Origin: Sphaerolaimus hirsutus
Taxonomy: Eukaryota > Nematoda > Chromadorea > Monhysterida > Sphaerolaimidae
Direction of reading: 5' to 3'
Assembly (NCBI GenBank): GCA_964036195.1
Contig: OZ038450.1
Span: 5,396,701-5,460,700, forward strand
DNA: 64,000 bases
Program-made: the position numbers and the translations under genes
The notes under the pieces: generated by a model
Told to the model about the DNA's origin: nothing
What the model saw: the letters and a program-made list of their open reading frames with translations, nothing else
Database searches by the model: none
In this document: positions 1 through 64,000 of the stretch, piece by piece
How positions within the stretch are numbered: the stretch's first letter is position 1
How the letters are laid out: every line of letters starts with the position of its first letter

Positions 1-91
1 CAAACAAGTGAATGTAAATATTTCTTCAGTGGTATCTAATGATAAAAACGTGCGGAACTGGTCCCAGGTAGTGATGGAATTGCGCCAGAAA

Positions 92-294
92 AAATGGCGC
101 CAGGCGCCAAGGGCGCCATGGCGCCATTCGGAAAGTGGGCGCCAAGCGCCAAGGGCGCCACAGAAAAAGGGCGCCAGGCGCCAAGGGCGCCATGGCGCCA
201 TTCAGAAAGTGGGCGCCAGGCGCCAGGGGCGCCACGGAAAGAGGGCGCCATGGCGCCATTTGGAAAATAGGGCGCCAGGCGCCAAGGGCGCCAG
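92..294. repeat. GGCGCC-rich palindromic array, copy 1
   Basis: The stretch reiterates GGCGCC with short spacers such as AGGCGCCAAGGGCGCCA and TTCAGAAAGTGGGC. Each unit is itself palindromic, so either strand can fold. The left flank holds CCAGGTAGTGATGG, and the right flank of the copy at 744-948 holds CCATCACTAGTCCCAGG, which suggests one repeat family with inverted ends near TAGTGATGG. Open frames across it (Ala/Pro/Arg-rich on both strands) are products of the repeat, not genes. Confidence 0.85.
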
Positions 295-743
295 GATAAA
301 AAAGTGCCTACAACACCATGCGTGTGCTAAAAATGTTTCTACAGCACCATTGTACGCGCATTCACGTCTTAATTTGCGTTCTCCAGGATGTAATGAACAA
401 AAACAAGGATCACAACGAAAAAAATTTGAATAAAATCCACATGACGAATTCAAACGCAATGGAAATTGTCATTTGACAACAATCCATTCATTACAAATAG
501 ACTTTCCAGACAATGTTTCCTAATTGCAACGATTTAAATCCGTTTATTTATGATTTTGCAAGTTAACAATCCATCATTCTTGTCTTCTGATCCGTCAGAC
601 AGATCTGATGAACAGTTGGACGAAAGATTTCCACCCACTCACACCACTCCGTCCATTTTTCTGGCGAATTTAGATCATCCACGGATGCGTTTTTCATTTA
701 TTTTTTCGTTTACACAGCACTCACCGTGAAACCCTGCTGGCGC

Positions 744-948
744 CTTTTTGGCGCCCTTCTAAAGCAGGGCGCAAGGCGCCAAGGGCGCCACGGAAAAAGG
801 GCGCCAAGCGCCAAGGGCGCCATGGCGCCTTTCAGAATGTGGGCGCCAGGCGCCAAGGGCGCCACAGAAAAAGGGCGCCAAGCGCCAGTGGCGCCATGGC
901 GCGGCGCCCTTTGGCGCCCTCAAATGGCGCCAGCGCCATGGCGCCATT
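744..948. repeat. GGCGCC-rich palindromic array, copy 2
   Basis: This is the same repeat word as at 92-294, with GGCGCCAAGGGCGCCA and GGCGCCATGGCGCC units. It ends in CCATCACTAGTCCCAGG, the inverted counterpart of the left flank of copy 1. No coding signal is seen. Confidence 0.85.
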
Positions 949-1167
949 CCATCACTAGTCCCAGGTACTGCTCTGAATGGCATTTTTTGAACAAAAACTG
1001 TACTTTCAAGTTCAACTTCTATTTATTCATTTAGGTAATGCTTTTGTTTATAAAACATTCAAGTTTTCCATTGCATTTTTGAGCAGCGCTATCCACTGGA
1101 TACTGGAACAAACAGACAGATCTTTTGCTGACAATTTTCCGTTGCCTTCATTGTGGCAGAAACATAT

Positions 1168-1430
1168 TACCGTATTTCCTCGAAATACCCCCCGGGGGTT
1201 TATTGTTTCAGAGTGAGCATTTTGAGAGAAAAACGTGAAAAATGCAACAATAACCACCATTTTAAAGTTTTTACAGCCTTATATAAGGATGTAGATGGTA
1301 TAAACAATGTTCTAACGTAACACAGTAAGTGTTTTGAACGTCTGTTATGCATTTCCCGGACCACAAATCCATAGTGCCCATTTTGAGGGGGGTATTTCGA
1401 GGGGGGGGGGTATTTCGAGGAAATACGGTA
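1168..1430. mobile_element. MITE with TACCGTATTTCC ends, copy 1
   Basis: The left end reads TACCGTATTTCCTCGAAATA and the right end is its inverse, TATTTCGAGGAAATACGGTA. Homopolymer C (left) and G (right) runs follow each tip. Further copies lie at 2040-2470, 4551-4634, 40225-40353 and 60831-61270. The TA at both tips fits a TA target site, as in Tc1/mariner-derived MITEs. No transposase frame is present. Confidence 0.7.
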
Positions 1431-2039
1431 TACACAAATCACAACATTTCAGCAGTCTCTCACCATGGAATCACTGAACAAACGTATCACAAACAAATTT
1501 TCACTGTCTAAATCTGATGCGCGCAAAAGCTTCATTTAATCGACAACTGGGTATACTTGGCAGACCAGAAAGTATGCACCTAAAAATATTTATGTCTTAG
1601 TCGACAATGCGCGAACAGGATACTTATGTACGCACTTCACAAAAGAGAAAATTATCTAAAAAAGAAAAAGGCGGAGTAATGAATGTTTTTTTTTCTGAAA
1701 CATATTCTCTTTTTATTCTGAAACCATTTTGATTTTATTAAATATGACGCCATGATGGAATGTTTCCTATAGAAAAATGCATAGCATTCGGTCCGCCGAG
1801 TATAGCAACAAAGAAATTGGACATCACAGACTTTCACATCAACATTTCAGCTCAACCAGCGCAGGGAACCTTCCTATTTTCGTCCTTCTTCAGTTCAACT
1901 TCCTTGTCAAGAACCCGGCGGCAGGTTTTTGGATTGAAGCAGAGTGAAAATTTGACGAAATTCATGATCATAGTTTGTTCAGGGGCACATGTGCCTGTGA
2001 TGGGGGTGGGATGATAGAAAAATACCTAGAATCGACGGT

Positions 2040-2470
2040 TACAGTATTTCCTCGAAATACCCCCCCTCCTTTGACCCCCCCCTCTCGAGACCACTATGAA
2101 ACAATCACCCCCCTCGAAATACCCCCCCCCCAGATTGAGTGTAAAGAGAACGTACATGACAAATGCTGCAGTTTGTGTTCTGCGTAGTGCAGAACACACG
2201 TTAAAACAATGTCGGAATCACGTGAGAGCAGTGTTTATACCATCTACGTACTAATATTAGTAAACAGGAGTCTAGGTATACATGTCAGTTATTGATGCAT
2301 TTTTCTACCCCAGCGCACATAACAAACAACGATTTTGTACTAGGATTTCAAAAAAATTCTGGCGAATTAATACCCCCCTCGAAATACCCCCTGCTTCGTT
2401 TACCCCCCCCCCGTCTCGGGAGCACTATGAAACAATCACCTCCCGGCGGGTATTTCGAGGAAATACGGTA
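2040..2470. mobile_element. MITE with TACCGTATTTCC ends, copy 2
   Basis: It starts with TTACAGTATTTCCTCGAAAT, ends with TTTCGAGGAAATACGGTA and has internal poly-C tracts. It has the same tips as the copy at 1168-1430 but a longer interior. It has no coding capacity. Confidence 0.65.
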
Positions 2471-2514
2471 GATGTTTAGCAGCGTGATCGTGAGGAGAAA
2501 ATTGATTTTTGAAA

Positions 2515-2984
2515 TACCGTAAATTCTCGAAGAAGTCCCCGGGAGAGTATTTTTTCCTGAGAATTTTTTGAGGGGGACTTTTTCGAGGGGGGAGTTATTC
2601 GAGGGGGGAGTTATTCGAGGGGGGAGTTATTTTATCGTCAGAATATTGAGTAAAAGGCGTGATCAATATGTCATCTGAATGGGGTTAAATAGGTTGCATA
2701 AACGTGTAAACCAGAATACCTAGAAATCCCATAATTCATGTAATGAAATCAATGTGCATTTGTTCGAACTTTAGTTTGCAACTTGTGAAACCGTTCGAAA
2801 TCATTTGTGCAGCAACTGCAAAATAATGCATACTTTTAATGAACATATACATACGTTTCTTATACACGGACTTCTTTCCCACACACAAAAGAGGGGGAGT
2901 TATTCGAGGGGGGAGTTATTTTGTCCTCAGTCAGCTTACAGGGGGGAGTTATTCGAGGGGGGGCTTATTCGAGGATTTACGGTA
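2515..2984. mobile_element. Related MITE with TACCGTAAATTCTCGA ends
   Basis: The left tip is TACCGTAAATTCTCGAAGAA and the right tip is TTATTCGAGGATTTACGGTA. Inside there are repeated GGGGGGAGTTATTCGAGG units near 2585-2635 and 2890-2960. It resembles the TACCGTATTTCC family but has a different subterminal word. Degenerate relatives lie near 29940-30290 and 47910-48010. Confidence 0.6.
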
Positions 2985-3042
2985 TTGCAAATTTTACGTC
3001 AGTTGCCCCGGAGCTTATTTTTTCGTCAGCGTTATGATGTAA

Positions 3043-3265
3043 AAGCACCATGGGGTTTTTGGCGCTATCTGTCTGTGGCGCCATGCCCATGTAAAGCGCC
3101 ACGGGCGCTTTTAACGCTTGGCGCTATTTTTTCCCGGCGCCAGGAACAAAATGTCTGGCGCTGGCACTTGGCGCCATTGGAGCTTGGCGCTGGCGGTCAG
3201 AAAAGTGACATTACGCTTTTGGCGCTTGGCGCCAAAGTCCTGGCGCTTTTTGCATCACTAGTCAG
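3043..3265. repeat. Degenerate GGCGCC/GGCGCT array
   Basis: GGCGCC has mostly become GGCGCT/AGCGCC here, which suggests an older copy of the array seen at 92-294. The right flank is TGCATCACTAGTCAG, like copy 2. The plus-strand 218-codon frame at 2805-3461 runs over this repeat and is not a gene. Confidence 0.6.
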
Positions 3266-3608
3266 AGTTTTTGTACACTTTTTATCTTTTCAAGTCATTC
3301 TCCACACACTCCTCAAATTGGGAGACAGCACGTACCGTCTGCGCGGCACTGCAGCTCAAATGAGAATCCCTTTATCTTTCTATTTGACAAGTCAGCAATT
3401 CTGTTCATTACCAAGGCCTTCTTTTTGTTGCAATCCGCTGAAAAAATCATTCGGAATATAATATTGGAGATGGAAGTTTCGTGACATAATTTTTTAACGA
3501 GCCTTTTAATGTTGCCGCGCGCACCCACGCGAACGCGAACATTAGCACCTGGGTCGGAATTAGGATTTTAATCTCATGATTATATAAACAGCTTTGACGT
3601 GACAATAA

Positions 3609-3931
3609 ATGATTTGGGCAACGCTAGTCTCAGCTTTGCTAAATAAATCAGTCATTTATGCAGACTTTTGCTTTTTCGATAACTGTGTGCCGTTTGGAGA
3701 AGATTTCTCCTATCTCGCCCACACAAGGGGGGACTTATTCCAAGGTATACCCACAACTTGGACAACGAAATAATCGGGGACAAAAGCTTCGACGGCAAGA
3801 AATGGTCCAACATGGAGGTGACTTCAGCTATTTTCAAGCCAGACGATGGCACGATGGCGCTGCGTACACTTGTACTCCACCAAAATTTGGGAAATCTGTT
3901 TGGAGTTCACCAGAATGAAAAGATCAGTTGA
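3609..3931 (+). pseudogene. Possible broken small gene, unrecognised
   Basis: Two protein-like frames abut. The first opens at ATG 3609 with a hydrophobic N terminus (MIWATLVSALL) and continues with acidic and aromatic residues to about 3738, reaching a stop near 3773. The second, one frame away, runs from about 3738 to the TGA at 3929-3931 and contains HNLDNEIIGDKSFDGKKW and MALRTLVLHQNLGNLFGV. No GT donor/AG acceptor pair separates them, so a frameshift near 3736-3745 is the simplest reading. The joined length would be about 105 aa, the size of a small secreted protein. I recognise no family, and chance open frames remain possible. Confidence 0.28.
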
Positions 3932-4797
3932 CGAAAACCAAAAAAATAATCCATTCTGGTAAACTCGAATGCGCTCAACACAAACTTAAGAGATTCCCAA
4001 ATTTCAATGGTGCACTAGCGTGCTCAGCCACAATCAGCCAGAACCCACCAGCAAAACACCCAAACAGCGGGTGGAGGACATGCCGAGCTGAGAACTGCTT
4101 AGACTCCGCCCACTGGTCGATTGAAGCTGGGTGCTGGCGAATGACTGATCACTTTGAGCGTTTGGGTGTGTAGAGTTTATTTTTATGGCGCCGCATGGGA
4201 CGTCTTAAAATTGGTGGTTGCGGTGTGTTTTTGGGAATTGTTTTTTTTTGTCGTTGCGTCAATTACCTTTCGAAAATGAGTGACGAAAAATGGGGTTCGG
4301 AGATTTCATTTGATAACCTGAGTTTATGCGGGCAGACGCGAAAATTTACTGTATAATATGTTGGATGAAGAACACACATTTACAGCTAAAAGCAACACGA
4401 GTAAACGCATCGGCAACAGAGAAAAAATTGCAATCAGCGTGCAAATATCAGTTTGCGTTGATTCCAAATTTGGTGACTAAATAGACACAAGTAAATATAG
4501 CAAGACAAGAATAGGCAGTAATTCGAAAAAAACCCTGAAAAATTAATAACTACCGTATTTCCTCGAAATACCCCCCTCAAAATTCTCACTCTGAAAAAAT
4601 AAACCCACTGGGGGTATTTCGAGGAAATACGGTAAATATAATGTACAACATATCGCTAAACGGTTACTTTTTCATGAAAAAATACACAAATTGCTTACGA
4701 TTAAAACCAGTCACAAAACACTTCAACCTCGACAACAAACCACCAATAACCAGAGGGATCGCAATCAGTATAAGATACCACGGCGGCATCTAAACAT
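3932..4797. other. Gene-poor spacer with one MITE
   Basis: Apart from the 84-bp TACCGTATTTCC element at 4551-4634 I see no conserved frame, RNA gene or long repeat. The part next to 4797 is the 3' flank of the minus-strand coiled-coil gene. Confidence 0.5.
4551..4634. mobile_element. Minimal MITE with TACCGTATTTCC ends
   Basis: This is an 84-bp copy: TACCGTATTTCCTCGAAATA on the left and TATTTCGAGGAAATACGGTA on the right, with only a short A/T-rich centre. It is the cleanest copy for defining the family termini. Confidence 0.75.
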
Positions 4798-7700
4798 CTA
4801 AGTCAAGCCGGCCTGCCTGCACCTCTCCTGGCACTCTGCCAATTCCACCCTCACAACAGCCAATTCAGACTCCAAAAGCGAAATCTTGATCTCAGCCTCC
4901 TGCCGTCGCTGGTCAGTTTCCAGTTGAAGCGTTCTAGCCCGGGATAAATCATTCATCAGCGACGAATTTTCGTTGTGCTTGTCGTCGAGTTGCCGCTGGA
5001 GCTTTGCCAGGGCCGTTTTGCTCTGGTCGAATGCGGTGCGCAGTGCCGCTTCCAACTGCACGCACGGGAAAAACAGTTGATGTTAAAAATGGGCAATATT
5101 TAAAATATAATTAAGTGAGGATGGAGATTCAGATGGAGTAGAGCTATAAATTAAGTAGAGATGGGGATGGAGAAGGAGAGTTTGGAGATTTCATTTGCTT
5201 AATTGAGTTGTAGACGTGGAATTTCACTGTATAATATATTTATCTGGTTAAAAACACCCATTTCCACACACATGACAACAATGAGTGCCAGTTTTGGAGA
5301 CATACCAGCATTATTATTTTGCATTCATGTAAACTGTAATGGGACTTCTAGCGATTTTTTAGTTGACCGCTGACCGACGGTCAACTGATGTGGGCCCCAT
5401 ATTTATCAATAAGAAAAAATAAAAATTTGTAATAACAATCCACCTGTTCCTTCTCCCTCTTCACATCGTCCAGTTCCGTCTGCAGCACGTCCAATCTGAG
5501 CTTCAACTGCGCATCATGCTCACCAGCGGCGTGGTCGGCCCCGCCCTGGGTTACATCGTCACCGTGGCCAGTTTCGTCCCCAGCCAGGTCGACTGTGGAC
5601 CCGCGCACTTTGAGTGAGCCGGCTAGCTCCTCGCGCTCGCGCTCCTGCGGTTTCGGTTGTGTTTTTGGATGTTGGATATGATTAGGGTGGTGAACGGTAG
5701 GGTCTCACGGTAGACGGTACGGTACGGTATATGTCCATTTTTCCGTACGGTAAATTTTCCCACTCTAGATACTATGACAAGAAGTCTTTACATGGGCCGT
5801 ATTTATGTTTCAGGAAAGTCAAAAGAATGCAATGTAAATCGAAAACAAAAGATGAATAGGGAGACACAACCCAAAACAACATTCAAACCTAAAATTGGAA
5901 ATTTTCACCCAGCAAAAAACTTTGTCCACACAAACCGGAAAAAAATTAAACAACCACCAACCTTTTCACCCAACAGTCTCTCAAAAGTGGCCAACTCTGC
6001 TATATACCTCCTCGCCACAGAATTCAATCTGTCCTGCTCGTCGACAGCCTTTCTCAATTCCACTTTCAACCCGTTATTTTCACGTTTCAACTCGTTCACT
6101 TGCGCCTGCAGAGACTCGCCAACGCGTTCGGCTGCCTCTTTATGTTCCGACTCGGTGGACAAATCGGTGCGAAGTTTGATCAAATTTCGTTCCTGTTCAT
6201 TTAGAGAGGCTTGGAAGCGGCGATAATCATCGCCCAGAGAGTGAAGCGAGTTTTTGAGGTGGGTCACTTCAGTTTCCTGCGATATTTGAATGTGAAAAAG
6301 TATTTTGGCTTGACAGTACCCGGAAGTGAATTACGCACATTTTGTGACGACGGAAAAAAACGAAAGTGCTTACTTTTTGGATTTCTGCCAGGATACAGTA
6401 AAATGTTACCCCGCAAAACCTCTAATACTGGAAACCATTTATCGTCTCACTGGTGCACCAATTTTTACGTTTCCCGGTAACCATTCGTCACTAGCACTAC
6501 TTACCACGCCCAGCTGTTTACTTGTCCAAAAAAATCGATTTCGACAAAATTTGGTTTTTAGTTTTGTATCCAATCATCAAATTCAAAAGTGGCGAAGTAC
6601 CTCGAAATTATTTTAATTATAATCTCTATTTTAATTATATTCCCATTCTATTAAATTTGTACCCATTCTCACCCTGTCCGCCAACTGCTTGTGCAGCAGT
6701 TCAATTCTCTGTAAAAGCCTTCCCTTTTCACTGCCCCCTTCATTTCCGGTTTCCACTGTCAACTGATTTCGCACTCGATTCAAATCCGACTCCGCCCTCT
6801 GCTTTGCTACCAATGCGCTGTCTGAATGGGAAATGAAAATTTAAAGACAATTGAATTGCGTTGGAAATTGTGAGTTCTGTATATCGATAATCTATATTTT
6901 TCAGACATTTTGAAAAAGGGCTTTCATTTTCGATATGCAAAACGCACTAATGATGCGTTTACAGCGTGACAAAACACAAAGTGAAACGTATAATAAAACG
7001 TCACCAAAAAAATTATTATTTGCATTTTTTCCAATTTTTTTATCCAAATTTCGTGTTCAAAATTCAATTTTTCTTCAAACCTTTTTATGTTAGAGCTTTG
7101 ACTGATGTAAAATTGATTTTAAGTCTGCCATCATACATTTTTCATTACAATTTGAAGGAAAAAATCCTCATAATATAATGAATGTTTTAGGAAAATTGAG
7201 TTTTTAACATGTTTAAAAAATAAAACAACTTAAAAAATATATTTTTGGTGACTTTAATTTCACGTAGCAGCTTATATTTCACGCCAATCTGTAAACGCCC
7301 CATATACTCTATTCCAATTCCAACCACATAGTAACTTCTAATACTCACTATAATCATTGCGCAGACGGTCACGTTCCCGTTCAATTTCAGCAAGTCGCCG
7401 CTGCAAATCATCAGCTTCTTGTCGCTTTGAAGTCGCCCGGCTGGCAGGCCTGGATTAAAGAGTACCATTTTCAGAGACTGTGCCTGTAGTCATCAAAAAC
7501 CACTAGTAATGTAGACTGTAGAGTACCATTTTCAGAGACTCTGTGCCTGGTAATGTAAACCGGCTAGTCATGATATTCTGCCCGCTAGTTGTGTATACCC
7601 ACTAGTCATCTATGCCCCTAATTGGGGGTCGCAGATGACTAGTGGGCGGATTAGCGGCAGCGGGTTAAAAACTTCCGGGTTTTCAACAGAAATAACCTGC

Positions 7701-10700
7701 TCATATCAACCCTGCTCTGTTCGGCCAGCGTTCTTTTCGTATGATCCAACTCCGCCTTGGTTACTTCCAATCTGCTATTAGCATCGTCCAACCGCCTTTC
7801 AATAGCTTCTTTTTGCGCCGCCAACAAACTCTCATTATTCTTCCTTCTAGCGCACTCGGATTCCAGCTGTTCAACGCGGCGACGCAAGCGATCGGCGTCG
7901 GTTTGCACGGAGAGCAGCCTGGACGCGTCGGCGGTGCTCGTGTCGGCCGATTTTGCGTGCTTGGAACGAAGCTGGTCGCACTGTTTGCGCAACTGTGTAG
8001 GAAGAGTGACGGTTTTTGTTAGTGTTTTGAAGTGCAGTAACATGACAGAATACAGCGCAATTTAATAGGGTTGTTTGGCAGAGGAGGGGTTTTGTAAATT
8101 TGGACCCCCGCGGGGTCGCTCCAGATAGATAGATAGCTGGTCGATTTGGGGGGGGGGGCGGGTTTAGGGGATTGTAGCCCAAAATTTTGCCTCCGGGATA
8201 GATAGATAGCTGAGCGGGCTTCCGGGATAGATAGATAGCTGGCGGATTTGGGAGGGTAACCCCCCTCCCTACTAAACCCCTGTGGCAGAGACTTCACTTC
8301 ACCCCAGAAAATCATCTTCTACGTACTCAGTAGTTCATCGAATACAGAAATGAAGCTTCACCATCAGGTATTCCAGAAACTATTTACATAAAAGCGTTTT
8401 TGACGCCTCCAAATAAATATCAGTATAATGTAAATATATAGGATACAAATGCCAGCAGCCAGCTTGCTTCAAAACATTTGCAATAGCGCAAGATTTGTTT
8501 GTAAACGAAATAAAATACCACAAATATTCAGAATCCTCACATCACAAGTACCTGCTTAACGCATGTTTCCAAACGATTAGCCCGTTCTTCCTGTATGTCT
8601 TTGGCGCGCGTCAACGATTCATTTTCATCGAAAAGTCGTCGGTTTTCCTCGATAACGCTGATGCAGCACGCCTGCGTGAAGGATGAATCTGTTGTGGTTA
8701 TTTTTGGTAGTTTCAGATTACATAACTGGTATACTCCAGCGACATTACACCTCACAATGGAACCTACCGTATCCCATCTGAATAACAGAATAAACATAAT
8801 TTTTATTTCATTATATTTATCAAATCGCTTCTACTTTGGGTGAATTTGGTGCAGTTTTCCATGTGATCTTATTCATCAAAATATGGTAACATTCATTGTA
8901 AGGCGATCTGTCTGTCCAGTTTAGTTGAAAAAACAGACTCTGTCTCCAAATCCACTATCTGGGCTGGATGCAAGCTGCGGCTGCGTGGAGGCACCGCTAT
9001 TGTCCTGCAGCGTGACATTCTGAAATGAGGGAAAGGTGACGTATTTACAAACAGAAGACAGTATTCACGCAGAGTTGAAAAATTACACACAAATATGCAT
9101 AAATAAAGGGGCAAAATCATTGTAAATACACAAAAAGTCTGACACACATCGTCAAAGGCGCATAACACATCAATAGTGACTTACGAAACACGCTTCCGAA
9201 GATACATCAACCTAACTAAAACGTTCAAAAAAAACAACCCCGACAAACGCTTTTGCTTCGTCCAGGGCGACCGAATTTTCCCGGCGCAGCAAGGTCACAC
9301 GAGACATCCAAGTCGGGCTTGAGCTGCTTGCACACGCTGCAGTACGGATTCAGCGAGCGCCGCGTGCCACTCGCCGATCGACTTCGTGACGCGTGACGTG
9401 ATTGTGACGAGCGCAAAGCTGACCGACTGCGCGACTGCGGTGCGGGCCGGTTTTGAACTTTGATAGCTTACTGGGTATCAAGGGTTCGGTAGGGGGGGGG
9501 GGGGGTTGGGGGCGATTATTTATAATATGCTGGATCAGGGGTCTCCAATTTCACCCTCCGGAGAAGCGCTTTGCTAACAATCCAACCCCCGCGAGGGCCA
9601 AAATCTTGGAGACCCCTGTGCTGAATTAAACAGCTCCAATGCACGGTTATCAACCGCTTTTCAGATCGAAATTTACAAGGGGCGGCAGATTTAAATAGAA
9701 TATTGACTTTGTATTCACCTGAAATTGAACCTCAGCCGCGTTCACGTCAGTCGGCAGAGCGGCGACAGAATCATCGCTAATACCCACCGCAGTTGCGCTT
9801 CGGTGCATTTTCTTAATTTTTTCTTTCTGATCTTTCAATTTGTCGGCCATCGAAGCGACAAGACCATTTAATCGACAGTTTTCTTTCTGCGCCGCCTCAT
9901 GGATTTCTTTGAAGCGCTTCAAATCCCGATCGCGGGCGTTCAGCTTCAATTGCAAATCGTCTCGCGACTGCGCATAGGTGGTATTTATCGAAGTGAAACC
10001 AGGGGCCAGTTCCGCAAAATGAGACGTGAGAAGTGAAATGGCAAAGGCGAAGTAAAAGCGCAAAGGCGAAGTGAAACGGCAAGTGAATTGGCAAAAGCGA
10101 AGTAAAAATTAAAATTCAAATAAAAAGTAGTTTCGCGTCGCTTTTGCCGTTTCACTTGCCATTCACGTCGCCTTTGCGCTTTTACCTTTCCTTTGCCATT
10201 TCACTTCTCACTTCTCATTTTGCGGAACTGGCCCCAGTTCAAAACGACTGAGGCCTTCTGTGCATGTAAACCTGGTGTGCATGTAGACCCTAATTTTCAC
10301 TCAAAATCGCTAATTTTCATACCTTTTTATAGATTTTCACCTTCAAACATCCATTTTTAGTAATTGTTCACTTACTTTTAGCGATTTTTCTACCTTTTAT
10401 CAACATTTTGAAAAACGATTTATTGAAACCCCGCGAACACCCAACCCCCCCCCCCCAATTCTTTTTCCAGTTATCTACCATCCAGAGGAACGATTAGCTG
10501 TCGATCCAACCCCCTGGAGGGTCAAAATCTAGAATACATCTGACATGCACAGCGGGTAAACATGCACAGAGGCACAGGCCCGTTCAAAACACGGCACAAT
10601 AAATAAAATCGCTAATTAGTGCAGTAAATATTCTAGCAATGAAAAATACAAAACAACAAATTGGATGTATATTGTGTCCATAAAACGATGTTCCAAACAG

Positions 10701-13700
10701 GGGTTTAGTAGATTTGGACCCTGGCGGGGGTTTATATAGATAGTAAATCGCTCCTCCGGAGGGATAGACAGCTGAAAAAAATTTGGGGGGGGGGGGTTGG
10801 CGGGGGTTCAATATATAGGCTTTTCTGTTCAATATATAGGCTATAAGGTATAGACGGAAAAAAGGGAGAAAAATCGCTAAAAGTAGGTGAACAACAGCTA
10901 GAAATAGGTCTATAAGTACATATAGTACAAAAAATCGCTAAAAATAGGCAATAAGGAACGTGAATTAGAATTTTGAAAGTGAAAAACTATAAAAAAGGTA
11001 CAAAAATTTTTGAGCGATTTTGAGCGAAAATTGGGCCAAAATTTCTTAAAAATTGGACGATTTGGGGGAAAGATAGCCAAAAAATTTGCCTCCGGGATAG
11101 ATAGATACATAGCTGAGGAGCGGGCCTTCGGGATAGATATATAGTTGGCGGATTTGGGGGGGGGGGGGGAACCCCCCCCTACTAAACCCATGGTTCCAAA
11201 AACGTATGCATCATTTCCGTTTCCGTCGGTGTATCGGCTGGTGACCGGCAGGGGTCTCCTAGGGGGGGCTGGGGGGGGGGGGGCTGCCCCCCCCCAAATC
11301 AGCCAGCTATCTATCTATCCCGGAGGCCGCTCAGCTATCTATCTATCCCGAGGCAAAATTTTTGGCTACTACCCCAAAAGACCCCCCCCCCCCCCAAATC
11401 GCTCAGCTATCTATCTATCTGGAGTGGTTTTTGAGAAATTTTGCCACAATTTTCGCTCAAAATCACTAATGTTCGCACCTTTTTATAGTTTTTCACCTTC
11501 AAAATCATGCTCTCCGGCTATATACATGGTTATATACCTATTTTTAGCCATTTTGTACCTACTTTTGGCTACTTTTAACTGATTATTAGCGATTTTTTCC
11601 CCTTTCTGCCTTCTTAACCTTGAAAAAGCCTATATATTGTGCCCCCGCCAGCCCCCCCCCCCAGAAAATTTTTCCAGCTATCTATCCCTCCGGAGGAGCG
11701 ATTTGCTATCTATCCAGCCCCCGCGAGGGCCAAAATCCTGGAGACCCCTGGTGACCGGTAAACTAGGATAATTTTTACCCACCCTAATAATTGGTCGTTC
11801 GAATTAAACTGAAAACCTACTTCAGTTCCCTGTTTGACACGCTTTTCCAAATTTGCAACATCCGTACTGACTTTGCTGTAAAACGTGGACTTTCGCTGCA
11901 ACTCACTGATGCTGTTTTGGAGGTGGTCGATCTGTGATAAAAAAAATTGTTGCCATCATTTTCTTGGAAAAATTGATGAAATTAAATGCAAACTTACTCT
12001 AGAATCTTTCTCCCGAAGTTCATTCTGCAACGAACGGATAGCTTCATTATTATTTTGAATGGTGGAGTCTTTAACGCGACGTGAGTCGGCCAGCTGAAAA
12101 AATGTTTGAAAAAATCAACCATTTTTACAAAAACGGCTACACATGGGGTCCGTAATGGGGGTTCACATTTTTGCCCATTTTCACGTTCAAAATAACTAGT
12201 TCATGTTCCTTTTTGCGTTTTTCACCCATTTTAGCTATATACTTATTGAATACTTACTTTTAGCAATATTTCCTCTATTTTAGCGATGTTTATCCATTTC
12301 CTGTCTGCTAGACCCTGAAGAAACCCATATACCCAGCCCATATAAATAGCTTTGATCCCTGACGAACCCCCTCCCAAAAAAATCTAACTTCTTAGGGATG
12401 TTTAAAAAGCGCTTTTTTCAACGGCCTTGCTTTTTTTTAAAAGCGCTTTTTTTCAAAAAATGTCGAGACATTTCCTAGAAAGCTCCCAAATATAGTTCTG
12501 AGTCAATATATACAGGTATGTCACACAGGTGGCAGTGCTTCTGGGGATATATAATCCTAGAATGGCTGTGGAGCCCTGGGATAGCATTATAAGTGGGGTT
12601 TTATGCCAAAAAATCCACTTTTTATATTGACTCATTATGTACATCGCTATTTGTCAAATTGTCGTGAGTTTAAGTGGAGTTAGGCCTGAAATAGTGCTTA
12701 AATAAGGTTATAAAAGAAGGATAATACATTGAGATTGATGTTTCCCCCTGCATAAGTATGTGGAAGCGCATTGGCTGGATATTATATACTACACTCACAT
12801 ATCACTTATTAGTATATGATAACATGCAGGAGAAGCATTGACACTAAAAATACACAAAACCATTGAAAACAACCACCAGTAGTAATGTGCATGCGAAATT
12901 GCGCGTTTGCGCGCAAAAAATTACAAAATACCTGGTGCATAAGTACAAACAAATTTGCCAGCGCTCTTTTTTTTTAAAAAGCGATGGGACCATTGCGCTG
13001 GGATATAAAAAAGCGGCGTTTAAAAAAAAAAGTGCTTGAAAAAAAGCGCTTGCCATCCCTACTGCTATCTATGAGCGATTTGCTATCTATCCAACCCCCG
13101 CGGGGGTCAACTTTCTGGAGACACCCGCGGAAACCTAGAAAGAGAGGTTAACCCCATTACTCACCTGTCTTCTCAAATTCGCAACCAGCCCATCCGCGTG
13201 CGCTTTGTCTCTTCTCAAACTCTCAATTTGATCCACAAGAACTTTACTGCTCGCAGTCGACTGTTCATCCGAAGAGGTACCAGCGCCGTTATGCGGATTC
13301 GGAACGATGTTTCTCTGCGGTCGCGGAGGCTTCGAGTTTCGGACGTTTTCGGAACTTGACGCGGTGCCGAAATCTGTCGCGGTTGGGCGATTTCCGCCGC
13401 TGCGCGCCGCACTACTTGAACGCGATCTGCCGCGGCGCCGCTCTGAGACGGTGTGAGAAACAATGTTTTGAAAAAAGTGGAAGGTATACTCGTCGGACAG
13501 CACGCCTAGTATGAAAACCTACCGTAATTTAATGAATAAAATCTTGTGATAAATTTCGTAATTAATTATTCCATAGTAAAAACAAAATATTATGGTGAAA
13601 AAACTGTATAATTTTTGGTTCATTATTCAGACGGGTTATGGTAGGTTTGTCATACTAAGTGTGATGTCCGCCGCGTATACAAACGTTTGAATTTCGGATG

Positions 13701-14542
13701 GCAAATGCGATTTCGGTTTAATTCTATGCCAGTGCCGACAGCTCTCTATTCCGGAAACAGCGTTTAAAATTAACAATTAGAATTTTTGAAGGTGGGTTCC
13801 GCATCCAAAAAACATTCAAGCGCATAAGACAAAACAATCGTCAATGTGAAAAGAACATACCCCCTAGACATCTGCACGCGCCGCATAATCTGAGCTCAGC
13901 TAGCTGCTTATCACTGGCCAACTTTTCTTTCTCCGCTTTACGCCGACTATCGCATTCTTGCTTGTAGAGAAATGTCGTTTTCAAATTGTCATTTCGCAAC
14001 TCGTCTATCTGGCCGAGTAGTTCTGAAATGGCGGTATGGAGTTATTATCCGCAAATTTATCATTTGAGACAAAAGTATTGCATACAGCGCGTGCCATGAG
14101 CAATGGGTATGCAACAGACAAAATTATGCGGATTAACGACAAATTTGTAAAAAAATAAAGCAATGATCGAGTGCATGATTGCCTCACGATGCATCTTGAA
14201 AAATCAAGCAGTGTTTTCGCATGCATATGAATGACGGCCAGTTACATATAAGGTTCCGAAACTCTGCAAATAATTCATAATTCCCACCCACCCACAGCTG
14301 AGAAGTTCAGTCATAACATCAGAAGAGCATGCGCCGTATGCAATACTTTCGTCTCAAATGATAATTTTGCGGATAATAACTCCGTTTAACCTCTGAACTC
14401 TGAAACATTTTAAACAGAAGCCACAAACAGAGCAGAAGGAAAAACTGTCCCACCAACCATCGATTTCATCGAGGTGTTTGCGTTTCTGACTGGAAAGTTT
14501 CTTGGCTAATCGGGCCACATTTTCGACGTCCACGCTTGCCAT
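4798..14542 (-). CDS. Coiled-coil protein, CEP135/TSGA10 (Bld10) family
   Basis: Fifteen exons in transcript order: 14542-14458, 14022-13861, 13442-13165, 12093-11998, 11931-11821, 9967-9719, 9434-9249, 9019-8939, 8671-8552, 7992-7697, 7440-7349 (acceptor could be 7449), 6821-6673, 6276-5962, 5644-5444, 5055-4798. All phases agree and give 892 aa; the start is the first ATG (MASVDVENVARL). Heptad-rich coiled coils fill most of the chain. Exon 2 ends in CGACRC, exon 3 is Arg/Ser-rich, and exon 7 has RS repeats followed by PYCSVC (Cys 359/362). Residues about 701-747 carry EN-x-x-L-x-x-EL-x-x-AV, then YIAEL, then E-x-LL-x-EKERE. As I remember them, human CEP135 and TSGA10 have this block in the same order near their C-terminal region. 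Family members build the centriole cartwheel and basal body. The family call rests on this block; the exon structure is firmer than the name. Confidence 0.72.
7488..7660. repeat. CTAGTCAT-type repeat in an intron
   Basis: It contains reiterated ACTAGTCATC/GATGACTAGTGGG words and a duplicated GTAGAGTACCATTTTCAGAGACT segment. The same word is abundant at 33140-33690. It lies in an intron of the coiled-coil gene. Confidence 0.45.
8084..8282. mobile_element. hAT-type MITE, GGGGTTTTGTA tips
   Basis: The element runs from GAGGGGTTTTGTAAATTTGG to CTACTAAACCCCTG. It is flanked by an exact 8-bp direct repeat TGGCAGAG (8076-8083 and 8283-8290), the duplication length typical of hAT transposition. Internal words GATAGATAGATAGCTG and poly-G/C tracts recur in the other family members. 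It is intronic and non-coding. Confidence 0.8.
8731..8925. mobile_element. Short interspersed element, TATACTCCAGCGACATTACACC family
   Basis: It begins near TATACTCCAGCGACATTACA and ends near GGCGATCTGTCTGTCCAGTT. A close full-length copy lies at about 60558-60765, and partial or inverted copies occur near 13500-13645, 37030-37150, 41630-41820, 53395-53580 and 57530-57600. No coding frame and no confirmed target duplication were found. Its right tip sits about 15 bp from the donor of the coiled-coil gene's eighth exon. Confidence 0.5.
9536..9618. mobile_element. Minimal hAT-type MITE (83 bp), CAGGGGTCTCC tips
   Basis: It consists of little more than the inverted tips CAGGGGTCTCC and GGAGACCCCTG. 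The flanks are TGCTGGAT and TGCTGAAT (7 of 8 identical), fitting an aged 8-bp duplication. It lies in the intron between exons at 9719-9967 and 9249-9434 of the coiled-coil gene. Confidence 0.7.
10001..10236. mobile_element. Hairpin element with GGGGCCAGTTCCGCA ends
   Basis: The left end is AGGGGCCAGTTCCGCAAAAT and the right end is its inverse, ATTTTGCGGAACTGGCCCCA. The arms are built from AAGTGAAATGGCAAA-like words, so the whole unit folds as a hairpin. The outer tip (GGGGCCA) is shared with the CAGACCCTGTAAAATG subfamily that forms the introner-like introns. Confidence 0.6.
10698..11192. mobile_element. hAT-type MITE with 8-bp duplication GTTCCAAA
   Basis: It starts CAGGGGTTTAGTAGATTTGG and ends CTACTAAACCCATG. 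The exact 8-bp repeat GTTCCAAA flanks it at 10690-10697 and 11193-11200. The interior holds GATAGATAG words and long G runs. Intronic, no transposase. Confidence 0.85.
11249..11750. mobile_element. hAT-type MITE with 8-bp duplication GTGACCGG
   Basis: The terminal inverted repeats CAGGGGTCTCC and GGAGACCCCTG are perfect, and GTGACCGG flanks both sides (11241-11248 and 11751-11758). The interior has CAGCTATCTATCTATC words, C/G homopolymers and a T-rich core. With the copy at 17935-19093 it defines the family. Confidence 0.88.
12384..13062. mobile_element. Degenerate AAAGCGCTTTTTT element
   Basis: The left end TAGGGATGTTTAAAAAGCGC is matched in inverse near the right end by GCGCTTGCCATCCCTA. 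Internal segments (an ACAAAACCATTGAAAACAAC-like stretch and GCGCGTTTGCGCGCAAAAA) recur in the element at 16888-17570, so they are one lineage. No clear 8-bp duplication remains. It lies in the coiled-coil gene intron before exon 4. Confidence 0.55.
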
Positions 14543-14835
14543 CCAGAAATCGTGTAGCTCAGCTTTCGGAAGACGCAGAGATCAAAGGGGATGCCGACAG
14601 GACGCCGTTTCAAAATAGGATTGGAACAGTGCCAAACAAGAATATCGGGTATCTTTGATAGAGGTCAGCTCCACCTATTTTGGACTGAATCGGTTTTTTA
14701 CGTGACCAAGCAATTAAATTGGTTCTAGAATAGGTCGCCTTTTGCCAAAAAACATCCCGCAATATAAAAAGAAATTTAGAGAACAAAAGAAGATCAAACA
14801 AAAAAAGAAAAAATCGGAAGTCGTTTCGTCCAAAA
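14543..14835. promoter_or_regulatory. Divergent promoter region between the coiled-coil and CHPF genes
   Basis: Only 293 bp separate the start codons of the two divergent genes, so both promoters must lie here unless non-coding first exons exist elsewhere. A TATA-like TATAAAAA sits at 14763-14770 on the CHPF strand, 66 bp before its ATG. I see no further recognisable motif. Confidence 0.5.
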
Positions 14836-17800
14836 ATGTCGTTTTTCTCGCCCATTCTTCGCCTGCTGCGACTCCTGGTGCCGCTGGCGGCCGGTTTTGT
14901 CTTGGGCGCTTTTGCCACGTTGTTTCTTTTCCGATTGGCGCAGCTCGATGCCACATGCGAGCTGGATGAACGTGATCTGGCCGCGGATTTTGTCACTATG
15001 CCAGACACTGATGAGGTTTTCGAAGCTGTGATCAAGTCAGTGCTGTTTTTGGTCTCCTGATAAGACGTATAGTGTGTGTGGAATTGTTTGATTATGTTTG
15101 TGGGGTGTGTAGGTTTGGGGTTGCCAGAAAGTGATTGAGCGTTTGTACAACAACAATTGAGCGTTTGTACAACAATAATTGAGCGTGAAAACGAAACATC
15201 AATAAGCGCCAGCATACTTGCCAGCTGTATTTTATCTGTTATCACCGCGAGAATCACTACATTAGCTGAAGATAACTTCACCATATGCAAGGGTTTTCCA
15301 GACCATCCTAAGTCTGAACCACAAGCAGAAATCAAGAAATAAGAAGTGAATACCCCACGGTAATCATTCTCCAAACCCTTTCTAAACCGCCCAGAGTTCC
15401 GGTCGCCGCCCCCGGATCCAACGCGAGTCCGCCCGTGCCCACGAAGAAGGCGAAGCAGGCGCGGCCGCGCTTCGCCGCCACCGAGCTGGGCATCCGCGAC
15501 AAGCTGCTCGTGGGCGTGCTCACGTCGTCCGACACGTTCCGCAGCCACGCCGTGCCGCTCAACCGCACCGCTAGCCATCATGTGAACAAGATGATCTTCT
15601 TCGCTGATGGTCAGTTTTTTTGGGGGGTGATGTTTTTTGTGATACAGTGCGTGGCACGGCTGGGCTTTACACATTTCTTGAAAAATTTGGAATCGGCTGT
15701 GAACACGTTTCAGTTTACCGGAACGGGTTTTTTATCTCCATCAATTTACAGGAGTTCACAGACAGCTCATTCTTGTGTTTTCGAAATTTCAGTAGGAAAC
15801 TAGTGTATTCTCGCTCCAGTGGAATATCAGACAAAAGCTTCAAATGGCTCTAAAATTTGAATCATTGTTTGAAATACCTTTTGCCTGCGCTTGTTCTAAA
15901 ATTAGCATGTCTTTTTCTGGTTTCGTTGCCAAATCCATCCATATGGGTCCATTTTTTTTGTACATTTATTCACTTATTTAAACGCAGGCGACATTCTAAG
16001 TGAAGGCACCGACCAGTTGAATCTCGTCAACTTGCAAATGACCGAGGCGGACGCGCATTTGCACGCCCTTTCCTACCTGCTGAACGATGAAAATGTGCCA
16101 AATTACAGCACTTACGATTGGGTATTTATCGTGCCGGACACAACTTATGTCAAGGCTTTCAAGTTGCATGAATTGGTTGGTAAATTATTACTCTGTGTGT
16201 TTCTTATCTAGAAAGTTACAGCGCGTATTTTCATCATTTTTTATTGTCATCTGAACTTTATTCCATTTCCCCTCTTCCAGGTAAGCCACATGTCGCTGGG
16301 GACGCCTTTGTTCATTGGAGCCCCTTTGCCTTCCGGTTATTGCGATGCGAATATGGGCATTATATTCTCACATCGTGCGCTGCGTGATATGAAAAGGTTA
16401 GGGTGCTAGAATCGACAGTTTTCAACTCGAATTTCTTATAAATCAGCTTTGAATGCATTTGAGTTTACTGGAATGAGTTATCTGTCAACTGAATTTGATG
16501 GAAATTACAAGATGACGCATTCCAGTCAAATGAAATCCGTTCAAAGCTGATTGATGAGTTTTAAGTGAATTTTCAATTTCAAGTGAAGACTAGTGTGTAT
16601 GTGTGTGTGTAGACACAGTATGTCCACCTAATGGGCCCCCACACACTGGATGTCAACTGAATTCGTGTCAACTAAATGTCAACTGAATTTAAGTGATACT
16701 GTGATTTCATCTTATTTATCTGATAGAGCATAGTTAATTTTACATCATGACACTTCATTTTCATTGTTCCTGTTAAGTGTTAGACCCCGTTTACACGGAT
16801 TTTTTGTGACGACTCGACAACAATAAAACGTTCAATAAGTTGAGTAAAAAACTTCCATATTCATTAGAAAAAGTGGTCAAGTATGCCTAGGGTTGGAAAA
16901 AAAACGTTTTTTTTTAACTCGATGTTTTTTTATATAAAAAAACGTTTTTTTTTAAAAAAAAACGTTTTTTTTAAAAGCTCCCAGATATGACCTAGTGTCA
17001 ACATATTTAGGTATATCAGACACTGGCAATACTCTGTGATGTTAAATATGACCATATAATGGCTGTGGAGCCATGGGATAGCATTATAAGTGGTGATTTG
17101 TGTCAAAAATATCCATTTTTTGTCGACATATCATTCGTATATCGCCTTATAGTCGAATGTTCGTGACTTCAGGTAAAGTTTGGCACGGAATGGTGATCAA
17201 ACAAGGTTATAAAAAGAGGTTGTTACTTTGGGAGTGAAGTTACACACTGTGGAGGTACATGGAAGCACATTACATCAATATTATATATTACAGCAACATA
17301 TGTCGGCTTATTCACCCATGGTAGCACATAGAAATGGATGTTTTGATACTAAAAATGCAACAAAACCAATGAAAACAACCACCAATGTCAATTTGTGTGT
17401 GAAATTGCGCGCTTGCGCGCAAAAATTTTGCAAAATACCTAGTGCTTAGTACTAAAAATTTTGGCCGATGTTTTTTTAAAAAAAAAAACATTTCGGACGT
17501 CATGTTTTTTTAAAAAAAACAACGTTTTTTAAAAAAAAAAACGTTTAAAAAAAAACATCGGCCAACCCTAAGTATGCCTTCTACCTAAGCGAATATGCAG
17601 GCCAAATTGCAGACTTGTGCTTGTTGCTCAAGATTTATAACGTTCGAAAAAAGTTTGCGATTGTCGCTGGCTGTCGGAGACAGTCTGACAACTGTCCGAC
17701 AACTGCAAAAGTTTTCAAACACCTTTAACTCATGAGCTTCAAGCACGATTGTGCAATTTGACATGCATATTCGCCTAGGTAACATGTATAGTTGACCACT

Positions 17801-20800
17801 TTTTCTCATAAATATGGAACATTTTTACTCAACTTATTGAACGTTTTATTTTTGTCAAGTCGTCACAAAAAATCCGTGTAAACGGGGTCTGATGCTTTTT
17901 ACAAACTTCTTGTTTTATTCAATTGACACTGAGTCAGGGGTCTCCTAGGGGGGGGCTGGGGGGGGCTGCCCCTAGGGTGTCAAATTTCCGTTTTCCGTTT
18001 CCGTTTTCCGCAGGCAAATTTTTTCCGTTTTCCGTTCCGTTTTCCGGCTGCTGAAATTTTTTTTCTGTTTTCCGTTCTGTTTTCCGGCCACTTTTTTTTC
18101 CGTTTCCGTTTTTCCGGCTGATTTTCCGTTTTCCGGCTAAATTTTCAGTTTTTCCGCTTTTTTTCCGTTTTCCGGCTCAATTTCCAGTTTTTCCGGCTTT
18201 TTTCCGTTTTCCGCCTCAATTTTCTCTTTTTCCGCCACATTTTACCGTTTTCTGGCTCAACTTTCTGTTTTCTGTTCCAGCCAAACTGGTAAACATTAAT
18301 GCAGATTGTCAATTATGTAAATTTTTCCTGTTTCCAGCAAAATTTCTACAAATTTTTTTCACTTCCAGCAAAATTTCAGCAAATTTTATCTGTTTTCTGG
18401 CAAAATTTCAGCAAATTTTTCCATTTCCATGCTAATTTCATTTTTCTGTTTCCGTTTTTCCGGCCCCTTTTTCCGTTTTCCGGCCACTGAAATTTTTTTT
18501 CCGTTTCCGTTTTCCGCCAAGTGCAAATTTTTTCCGTTTTCCGTTCCGTTTTCCGGCCGCTGAAATTTTTTTTCCGTTTCCGTTTTCCGTAAAAGAATTT
18601 TTTTGACACCCTAGCTGCCCCCCCAAATCGGCCAGCTATCTATCTATCCCGGAGGTCGCTCAGCTATCTATCTATCCCGAGGCAAAATTTTTGGCTACTA
18701 CCCCCTAAGACCCCCCCCCCCCAAATCGCTCAGCTATCTATCTATCTGGAGTGGTTTTTGAGAAATTTTGCCCCTATTTTCGCTCAAAATCACTAATTTT
18801 CGCACCTCTTTATAGTTTTTCACCTTCAAAATCGTGTTCTCCGGCTATAGGCATGGTTATATGCCTGTTTTTAGCCATTTTAAACCTACTTTTAGCCACT
18901 TTTGACCAATTACTAGCGATTTTTCCCCTTTCGGCCTTCTATGCACTGAAAAAGCCTTTATATTTTGCCCCCGCGAGCCCCCCCCCCAAGCCCCCCCAGC
19001 CCCCCAGAAAATTTTTTCAGCTATCTATCCCTCGGGAGGAGCGATTTGCTATCTATCCAGCCCCCGTGAGGGCCAAAATCTTGGAGACCCCTGCACTGAG
19101 TTGACGCGAATTTGCGATGTCAACTAGTGTGTGTGGGCCAAATACGCCAAGGGTAGTGATGCGATGGCTCCCCGTCGCATTTCTTCAAAGATGGTTGGCG
19201 CCCTTTTGTTGTAGTGTGTGGATTTCGGTGGGCGCCCGANNNNNNNNNNNNNNNNNNNNNNNNNNNNNNNNNNNNNNNNNNNNNNNNNNNNNNNNNNNNN
19301 NNNNNNNNNNNNNNNNNNNNNNNNNNNNNNNNNNNNNNNNNNNNNNNNNNNNNNNNNNNNNNNNNNNNNNNNNNNNNNNNNNNNNNNNNNNNNNNNNNNN
19401 NNNNNNNNNNNNNNNNNNNNNNNNNNNNNNNNNNNNNNNGTGGGCGCCCGACGCCATTTTTTGAATAGCGCCATTGGCGCCGGCTTCACTTTTCAATCAT
19501 TAGTCGACTGTCACTTTTTTGCGTAAAGGGTATTTTAAAGTTTTTTTTGAACACGCAGTCGACTGCACGAGTGTCACGATTACGCTGTTGAGGGTCGGAC
19601 GTCCTCTGAAAACATAGGTCTCTGTGTTCGGAAATTGCTCAATATTTCATGCACCGATGAGTGGAGCGTAAGTTTTTTCAAGTTGACCTGTAGTTTTTCG
19701 GATGTAAAGCGCGATTTCATCGAGAAAGTGCCTGCAATTGGAGTTTTTTGTATCGTGATTGAAGTTTCGGCATTTGGATTATTTTTTGAGATTTCGGGTT
19801 CGGGTTTCGAGATCGGGATTAGCATTTTGGACATTGTTTCGATATTCAAGGTTTTTCTCTGATTTGCAACAAAATGGTGTAAAAAGACACTTGGATGCCA
19901 TAACAGTGGCATAAATTGGACACATGAGGATTCCGTTCACATTTCCGTTCTTAGTGCAAAAACTTTTTTTCTTACATTTTCCAATTTCCACTAATTTTTC
20001 CGGGACCGGGATAGGAATTGTAAAATTTTCGGGATCGGGATTCGTTTTTGTAGATTTCGGGATCGGGACCCTAGGACCTAGCCAGGATTTATGAACATGG
20101 GGGGGGGTTATACACGGATTCGGCCCCGGCCAAGTCCTTGGGTGATCCGTACCGTTTCTCGCTCTAATTGTGCCTCAGCCCTGCCCTACCATTACGCAGC
20201 ACAAGCAATTCCGCTGGTGGCGGAGTTCTCTAATAGCTGGCGAAGACATCCCGCGCGCTGTGGCTGGCACGCTGCCAAGACAGGACGCTTTCAATGCCGC
20301 CCACACTGTCTACCCTATTTTTAATTCGGACGAGTTTTATTTGCTGCATAAATATTACAGTTCGCTGGAGATTGACTCATTGAATACACTTATTACAAGT
20401 CGGTTTGGGCGAAATTTTGGTGAAAATGTGTTTGTGGCAAAAGGGAGCATTCTTTTTGCCACGACGTAGGGTTACACTGAAAATCAACAGATAATCAAGG
20501 GTCTCCTAGGGGGGGGGGGGGGTTACCCCCCTCTCCCAAACCCCCCAGCTATCTATCTATCCCGGAGGCAAAATTTTGGCTACTATCCCCTAAACCCCCA
20601 CCCAAATCCCACAGCTATCACCTATCCGGGGCGATTTTTGAGAAATTATTCCCAAATTGTCGCTCAAAATTGCTACTTTTCATGCGTTTTTATAGATTTT
20701 CACCTCCAAAATCGTTAGTATTTACATGTTTATTATTGCGGTGTTCGGTTATTTTGGCTATATATGTGCTTATATACCTATTTTTAGCCATGTTTCACCT

Positions 20801-23800
20801 TCTTTTAGCGATTTTTCTCCCTTTTCTTCCTTCTACACCCTGAAAAAACCTATATATTGAACCCCCGCGACCCCCCCCCAGGGACGTAGCCGGGATTTTT
20901 GAGCGGGGGAGGGATTGTATACGGAGCCCGGCGAACGGGGGGGGCGGCGCCCCCCCCCCCTAAAATTTTACCCCTGTAGTAGAGGAATGGCGCCATGGCG
21001 CTGGCGCCATTCGTAGGCGCCACGCCATGGCGCCACTGACGTTGGCATTGGCGTCAAAACACCAGCATACGTCTGTTTTTCACAGGCATATAGAGCGACA
21101 TGGACAGGAATTGGGTCCATTTTCACTGACTTTGAGGCCGCGGAGACCAGTCAGCCGAAAATATATGCTGTGAAGGGAAAATTTTTTCAAACTGTCGACA
21201 AAATCGTCTTCTGGAAGTGCCATTTCTGGCACATTTTTTGGTCCGGCCCGGGAAGGGGGGGGGGGGGACGGCCGCCCCCGCCCCCGCCCCCCCCTGGCTA
21301 CGTCCTTGCCCCCCCCAACCCCCCTAGAAATTTTTTAGGCTATCTATCCCTCCGGAGGAGCGATTTGCTATCTATCCAACCCCCCGGGAGACCGAAATCT
21401 AAGAGACCCCTGCAGTTAGTGCCATTACCTTCCACAAATTCCACCACCAATTTTTTAAGCAACCATAAATGTTCATGTGTAATTTCCAGCCAGACCCCCT
21501 GGACAACTATTTATGTAAACATTTGCCTCCTCCACAACTCAGACGTGCAGCACGAAATCTCGCAAGTATCCGTGGAAACTGCCGAGGGCCCCAGCTGGCC
21601 GCCGGGCGCCCCGCCTCATTTCCACACGAAAAATCGTCATGAATTGCTAAAGTGGGAATATTTCACCGCCACGCATATATTCAAAAACGAGGCTGATATC
21701 AACGTGTATAAACTTGACGGGGCCGATATGGAAGATATTAAAAGGGCCGTGAAAGAAGCCGTTTCATTTTTGCAACAGCATGAGGGGGTTGTAAAATTCG
21801 AGAGATTGATTTCGGGATATAGGTTGGTTGGATAATTCTGGACCCTTTCTGGAATTTTTGTCGAGTTTCTTGATAAAAATTTGCTCACCATCTTTTGTGC
21901 AATGTGCTTCTTGACAATGAGTATCCTGCGCAACTTCACAATTTGTCAACAAACGTCTGCTGAAAGCTCGAATTTACAGGAAATAGGCGTGTAGAATGTT
22001 TCAAATACCCACAGTTGGACGACATTTTATTTGTGATTTCCAAACCTTGTCATTCAGCGACTCACTATCTACTAGGGTTCAAACGGGATTGACTTTTCGG
22101 GATCGGGATTGGTTTTTTGAAATTTTGGGATCGGGATTGGCCGGGATTGGGGTCACGGGATCGGGATTGGCCGGGATTGGGGTCACGGGATCGGGATTGG
22201 CATTTTTTCGGGATCGGGATTGGGATCTTGGGATAGAGTATTTGGCCCATGTTCTGGCATTCACAGTTGTTCGTAAAGGTCTCAAAACACTGTTGGATGT
22301 CATAAAAGTGGCACAAAATGAACGATGGGGTTTGCGTTCACATTTTAGCATGCAAAAACGTCATTTTCTCACTTATGATAATTTCCACTAATTTTTCCGG
22401 GATCGGGATCCCGGACTTTGGAGTTTCCCGGGATCGGGATTTGAAAATTTTCGGGATCGGGATCGGGACTGCTATATCCCGGAATTTCACGGGATCCGGG
22501 ATCGGGATCCCGTTTGAACCCTACTATCTACACCCCTTTCCCACCCCCCCCCCATTCAGAATGCTGGACCCCACTCGCGGCATGGACTACATGCTCGACC
22601 TGTCCTACACGTCCCCCAACCGCATGCGCCGGGTGCACCTGCTGCGGCCGTTGACGCGCGCCGAGATCGTCCAGGAGGTGCCCTACGTGACCGAGGACAC
22701 GAACGTGACGCTGGCGGTGCCCATCCGGCCGGACGAGGTGCAGGCGGCCAGGGCCTTCGTGGCCAGGTTCGCCAGGCTCTGCGCCACCGCCGTGCAGCAG
22801 GAGCAGAGGTTTAGGTGAGTGATTGATTTGAGTGGGTTGAGGGATCTCCCCCCCCCCAAACAAAGTCCATGTCTGGTCAAATTTCATGCGAGATTCGTTC
22901 AGTTTCGTAAAGTTTTGTAAACATAGGCTGCTTTCTTCTACAGAAATTTGCGGAATTGTTTTCAAAGAAATTTTAGCGACTGTTTTGAAATATTTTTATT
23001 TTAATTGTTTTTTAACAAAGGTCCCCCACCCTTTCCAATCGAGTTCATAAAACAACACGTTTTTAAATTTTTATTAATTTGTCCAGTGTCTTATCTAGGT
23101 CAACTGATTAGCCCCGCCCCCTTAACAACAATCGTCCCAATCCGCGCAGCCACGTGCTTCTGGCGCTAGTGGACGGGGGCGAGCGTCCGATCGACCAGCG
23201 CTTCACCGGCCTGTCCGAACTGTCCAGGGACGTGGGCACCGTGGCCGAGCGGTGCGCGCCCAGCGCCATATTCGACATTGTGGACGTTCGTCACGTGCAA
23301 CGTCGGCCCGACGCCGTGCACACCATGGACGTGCTGGTGCCACTCCCAGACCCTGTAAAATGCCTTGTAGACTGGCAAATGTCATTGAAAATGGCAAATT
23401 TCATGCAAAATGGAAAATGTCATGGGGAATGGAAAAAGTCACGGAAATTGGGAAATGTAAAGTGCCAAAAGTCCTATAAATAAAATACCCTGTAAAATGG
23501 CAACTTCCGTTTGCCATTTCGCAGGGAATGTTACATGACTTTAGACACTTTGCATGACATCTGACATTTTACAGGGCATTTTACAGGGTCTGGGAGTGCC
23601 CCCAGGTGGGCAGATACGGCGCAGGCAGATTGTACGTCCTGCTGTCGCCCTGGGTCGAGCTGATGCCGGATGTATTGAATCGGATCAGATTGAATACTAT
23701 TCGCGGCTATCAAGTCTATTTTCCGATCGCTTTTCATCAATTTTATCCGAAAATATCCGGAAAGGGATGGGATTCTACCGTGAGAAGTGCGAATGGATTG

Positions 23801-24787
23801 GGCGTGAACGATCTGCCGAGAAATGACTTTCTCATGCCGTTTTCCGATGTGTCGCAGCATATTGAGGTTTGTAAAATTTAAACGTTGTCACATTTTATTG
23901 AACAAGCGACTTTTGTGTTAAAAAAAATCGATTTTGAATTGGCAATGGTGTTGTAAGATCACCGTGACGATTCGTTTTTATAAGGTTTCATTAGGTTCCA
24001 ACGGAATTTATATTCTGCCCCTGACTTGCAAGTCACGTTTCAACTATTTCATAATTCTTTCGCATTTGCGTAAATAAAGCTCGTAACTCTTGACCATTTG
24101 GCTCTACACACACACACACACACTGTAGAGTTGACAACGACACCAAATGTCAACTGATTCTGATCCAAATTCAAAGCTTTGAATTGGTATCGGACATTTG
24201 GCTTCGTTGTCAACTAGTGTGTGCAGGGCCTTTACCCCAACTCCCCCAAATATCAACTCCAATTCACAGGTGCACAAAGACGTCGGCCGTTTCAACTACG
24301 ACGATTTCAGCTTCGCCAGTTTCTACGGCGCCGACTTCATATCGGCGCGCGCCAGCGCCGGCAGGGCGGCCCGCAGCCTGGTGCCAATCCCAGACCCTGT
24401 AAAATGTAAAATGTCATGCAAAGGGTCAAAAGTCATGGAAAATGCCCTGCAAAATGGCAACTCGGTTGCCATTTTGCAGGGCATTTCCATGACTTTTGAC
24501 ACTTTGCATGACATTTGACATTTTACAGGGTCTGGGACTGTCCCCTGGCCGACTTGTTCGTGAAGCGCGGCACGAACTCTGCCGCGGGCGACCGACTTCA
24601 CGTGCTGCGCGCAACCGACCCGCAGATTCTGGTCCATTATCACCACGGGCAGTGCAAGAGCGAGCTGCCGTTTGATGTGCTGGCACAGTGCCAAGCGTCG
24701 GTTAGAATGGGCCTGGCGTCAAAGGCGCAGCTGGCCACGCTGTTTCTGATGCAGCAGAATGGGGAGAGCGACCGCAGTCGGGGATGA
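14836..24787 (+). CDS. CHPF: Chondroitin polymerizing factor (CHPF / MIG-22 type)
   Basis: Twelve exons: 14836-15035, 15395-15609, 15988-16175, 16281-16396, 19559-19667, 20200-20398, 21543-21822, 22560-22814, 23150-23336, 23606-23866, 24270-24380, 24548-24787. All phases agree; 786 aa, close to human CHPF and MIG-22. It is a type II Golgi protein with a membrane anchor at about residues 9-32. CHPF proteins pair with chondroitin synthase to extend GlcA-GalNAc chains. The catalytic-type acidic triplet is replaced by VPDTTY (residues 187-192), as in CHPF. Later come LLKWEYFT, GMDYMLDL, VPYVTE, LLSPWVELMPDVLNR (where synthases have DxD) and LHVLRATDP. These substitutions argue for the factor rather than the synthase. 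The 109-bp exon 5 was found by phase and by GLCVRKLLNISCTDEW, filling the expected gap. Introns 9 and 11 are hairpin elements; intron 11 ends in TG, not AG. Intron 4 contains the assembly gap. Confidence 0.9.
16783..17890. mobile_element. Fold-back element with AGACCCCGTTTACACGG ends
   Basis: The left arm starts AGACCCCGTTTACACGGATT and the right arm ends with its inverse, AATCCGTGTAAACGGGGTCT. The arms match for more than 100 bp (GTGACGACTCGACAA, TTGAGTAAAAAACTTCCATA and similar). It is interrupted by the hAT-type element at 16888-17570. It lies in CHPF intron 4. A related palindrome with GCTGCGTTTACACTGCGAC ends lies at 54227-54624. Confidence 0.65.
16888..17570. mobile_element. hAT-type element, TAGGGTTGG tips, AAACGTTTTTT words
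   Basis: The left tip TAGGGTTGG and right tip CCAACCCTA are flanked by the exact 8-bp repeat AGTATGCC (16880-16887 and 17571-17578). The subterminal regions reiterate AAAAAACGTTTTTTT. The interior is related to 12384-13062. It is inserted into the left arm of the 16783-17890 fold-back, so it is younger than that element. Confidence 0.85.
17935..19093. mobile_element. hAT-type element with 8-bp duplication CACTGAGT
   Basis: Tips CAGGGGTCTCC and GGAGACCCCTG have exact CACTGAGT repeats outside (17927-17934 and 19094-19101). The interior matches 11249-11750, with CAGCTATCTATCTATC words, AAATTTTTGGCTACTACCCC and ATTTTTCACC-like core. It carries a second element at 17973-18613. Intronic in CHPF. 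Confidence 0.88.
17973..18613. mobile_element. Nested hAT-type element, TAGGGTGTCAAA tips, TTTTCCG words
   Basis: Tips TAGGGTGTCAAA and TTTGACACCCTA are flanked by the exact 8-bp repeat GCTGCCCC (17965-17972 and 18614-18621). Nearly the whole interior is reiterated TTTTCCGTTTCCG and TTCCGGCTG words, in one direction. It sits inside the 17935-19093 element. A short sister copy is at 29796-29927. Confidence 0.88.
19146..19515. repeat. GGCGCC-type repeat containing the assembly gap
   Basis: TAGTGATGCGATGG on the left and CAATCATTAGTCGACTG on the right resemble the tips of the GGCGCC arrays, and TTGGCGCCC and AGCGCCATTGGCGCCGGC lie next to the gap. Positions 19240-19439 are 200 Ns. It lies in CHPF intron 4, so no exon need be lost: the flanking exons 19559-19667 and 16281-16396 join in phase. 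Confidence 0.7.
20494..21412. mobile_element. hAT-type element interrupted by a second insertion
   Basis: The left tip CAAGGGTCTCC and right tip AGAGACCCCTG with CAGCTATCTATCTATC words place it in the CAGGGGTCTCC family. The flanks CAGATAAT and CAGTTAGT match at 6 of 8. Between about 20882 and 21306 there is an insert bounded by GGGACGTAGCC and GGCTACGTCC, which contains a GGCGCC patch at 20988-21040. It lies in CHPF intron 6. Confidence 0.6.
22073..22523. mobile_element. hAT-type element, TAGGGTTCAAACGGGA tips, CGGGATCGGGATT words
   Basis: Tips TAGGGTTCAAACGGGAT and ATCCCGTTTGAACCCTA are flanked by the exact 8-bp repeat CTATCTAC (22065-22072 and 22524-22531). Both subterminal zones reiterate CGGGATCGGGATTG words. 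A related degenerate array lies near 19780-20075. It lies in CHPF intron 7. Confidence 0.88.
23337..23605 (+). mobile_element. Introner-like element forming CHPF intron 9
   Basis: The intron starts GTGCCACTCCCAGACCCTG and ends CAGGGTCTGGGAGTGCCCCCAG, each the inverse of the other, so donor GT and acceptor AG come from the element's own tips. Flanking codons join in phase 0 and the joined protein (MDVL-VGRYG) aligns with human CHPF (MDLL then SKKHP) without extra residues, as far as I can recall that sequence. Internal words ACTTTGCATGACAT and CCATTTTGCATGAAAT-like stretches fold back. Confidence 0.8.
24381..24547 (+). mobile_element. Introner-like element forming CHPF intron 11, acceptor TG
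   Basis: It begins GTGCCAATCCCAGACCCTG and ends CAGGGTCTGGGACTGTCCCCTG. Removing exactly this unit joins RAARSL to ADLFVKRG in phase 0, which fits the family. The expected CCCCAG acceptor reads CCCCTG. Another in-frame choice (donor inside the element, acceptor after TTTTACAG at 24528) would add about 17 residues and uses a poor donor. Confidence 0.72.
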
Positions 24788-27700
24788 TGGTTGGGCTGCT
24801 TTGGGTGATTCGGTGTTTGGTGGTTTTGTGTGCTGCCTTTTCTCTTGCCGTGTGCGTTTATTTGCAATATTTTTTTTAATTTTTATCTGCCATTACTGCC
24901 ATTGTCTCTTTTTTCGATTGATTCATTTGCATTCACGTTATTTTTATCGTAAGTTTACATAAAGAATTGTTGTTATTTTCTTAATTAAAACCGAGCTGTC
25001 TTTTTAATTAATTATCTGCCATTGACCATTGTATTTATTTACACCCCACTGTGCAGGAATGTCAAGTTATGTAAATATGCGCTGAAAAGTTGCCTGAACA
25101 TAAATATCCACCAATACCCTTTGTGCACTGTTTGTTGACTACTTCCTTCAAATGATCTTTCCTTTTGCCAGCGCCAGCGCGCCGTGTAAATTTTATTTGT
25201 TTTACGTATCCCAATTCCATCGACCAGGGCTTAGTTCCAGCTTCAGACGAACAAATACAATCTAAAAATGAAAGTTTGGTGACAAATTGTGAATATAAAT
25301 CTTTATGTAAATCACGGATAAATAATTAGTCTTCTGTGATTTTTTAAGAAAGTATATTTCCATTTATCCCAAGTTGGAACAGGGCCCAGGAAGCTCACCA
25401 TCGCGATTGCGCCCCCATTGCAAAGCTATCTGTTTGCCTAATTATCCCAGTAAAGCTAGGCAGCTATAAAATGTACTCACTGCGTCACTGGGCCAAAATA
25501 AAATACCATTCACTCCGTTCCAACCAATAATAGCGGCGGCAGTGCGGCATATTTACCTGTGCAGCTGGCTTGTCTCCTTTATATAGCTGACTAAGCGCCG
25601 CGCCCCCCCCCCTGTGTTTGCATCGCGGTTGATGCAACGCGTGTCGATTTGGCCCGTGTTGTTTCGGCAGGGGGGGGAGGGGTCGTACAAACGTGGTGTT
25701 TGGGTTTTAGGGGGTGGTAAAAAGTTTCTGTAGGCGATTTGCGTATTATGGGGTCGTACACATGCGAGCGAACTGCTGCCACAGTGATGGTGGCGTTCTT
25801 ATCGATGATGATCACATGAAGTTCGAATGCCGGATAATGTCCTTACGGGCGTCACACTTGTCAGTGTCGCTCCCTTGCATTAAAGACGAATAATTCGAAA
25901 TAACCTGAAATTTGTCACTTGGCAGCGCACTTGTCAACATGTGGACTGGCTCCATAGCTGCCGCGGCGGGGGGCTGTCCCGCACCGTGTAAAGTAAATTG
26001 TCAAATGTCTATTAAAATGAAAAGAAAGGATTTTACCGCTGAACTTTTAGCACCTTGACATTTGACATTTGACATGACATTTGACCCTTAAGTGTGGTGA
26101 CACTTTTTAATGACTACCACCACATCGCTTGTCAATTATCACAACTCACCTGTCCCACCAGTAGTCAGCAGCCTTCAGGGGGCTCAATATGCATCTACCT
26201 ATATTTATACCACCGGGTCACAGTACATTCACATCAAATCAATAGGTAAATATAATACACATCCACGGCTGGATGTACTCTACTCAGCTTTTTGTTTGTT
26301 CTAGCCGCACGGCGCAGTGCAAACAACTCAATATCCACTGGGCAACTGCCTACTGGCACGCCGCTCGTAAGGTTGCAATGGTGCCAGGGAATTGGGTTGG
26401 GTGTTTTGTTGTGTGCTGAATTTTGTGGTCGTTTATTGTCAACTGGTGGTTCTTTTTTGTGGATGTGTCATCGATTGGGTTCTCTGTGCCGTAGCCTTGG
26501 CTCGAGTGGTGGGACGGCGCCGCGCGGGTGGAACTTTGTTAAAACTGATGAAACATGCGGAGTTGTTAAAAGTAGCGAACTTTTTTCAAAGTATACATCA
26601 ATGTTAAGTAAATGTTTGCTTTTACTCATGAGTAAACGTGAGAAATACTTTTTCCGCAGGAAACGTATAAGTGAGTATTTGGGAAATTTTGCCCCAATTT
26701 TTTCCTCAAAAACACCAGTTTTGCCTATTTCACTGTCAAATCCGCCTTTACGCTTTTGGTTATAAATACCTATATGATCTTATGTACCCATTTTTGTCTG
26801 TTTTTAGCTTTCTCACCCTTTTCTCCCTTCCATTCATTGAGAAACCCTACATAAGCGCCTATCAGAAATAGGGTTGGGACGATATATCGTATCGAATATC
26901 GGATATCGACTATTTTTTCATATTGAATATCGAATATCGATATCGAAAATTTTGAAAAAATATCGAATATCGATATCGAATATCGACCATTTTTTCGATA
27001 TTTTCGATATTCTATACTCCCTGGGCCTGACTTCAAATAAGCCAGGAATGGCACTATTAGAAGGCAATTTCATAAGCAATTTTAACAAATTTTGCGCGCA
27101 AGCGCGCACTTTGTTCTCACATGACAGGTATTTTTGTCACTTGCGGCAGCATCAAATTTTGTGCAAATGCTCTCTCAGATGTTCACATAAGAGTATATGT
27201 ATGTTTAATAGCTACTTACACCATGGAACCATCAATGGCACCATGGCATGGCAGCTATAAATGGGGCTGGCACCTTTTCCTTACCACATCTGTCACATTT
27301 ATAAATCATTTTCTCATTTTGATCATTGTGTGCCATTTAAATTTGTATCATCTACTTTTCAGTAGAGATAATCAGTTGGGTTTGTGATCAGATGGAAATG
27401 CAATATGCCAAATGAGATATGCCCTGCTATACCATAAGCAAAATATCAAAAATATCGAAATATCGATATCGAATATCGAGCATTTTTTAATATCGAATAT
27501 CGAATATCGATATCGAGGGTCCATATCGTATCGATATCGAATATCGAGTTTCAGAAAAAAATATCGAATATCGATATCGAAAAGTCATATCGTCCCAACC
27601 CTAATCAGAAATACGTTTTCTGTACTCAAGTACTGTCAAAAAGTGTACGTAAAAGCGGGTTCAGGAACTTTTTTTCGGAGGAACGTAAACGTATTTACTC

Positions 27701-28375
27701 TGTACTCGAGTATACGTATTTATCGAGTAATCGTAAATACGTTTAGACAACTATGGCAACATGTACGTGGATTGAAGTGCATCTAGCCGTGTCTGTTTGA
27801 TTACCGGGACCCGTCGCCGCTGTGTGTTTTTACCCCCACGTATTGAGTGAATGCCCAGATCTCGTGCAAATTCAGTTGGCAGCGAACTTGACGTATTGCG
27901 CGTGCACACACGAGTTTACTGTCAGATCTTCGTAAACTCAAATCGTCTTTGAACGCATTTGAGTTGACTGAAACTAGTTATTCGTAATCCCAGTCAACTG
28001 CAGTTGACAGACACCTCATTCTGGTGAACTCAAAAGCTTTCAAAGTGGATTTATGAGTTTACCAAAATCTGGCGGTCAACTAGTGTGCGCAGCGCCGTTG
28101 TGTTCTAGGCACTTGTCGCTCGATGTGAATGCCCAATGATCGATCGGTCGTGTAAATACTCGTTTCTACACTGTGCCAGCGTTTTATTTGAACTACCTAC
28201 ATAGGTATATTAAATTGTTCAGTTATGCTCCAGAGACTGGTGAATCATGCCCAAATAAAACTACTCTAATTGAAAAACGCTAAACTTTGGAAGGGTCCAA
28301 TATCCCCATTTTTCGTCCACGATGCCGCCGCCCATAGCATCAAACACTTAATTTCGATCAAAATCAGTGCCCAAT
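24788..28375. other. Intergenic region between the CHPF and Mesh-like genes
   Basis: No conserved frame is visible. A hairpin of the GTGTAAAATGTCAA family lies at about 25978-26095. The TATCGATATCG-type hAT element is at 26869-27603, and an array of GTTGACT/AACTCAAATGCG-like words lies at 27900-28090. The 157-codon frame at 26292-26765 has no recognisable motif and crosses repeat-like DNA. Part of this region must hold the CHPF 3' UTR and the Mesh-like promoter. Confidence 0.5.
26869..27603. mobile_element. hAT-type element, TAGGGTTGGGACG tips, ATATCGAATATCG words
   Basis: Tips TAGGGTTGGGACGATAT and ATCGTCCCAACCCTA are flanked by the exact 8-bp repeat ATCAGAAA (26861-26868 and 27604-27611). 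Both ends reiterate ATATCGAATATCGATATCGA words for about 140-170 bp. The core contains TTTTGCGCGCAAGCGCGCA, echoing the core of 16888-17570. No transposase frame. Confidence 0.88.
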
Positions 28376-31300
28376 ATGTTGTCGCCCATTGCGAAAACGA
28401 TTTTTTTACTAGCCGCCCTAATTTTTCTGGCGTCAGCGCCAGGCGCCAAGAGCCAGAATTTTGGCGCCGGCGGCGGCATAAATCCATTGGGACAGTCGAT
28501 TAATTTGGGTGTTGGCGGCAGTGCCAGTTATTTAGATGTCAATCTTATTAATGAGAGGGAGGGCAGTGTGGATAGGAGGGTCAGCGATGGTTGGTTTTTG
28601 AGTTTTTGGATTTAATTCTTGCCATTTACTTCTCACTTTGCGGAGCTGGCTAGGGGTAGGACATTTTACACTTTTTAAGTAGTTTTGTAACTTTGTAAAT
28701 ATCTGCGAGCAATCGCATTGGACATCTATCACTTTAGATTTGGAAAACAACAACATTTTTTTGACTTATCGTCGCAATTTACGAGCAGAAGCCTCATTTA
28801 TAGTATCAAATAGAAAGACCTCTCGCCTATACCACGAGCATGGTTGGTTTTAGTAAAATTCTTTTTACTAAAATTGTATTTTATTTTTATTAAAATTGTA
28901 TTTTATTTTTATTTTATTCATTTTTCCGTTTATTTTATTTTATTCTGAAATGTCATTAATAAAATAAAATGAAACCATTTTACAAAAATTTTACAAATAT
29001 TTTACAAAAATTTTACAAAAAATCGGAAATCTTGGATGCAAGGACATAAAACAATGTGCATGCTAGAAGCATGCAGATGAATACAAAAAAAAATTATGTT
29101 AACTTTTGACACTTCTGAGTTGTGAGGTAGGCATTTTGTATTTTGACCCTCAGGAGGTCCTGGATATATGCATCTAATTGCTCCTCCCGAGGGAAGATAC
29201 CTAAAATTTGGTTACTTTTTTGGGTAGGGGAGGGCTTGCGGGGTTCAATATATAGGCTTTTTCAAGGTATGGAACAAAGAAAATTGGAAACAAATGACAT
29301 AAATATGTGATCTTTAAGGTGAAAATATTTTAAAAAATGTGAAAATTTGCAATTTTGACCAATGATATGTTTCAATCACAACAATGAAAGATTGGCAGCT
29401 AGGTAGGAACTTAAGCAACATGATAGAAAACTTTCTATAGAATTTAACAGACACTTGAGTTTTTGTAAAATTTTACTAAAATTGTACAAAAATTTGAATT
29501 ATTGTACAATTTTACTAAAATTTTACAAAAATTCAAATTTTAGTAAAATTGTATTTTTATTTTATTTATTATCCATTTTATTTTATTTTATTTTATTCTC
29601 TAATTTTCCATTTTATTTTAATTTTATTTTTATTTTTTTCTGAGATTTTGCCAACCCTGACCACGAGATATCGAACACAAAGTGCTTGTAGTTGAAACCG
29701 GGGAATTAGCTCACGATCATGTTGTCCACATTATTATGAATACCTAAACTCATTTTACAAAATGCGGTAATTATATAAAATAAATCTATGATACCTAGGG
29801 TGTCAAATTTCCGTTGTCCGGCGGCTGAAATTTTTTTCCGTTTCAGTTTTCCGGCAAGTTCAAATTTTTGCCGTTCCGTTTTCCGACCGCTGAATTTTTT
29901 TCCGTTAAACTTTTTTTTGACACCCTAATGATACCCTATTCGCCTGAAAAATTCCCTCCTTGAACAACTCCCCCGAATAATTTCCTCCTCGAATAATCCC
30001 CCCCTGTTAGACGAGTGAGGAAAACATAATTACCCCCTTAAATAATTCCCCCCTTAAGGCATATGTTTGTTTTGTCCATTATAATTTGAACAAAAATGGC
30101 ATTTTATTTTGTCTAAAAAGCATACCTATTTTGTGAAATATCTTGATATAAATATTTGTGACAATTTTACGAATTAATAATAATTCCTCTCCTTGTCCTT
30201 GAATAATCCCCCACCTCGAGTAATCCCCCCTCGAAAAAGCCTGACGAAATAATAATTCCCCAGGGGGATTATTCGAGCAAATAGATACGATAAGTATTAC
30301 TTTTGATGGGTTTATTTGAGCGATTATTTTACCCTCAAAATCATCCTAGAAAAAACCTTGATCGACTTTCAGGCTGGGTGAACATGTACCCGTTCGGGGA
30401 GCTGTTCTACGATCGCGAGGTGCTCGACCAGCCCAACCACGACACGCAGATCGATCTCGACTTTTACTTTCCTTTTTATGGATTCAGATTCAATTATACG
30501 TTTGTGAGTGTGCTGTTACTTGTTTGTGATTTTTTTTCCTGGTGCCAATCAGGAAAAAACAGGTAACAGACAGGTTGACATTTTACAGGTAATTTTACAT
30601 GACTTTTGACATATTGCATGACATTTTACACGGTCTGGGAGAAACCCCAGCGTTCAAACGCGAGTACGGCCTCGTTTTTGAATAAATGTCAAAACAAATA
30701 TGGAAATATCAGTCTCGTTCTCGAAAAGCCAGGTAGTTTCGTTTGAACCCTGGTGCCAATTCTGCACGTGGACAAGTGGTTCAGGAAAAGTGGTCAATGG
30801 CCCTTGTTAAATATGATAAGCCAAGTGAAAAGTAGGTCTGTAAATTTAAGTAAATACTTATCACTTGCATATTTAATTCAGTTGACTTAATGATTTAATT
30901 GACCCGACCTCTCCGGGCCGCCAATCGAAAATCACACCGAGTACACATTTCAAACCCCATCCATTCAAACCCCACCCATTCAAACGCAGATAGTGCCCGA
31001 TGGAATACTGGCATTCAGCCGACCCGAATGGATTCAACCCCCCTACACCTTCCCCAATCCGAGATGGCCGGATCCTAGAAATGGCAGGGACCCCTCTTTT
31101 GTGGCGCCGCTGTACGCCGACGCCACCTATCAATATGTGGGGGAGGTCAGGATTAGCCATTTGTGGTACAGGAGCGTGCACAGGTCCGACCGCTTTGCGT
31201 GTTTTTCGATTTTGCTTGAAAATTTTTGGCCAGTCATTTCAAATATGGGAACCATTCGAAGGGGGATTAAACAGGGAGGAATTTTTTTACCTTAGAGTAT

Positions 31301-34300
31301 GCATTCGATGAATCAGACTAGCTAGATGTAAATAGTTTCCCTTTTTCTGTCTGGCTTATTTCCTTTAAAAATATTTATGTGCAACAGCTTTCCCTCCCAC
31401 CACGATACAATGGCAGGAAATATTCAAGGGCTATAATTACCTATTTTCCCTCCTCACTCGGTTGATAGAGGTAACTATTCATGTGATGGATCGTTCGAGT
31501 GTGGCCATCACAATCACAATAATAATCACAATATTCCCTTGAAATACCCCCTCGGAATACCTCAACCCTCGAAATACCCCCTCAAGATTAGCACTCTAAC
31601 CCCCCCCCCCCGCCTATTTCGATTCGAGGAACTACGGTATATGAATATAACGCCATCACATTTCTTTCATTAATCCCATTTTCACTTTTGCCAGGCCTCG
31701 TTTCGGCACGCGGCAAGGTCCGAATGCTGGAGTCCCGTCCAACCCTTTCGGAGGTCCCAGTCCCTTTGATGCTACAAATCCAAATTTCGCTAATCAATTG
31801 CAACAATATGGCAACGTGAGGAGACAGAGTGGATATGTGGAGGATGATGTTCGTTTTTTTAAATTAGATAAATTTTCACGACACAACGATTTTGAGCGCT
31901 GTGGTGATTATCGGCGGTTGAAAAAAGTATTAGGTATTCTATTTACAAAAACGACCAGTAAATTACAGCTCAGAGTTTGACCATTTTTCACACTGCAGAG
32001 CTGCCGACACTTTCGACACTAAATTACCGTTGAAATTTATAAAAAACTCTCGCATTTCAACATCAACTATACAAAATGAAATTTAAATGAAATTTGAAAA
32101 AAATTCCCAGTACCTTTTGGACAACATCACGCGCGACATACAAGAGGGCATTGTGGGCGCCAATGGATTTCGAGCAAACCACGCACTTATTGTCACCTGG
32201 GAAAGGATGGCTTATGGCGGCGCGCCAAAATCCGTTGATATCAGCCAATATGAACAGATAAGGCAGTGGGTGAGTAAAAAACTTTAATAACCTATGTGAA
32301 TCTGGATTATCTGACATAGACTAACGTATCTCCTCGAATTGAACCCCTTCGAGTAACCCCCCTACTCGAAATACCCTAGGTAAAAATGAGTGAGCTGCTG
32401 GTGAAAAATAACCTTCTCGAAATACCCCCCCCCTCACTTGATATTGTGTTGTTGATTTCGGTGACATGTGAATTGGGTGTTAATTGAAATCTTCCAAAAA
32501 CTTCAATCGATGTTCTGTATAAAGAACCGTGCTTATATTCCCAAAATACACCTAATTGCTTACGTAAAATGTATGTATTCAACGACCCGACCTATACTCA
32601 AAATTCGCTCAACCTGTAACCACCACAGCAAAACACCTATCAAGTGGTTCTGGCGTCAGACGAGATTAGATCATACGTCATATTCAACTATGGCACCCTC
32701 AATTGGACCGCGTCCAGTGAGGCTGGCGCCCTATACGGCCGTGGAGGGCGCCAGGCTGCAATTGTAGGATTCAATGGCGGCAATGGCACTGGCTTTACGG
32801 GCATGCCCTACAGCGGGGAGGGCGATTTGTACAAGTTAGCTGCCTATGCCAGCAGCGACGTGCCCGGCAGATGGATTTATAGGTGGGTTTTGGTAGTTAC
32901 ATCGGGTGTTTTCCTTCAATATACTATTTCAGTGGCGCTAGGAAATGGGTGGTGGAGAGGTCTTGCACCATTCAAAAATTGCCATGCACCATGTAATGAA
33001 CGCCAACAGTGCCAACACAGACTAGTTTTCTGCAGAAATTTCATAGAACTCAAATGCGTTTGAAGCTGATTTACCATATGTTTTCTAGTTTTTGAAATTT
33101 TGGTGGAAAACCAGTGAGAAATTTTTTAGCCTGTTCCAGTAGTCATCTAAATCCGCTGGTCATCCAAACCTGTTACTCATCTATTTCTACCCGATAGTCA
33201 TCCACACCCGCTAGTCATCTATACCCACTGCCATCTAAATGAGTAGTGGGTGGGGGATTAGTACAGCACTGGGGATAAGCTTGAAATGAAGGCAGTGTGG
33301 GCAGGAAATGCGGTGGCACACATAGAGGACATGCCGGCTGAAGGTTGTGGCTGGCAGGCACAGCAGAACATGTCAAGAACATGTCTGTAGTTGGCAGCCA
33401 GTTGGTTCAAAGATTGTGTTTGCTGCAATTGCTTCAATTTAAAAATGTGGTTATTTATGTTTGCAATTTATGTAATAATATGATTAAAATTCACCATTTG
33501 GGACAGTCTTGATGTGGCTGCATGTGCCACTGTTTGCTGCCAACGCTGTCTTCATCTAATCCCCTTTGTGTGCTAATCCCTCTGCCCGCTACTTATCTAC
33601 ACACACCACCACATTGATGACTAATGTGTAGAAATAGATGAGTAGTGGATCTAGATGTCTAGATGGTTTAGATGACTACTAGACCTATGCCATATTTTTG
33701 TGTTGTCGATTTTTGTTGGTAGGTTGGAAATATGCCATTCCACTATTTGGCTAGAGTTGGGAAAAACGTTTTTAAATGACCCTGTTTTAACAGTTTTAAT
33801 GAAATCTAACCCCCCAGAGTGGACGAGGAGATAACCCAGGGCGGCTGCAATAATCGCTCTCTCGGCAAGATGACAGTGTCGCCCACATACAGCACCATGT
33901 TGGGCGGGCAGGCGGTGAACATAAGCGGCCCCTGTATCAGGCCTGGTGATCAGGTTGTGGCTATTTTTGACCAGGGAGCTATCAATTGCGAGACTATAAA
34001 TACGGGAAGGGCCAGGTGTATTTTGCCTCCGTTTAGGTGAGATTTTCTGGATTTGAATTAAGTTGGTCTGTATAATAACGGTAAGTTTTTTGCATTCTTT
34101 GCAGCCATGCGCGGGAACTTTGAGTATTTAAAGTATTTAAATTATTTAAAGGCTTGGACCACATATGGGATAAACGGAATGAGGTAAACTATAAGTTAAC
34201 TACTGCTTACAGAGATCAAAAAATTTCATTCTGAATACCTAATTCAAATGTGTCCAAAACAGGTTCATCGGTTTACGAAGATCCTGCCGTAAATTGGTCT

Positions 34301-37300
34301 GTAGAGTCACGTTATTTATGTAGCCCTTTTTGTCAATTTCGCTATCTCATTCACCAAAATGTAAATCGTAAATTTTGATAATTCCATGAAATTAATTGTT
34401 ACTTACTGATTAATTAATTGAAGTTAATTAATCGTGTTACTTTTCTTTCTTTTTTAAAAGATACCTTAATGATGTATTTTATCGATATAAACTGTGTCCT
34501 ACTCAGGCGTGTTGGCATGGTGCCAATGAAATTCAGTCGTGATGGCGGGGAATCGTGGCCCTATATTGGCAATTTTTACGTGGTTCAACCAGATTTAGCA
34601 GACCCCAAAGTTCAATTGGTACGCGATGTCGTCACACCAGAAAACAATTTTGAGAATCCGTATGCTGATCAGCTAAAAATCAGATGGGCGCCATTGAATT
34701 TGACGGCTGATGCAAACGCCAGGATTGATATTGAAATCTTTGGGTATTTTTCCAATTTATTGAATTTGAAAATAAAACATTTCCTTTTCTTATGTTCAAA
34801 AGATATTTCGCACTTATACTACACATAAATAAATTCTAGAATAATTGCACAGGTACTGGGAAGATTTGGAAACAAATGAATTAGTAAGGGTTGGTGTGTT
34901 AGCGGAAGCCCAATCGAATTCAGGTATTATGATTGTTTTGATTATTCTACCTATTTACGTAGCCCATGCACCGACGCTTCACCTGCTTTTAGTCCAGTAA
35001 AATGCCAAGCAAAGTGTCAAAATTTCCTCCGAAAATTTTGACTGGTAGTTTCACATTTTATAAGACATTTTACAAAGACTTTTGTTTTGACACTTGCTTT
35101 GGTACCTTGTGGCAGTCACGAACCCCTTACAATAAAGTGTAAAATGTCAAGCTTGTCGCAATTTTCCATTTTTTTGCTTTTTTCGAGGTGTCAAAGTGAT
35201 ATTTATGTACAGTATAAGTACACTTAATGTACTTCTGATGCACGGAAAATTGTCGTGAGCCAAAATGTCGTACAAATCTGTCAAATGTGTCGCATGTTGT
35301 TAGAATTCAGTAAAAATATTCCTTTTCTTTTAATTGTCATTTTGCATGAGACATTACATGAGACTCTTTACATTTTACATGTGTCGACACTGCCCGCAGT
35401 ATCATCATTCAGACTAGTGTATAATCCGCGGACCGCACGCTATGCATTTTTCTGAAGGAAACACTCCATCATGATGTAATCGCTAATACAATGAAAATTA
35501 TTCCCGCAAAAAAAACACACTTTTCAGGATAAAACATTCGACGGTTATACGCGACTCCGCCTTTTTCTTTTTAAAATATTTTTCTTTTTGTGAAAGTGTG
35601 TACGTGAGTATCCTGCTCGCGCGTTATCGACTAAGACATAAGTAATTTTGGGCGCATACTTTGCGGTCCGCCGAGTATACTTCAATATTCCCTGAAATCC
35701 CATTTTTTCACGAAACCTCATTTCACGCCGACCTTTAATCAACCCTCAACCCAAAAATTCATTTCCCAGGTCTGTACGAATTCCGCCCGTCCACTTTGGT
35801 GCGCACCAGCACCAAGCTCGACCCCAACGCCGAGTACTGGCGCAGGTTTTCATTCGGTGTCATTCGAGTGTCGCATGTCGTGGACAACGTCGGGGGTAAC
35901 TTTGTCAGCGATGAGATCAATAGGGGAAAGTGAGTGGGGTTGGCGTTTTCGGGAGGGGGGGGGGGGTGGATTCTTTTTGTGATTTTTAAAAGTTTTATAA
36001 AGTTTTTGTTGTGGTCTTCAGCGTATTTATACCTACTTTGCAATGCTTTGCGTACCTTTATTGTTACTACCATATTTCGATGAATGAAACAGTTGTGAAA
36101 AATACCAAAAATCACTTTTTCAAACGTCAGTAAGTATTTTTTGTCTACTCAATGCTAGTTAGCGAGTACTTACGTAAAACAAAACGTAGAAGAGGGTACT
36201 TTTTCTTATGGAACATGTAAAAGAGAGTTTTTTTCTTCTGTCTTCTTTATTATAAAAACATTCCCACTTAGGTTACTTCTGTATATATTTTTATTAGTTG
36301 CTGGAGGTTTTACTTTAAAAACTACTTCGCAACCAATTTTATAATGCAATCCGAGAACCACTGTCGATACAAAACAGTGAAATCATATTTATTCCTCCGT
36401 AAATTGAATCAATCTGATTGAATTGAATTAAATTGAATCTGAAATACGTTTTCTGTACTCAGATACTTACAAAAGTAAAGGTATTTTGTTCAGCGATCGT
36501 TTATTTTGTACGAATCAACTTTATATAATCTCACAGCTTGGTAGTATTTACTTGATTTGTCCTTCACAGCAAAGTTTGCAAACGCCTGCAATTTAAATGC
36601 AACGCCTGCTGTATCCATTTATCCAAATGTCCAAATTTCACAATCTCACCACTTCGCGCAGCGTGTTCTACTCGAAACTGATGCCGCTCGCCTGGTACTT
36701 CCTCAAAGATTGGCAATATGAATATGGCGACAACTGGGCGCTGGACAAGTGCATCGAATGGTTCGATTACGACGGCAGGAGGAACAACTTTCACATGGAT
36801 TTGGAACCGTGCCCGTGTGTTTTGGACCAGGTTTGTGGTTTTTTTGGAGATCTATAATAGTGCAGAGTGCAGTGTCTCATTTCTGGAATGGTGAATCGGG
36901 TTGCCCGAGAGAATTGTCGGGCAAATCATTTAATTTGAGTTGTGACTCATTATATTTTCGTCCCGCTTTTCTGTTGATTGCTCTGTTGAAAGTTGATGTC
37001 CCATTTTTTCATTTAATTATACTCAGCGGACATTACACGTAGTATGGAAACCTACCATAACCCATCTGAATAATGAACCATAAATTATACAGTTTTTTCA
37101 TCGTAATATTTCGTTTTTTTTTCTGTGGAATAGTTAATTTTGAAATTTATCACAAGATTTTATTCAATCAATTAGGGTAGGATTCTGCACATAAACACCT
37201 TCCCGGTCAAGTAAGCCACCCATTTTTTTCTTTCACTTTGGAAGCTATATCTCGGGCTATGGTGGGGTTATAGAGCTGAAACTTTGTGAATATATACTTG

Positions 37301-40300
37301 TAACATCCCTCTACTCTGCATCAATGGGGGGAGGCATGGCGACCAACTACAGGGTGGGTCGCCATATATGCAACAATTTTTTGCCAGGTTTTCAGTGTCC
37401 CAAACAAGTACACCACCCACTTGATTAGCTACACTAAAGGGGCTGTATCTCCAGTTGTGGGGGTGGTAGAAAGCTAAAATTTTAGGGGTATCTTGGCAAC
37501 ACCCACCCCTACTATACGCCAGTGGGGCAGCTCTCGACGACCCAGTACAGTTTGTGCCGCACTGTATAAAGTTGTTGTTTTTTTTAAAGCGACCCAAGTG
37601 TCCCAAGTAAGTTCACCACCTAAAGGAATTAAAAAATTTTTTGAGAACATACCTTATATAAAAACTGGATCAGGTTTTCACCCTAGTTCTGCTAATTAAA
37701 ATTTTTTTCCTTTGTTTAGCCACCCCCATCATAAATGGCAGACCAAAAATTTCACTTTAAACCAATGTTTTGTTCCACACTTTAAAAGTTGGTTTACAAA
37801 GTTCAGTAGAGGAGGGTCCAAGGTTCAAAGTTACATAAACAACATGACCTCCAAAATCGCAACATAAGGAAAAATTTTTGGGGTGAATTCTATGATGTCA
37901 TAATGATGTCATTGCAGGAACAAAATTTTACAGACTTTTCACTTTTTCATTCAACCCAAATAAATTTACTTATGTCGCCATTTTGGAGGTCATGTTGTTT
38001 ACGTAACTTTGAACCTTAGACCCTCCTCTACTGAACTTTGTAAACCAAGTTTCAAAGTGTGGAACAAAAAAATTGGTTTAAAGTGAAATTTTTGGTCTGC
38101 CATTTATGATGGGGGTGGCTAAACAAAGGAACAAATTTTAATTAGCAGAACTAGGGTGAAAACCTGATTCAGTTTTTATATAAGGGTTGTTCTCAAAAAA
38201 ATTTCTTAATTCCTGTAGGTGGTGCACTTACTTGAGACACTTGGGTCGTTTTATAAAAAAACAACTTCTTTATACAGTGTGGCACAAACTGTAGTGGGTC
38301 GTCGGGAGCTGCCCCACTGGCGTATAGTAGGGGTGGGTGTTGCCCCTAAAATTTTAGCTTTCTACCACCCCCACAACTGGAGATACAGCCCATTTAGTGT
38401 AGCTAATCAAGTGGGTGGTGTACTTGTTTGGGACACTAAAAACCTGGCAAAAAATTGTTGCATATAGGGCGACCCACCCTGTAGTTGGTCGCCATGCCTC
38501 CCCCCATTGATGCAGAGTAGAGGGATGTTACAAGTATATATTCACAAAGTTTCAGCTCTATAACCCCACCATAGCCCAAGATATAGCTTCCGAAATGAAA
38601 TAAAAAAATGGGTGGCTTACTTGACCGGGAAGGTGTTTACTTTGCGGTCCGCCCAGTATACATTTAAATAAGTAATGTGGCAACACTTGGCCTTTTTGCA
38701 GGCGTTGTTGTGATACCTTAATTTCGTGGTGATAAATATGCACCCTAAATAAACCCTGAAAACACCATTCGATCTCCCAAACAATCGCTATCGACCAATA
38801 CTACAATCACCCACCTCACCTTCCCTTAACAACCACTCTCAATGACAACAACAATGACAATGACAACAATGACAACAACAACGACAACAACAATGACAGT
38901 GCCAATCCCACCGCCCACCCCGCAGGCGGTGATCGACATCGGCCGGTACATGCCCTACCCCGAGTGCAACATGTACTCCAACTCGGAGTGCCCCCACCAC
39001 AGGGGCGCCAAGCACTGCGTCATGAGCACCCAGAGCACGTGGATGGGGTCCCAGCAAGTTTGCTGCTATGGTTATCAGGGCTGGTTGATGATGTCCGATG
39101 ACTATGAGTTTTATAGCGATCAGTTGAATGCTTTTAGTCCCGGCACGCCGTTTAGGTGGGTGGAGTCGTTTTTTTATGTATTTTGAGTATTTATTTTTAT
39201 TGTAGTTTTCATGCGACACCCGAACATTGTGAAAGGCCGTACATGTAAATACATGCCGTGAAAAGCTATGCTTGGATGCGAATAGAATGTATTTATGCGT
39301 AATCCGGAAAAAAGTAATGCATACATTTATCTCGATGCTCGGCGAGATTGTCTCACTGCCTCTGCACCTAGGGCAAACGCACAAGAAACACCTCCCAGCA
39401 CAATGCCTTACCAACAAATTGAAAATGTTTCTTAGATGAGCAGTGTCAAACATCCATCATTCCCACCTCCAAGGTCGTCGATCCTGGGCGCGTACCCGTA
39501 CCGCGTGCCGCCCTTCGTGCCCAGTATGTCCAACTACTTCAACGACCTGATGCCCTACCAGCTGTGCTGCAAGTACGCCAAGCACTGCGAGTTCTACTTT
39601 TGGAGGCGCCAGTCTTCCGCGTGTCAGGATTATAGGCCGCCCGGCGCTGGTTGGTTGTTGTTTTTATGATGAATTTTGGGGATTCTTGAAGATGTAAATT
39701 TTTGAATTTTTGTTGATTTTTCGGCAGTTCAATTTTATATGATTGTGATAGTTTTCATCGTGTGTTTTCACAAAAACTCGAAAAAAATCTATTCTGGTTT
39801 CAATCGTTGGTTACAATTTTCAGGAATAATTGAATTGTGTAAAAGCCACTGACGGCACCATGATTTTGCGACGTTTGCAACATTAACCAGCAGAAAAATT
39901 GCCAGAACGATATTTTCGTCGTGATGTAATAAGTTCCGAACTCCAATAAAACAACGATAAACTACTGGCGCAGGGTTCGCGTACGGCGAGCCCCATTTCG
40001 TCACATTTGACGGAATCAGATACACGTTCAATGGGAAGGGTCACTTTGTACTCGCCATGGCTAACCACCCATGGCACAAACTCATGATACAGGTGCGTAT
40101 TGATGTGCTATTATACTGTTTGAAATAAATAGTAATATTGGGCTTGAATTGTTCACGATGTGAGGACACTTATTTGCACTTCAAGATCAAAGATAATATT
40201 CATTATACCTTCGTGTATAGTAAATACCGTATTTCCTCGAAATACCCGCCTAGAAATGCCCTCCTCCTCGAAATACACTCTCCCTCGATTAACCCGCCTC

Positions 40301-43300
40301 GTTTGCACTCTGAAAAAGTAAACCATCTGGGGGTATTTCGAGGAAATACGGTACTATAACCATTGAGTACAAGTTGATAAAATTACAAACTCGTTTTGAG
40401 CAGAAACTCGCACAAACGTCGAGTTTCATGACTTTTTTGCCACTTACAAATCTCACCAGTTAAACACACACACAACTTCATATCCTTACTCACGCATCGC
40501 GCGCCCTACCGCACCCTACATCCCAATTGAATTGAGGCGTCTAATTCTGAAAGTCGACAAGTCCACAAAATGTGATTTTGAGTAAATCGCATTTTAAGTT
40601 TCAAACCCAATTCCAGGCCCGAGGTGCGTGTCCAATTTGGCTCTCTCATGCTTTCCATTAAGTTCCATATGTTGACAATAAAGTGTCAAATTTTCAGCCC
40701 CTAATCTCAACGTATATGTGAAAAATGGGGTGTCCATAAAATTCCATTCGGTCAGAGCAAAACTGTTTTTGGGAGGGAAATGGACTTGTCGCCTTCTTGC
40801 AGGCAAGAACATTTTTGTTCCCGCCCGCGTTGCGCCTCCCTTATGGGAAATTTATGTACTTGTCGGCTTTTAGAAATCGGTGCCCATAGTGGACTTATCA
40901 CATTTCTTGCGTTTTTTTCACATAAAAAAGGATGCGCAGGATGGACTTGTCGACTTTTAGCCCAAAACTAAGTGGAGTTGTCGACTTCTTGCCCAAAGTT
41001 TTTGCATTTTTCCCCAAAAATGTCAAATTTGGCACTATGCCATATGGGCATGTGAGGTCAAAAAATTTATGGAAAATGATGAAAAATGTGCGGAAGTAGC
41101 CCCAGATGACGTTTCCGGGCCTAACTCGAAATTTTCATATTTTGGACTTGTCGACTTTTAGAATTGGACGCCTCAATTTGATGCGCAGGTGCGCATGGAG
41201 CAGCCGCCAGAGACTTTATGGGCGTTTATCCGAACGCAACTGTGATAACGGGCGTCGCCGTGCAAGAAAACGACTCTGATGTGGTGCAAGTTTTGGCCAG
41301 AAAACAGTTTAGAAGGTGGAGGTATAAAACAGACGTGTTGGTGGACGGCGTGAAGAGATTTTTTGATAGGCCCGCCTGGAAATACCAAGTTTTTACTGGT
41401 GAGTACGTTTTGAGAATGTTGAGGGTGATTTGTGATTAGCTGGTGCCAGTTCCACAAGTGGAGAAGTGAGAGGTAAAATAGCAAAAAGAAGTGAAATGGC
41501 ACGTAAATTGGCAAAAGCGAAGTAAAATGGCAAGTAAATTGGCAAAAGCGAAGTAAAAAAATTTAAAGAGTAATTCTCGTCGCTTTTGCCATTTCACTTC
41601 TCACTTCTCCACTTGCGGAACTGGCCCCTGGACAGACAGATCGCTATACAATGAATGATACCATATTTTGATGAATAAAGACACGTGAGAAAGTGCGCCG
41701 AATTCACCCAAAGAATGTGATAATGTGCAGCAATGTGATAAATATGATGGGAGAATTTTTTTCTCGTTCTTTTATTCAGATGGAAAATGGCAGATTTCAT
41801 CTTAAGGTGTAATGTCGCTAAAGCATATTCCAATGGGCAATTTTTTGTTTTTTTTGCAGGGCTCTCCCTGTATAACCCCGAGCGGAACATGAACCAGTCA
41901 GAAATTCACATCCAACTGAAATCTGGGGCCGGAGTGCGTATCACTGAGGCGTATGGCAGCTTGCAAGTGGAAGTTTTACTACCGCCTTCGTTTAATCGAA
42001 CTTATAGGGTGGGTCATTTTGCAGGATTTTGCAGCAGCCCATTAAGCGGGAATGAGAGCTCAGCGTCGATTCGACGTGAAATGATGACGTGAAATGTTTT
42101 CGTGAAATTAATTACACGAAAACATTTCACGTCATCATTTCACGTCGAATCGACGCTGAGCTCTAATTCCGGCCTTACAATGTGATACATTAATTTGTGT
42201 GCCAGAGAAACAAATCAAATGCCAATTCCGCAAGTGGACAAGTGACGAGACAAGTAAATTTAGAAATGAAACGCATATCATTCCTGGTCACTTGACGTAA
42301 AACATTGCTTACTACTTACCACTTTTCTTGTCACTTGTCTGCTTGCCAGATTTGCCCCAGACAAACTAAATCGCATTGAATAAAAAAAACAATTTTCAGA
42401 GCATGCGCTACGACGAAGATCTCGAACGCATGGTTCCAGTGCTCACATCCGCTGGCCGCGGCAACACATATTACCAAATTATGGGACTTTTGGGCGTATA
42501 CGACAACGACCCCTCAGGTGCCAGTCCCAGACCCTGTAAAATGCCCTGTAAAATGTCAAGTGTCATGCAAAGTGTCAAAAGTCATGAAAAATGCCCGGTA
42601 AAATGGCAAACGTATGTTTGCCATTTTACCGGGCATTTTTAATACATGTCTTTTGACACTTTGCATGATACTTGACATTTTACAGGGTCCGGGACTGCCT
42701 TCAGATGAGTTTGTCACGCTGGATAGCGGCACGCCAGTGATCCAGCCGCAGTCGAATAACATTGTTATGAACACTGAAAGTGAATTGAGGAGCCTGCATT
42801 TTAGATTTGGCAATGAGTGGATGGTGGATGGGTCGGATCCGAGAATTGGGCCCGGTGAGTTGACATGGGGGATTATTCGAGCTGGGGATGCTCTGGGGTT
42901 TGTTTTGAATTGATGTGTTTTTTTGGTGTGTTAAGATGTATGTATTTGTGCCATGTACACATCAAGTCATTTCCTAACTTTCTGTTTTGTTCCGATCTAG
43001 GTTTTCGAGTTAAGTACTGCAGGGTGTCTATTTTATCTAGGTAAATATATTTAGGTATCACGGTGTAAACGTAAATACGTTTTAACAACTATGGTGGACA
43101 AGTGACAAAAGGTGATAAGTTATAAATCAAGTGATTGTTTACTCATTCTGCACTTGATGTGAAGTACTTGTCACCTTTTTACATACCATTTTACTATCGA
43201 TGACCTTTTCAACACTTACCGCTTTTTCTTGTCACTCGCCCATTTGCGGAATTATTAAGCACATATGGAAATTCTCCCTGTTTTACCATCATCAAAATTT

Positions 43301-44478
43301 ATTCACCATAACCCATCGCAGTGCTATTCCAATCCGATCTAAAACCGATTTACAACCCGCTACTTTTCTCCGAACCCGCGGTCACCTGGCAACCCCGATT
43401 CGAAATCGACAATCCACTCAGCGGGAACCAATCCCGCTACACAAGTCTAATATTTAGTTCGCAGCAAGTTACCGATACTTGTCAGAATAATTGGGCGTGC
43501 AGATATGATTATTTGAATACTGGCATCAGGGAACTCGCCTTGAATACTCTGGAGGTGGAGAATAAATTTTTGGAAAAGAAACGTAGAGGTACTATACAGT
43601 ATACCAGCTGTGGGGCTCTCTATAAGGGCCCCGGGGTTATTAAATTCCCCATGGGCAATAATTATTTGGAGGGGGTCACCGTGACATTTAGTTGCCAGCC
43701 AGACTATTTCCTGCATGGAGATCAACAAAGGACGTGTAGAAATGGTACCTGGACACCGGGATGGTACGTGTGGTGCAGAAGTGAGTTGACATATTTTACT
43801 AGTTGCCTCCGGGATAGATAGATAACTGGGCGGTTGGGGAGGGGGGTCCCCCCCCCCTTTGGAGACCCCTGCGCGGTGCTCATCGTGCCCCCCCCCCTGG
43901 ATGAGCACCGGGGGATCGCCGTAATTGCAGTAGATGAGCACCGGTAAAGATAGGCATGGGTCCCATGTCATTTTACTGTTTTATAATTTGCAAAATGTTT
44001 CTAAGTTTGCCCACGGCATTGCGTCAAAAAGACTTGCGCGTTGTGTGAATATTAAAACTCATGAAATTGAAACCCAGTCTGGTAGTTTATGATGGTAATA
44101 CAGATTATAAATAATTATCAGAAAAAAAGTGATTTTCTGTTGTTTTCAGCACGCTCGCTGGAATATTTCCTCAAGTGGATGACCGGTCTTCTCACATCGG
44201 CGGCCATATTGGTGATCATCGTGTTCATATTTTTCGCTTGCTATTGGCAAAATGTCCGGCCGCGACAGGACGAGGTGTGTCACTTTCTCAACGCTCACCT
44301 ATTTTAAAAACCTTTAAAAAAAACTCCCCTTTCACTTTGACAGGCGAAAATGGGCGGGGGAGCGTTCGGAGCGCAGGCTCCGCCCCCACCCGCGGCCACC
44401 CAATCAGCGGGGCGGCCGGGCTTCTCACCAGGCGCTGGCTTTGTGCCAAGGCCGTACGTGAACATTATTGAGTTGTAG
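28376..44478 (+). CDS. mesh: Mesh-family NIDO-AMOP-VWD-sushi membrane protein
   Basis: Exons: 28376-28589, 30373-30503, 30990-31183, 31695-31848, 32111-32269, 32629-32882, 33818-34036, 34507-34743, 34853-34923, 35770-35929, 36662-36830, 38926-39155, 39474-39649, 39974-40092, 41189-41398, 41860-42008, 42400-42517, 42705-42854, 43322-43780, 44150-44274, 44344-44478; about 1277 aa. Order: signal peptide ([18 protein letters not shown]), NIDO (72-370; [17 protein letters not shown]), Ig-like TIG ([14 protein letters not shown]), Cys-rich AMOP (about 600-790), VWD ([10 protein letters not shown] to [11 protein letters not shown]), sushi (about 1133-1190), TM in exon 20 and a Pro-rich tail ending NIIEL. 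This order is that of fly Mesh, which acts at smooth septate junctions, and of vertebrate SUSD2. Exon 15 enters in frame 0 ([11 protein letters not shown]) but must leave in another frame ([11 protein letters not shown]): one base is missing there. Intron 17 is an introner-like element. Confidence 0.88.
28839..29659. mobile_element. hAT-type element with TTTTATTTTA subterminal words
   Basis: Tips CATGGTTGG and CCAACCCTG lie between exact 8-bp repeats ACCACGAG (28831-28838 and 29660-29667). Subterminal zones reiterate TTTTATTTTA and AAATTTTAC. Inside there is a fragment of the CAGGTCTCC/GGAGG family near 29140-29260. It lies in intron 1 of the Mesh-like gene. Confidence 0.8.
29796..29927. mobile_element. 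Short hAT-type element, TAGGGTGTCAAA tips
   Basis: This 132-bp element has tips TAGGGTGTCAAATTTCCG and TTTTTTTGACACCCTA and the exact 8-bp flanking repeat ATGATACC (29788-29795 and 29928-29935). It carries the same TTTTCCGT/CCGGC words as the 641-bp copy at 17973-18613, which makes it a deletion derivative or a minimal form. Confidence 0.88.
30541..30650. mobile_element. Degenerate introner-family hairpin in an intron
   Basis: It starts GGTGCCAATCAGG and ends with CATTTTACACGGTCTGGGAGAAACCCCAG, with ATGACTTTTGACATATTGCATG inside. It lies within the intron 30504-30989 of the Mesh-like gene and does not define its borders. Confidence 0.55.
33130..33690. repeat. Imperfect tandem repeat of TAGTCATCTA-type words
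   Basis: GTAGTCATCTAAATCCGCTG, CTAGTCATCTATACCCACTG and inverse forms (GATGACTA, AGTAGTGG) recur across the region, with the two orientations at the two ends. It lies in the intron 32883-33817 of the Mesh-like gene. The same words occur at 7488-7660. Confidence 0.5.
37189..38650. mobile_element. Large fold-back element (about 1.45 kb) in a Mesh-like gene intron
   Basis: The left arm begins TAAACACCTTCCCGGTCAAG and the right arm ends CTTGACCGGGAAGGTGTTTA. The arms match almost base for base in inverse for about 700 bp each, around a short centre near 37900-37950. Open frames of 60-112 codons on both strands are mirror copies of each other and show no known motif. The right tip abuts ACTTTGCGGTCCGCCCAGTA, a tip word of another repeat at 35400-35690. 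Confidence 0.75.
38840..38900 (+). repeat. ACAACAATG-type microsatellite before an exon
   Basis: Imperfect units of ATGACAACAACA run to 25 bp before the acceptor CCGCAG of the exon at 38926. The open frames here on both strands are repeat artefacts. Confidence 0.6.
40225..40353. mobile_element. MITE with TACCGTATTTCC ends in a Mesh-like gene intron
   Basis: Tips TACCGTATTTCCTCGAAATA and TATTTCGAGGAAATACGGTA define a 129-bp copy of the family seen at 1168-1430. Intron 40093-41188. Confidence 0.7.
41440..41630. mobile_element. Hairpin element, GGTGCCAGTTCCACAAGTGG tip
   Basis: CTGGTGCCAGTTCCACAAGT on the left is inverted on the right as ACTTGCGGAACTGGCCCCTG. The arms consist of AAGTGAAATGGCAAA words, like 10001-10236. 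It lies in the intron 41399-41859 of the Mesh-like gene. Confidence 0.6.
42051..42170. repeat. Near-perfect palindrome with a very short loop
   Basis: AGAGCTCAGCGTCGATTCGA and the following ACGTGAAATGATGACGTGAA are repeated in inverse to about 42167 with only a few bases of loop (near TTAATTA at 42109-42114). It lies in the intron 42009-42399, directly before another hairpin at about 42218-42360. Confidence 0.7.
42518..42704 (+). mobile_element. Introner-like element forming Mesh-like intron 17
   Basis: The intron begins GTGCCAGTCCCAGACCCTG and ends CAGGGTCCGGGACTGCCTTCAG. The arms hold inverse AAATGTCAAGTGTCATGCAA stretches, so the whole intron is one hairpin. It splits the conserved VWD motif [14 protein letters not shown] at phase 1. 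TCAG occurs at both exon/element borders. Confidence 0.82.
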
Positions 44479-45949
44479 CACATGTAGTAAAAGTAGTGTA
44501 AATATAGCGAAGAAAATGAAACTGCCAAAACCAGTGCAACCTGGGATGTATTTACCCAGGGGGCCGCCGTGGATAATACCGAGAGTGGACCATTTTTAGG
44601 GAGCTGTGTAAAAATTTCCTGCGCATGTGTGGTTCAGACCACCGGGGGAAGTCCCGAGCCCTGAAGTCAAGTGTCAAATGTCATGTAAAATGTCAATCGA
44701 AACAACAAAGGGAAAAATTTTATTAATGATATTTTGACACTTTGCTTGGCAATTGACAAATTTGCATGACATTTAACACTTTACACTTTACAGGGTTGGG
44801 GACCAGGTATCTACATCTACAAAATCAAATCCCAGTAAAGGATTGGCTTGGCGCCATTCCCGTGCTATATGGTTCGAATTGTAGGGCACGTATCTCCCCC
44901 CCCCCCCCGGTTGTCTGATTCCGTATACAGTCCCCCACGTAATTAAAAATCCTGGGTACGCTCCTGAAATGTGACAGTGAACGTAATACGCTCCCAATAC
45001 TTCCTGCGCCGAAAATCGCACAAAATTGAATATATTTACATATATTTATTGGAAACAAATCTCAGGGGCGGATTCAGAAAAAAATCAAACACGGTAAAGA
45101 AGGTCTAAACAGCATAGTCAGCTTGCATTTATTTCGCACCTCACAGGCCATCATATCAACCAGAGTTGACAAAAGCGGCACTAGCCAAAGATGGCGGCAG
45201 CAGAACGGACATTTCCGAAGCTGCCCACTCCACGCACACGCCCGTTCCAAAAGTAGTGGGACACCCCTTCGCGATGACTACTAGTGCTTGATGTTTTTGG
45301 TCGATGGGGGTTTATGTTTGGATTGGCGATAAATTACGGGTGGAGTGTAACGTAAAGATTTAGTGAGAATTTTTAATTTTTTATTTGTTTTTCATCCAAC
45401 TTTGATACTCAAATTTCAATTAAATTTAAAAGGGTATATCGTGAGAGATGGGGCTTCCTAAATAAAATGAAAAGTGTATGATGGATAAAATGAGCCAACG
45501 TAAAATCTATTTATTATTGATTAATGTTCCATAGTACATTTTTCGTTTAGATTAGGAAGTTTCATCTGTCACTTAAAAACGTTTCTCAAAACATGAATTT
45601 TGAAAAATAGACTTGATTTACGCTTCACCCATAATTTTCGCAAAACTGTAAACAGCCCTGATATCTATTAATTTTGTGACCTTGTTTTTTTGAACCAACG
45701 CAAGGCTTGCTGTCTCATTTTTGTTCATGAAAAATTTACACGTAACTTTTTAAGTGTTCGATAAAATATGCTCATGTGACATATCTACCGCTTTACTGAA
45801 GTCTAGTTGCTTTAATACTTGAGGTCCTATTATGCGAAAAACTTTACCTTTTTATTTATGGTTGTGTCTATGATTGTTCAGTTTGGCCGACTGCTTCCAA
45901 TGGAGGTTAAATTCGTGGTTAGAAATTGTCGGGAAATATCAGTAGCCTG

Positions 45950-46105
45950 ATGCCAATACCAGACCCAGTAAAGTGTAAACTAAAGTGTCAATTGTCATGA
46001 AAATTTCAGTAATAAAATATATTCTTTCTTTTTTGTTTTGATTAACATTTTACATGACATTTGACACTTTACTTTACACTTTACAGGGTCTGGGACTGCT
46101 CCCAG
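45950..46105. mobile_element. Introner-family hairpin outside a gene
   Basis: ATGCCAATACCAGACCCAGT on the left and CAGGGTCTGGGACTGCTCCCAG on the right are the same tips as the introns at 23337-23605 and 42518-42704. The interior is AAAGTGTAAACTAAAGTGTC and its inverse. It has no flanking exon, which shows the family moves independently of genes. Confidence 0.65.
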
Positions 46106-46969
46106 GAGTCCGGCACCGAGTAGAGTGTAAAGCAAAATGTCGATTAAACTAAAACAAAATCTTATTGCTGAACTTTTGACATTTTTAGTGTCAATTGACA
46201 AACTTGTTTTGACATTTTACAGGTGCGAGACTGGTGCGGTAGTGTCAAAACTCAAAACACTGTTGCAATCAAATTTGAAGTGCAATGAAATGGAAATGAG
46301 CCATGCGCTGCGCATCTAATTGACCTTTGTCATACTTACCTAAAATACTAGTTATCGAAAACGTATTAAAACGCTTTTCAGTTGACTTCTGATCTGCGGT
46401 CAACTAGAGTGTAAAACCTACACAGTGGAATAAAACTTTCCAGTAGTTCTCGTCCGAGTGGATACACTTACTCTTGTAAATATTCTTCGTTTTGTTACAG
46501 ACGTTTAAAAGTATTGAAACAGTATTTCACTACCACTTTTTCTTGTGGTTGTGACTCTTATTTCGTTTATGTTAACTCGCAAATAAATATTGCACCTGTT
46601 TTCCGGTGTAAAATTTTCAATGTTGATTTTTGTGAGAAGTCTGGCGATTTGAGGAGCTAAATTTGAGGAATAAATAAATATATTTTTCTGAATTCTTTTG
46701 ATATTGCTGTGCGTAATTTCGGCAGAATAATGGTAGAAAACAAGAAACATCATCAGTGGTCCACTGAGTGCAAGCGCGCTTTGAGTTGAAATATCATATC
46801 CCATTTAAAAAGCAAACCATCAAGTATTGGATCAATTTTTTAGCTGATCTACCTATTTCACTCAAATTTTTGCAACTCTCTGCAAAGCATACGTTTGCTG
46901 TGAGCACTCAACAACTTGCCCAGTAGGAAGTTGTATAATTGAGTGACAAACGAGTATCCTCATAATGCT

Positions 46970-47888
46970 GCGATTACAGCTCGGACGTAAAATTCCAGCG
47001 TAAAGTTAAATGGCAAAATTGATTACATGAAAGTGGATCAGGGGTTTTGTAGATTTGGACCCCCGCGGGGGTTCATATAGATAGCAAATCGCTCCTTCGG
47101 AGGGTTAGATAGCTGAAAAATTTTCTGGGGGGTGGGATGGGGGGGGGTTCGCGGGGGTTCAATATATAGGGCTTTCCGAGGTATAGAAGGAAGAAAAGGG
47201 GGAAAATCGCTAAAAGTAGGTGAAAAATCGCTAAAAGTAGGTGAAAAATCGCTAAAAGTAGGTGAAAAATCGCTAAAAAAAGCATAAATATAAGCACATA
47301 TATAGCCAAAATAGGCGATAATGAGCCAAAATAGGCGATAATAGTAGCCAAAAATTTTGCCTCCAGGATAGATAGATAGCTGAGCGGGCCTCTGTGATAG
47401 ATAGATAGCTGGCAGATTTGGTGGGGGGAACCCCCCAACCCCCCCCCCCCCTACTAAACCCCTGAAGTGGATGATGATACAGGTCTGCAAGTTTCATGGA
47501 CAATATGTTTATCAATACCTTCATTGTGACCAAGGGTCATCGTCTACGGTCACTTCCATTTGATTGTGAAAATTCAAAAATTTCGATTTTACATTGGAAT
47601 TTTATGCCAGCTAAAGAAAAATCAATTCTACGCTATGTCATTGCATGCAATCACCTGGCGTAGCTGATTTATCGACTGATTTTTCATCAGCTGGCGTAAA
47701 ATTCCAACGTAAAATCGAAATTTTTGAATTTTCACAATCAAATAGAATCAAATAGACCCTTAGTCACAATGAAGGTATTGATAAACATATTGTCCATGAA
47801 AAATTACAGACCTATATCATCATCCACTTTCATGTAATCAATTTTGCGATGGAATATTACGATGGAATTTTACGTCCGAACTGTAATC
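46970..47888. mobile_element. Fold-back element with GATTACAGCTCGGACGTAAAATTCC ends
   Basis: The left arm (GATTACAGCTCGGACGTAAA) is inverted at the right end (TTTACGTCCGAACTGTAATC), and a second inverted segment near TTCGATTTTACATTGGAATT/AATTCCAACGTAAAATCGAA flanks the centre. The hAT-type element at 47039-47464 is inserted in the left arm. Confidence 0.65.
47039..47464. mobile_element. hAT-type MITE with 8-bp duplication AAGTGGAT
   Basis: It starts CAGGGGTTTTGTAGATTTGG and ends CTACTAAACCCCTG, flanked by exact AAGTGGAT (47031-47038 and 47465-47472). It contains four copies of AGGTGAAAAATCGCTAAAAG near 47205-47280 and GATAGATAG words. Confidence 0.88.
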
Positions 47889-48978
47889 AAGTGAAAACTT
47901 GGCAGTTACCGCATTTGCTCGAATGATTACCGCGGGTAATTAATTATTTTTAGTCACCTTTTTGAGAGGGGAACCATTCAAGAGGAGAGATTATTCAAGG
48001 GGAGAATTATTATCTCGTCAAAATTTTCAAGCAGATTTCTTTTAACTCATTTTATCAAAATACGCTTTGTTAACGAAATAACATAAAATACCAATTTTGT
48101 TCGAATTGGAGCGGTCGCTTTCGAAGGGTCATTTTTCTATTGGAAATTTTTCAAGCAAATATGGTAAATATGTTCTCTGGTCACTTGTCAAAGTGGAGTA
48201 CCTATTTGTCACTGTTCACTCTGCAGCAAACTACCCAATGAGCCACGCATGACAAAGTCGATAAAAACCGTTCCATTTGACTAATCAGCGTGAAAATACC
48301 CAATTCCAATCGACTCGCAGTAATTTCCGGTTGAGCGGTGCTCATCAAACGCAAAAACACGCGTGCTCTTCTTATCGATATCGACCGCATCGACAATCGA
48401 TAGCGATCTGCGGACGCGCAACTAAGTTGACACGTTCTACATGATTGCCTAAGTGTGAACTGTCGTCGCGTAGTGATGGAAAAAGTGTGGAGCGCGATGG
48501 CGTAAACGCCATTTTTCAGGTTTCTGGGTTCAGAAAGCGGTGTTTGGCGTAGCCATTGTACGGGGCAGAGAAGTGTATTTTTACCGGAATTTTTACAAAA
48601 CGTCATATTTATAGTGATACCGGTATTTTTACAAAACGTTAACGGTATACATACACGTATATTTCGGGTCAGTATAAAAATAAACTCTCGCAAACGTGCC
48701 GCCTTTTCCCCCAACAAAAACAATTTCAGCCAGTCGCGTCATGTCTATTTTCCAAAACTCAACGTCAACACAAAAGGCGCTTTCCAAACACTAGAAGCGA
48801 CATTGGCGCGTCCGTCGCACGCACGAGTCCAGCTATTCACGACAAGTTACGCGCAAAAGAAACAACCCAAAATAATGGGCACGCGACAATCACCGGGAAA
48901 CCCAGCGACCCACATCACTGCTCACCAAAGTGGCACTATCAGATGGCCCGGGTTCCATTCCGACCCGAACGGGGCTCC

Positions 48979-48986
48979 TATAAAAG
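48979..48986 (+). promoter_or_regulatory. TATA box of the cuticlin-like gene
   Basis: TATAAAAG lies 121 bp before the start codon at 49107, in GC-richer DNA. The spacing leaves room for a 5' UTR of roughly 90 bases. Confidence 0.6.
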
Positions 48987-49106
48987 GGAAGCCCAAAACC
49001 CCAGTAGAGCATCGACCAGCATCCATCCACACTTCAGTCTCCAATAGAAACTGCAGCGGCGGCGACATCAAAGTCTTCGAAAACTTCAAAAAGAGACCGA
49101 CAAATC

Positions 49107-51733
49107 ATGCAGCGGTGCGTCTTTGTTGTGCTGCTGGCGGCCGGCGCTTGGGCCATTCCGATTGACAACGGGCTGCAGGGAGAACCGGAAGTCGAGTGTC
49201 TGGGAGATTCGATTCAGGTAGGTCGATTTTTGGGGCGGGTCGATTTTTTTCGCTGGGAGATTCTAGTTGACAGTGAATTTGTTATGTAGTGGGGTTCTTA
49301 ATTGGGTTGAGTGTCGCGAATAAATGTAGATTTACAGACAGTAAAGCAACGGACTGGACATAATGATAAGCGCAAGTGAAGTAATTAGAAAACACGCGTG
49401 TGAAAAACTTTTCTGAAAATAAATTCTTTGCCACTTATAAGTGCACTTTTAATTTTCCCTACCACTTCTTTCTCCTGTCTCTAATTATCTTGCGGAATCA
49501 CGCCACCCCCAAACTTTTTTCAATTCTAAATACAAACGTCTTCCAACACAAAAATAAATTTAAAAATACCCCCCCCCCCCCCACCACAGATCAACTTCAA
49601 CACGCGCAACCCGTGGGAGGGCAACGTGTACGTGAAGGGACTGTTCGCCGACGACGGGTGCAAGGTGGTCGGCACGGGCGCCAACAACCTCGCCTCCATC
49701 TCGCTCGGCTTCGACTCGTGCAACGTGCAGAGACAGCGCAGTCTCGAGCCCAGAGGAGTCTTTGTCCACGCCACCGTCGTGTTGGGATTCCATCCTGTCT
49801 TCTTGACCAAGGTGAGTTGAGGGAGGTTTTGTAGCGATGGTTTTTTTGGTGCCTCTCTTTTTCGTGAGTATGACACACGGAAAATTATGAACCTCGGTCG
49901 AATTTGTAAATTGGTCTGTGCAGTAGAAGCGTTAATCAAGATCTAGGTAAAAACCGCCCCCAGATCGATTCCACCAAAACTTACAACATAAAAACCTCAC
50001 CACAGGTGGACCGAGCTTTCCGCATCCAATGTTTCTACATGGAGGCGGACAAGACGGTCAGCGAGGAGCTGGAAGTGAGCCCCATCACGACCGGCTTCGC
50101 CACCATGAACGTGCCCATGCCCGTGTGCAGGTTTGTCTAGGCTGCCGAATGTTGCCACCGTTTAGTTACGCGGTACCGTAAATAGTATGCGGTGAAAAAC
50201 GCCGGTACGGTTAATTTTTACCGTTTACCGGTAATTATCGGTGCATCATGGTGTTTGAGAAACATCCGGTGCCAGTCCCAAATGCCCTGTAAAATGTAAA
50301 ATGTCAGGCAAAATGTCTAAAGTAATGTAAAATGCCGTAGAATGAATGTAAAACATTCGTTTGCAATTTTACATGACTTTTTGACACTTTGCATAACATT
50401 CGACATTATAGAGGGTCTGGGAGCCGGAAGCAGTAAATGCACTATGGCAATTGATCAAATGACTGCAAATGCGCGGTGAACTTGAACCAAAAAATTACCA
50501 CCCCAACCCCCCCCCCCCTCCCCAGATACGACATCCGCGAGTCGTCCGACCCCGAGAGCAATCCCGTACAGTTCGCTTTGATCGGCCAGTCGGTGTACCA
50601 CCACTGGATCTGCGACACGGACACCGTGGATACGTTCTGCATGCGCGTCTACAGCTGCAAGGTGGACGACGGCACCGGCTTGAATGAGATTCAGCTGATC
50701 GACGAGGTGGGGTTTTTCGAGGGTGCTGGGTGGTTAGGTTGTTTTGAGGAGAAAAAATGGAGAAAATCGTTTGGAGAACTCAACGGCGATGACTGGGGCC
50801 GCTGGGCCACTGATAAATATATTTAAAACAGATTTCTTCGATGACAAGCAAAAGCAAGATTTTAAATTTTATCTAAAGTCAAAGTGCAAGTAAAGCTCCA
50901 AACAGTGTAAAAAATTTACGACATTTTGAAACCTGACTCGTCATTAATTAACTCGTAATTAATGACCTCATAAATATCTACAACACGTACAAAATGTCAC
51001 CCCCCAACCCCCAGAGTGGCTGCGCCCTAGACCGCAACCTGCTGGACAACCTGGACTACCCAGAAGACCTGCGCGCCGTGAAGGAGTCTCACGTGTTCAA
51101 GTACGCCGACCGGCCCAACACCCAGTACGAGTGCCAGATCGAGATCACCGTCAAAGACCCCGGCACCGAGTGCGCTAGACCCACTTGTGGAGAGGCACCT
51201 GGCACTAGGTAAGGGGGTTGGGTTGGTTGATGGGTGAAATAGGTGGATGCCTAAATGGGGAAGTATTTGAGTGTGATGAAGCTCGATGATTTTTGTGTTG
51301 AGGGTCCAAGATTTTGCACACACAGGCATATTTTTCCGTTATTCTCATCAGTTGAGAATTACCAAGGGATGTGCCAAACAAAAGAATATTTTCATCCAAA
51401 TTAACCCACAAAAATCCCCAAAACCCACAAAAAACCCACCCACCCAGGGGCAAGCGGTCAGCCTCCTCCAGCCAATCAGCTGGCAGCGTGGACGTCTCGC
51501 CCACCAAACCCCTGTTCATCGCCGACCTGGACCTCACCGAGGAGGACATCCCCGCCGCCCTGCTGCACCACGTCACCAACAGACGCCCCGCCCACTTTGA
51601 GCCGGCCCAAGTGCAGACGGATCAGATGTGCGCCTCTAGTACGGCTATTGTGTTTGTGGCTGCTTTGTTGGTGCTCGCTTTTACTGGCGCCGCGGCTGTT
51701 GTCGCCATTTTGTACACTAGGAGGTCTAAGTGA
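49107..51733 (+). CDS. Cuticlin-like ZP-domain membrane protein
   Basis: Exons 49107-49217, 49590-49811, 50006-50130, 50526-50706, 51015-51208 and 51448-51733 join without phase conflict to 372 aa. The first ATG opens a signal peptide (MQRCVFVVLLAAGAWA). A ZP domain fills about residues 31-278: VECLGDSIQINFNTRNPWEG, CKVVGTG, FDSCNVQR, then HPVFLTK-VDRAFRIQCFY, CDTDTVDTFCMRV, GCALDRNLL. RGKR (278-281) is a furin-type cleavage site directly after it, followed by a Ser-rich and acidic linker, a single membrane helix (about 343-366) and the short basic tail YTRRSK. Nematode cuticlins share this plan: they are cleaved at the furin site and polymerise through the ZP domain in the cuticle. The exact paralogue (cut or cutl type) cannot be named. 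Confidence 0.92.
50268..50427. mobile_element. Introner-family hairpin inside a cuticlin intron
   Basis: CCGGTGCCAGTCCCAAATGC on the left and AGAGGGTCTGGGAGCCGG on the right are the family tips, with TGTAAAATGTCAGGCAAAAT inside. It lies within the intron 50131-50525 and is not co-terminal with it. Confidence 0.55.
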
Positions 51734-53731
51734 GTGGAGTTTTTTGGTTGATGATTGATTTTTGAGTGATTTTGATGGTTGAGTATCATGACGTTTTTTG
51801 GAGATTCTCGTCAGTTTTTGTAAGCTCGTTACAATGCGAATCCTTTTAGTCATGCATTTTACCCCGTTTTTGTTTGTTCGCGGAAAATACACATTATTTA
51901 TTACCGGAAAAATTTGTTTCGCCATAAGCTTCATCTAGTCCTGCGGCTTAAAATCACCCTACCTGTTTTATTCAAATTATATTTATTTATATATTTATGA
52001 CAACAACCACTGAAACTCAATAAACAATGCCACATAAATACTCGCCACACTTTGATTTACCAATAAAAATACAATTTAGATGTATAAACAACACACGAAA
52101 TACCAATTTATAATGCTTGATATTAAAACACTAAAAGACACATCAAAGGGAATGCATAAACTCAAGATTCGATTAGCCTCTAGCAACGATGGCAAACAAT
52201 GATTCGATTATATTTATGATGATTTCGATTATATGATCTTTTGTATTTAAAAATTCCAAAAAAGTATAGTATTTTGCTGGGTATTATAGGTTAAAATGTG
52301 TATATGTGCAATGCCAAAATAGAAATCGACATGTTGGCCTGGATGCATTTGTGTGACGGAAGTAATTGTAAACGGCAGCATATTTTGAAAGCCATTCCGA
52401 AACGGTCTATTATCGACATGACCAAAAAACTCGAAAATTCGGCATCCAGCAGAATTTTTTGAAAACTATTTCAAAAAATTTGTAAGCTCGAAAATGAATA
52501 TCAAAAACAATTTTTGAGCTTTTTGAATTATGAAAACTCATTTTAGTGAGAAAAATACATTCGAACACTTTTCTCGAGAGAGTTTGCCATCGTTCGCCGC
52601 AGCTGTAGTACAACGAGAGAAAAAAACAATTTGAAAAAAACACCATGCTACACTGATACATTGGAATGATTTTCTTCAAGACAAATAATGAATAAAACGA
52701 AATATGAACCTGAAAAGCTTTTTGGAAGACTATAGAAATTGGAAAACAAGCTGTCACGAAATTGAGACACCACTGAGAATGAAACAAAATAATGAGCCGA
52801 AATCAATGGCGTTGCACACTAGGGTTGGGAATTTCAAAATTTTCGGTTCCGGTTCTCGGTTCTCGGTTCCAAAAGATTTCGGTTCGGGTATCGGTTCTCG
52901 GTTCCTGAAAATTTTCGGTTCCGGTTCTCGGTTCGGTTCTTAAACTCGGTTCCGGTTCGGTTCTTTCGGTTCTAAAATTATCAAAATTTCGGTTCCGGGT
53001 AATAAAATAACCGGGACTCGGGTAATAATCGGCTGAACAACAGAAAAACAATATACCCAAGTTTACATGTGTAAGTACATTGGTTGGATATTTCATACTA
53101 CAGGAGCATATCACAGCTTATTATTTCATGGTAGAATGCAGAAATCAGAAGTTATAATAATACTGGTATTTAAAAAAGTGTAAAAGCAAACATATACGTT
53201 TTCTGTACTCGCGTACTTTCAAAAAGTACACGAGTAAATCAGTACTGGTATTTTTTTCTGGAGGAAACGTAAATGTATTTATGTAGTACGCGAGTGAGTA
53301 CGCGTATTATTTTGAGTACAAACATAAATAACTTTTGCCAACTACGGTTAAAACTGCCACAAAACCAATGAAAACTACTACCAGTGATAATGTGTATACT
53401 GCAGCGACATTACACCTTACAATGAAATCTACCATATCCCATCTGAATAAACGAACATACATAAAAAAATTTCATCATATTTATCAAAGCAATTTGATAA
53501 ATATGATGAAATTTTTTGTTTGTTCTTTTATTTAGGGTGGGATATGGTAGATTTCATTGTAAGGTGTAATGGCGCTGGAGTATATGTGAAATTACACGCT
53601 CCCGCGCAATAATTTTGCAAACAGATGAATTTGGCAATTCTGAACACGAACTTACGGGCGCCCTACTTGCGCCCTACATTCCAACTGACCCCTACACGAG
53701 CGCCCAACCCCCCTCCCCCCACAGTACAGTC
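51734..53731. other. Tail-to-tail intergenic region
   Basis: This separates the convergent cuticlin and orphan membrane-protein genes. AATAAA at 52019-52024 is a likely cuticlin polyadenylation signal. From 52821 there is a TAGGGTTGGGAA tip followed by reiterated CGGTTCCGGTTCT words to about 53000, an apparent one-ended or degenerate hAT-type element. A palindrome of the CATTACACCTTACAATG family lies at 53395-53580. No gene is seen. Confidence 0.55.
52019..52024 (+). terminator. Polyadenylation signal candidate of the cuticlin gene
   Basis: AATAAA lies 286 bases past the stop codon at 51731-51733. A second AATAAA follows near 52064. Position alone supports the call. Confidence 0.45.
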
Positions 53732-56700
53732 TCATTCAATATCATCATCATCATGGTCATCGACACTGGACAACACCCTGGATTCGGCAGCCGCCAATTT
53801 CGAGTCGAGCAGGCGCGAATAGCGGGTGGTGCGCCGCCGCCGGATTAAAAGGCCGTACGCCCAACAGCAGAAGATTGTGAACAGCACTGTGAATTGGGGG
53901 GGGGGCATTTTTTTTTTTGGGGGGGGGGTGTTTGGATTGTGGGGGGGGCGCGTGGGAAAGTTTCGGATGGGAATTGTGGGGGGGGGCGAGAAAAGTTCTG
54001 GTGTAGATTAAACAGCAGAGGGAGTTGTGGGGAATTCAGTGAAATAATGTAAATATTATTTCTATGATGGCTAGAATCTTCCCGACGTTCTTGAGTGGGA
54101 TTTTTTCCATCGATAAAAGCAAAAAACATTATTGCATTCCTGAGCTCGTTATAAGCTCTATACCATGTGCGCTTTATGTATTTATGTTCAGTAACTTAAC
54201 AACTGTATGCTATACGTGGCTAAAGCTGCGTTTACACTGCGACTTGTGCCGACAATTCGAAAAGTGAAAAAGTTCCATAATTTTGGAATAAAGTTCCATA
54301 CATGCAAGAAAATGCAGTGAAGTATACTCACTAGTTAACTGCACTCACATGCCAATTTGCGGATTAATCGTCCATGTCGTTCCAGAGTTATAAGCATTTT
54401 AAAAATATTTTCAAAAAAGCGAACCGACAAGTGAAATTTTTTTTGAAATGCTTATAACTCTGGAACGACATGAACGATTTATCTGCAAATTGGCATGTGA
54501 ATGCACTTAACTAGTGAGTATGCTTCACTGCATTTTCTTGCATATATGGAACTTAATTCCAAAATTATGCAACTTTTTCTCTTTTTAAAATTGTCGGCAC
54601 AAGTCGCAGTGTAAACGCAGCTTAAACAAAAAGAAAGGTAGTAATAATAAATGGGCCAAAATTATTGTCGGCAATGGGCAAATATTTTATAATCTTTAGG
54701 GTAATGTTCTTGCCAATAAATCGAACTAAATTGCATCAATCGTAATCGCCAAAAATGTATTCAAGAGTAAATACAATACTCACTCACCCAAGATAACAGC
54801 TAGTGATGCCAAAAATATGAGCGCGATTGTGGTGAATGGCATGTGGAAGCGTTCTTCCAAATCATGTTTCACCTCGTTGAACTTTTCCTTGAGTCGTTCC
54901 ACATCGAATAAGGACGACATACCGTGGGCTGTCTGTAACACGTTTGGACTAAAGGGGTCTATCTAGGACATATCTAGGGGCCTTACTTACAGGTATTGTA
55001 ATGACGAGGTCACGAAAAAATTCTTAGCGTTGCACCCAAACAGATATTTTTTATCAGATACAGATCTCGACTAAGCAATTCGAATAACTCCCCATAGCGT
55101 TAAAAACACACGGCCCGTCGAAAGTGCGTATGGAATGCACAGTCTTATAATTTTATATAAAATAAATAACCTGTGGTTTAGAATCGATAATTACGAGAGA
55201 AAAATAGTACCCTCTGAGGAAAGCCCGTCAAAATCGTCAGTCTCCTGGGCCTTGGGTCTAATTGAATCAGGCCCCTGGTCACTTCGTCAAGTACAATATT
55301 GACGGTGCGTTGCGTTCAATTTTGATGCGCAGTAACTCACGTCGACTGGCACGATGCCAGCATCAGTGACGGTGCACTCGTCGTCGTGTATGGCGCAGGT
55401 GGCGCGCGTGCTCGCCGGGTCCAGGTAGTACCACTGCCAGATGCCCAGCCTGCGAAAGTGGTGAAAGAGTGTACCGTAAATGCGTGGTTCTCGTGGTAAC
55501 TCTTCAAAAACACCGGGGCCAGTCTGGAGCCCTGTGAAGTCAAGTGTGAAGTCAAGTGACAAATGTCATGTAAAGTGTCAAAAGAAATAAGAAAAGGTTT
55601 TATTACCTCACTTTGCATGACAATTGACACATAACTTTACATTTGTCATGACAATTGACACTTTGCATCGAATTTTACATGACTTTTGACACTCTACTTC
55701 AAAATTCACATGATCTGGGATTGGCACCGGTTGGCACAATAAATCATCGCCAAAAACTCACTGCTGCAAAGTGGCAGCCGGCAAGCCGGGACAAGCCGCA
55801 TGCAAGCAGTTCAACTCTGCGGCGAAAGCGGCGCAAGTCTTGTCGCAGCCCTTTCTCGCCGCCGACCAACACAGTACACTATTTTCCCTGTAGTGCTTGC
55901 TTTTCAAGTACAAAACTGCAGTCACGTGCACGGCCGCGGCGACCTTGTGCAGACACTGGGTGGATATGTTCGCGCCCGGCTGGTGCAGTTCCCGCTCCAC
56001 GTGCACGAGCACGTTGAGCAGGTTCAGGTGCAGCCCCGCAGCCCCGCTGGACACCTTGGACACCTGCGGTCGGTTGGGGGTGCGATTCAACATTGACTTT
56101 TGAAACTTTGTTGCGTTGGTATCTTGATTTGATGTTGCCTGAGCCTCTCAAGTGGGAAAAAGGGTGAACGTTGTCAATTGAGAACTTGTCAAGTGACAGT
56201 GCAGTTGATCAGGGGGCCAAATTCCACGCGCCCGGCAGATAATTTTTTGGCAGAGGGCCAACGGTTTATTTCTGATAGTTCGTCAGGCGGTTACAATTGT
56301 CGCGTGGGGCTCGCGTCGCTATAAGGCAGCGTTAATGAAAAAACAGACAAGTAGTATCGCGAGACTTACACACACCTGACAAAATATTAAAAATAAAACT
56401 TTTACTTTCCTTATCATAGAAAATGCGCATCGATAATATTTCAAGAAAAGTTATGAAAACTAAACTATCAATATATATATAACTTCGTAAATAAAGCTGG
56501 AAACGTATCTAAAAACCGTACAATGTTCTGCGAGCCGCACAGCTTGTTCATGGCCTCGGTGTTCTTCTGCAGACACGCCTGCAACGTGGTGTAGTTGTCG
56601 ACGCGCGACTGCCACTCGTCCACGAACAGAGACAACCGCTTGTCATCCACCTGGGGCACGTCATGTTTTTTTGGTGTGAAGAAGTGTGAGGGATTGGTAA

Positions 56701-58529
56701 ATAGATAGATGTGTAGTAGTTGATTCAACTTGAGTTCATTCAACTACTACATACACAGAAATACAGTGAACGAATTGCTGCATATTTGAGTAAATATAAG
56801 GTAGGATAACTTTTTTCTTTCATTGAGTACACAGTTCTAATAAGCTCCAGTTACTTTGATATATTGTGCGCGTCCAGTTATTTACGTCTTAGGTTGGCAG
56901 TGTGCCAACGATAACGCAGCACTAAACGCTTGTAGAATTACAAAATTGTGTTGCTTGCAATGGATGTGAAGTTATTTACAAGAGCATAGGGATGGCCAAT
57001 GTCTTTTGAAAACGTTGAAAAAAAATTTTTTTAAGATTTTTTTATACAACATCGGAAACGTATGGAAACGTTTCACCAGAGCGGAAATTTCTAGTACTTA
57101 CGCACTAGGTATTTTGCAAATTTCAAGTATTAATTCCATGCGTTCCGAATACAACTACAGTACTATTTCCTTCTTCACTACCGAGCAATATTCTTAGGGG
57201 GCGGAGCTTATTTCAGTTACTCTCACCTCCCTCACACATTGCGTCAGCTGTTTTTCGCCGCATTTTCCCATCAAACTATCGATAATTTGCCCATCCAAAA
57301 CGCCGTGCGTAACCAATTTGAACGCATCCTTTCTATCTTCTTGCGGCACGGGAATTCCCGATTTGTCGAGGCAAAATTGCAGTCGATTGACGAAATCGTC
57401 GGGCCAGCGGCAGCCGTAAATGTCGCTGTTTTGCTCCGGTGAAAGCGCCAGGATACTTTCGGCTGGGTGGATTTTGGAGGGATGATAAGTGTGGTGTGGT
57501 TTATTAGCTGATTGGATTGAACGCTATACAACGAGTTTTACCGTATTTTGATGAATAAAGTGGCTGTTCTATGAAGATGAATAAATTCGAACACAGTGAA
57601 TGGTATGCAACTGGGGAAAATGTGGGAAAATTTTGCGAAATAAACACGCGCCCACATTTTGAAGTGTACATATGTGAAAAATTCTGACGACCCACGATAG
57701 CCCCCCCCCCTAATTGTCTGATATAACAGCAATCGCTGGAAACTCAGGTTCAGACAAGAACATACATACGAGAATTTTGCCCGCGTAGAGAGTGCGAATA
57801 TCTCCCACAGCAAAAAAATGTGTGTGATATGCCGTGAAGTGAAGACACTTTACTATATCTGCAGACGCTTCGCAACGTTCCCCGGAAGATGCAAAAGGAT
57901 GTCAAAATTGTGCAGGAATTCGTCAATATTGTACAGCCACTTCACGGCGCTTCACAAATATTTATTATCGTCTTGATAGGTAGTCTTGGGACGACACCTC
58001 GACTAAAATATCGTGAAGCGTGTGAAAGTATATTCGCTTCACGCCCTTCCAGCCCACTTCACGGCACATCCCACACCCATTTTTTGCTCTCCCCGCAACT
58101 GACCAGAGATTGCGGTGGCTGCCTTTGCGAGCGCGGCTGCAGGGTTCGCTACTGTCGCCGTTATGTTATCGGGATCGGTTGCGTTGATACTGGGGGATGG
58201 GTGGGCGGATCAGAGTGAAATTGAATGTTCGGAATGAGATATTGCTAAATCAATATATTGAAACAACCGCCGAATTTGCACAGAATATTCAATATTTTCA
58301 TGTGATCTGTGCCGCTAAGTAATCGATAAGATACATCTACAGCGATTCACCGTGAGCAAAATATAAATACGGCTTCCGTACATAATTCAGATGGGATATG
58401 GCATTTTTCGGTGCAAATGTGCAGTCACTAGTGCACACTCTCAAAGAAATTCAACAAAGTATACCACAAAAAAACTCACATGGCAGCCGAACTGAAGGCG
58501 CACAGGCAAACCAGCCACAAACTGAACAT
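53732..58529 (-). CDS. Cysteine-rich single-pass membrane protein, unrecognised
   Basis: Exons in transcript order: 58529-58480, 57949-57867, 57462-57227, 56650-56522, 56063-55762, 55449-55341, 54932-54788 and 53886-53732. Phases agree and give 402 aa. MFSLWLVCLCAFSSAA is a signal peptide. The ectodomain has cysteines in YGCRWPDDF, LQFCLDK, GKCGEKQLTQC, QACLQK, KLCGSQ, TQCLHK, LCWSAARKGCDKTC, LNCLHAACPG and TCAIHDDEC. A membrane helix spans about 336-360 (TIALIFLASLAVILVLFTIF), then RRRR and an acidic end (DDHDDDDIE), so the tail is cytosolic. Exons 2 and 4 have weak donors (GTCTGC, GTACGG), so those edges are less sure; the other borders are good. I recognise no family. The cysteine spacing recalls nematode secreted cysteine-rich ectodomains, but I do not claim membership. 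Confidence 0.75.
54227..54624. mobile_element. Fold-back element with GCTGCGTTTACACTGCGAC ends
   Basis: AGCTGCGTTTACACTGCGAC is inverted at 54600-54624 and the arms match for about 180 bp each (CACTAGTTAACTGCACTCAC, CATGTCGTTCCAGAGTTATA). It lies in the last intron of the minus-strand membrane-protein gene and resembles the 16783-17890 element in its GTTTACAC tip. Confidence 0.7.
55511..55730. mobile_element. Introner-family hairpin in a minus-gene intron
   Basis: CACCGGGGCCAGTCTGGAGC on the left and TCTGGGATTGGCACCGG on the right are family tips with AAGTCAAGTGACAAATGTCA arms. It lies in the intron between 55449 and 55762 of the membrane-protein gene. Confidence 0.5.
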
Positions 58530-59988
58530 GATGAACAGCACTGAAATTGTGTTTCAATTAATTTCTATTGAAACAAAAAAAGTTATTGGTGCGGTGCAGT
58601 ACACTAAAAGTGACCACTGGGTAACTGAATCTGGTGAAAATTATTTGGAGCAAACGATTCAGATTTGAATGAATCAATGTGTAATGAACATGTGACGTTA
58701 TCCCCACAAAAACGTACCTACCCTTTGCGCATGCGCCCGCTACACACAAAATTAATACACAACCACGGCGAAAAGCCAGTAAATACAACAAAAATCCCAC
58801 GTAAAAGTGGCGGCGCGTTTGAGCGGCAAGCAAAATACACAGGCAACCAAACAAACGAGAAGCTGGCGGACGCGCGGCAGCTGCCGCGGCGGCACAAACG
58901 GATAGCTTCCATGCTGGCGCATGCATCATCCACTGCACACGGACGGGCGTTGTGTGCAGTGCGAGCTGTAGACGTGCAGTCAGTGTGCAGGTAAGTGGTG
59001 CTATGGGTGGTACGACGACGCAATGATAGGGGCCAGGCTCAAACCCGCGCCCTGTAAAATGTCATGTAAAGTGTTAAATGACTGTAAAATGGAAGGCATT
59101 CTACGTTTTACATGGCATTTGACAAATATTGTGTGACATTTGATATTTCACATGACATTTTACAGCGCGCGGGACCAGCTACAGATGCATGTCCCATAAT
59201 TTCTAAAGTGTAAACTGAAGTGTAAAAAGTTATACAAATTTGTCGAATGTCATGCAAAATGTAATTGAGTAATAGAATGTGTCCATTTCCATTTTAGGTC
59301 ATTGAAATTTTACATGACATTTCACACTTCACTTTACACTTTACAGCGTGCGGGACCGGCCCCAGGTGTACACACACGCGCTTCACATTATTCCTGTGTG
59401 CACATATATTTAGTCAGTAAGCGTGAGCTGTAAATAAGCGACTACCAATTTCCGGATCGAATAAATATCATACACAGTATTCGGAATATAACGTTCGTTT
59501 CAATACTTCATTGCTTTTAATGAATTGTCGCGGTAGTTATAAATGAATGCTTTCGCGGTATAAATGCCTACAATTTGTATGCACATTTGCAAATGTAAAA
59601 ACAGCTTTTCAACTTCCATATTTAGTACCATCTCACCCAGTTTTATGTATTTTGTGGATTAGGTAGGTTCCTTTTTGCATCTGAATGACAAATTTAAGTA
59701 CATTATTTCATGTTTTATTGATTGGCAACATTAAAAAACCATGTGAACAAGAAATTGAAAGATCAGTTTAATGATAAGGAATGAAATGATATTTTTCCAT
59801 AAGTTTGTAGTCGATTGGTAAAAAATCGTTTTTTAAACGATGTGCCATCTACTTTTTGCTATTCAAAATGGAAAAACTCATATATTTTCTATCTTCACAG
59901 TGGGTAGGAAAACTAAATGCATTAAAAAGATCCTAAAGTAGTTCCCATTAACAAAACATACACAATAGCATTCAATCAGAACATGACG
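58530..59988. other. Spacer upstream of the minus-strand membrane-protein gene
   Basis: This should contain its promoter. A palindromic TGCGCATGCGC at 58726-58736 resembles an NRF-1 site. Two hairpins of the introner family follow at about 59028-59178 and 59202-59368, the latter ending CAGCGTGCGGGACCGGCCCCAG. The minus frames of 126 and 101 codons near 58.6-59.0 kb overlap each other and have no support. Confidence 0.45.
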
Positions 59989-60068
59989 TCAGTCCAACAT
60001 GCGCGGATCGTCCTTGCAACTGTACAACAACGGCAGCGTGCCGATCAGGTCCGAAACCGATCCCTCTG
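59989..60068 (-). CDS. Possible last exon of an otherwise unseen gene
   Basis: After an acceptor-like CTGCCAG the minus strand reads GAG GGA TCG and onward for 25 codons (EGSVSDLIGTLPLLYSCKDD, then PRMLD) to TGA at 59991-59989. Codon third positions are GC-rich, like the real exons of this window and unlike the A/T-rich surroundings. No upstream partner exon was found between 60069 and 64000, so the rest may lie beyond the window. It could be chance. Confidence 0.3.
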
Positions 60069-63000
60069 CTGGCAGTTGCGGTCAGCTAATTCGCGCTGGG
60101 CATAAATACATCGATATTAATACGATATAATGTGCTTGTACGACGCCTAGGGTTTGAAAAATTATTTTGCTATATTTGCCATCTAAACCATTTGCCATCT
60201 ATTTCCACTTAAAAATAACACTGTTAAAATATACGAGGAACGATGCACCTTGGCACGATGCCAAAAGGCAAAATCACAATAGGGGATTGAAGAACCAACA
60301 TCAGGTAACTAGTGACGGCATCTTCCACTGGAAAAACCGTTTAATGGCGCCAGTCACCGCGCTCTCCGAATATTTTCGAGCGAAAGAGGGCACAGCTTGA
60401 ACCGGCGATTTCGCAATTTTTCTGTTTTTAGTAAGTTATATTTGGATACCCAGTAATTCACGAGAACTCGCAAAGCGCAGCGAGCGCCTAATTTTTGTAT
60501 AAATTACAATAGGTAAATATATACTATATTTTTGTGTGCATGATTGAATGGTAATACATGTATACTCCAACCACATTACACCTTACGACAACAACTACCA
60601 TATCCCATCTGAATAAAAGAAGAAGCTATCATATTTATATTTTTTCATTATTTTTATCAAATCGCTTGTAATATTATGAGTGTTTTTGGTACAGTTTTTC
60701 ATGTGACCATATTCATCAAAATATTGTATCATTCATTGTATGGCGATCTGTCCGTCCAGTTTAGTTCTCTGAGCTGGGCACCCTTTCGTCAATCGGTGAC
60801 GTGTGTTTTCATCAGTCACGCAAAAGTACTACCGTATTTCCTCGAATTACCCGCCCGGGGGTTTATTTTTTCAGAGTGAAAATTTTGAAGGGGGGCTAAA
60901 CGAGGGGGGGGATTTTCAGGGGGCTTATTATTTTGGCAGAAATTTTTTGAAATCCCAGTACAAAATTGTCGTTTGAAACGTACGCAGACGTTAAAAGTGC
61001 AACAAAAACTGCCATATTTAAGACTCTATAGACTTGTATAAGTATGTAGACGGCATAAACACTGTTCTCACGTAACACAGTCATTGTTTTTAAGTGTGTT
61101 CTGCACTGCCCCGATCACAAACCGCACCTTTTGTCATGTACGTTCTACACTAAATTTGGGGGGGTATTTCGAGGGGGGGGGGGTGGGTTCATAAATTCAT
61201 AGTCCCCATTTTGAGGGGGGTATTTCGAGACGGGGGTATTTCGAGGGGGGTATTTTGAGGAAATACGTTAGTCCTTATTACATCATGTTCAATTTATTTA
61301 TTCCAGACACATCAAATCGGCATTAATGTAAAATATCTCCGGGGTGAAATTAACTAAATATAACACTTATTTTTTAACATCATAATACCGTATGTAGATG
61401 TCAAATCCATGCTTAACCCAAATTTTTATTGATTTGCTATGCAGTTGCGGAAAAAAACTCGTCAAATATGCATGTGAAATATACTGGATCAGTGGATCCT
61501 TTTAACATTCGTCACTACTTCAATACGCATAATTTTATCAGTAAAATGATTCTACACGTTAGGTAGAATTAACATTGACCCACACATTCAGCAAGAATAG
61601 CCATTTTAATGGCAGAAATTTACAAATCACAGATGCACAATTGTAATAAAATACCTACTACATTTATTTAGATCACTCGATAGTCTACTGCCAGTGTTAA
61701 AACATTATTGTAATTTCTGCCGCGCACTCCAATAAATTGGACATTTCGCTTTGAATTCATTCCATTCAACCTTGCATGCACTCTTCCTTTGTAAAATTTG
61801 GACCGCACAAACGCTTCCGGACGGTCAGCTCCCCTGGCTTCAGCATTTTCAAATATTTGCTTTTTAGGACCTGTGCACGGGGTCAAAGTGTGTCAACTGT
61901 CAAATATGAAGCTGATCACATCGTGATGCGATTTGGGCCTCTGCGTGTAAAATGTCGATAACTCCAAAATGTTGAATTCGAAAAATTGCATTTCACGTTC
62001 CATTGCCAATTCACTGCTGGCAAGGAGTGTCCGAGGGGGTTTCTTCGCTGTCTATCATAAAGTTCCAAGTGATGATGGTAAAGTGTTCAAATTTTCGCCT
62101 CTGCTTTCAACATAAATATGTGGGAGCAGTGCCATTTCCACAAAATGCTTTTGGACAGGAACACGAAATGATTTAGGAGGAAAACAAGTGGAATTATCGA
62201 CTTCTGACCAGAGTTGTGAAAAGTACCGTACTTTTTTCAAACTATCAAAGTAAAGTATTTATTTTTTACTCACCCCTTGAGTACAGAAAACATAAAGTAA
62301 AACTTTTTTACTTTTACTCATGAGTAAACGTGAGTAAACGTTTTTTTTCCCACAGAAAACGTGAATGGGAGTACTTTTGAGAAATGTCGCCAAAATTTTC
62401 GAGAAATGTCGCTCAAAATTAGCTATTTTCAAAACTTTTTGCCTATTTTACACAATTTTTGACTATATTTTTGGTTCTATACGCATTTTCGAAAATTTTA
62501 GTTCCCAGCCTTAGTAAATTTATGGACTTATCGACTTCCAAAATCAGTATACATGCTGGGCATGGCATATTTTTTACCTTTTTTCTCCCGAAAATAACTA
62601 GGTAGACTAAAAAATCTGGAAATAGGAGAAAAATGTAGGGTTCCGATTTTATTTACCTACCCAGATGCAGTTTCCGTGCTTGAATCATTTTTCGAATTTT
62701 AGAGTTATTGACATTTACAATTGTGTGATATAAATTCGATGAAAAAATTGTGTGTTATAACTTTTAATAAAAATTTCCGTACCTTAACCATGAAATAAAA
62801 ATTTGTGATACAACTGACCTTGAATTCAGTGGGCTGGTGATGGACTGATCAAAAGAGGAATACAGTTTGGCAGCGTCTAACTGTTCACGGCAGATTTTTA
62901 TAGTGGCTGCCCGAAAATGCGTCATAATAAAAAAGATTACCGTATTTCTTCTAATAGAACGGTACCTACAGAACGACAGGTAAAGAAGGTTGACGAAAAC

Positions 63001-64000
63001 ATTAGAACGGCGCTCTCCTATAAGAAGAAAAGCGGTATTTTTGAGAAAACTTTATCGGCATAAATCACTGATTCAAATTTAGAAATTTTTAAAAAATAAT
63101 TACCTATGTGTCAAAGCATTGCCGAATGACTCAACACACAACGTTCATTGTGAAAATTGCCATGGTGGCTTTTACAGGGAGATTTTACATGGCGGCCACA
63201 GCGAGATGGCACCTATCGCCAAGGCGCCGTACCGCTAGTTTTACTGAAGGCTGCCGTTTTATTTTTTCCAGCAATTTTGACACATTTTTCTTTTGAACAC
63301 AGTTCATTTAATTTTCATTCATTTTTACACAGTTCATATTTTTTTTAATGATACTTAAGCAACAGCTCAATATCAGAGCATCGATTCAAACAATATAAAA
63401 TATTAGAACTTAAGGAGCCTCTAAATCATCATTTTGAACTTTTTAATTTCTACATGCCATTCTATTGGATGTAGCCGTTCTATTTTTTCGTGTGAAAAAG
63501 CCAAATCCTGCCGTTTTATCGGAGGTTAGGGTTGGGAACCCGATACTCGCACACTTTTTGGAACCGAACCCCGATACCCGAACCCGAAACTACTACCTGA
63601 ACCCGAACCCTACTTGCCACTGGTTTTTGACCAAATATACTGAGGTAAAAACTGTGGGCCAAAATGAGACCTACAAAAAATATGTTACAACAGTCTTGGG
63701 GCCTCAGCAGCCATGGCATGACACTATGCAAAATAACAGAGCCATTAAGCTCAATTACTACAACTGGAAATGATTACAAAGTATTATTGAAACATACTTC
63801 TGCTAGGTTCACAGTGCAATGCCTTCAGCAGTTACTACCCAAGCATGTTGAGGTAACACTTTGGGCCATTTTTTGGAAAAACTGCTGCATCTCCATGTGT
63901 ATTTGCATTTAGTTATACACGTTGTTATAGATAAATACACTACACCATTCTGTATTTTTGTTGTTCAATCCAATACCAGATGATTTTATTACCTGATACC
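60069..64000. other. Repeat-rich right end without a supported gene
   Basis: Contents: a copy of the TATACTCCAGCGACATTACA family at about 60558-60765, a TACCGTATTTCC MITE at 60831-61270, reiterated GTAAACGTGAGTAAACG-like words near 62215-62370, another TACCGTATTTCTTCTAATAG tip at 62938, a GGCGCC remnant near 63180-63240, and a TAGGGTTGGGAACCCGATAC tip at about 63527 with CCCGAACCCG words whose other end is not seen. No conserved frame was recognised. Confidence 0.5.
60831..61270. mobile_element. MITE with TACCGTATTTCC ends, copy near the right end
   Basis: It starts TACCGTATTTCCTCGAATTA and ends TATTTTGAGGAAATACGTTA, with several GGGGTATTTCGAG units inside. One mismatch at the right tip suggests an older copy. 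Confidence 0.65.

Follow-up and report, generated by a model that had tools for sequence, protein, structure and literature searches.

The plus strand of the 64-kb window (the whole stretch of nematode DNA that was analysed) carries a CHPF gene, five exons of which join into 350 residues with no inner stop. The joined protein gives a CHGN (PF05679) match over residues 2-333 with E = 2.9e-56. It also matches human chondroitin sulfate synthase 2, in two separate stretches (E 1.8e-32), and the human alignment is gap-free at two exon junctions, A and B, each of which is occupied in the DNA by a hairpin element (Table 1). The element at junction A, copy A, begins with GTGCCACTCCCAGACC and ends with GGTCTGGGAGTGCCCC; its arms (23334-23411 and 23528-23605) form an inverted repeat with 79% complementarity, and the RNA of 23334-23606 is predicted to fold at -119.6 kcal/mol (z = -10 vs shuffles). 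The earlier note had described the outermost 20 bases of 23337-23605 as inverse copies of each other, which holds once an offset of 3 bases is allowed, with 18/20 positions identical between 23337-23356 and the reverse complement of 23583-23602, but does not hold for the full interval, as the terminal CAG (23603-23605) lies outside the inverted-repeat register. One arm of copy A also contains a head-to-tail repeat of a 19-base unit (23358-23452), and this may be the reason for the extra length of this copy.

Table 1. Coordinates of exons, hairpin elements and adjoining triplets in the window.
Feature	Position	Strand	5'/3' triplets	Remarks
CHPF exon	22560-22814	+		joined model
CHPF exon upstream of copy A	23150..23336	+		homolog alignment
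Copy A, hairpin element within CHPF coding sequence	23337..23602	+	CTG/CAG	inverted repeat, folding, tip match
CAG after copy A, putative acceptor	23603..23605	+		5' counterpart CTG 23334-23336
CHPF exon downstream of copy A	23606..23866	+		homolog alignment
CHPF exon upstream of copy B	24270..24380	+		homolog alignment
Copy B, hairpin element inside CHPF coding sequence	24381..24544	+	CTG/CTG	inverted repeat, folding
CTG after copy B 3' tip	24545..24547	+		same as CTG 24378-24380; without AG
Last CHPF exon, through stop codon 24785-24787	24548..24787	+		homolog alignment
Mesh/SUSD2-like exon upstream of copy C	42400..42517	+		start by TTTTCAG acceptor, by eye
Copy C, hairpin element in VWD-region coding sequence, Mesh/SUSD2-like gene	42518..42701	+	CAG/CAG	
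CAG acceptor after copy C	42702..42704	+		same as CAG 42515-42517; phase-1 intron
Copy D, ATGCC tip	45950..46102	+	CTG/CAG	no known exon adjoining
Copy E	50269..50424	+	CCG/CCG, 3' tip shortened	inside ordinary intron between two cuticlin exons
Copy F	55517..55727	-	CCG/CCG if shifted one base, else CCG/CGG	intron of gene model (by eye; without Pfam family)
Copy G, shortened	30542..30648	+	CTG/CAG	intron of Mesh-like gene (by eye)
Related element, second tip subfamily (GTGCCAGTTCC)	41443..41627	+	CTG/CTG	between two Mesh-like gene exons
Related element, second tip subfamily	10003..10234	.	CAG/CAG	beside minus-strand coding-like sequence
Copy at 42219	42219		degenerate	
Sense-oriented GTGCC tips	23337, 24381, 42518, 50269, 30542, 41443	+		
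Sense-oriented GTGCC tip	55727	-		

Precise removal of 23337-23605 leaves CHPF continuous and in phase, as had been proposed, and the resulting junction 23336/23606 is gap-free in 14/14 homologs (the organism was named for one of these matches, a bee). Junction 24380/24548, obtained by removing copy B in the same way, is gap-free in all 12 of the homologs that cover it (2/14 do not), one of which has a gap four residues upstream. At the position preceding junction A, 14/14 homologs have I, L, V, C or A, and none has Gln; at the one preceding junction B, 12/12 have L or I. This indicates that the exonic CTG at both sites is long-standing coding sequence rather than a piece of the element. A third element, copy C, interrupts a gene model with a VWD domain encoded around the element and C8-3/MUC4 and Sushi domains encoded farther downstream, a combination that we take to mark a Mesh/SUSD2-like gene; joining 42517 to 42705 is gap-free in 3/3 homologs found (two named, both Trichinella). 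In all three cases excision would take out the element and exactly three further bases. Judged by protein continuity, the element borders coincide with those of the predicted intron in three coding copies from two genes.

Alternative splice forms were compared with exact excision by collecting in-frame GT-AG pairs that lie within 45-60 bases of the borders and are stop-free over a short stretch, ranking them by splice-site score (best 8 for copy A, best 8 for copy C, all 5 for copy B) and scoring 5/7, 4/5 and 4/7 of the non-exact pairs for A, B and C, respectively, against homolog profiles. Among the scored forms exact excision came first for all three copies, with 213.9 bits for A (vs 206.5, 206.1, 205.8, 204.0 and 204.0), 213.9 bits for B (vs 209.6, 208.1, 207.1 and 205.4) and, against a profile built on three sequences only, 215.9 bits for C (vs 203.1, 202.2, 198.1 and 197.8). 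Retention of the element leads to a stop in each case and lowers the scores to 67.2, 162.3 and 193.4 bits, respectively. The splice-site scores, which come from a generic weight matrix, place the exact GT-AG first among in-frame pairs for copy C and third for copy A (4.5, vs 7.6 and 4.7 for pairs that keep 25 and 6 element codons); on the same matrix the donor context GTGCCA is weak, at 1.3 and 3.5 vs 10.9 and 4.6 for two other CHPF donors. The elements could be partially exonised, with inner GT-AG pairs adding 6 to 25 codons to CHPF, and the better site scores of such pairs in A and B point in this direction; we nevertheless regard this as very improbable, since these forms lose 4 to 10 bits against the profiles and would place at the junctions an insertion absent from all homologs.

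Copy B departs from the other two coding copies in ending GT..TG, so that its exact end offers no AG, whereas the other 2/3 are GT..AG. Each of its five in-frame GT-AG pairs retains element codons, loses 6 exon codons, or does both, and none restores the exact protein. Its splicing is therefore doubtful, as an exact GT-AG is unavailable; on the other hand, TG 3' splice sites, though unusual, are known, having been described as alternative sites in 36 human genes (PMC2374985), so copy B may be spliced as is. Copy B is also a near-perfect hairpin (24378-24550 folds at -126.1 kcal/mol, z -18.6), and copy C folds comparably far from its shuffles (z -19.8). The lack of a suitable GT-AG pair and the hairpin fold of copy B would fit a reading in which the coding copies represent harmful, improperly spliced insertions in disabled or polymorphic alleles. 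This is plausible for copy B alone and unlikely for the set, given three exact in-phase cases with the protein well kept on both sides, two of which end in AG. Copy B could represent a stage before the acceptor arose or one from which it was lost; the arms of copies B and C are equally alike (0.938 in both), so age does not decide between these and B is not marked as the youngest. If transcribed, the introns at 24381-24544 and 42518-42701 would form near-perfect long hairpins and are a possible, mirtron-like source of small RNAs.

The three coding copies belong to a larger family. The tip GTGCCAGTCCCAGACC has 10 matches in the window with at most 3 mismatches, vs 0.22 expected from shuffles, and the copies that the earlier note had placed at 42518, 24381 and 45950 are all present. 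One of these 10 matches, at 3152, is without a partner tip and looks like a chance match. Local alignment with five seed copies gave 13 merged regions across the 64 kb, seeds included and some of them weak, and seven aligned copies, with some differences among them, share GTGCCARTCCCAGACC(CTGTAAAATG) at one end and, at the other, ...CATTTTACAGGGTCTGGGACTGNCCC. A second tip subfamily has the outer tip common to the family followed by GTGCCAGTTCC, and its inner sequence is different. Across 8 measured copies the arms are 73-94% alike, which lends no support to recent activity. The window gave no Rfam match at gathering thresholds, and a transposase Pfam family was absent from the 10 ORFs scanned in it (2 matched CHGN and 8 had no match). 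Viral contigs (19 loci + 1) and bacterial or archaeal genomes (5) also contained exact matches to the tip, one per locus, which were set aside; they look like chance, with ~7 expected by simple arithmetic for an 18-base pattern in 257 billion bases.

Copies E, F and G and the element at 41443 were rejected as whole introns because they are located inside larger ones; the cuticlin piece, from the gene around copy E, has 68 matches, many of them lacking an organism name, and every named one is a nematode. The element at 10003-10234 was left out of the coding copies because of a TATGCGCAG acceptor farther in, though its flank reads as coding; no Pfam family was found for the neighbouring pieces. 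Such copies bear on the possibility that the introns at A, B and C are older and ordinary, that a hairpin inserted into them and that later deletions left the element alone. Ordinary introns do hold relatives, namely copy E and 41443 (with homolog-defined exons on both sides) and, by ORF reading only, F and G. In A, B and C, however, the element extends on either side to an identical base at the exon border, a triplet being the only addition, and threefold trimming to one and the same base is unlikely, so that we consider this history very improbable. We also observed that the GTGCC tip lies on the 5' side of the sense strand in 7/7 paired copies within gene models of known strand, a small sample in which the gene strand around 55727 was judged by eye. 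This orientation holds also for the 4 copies within larger introns, and antisense copies may have been lost. Inverted repeats of other kinds occur in the same window: a Mesh-like gene intron contains an unrelated near-perfect palindrome (42046-42173) with two 64-base arms that are 95% complementary and no loop, and long foldbacks with other tips are found at 37633-38204, 54223-54623, 47492-47801, 53395-53584 and 14038-14383, among the 25 longest of 96 inverted pairs.

The triplets bordering the elements, with the 3' one taken as following GGGACTG and four further bases of the tip, bear on the origin of the acceptor. Nearly all take the form CNG, and the middle base agrees between the 5' and 3' sides in 4/7 copies in the strict register (p 0.48), in 5/8 when copy E is included (p 0.06) and in 7/10 when the ambiguous copies F and 42219 are counted as matches (p 0.008); the three clear misfits are all CTG..CAG. 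A 3-base target duplication on CNG/G (the stroke marking the insertion point) is thus possible, and a 5-base duplication (CCNGG) was dropped because its outer bases match the tip consensus. Known introner families are reported to have flanking duplications of 3-9 bases (PMC9860276), and one of 3 bases would fall within this range. If the duplication is true, the GT would come from the element tip and the AG from the duplicated CAG; if there is none, the element would carry the CAG itself, and copy B and 41443 differ. The proposal that the element brings both GT and AG is accordingly borne out for the GT, which lies within the tip, while the AG may either belong to the element or derive from a copied target site.

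Taking together the observed element, its copies, the coding flanks, the frame and the continuity of the protein, we consider it likely that 23337-23605 is a spliceosomal intron derived from a non-autonomous hairpin DNA transposon (MITE) that inserted into a CHPF exon, that is, an introner-like element. This was already the interpretation of the earlier note; it is the best-supported reading and is strengthened by the three coding-exon copies in two genes. We propose that the MITE, mobilised by a putative transposase, inserts after an exonic CNG, where its GTGCC tip would put a donor GT at the junction and where CNG/G resembles a proto-splice site. A CNG would also follow the 3' tip and, if it is CAG, would together with the pyrimidine-rich stretch before it form an acceptor, allowing the spliceosome to remove the element and one triplet, which would restore the exon and leave the protein unchanged. 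In the version that we prefer the triplet would be a duplicate of the target; a CAG target would then yield an AG at once, while CTG targets, as at both CHPF copies, would have to gain one by a putative CTG-to-CAG step; copy A would now be CTG..CAG and copy B still CTG..CTG. In the alternative version CAG would be part of the element and would have been lost by copy B. More tentatively, and with the odds against it, we suggest that the CNG/G target rule is itself the proto-splice site, CAG targets becoming introns at once and CTG targets after a T-to-A change in the duplicated triplet. Under such a rule the copies at 24381 (CTG..CTG), 23337 (CTG..CAG) and 42518 (CAG..CAG) would be the states seen within a single 64-kb window.

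Foldback MITEs are short and non-coding and have long inverted repeats, and exonic insertion of a MITE usually disrupts the gene. The family described here is like them in being short and non-coding with long inverted repeats and in having copies both within introns and away from known exons, but unlike usual exonic MITEs it has three coding copies placed for possible splicing out. Fritillaria borealis offers another comparison: work by Henriet and colleagues in 2019 reportedly found transposon-derived, non-canonical introns in this animal, most of whose introns are said to break the GT-AG rule. The present case would likewise be an animal with transposon-derived introns, but, unlike what is reported for Fritillaria borealis, two other CHPF introns here are GT-AG. 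With the DNA-transposon introners described by Gozashti et al. 2022 (PMC9860276), the family has in common inverted-end repeats in coding exons, coincident borders of element and predicted intron, and in-phase removal that would leave the protein unchanged. That survey places introners among animals and land plants in two groups, both animals, with copepods named, and describes introners of Chrysochromulina in which the element carries the 5' splice site and the 3' one is co-opted; its main text makes no use of the word nematode (PMC9860276). Work on changes in nematode introns reports 168 new introns in Caenorhabditis and mentions introners as an example known from other organisms (PMC9169325). 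Among the matches listed in our literature search, which most subscription papers lie outside, no title or abstract opening concerned nematode introners. The elements described here would make a credible set of nematode introner-like introns, judged from sequence.

The origin of new introns in animals is an open question; introners have been reported in few animal groups, and the formation of new introns by hairpin transposons is rarely seen in animals. Introner-like elements are of an already known kind, and what may be new is the target rule of this family. With three hairpin introns found in two genes over only 64 kb, many more may be expected in the genome, in which case intron birth, the making of acceptors and the cost of new introns would become directly measurable in an animal. 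The proto-splice-site idea would also gain a possible basis, as the preference for such sites might stem from the target rule of a transposase.
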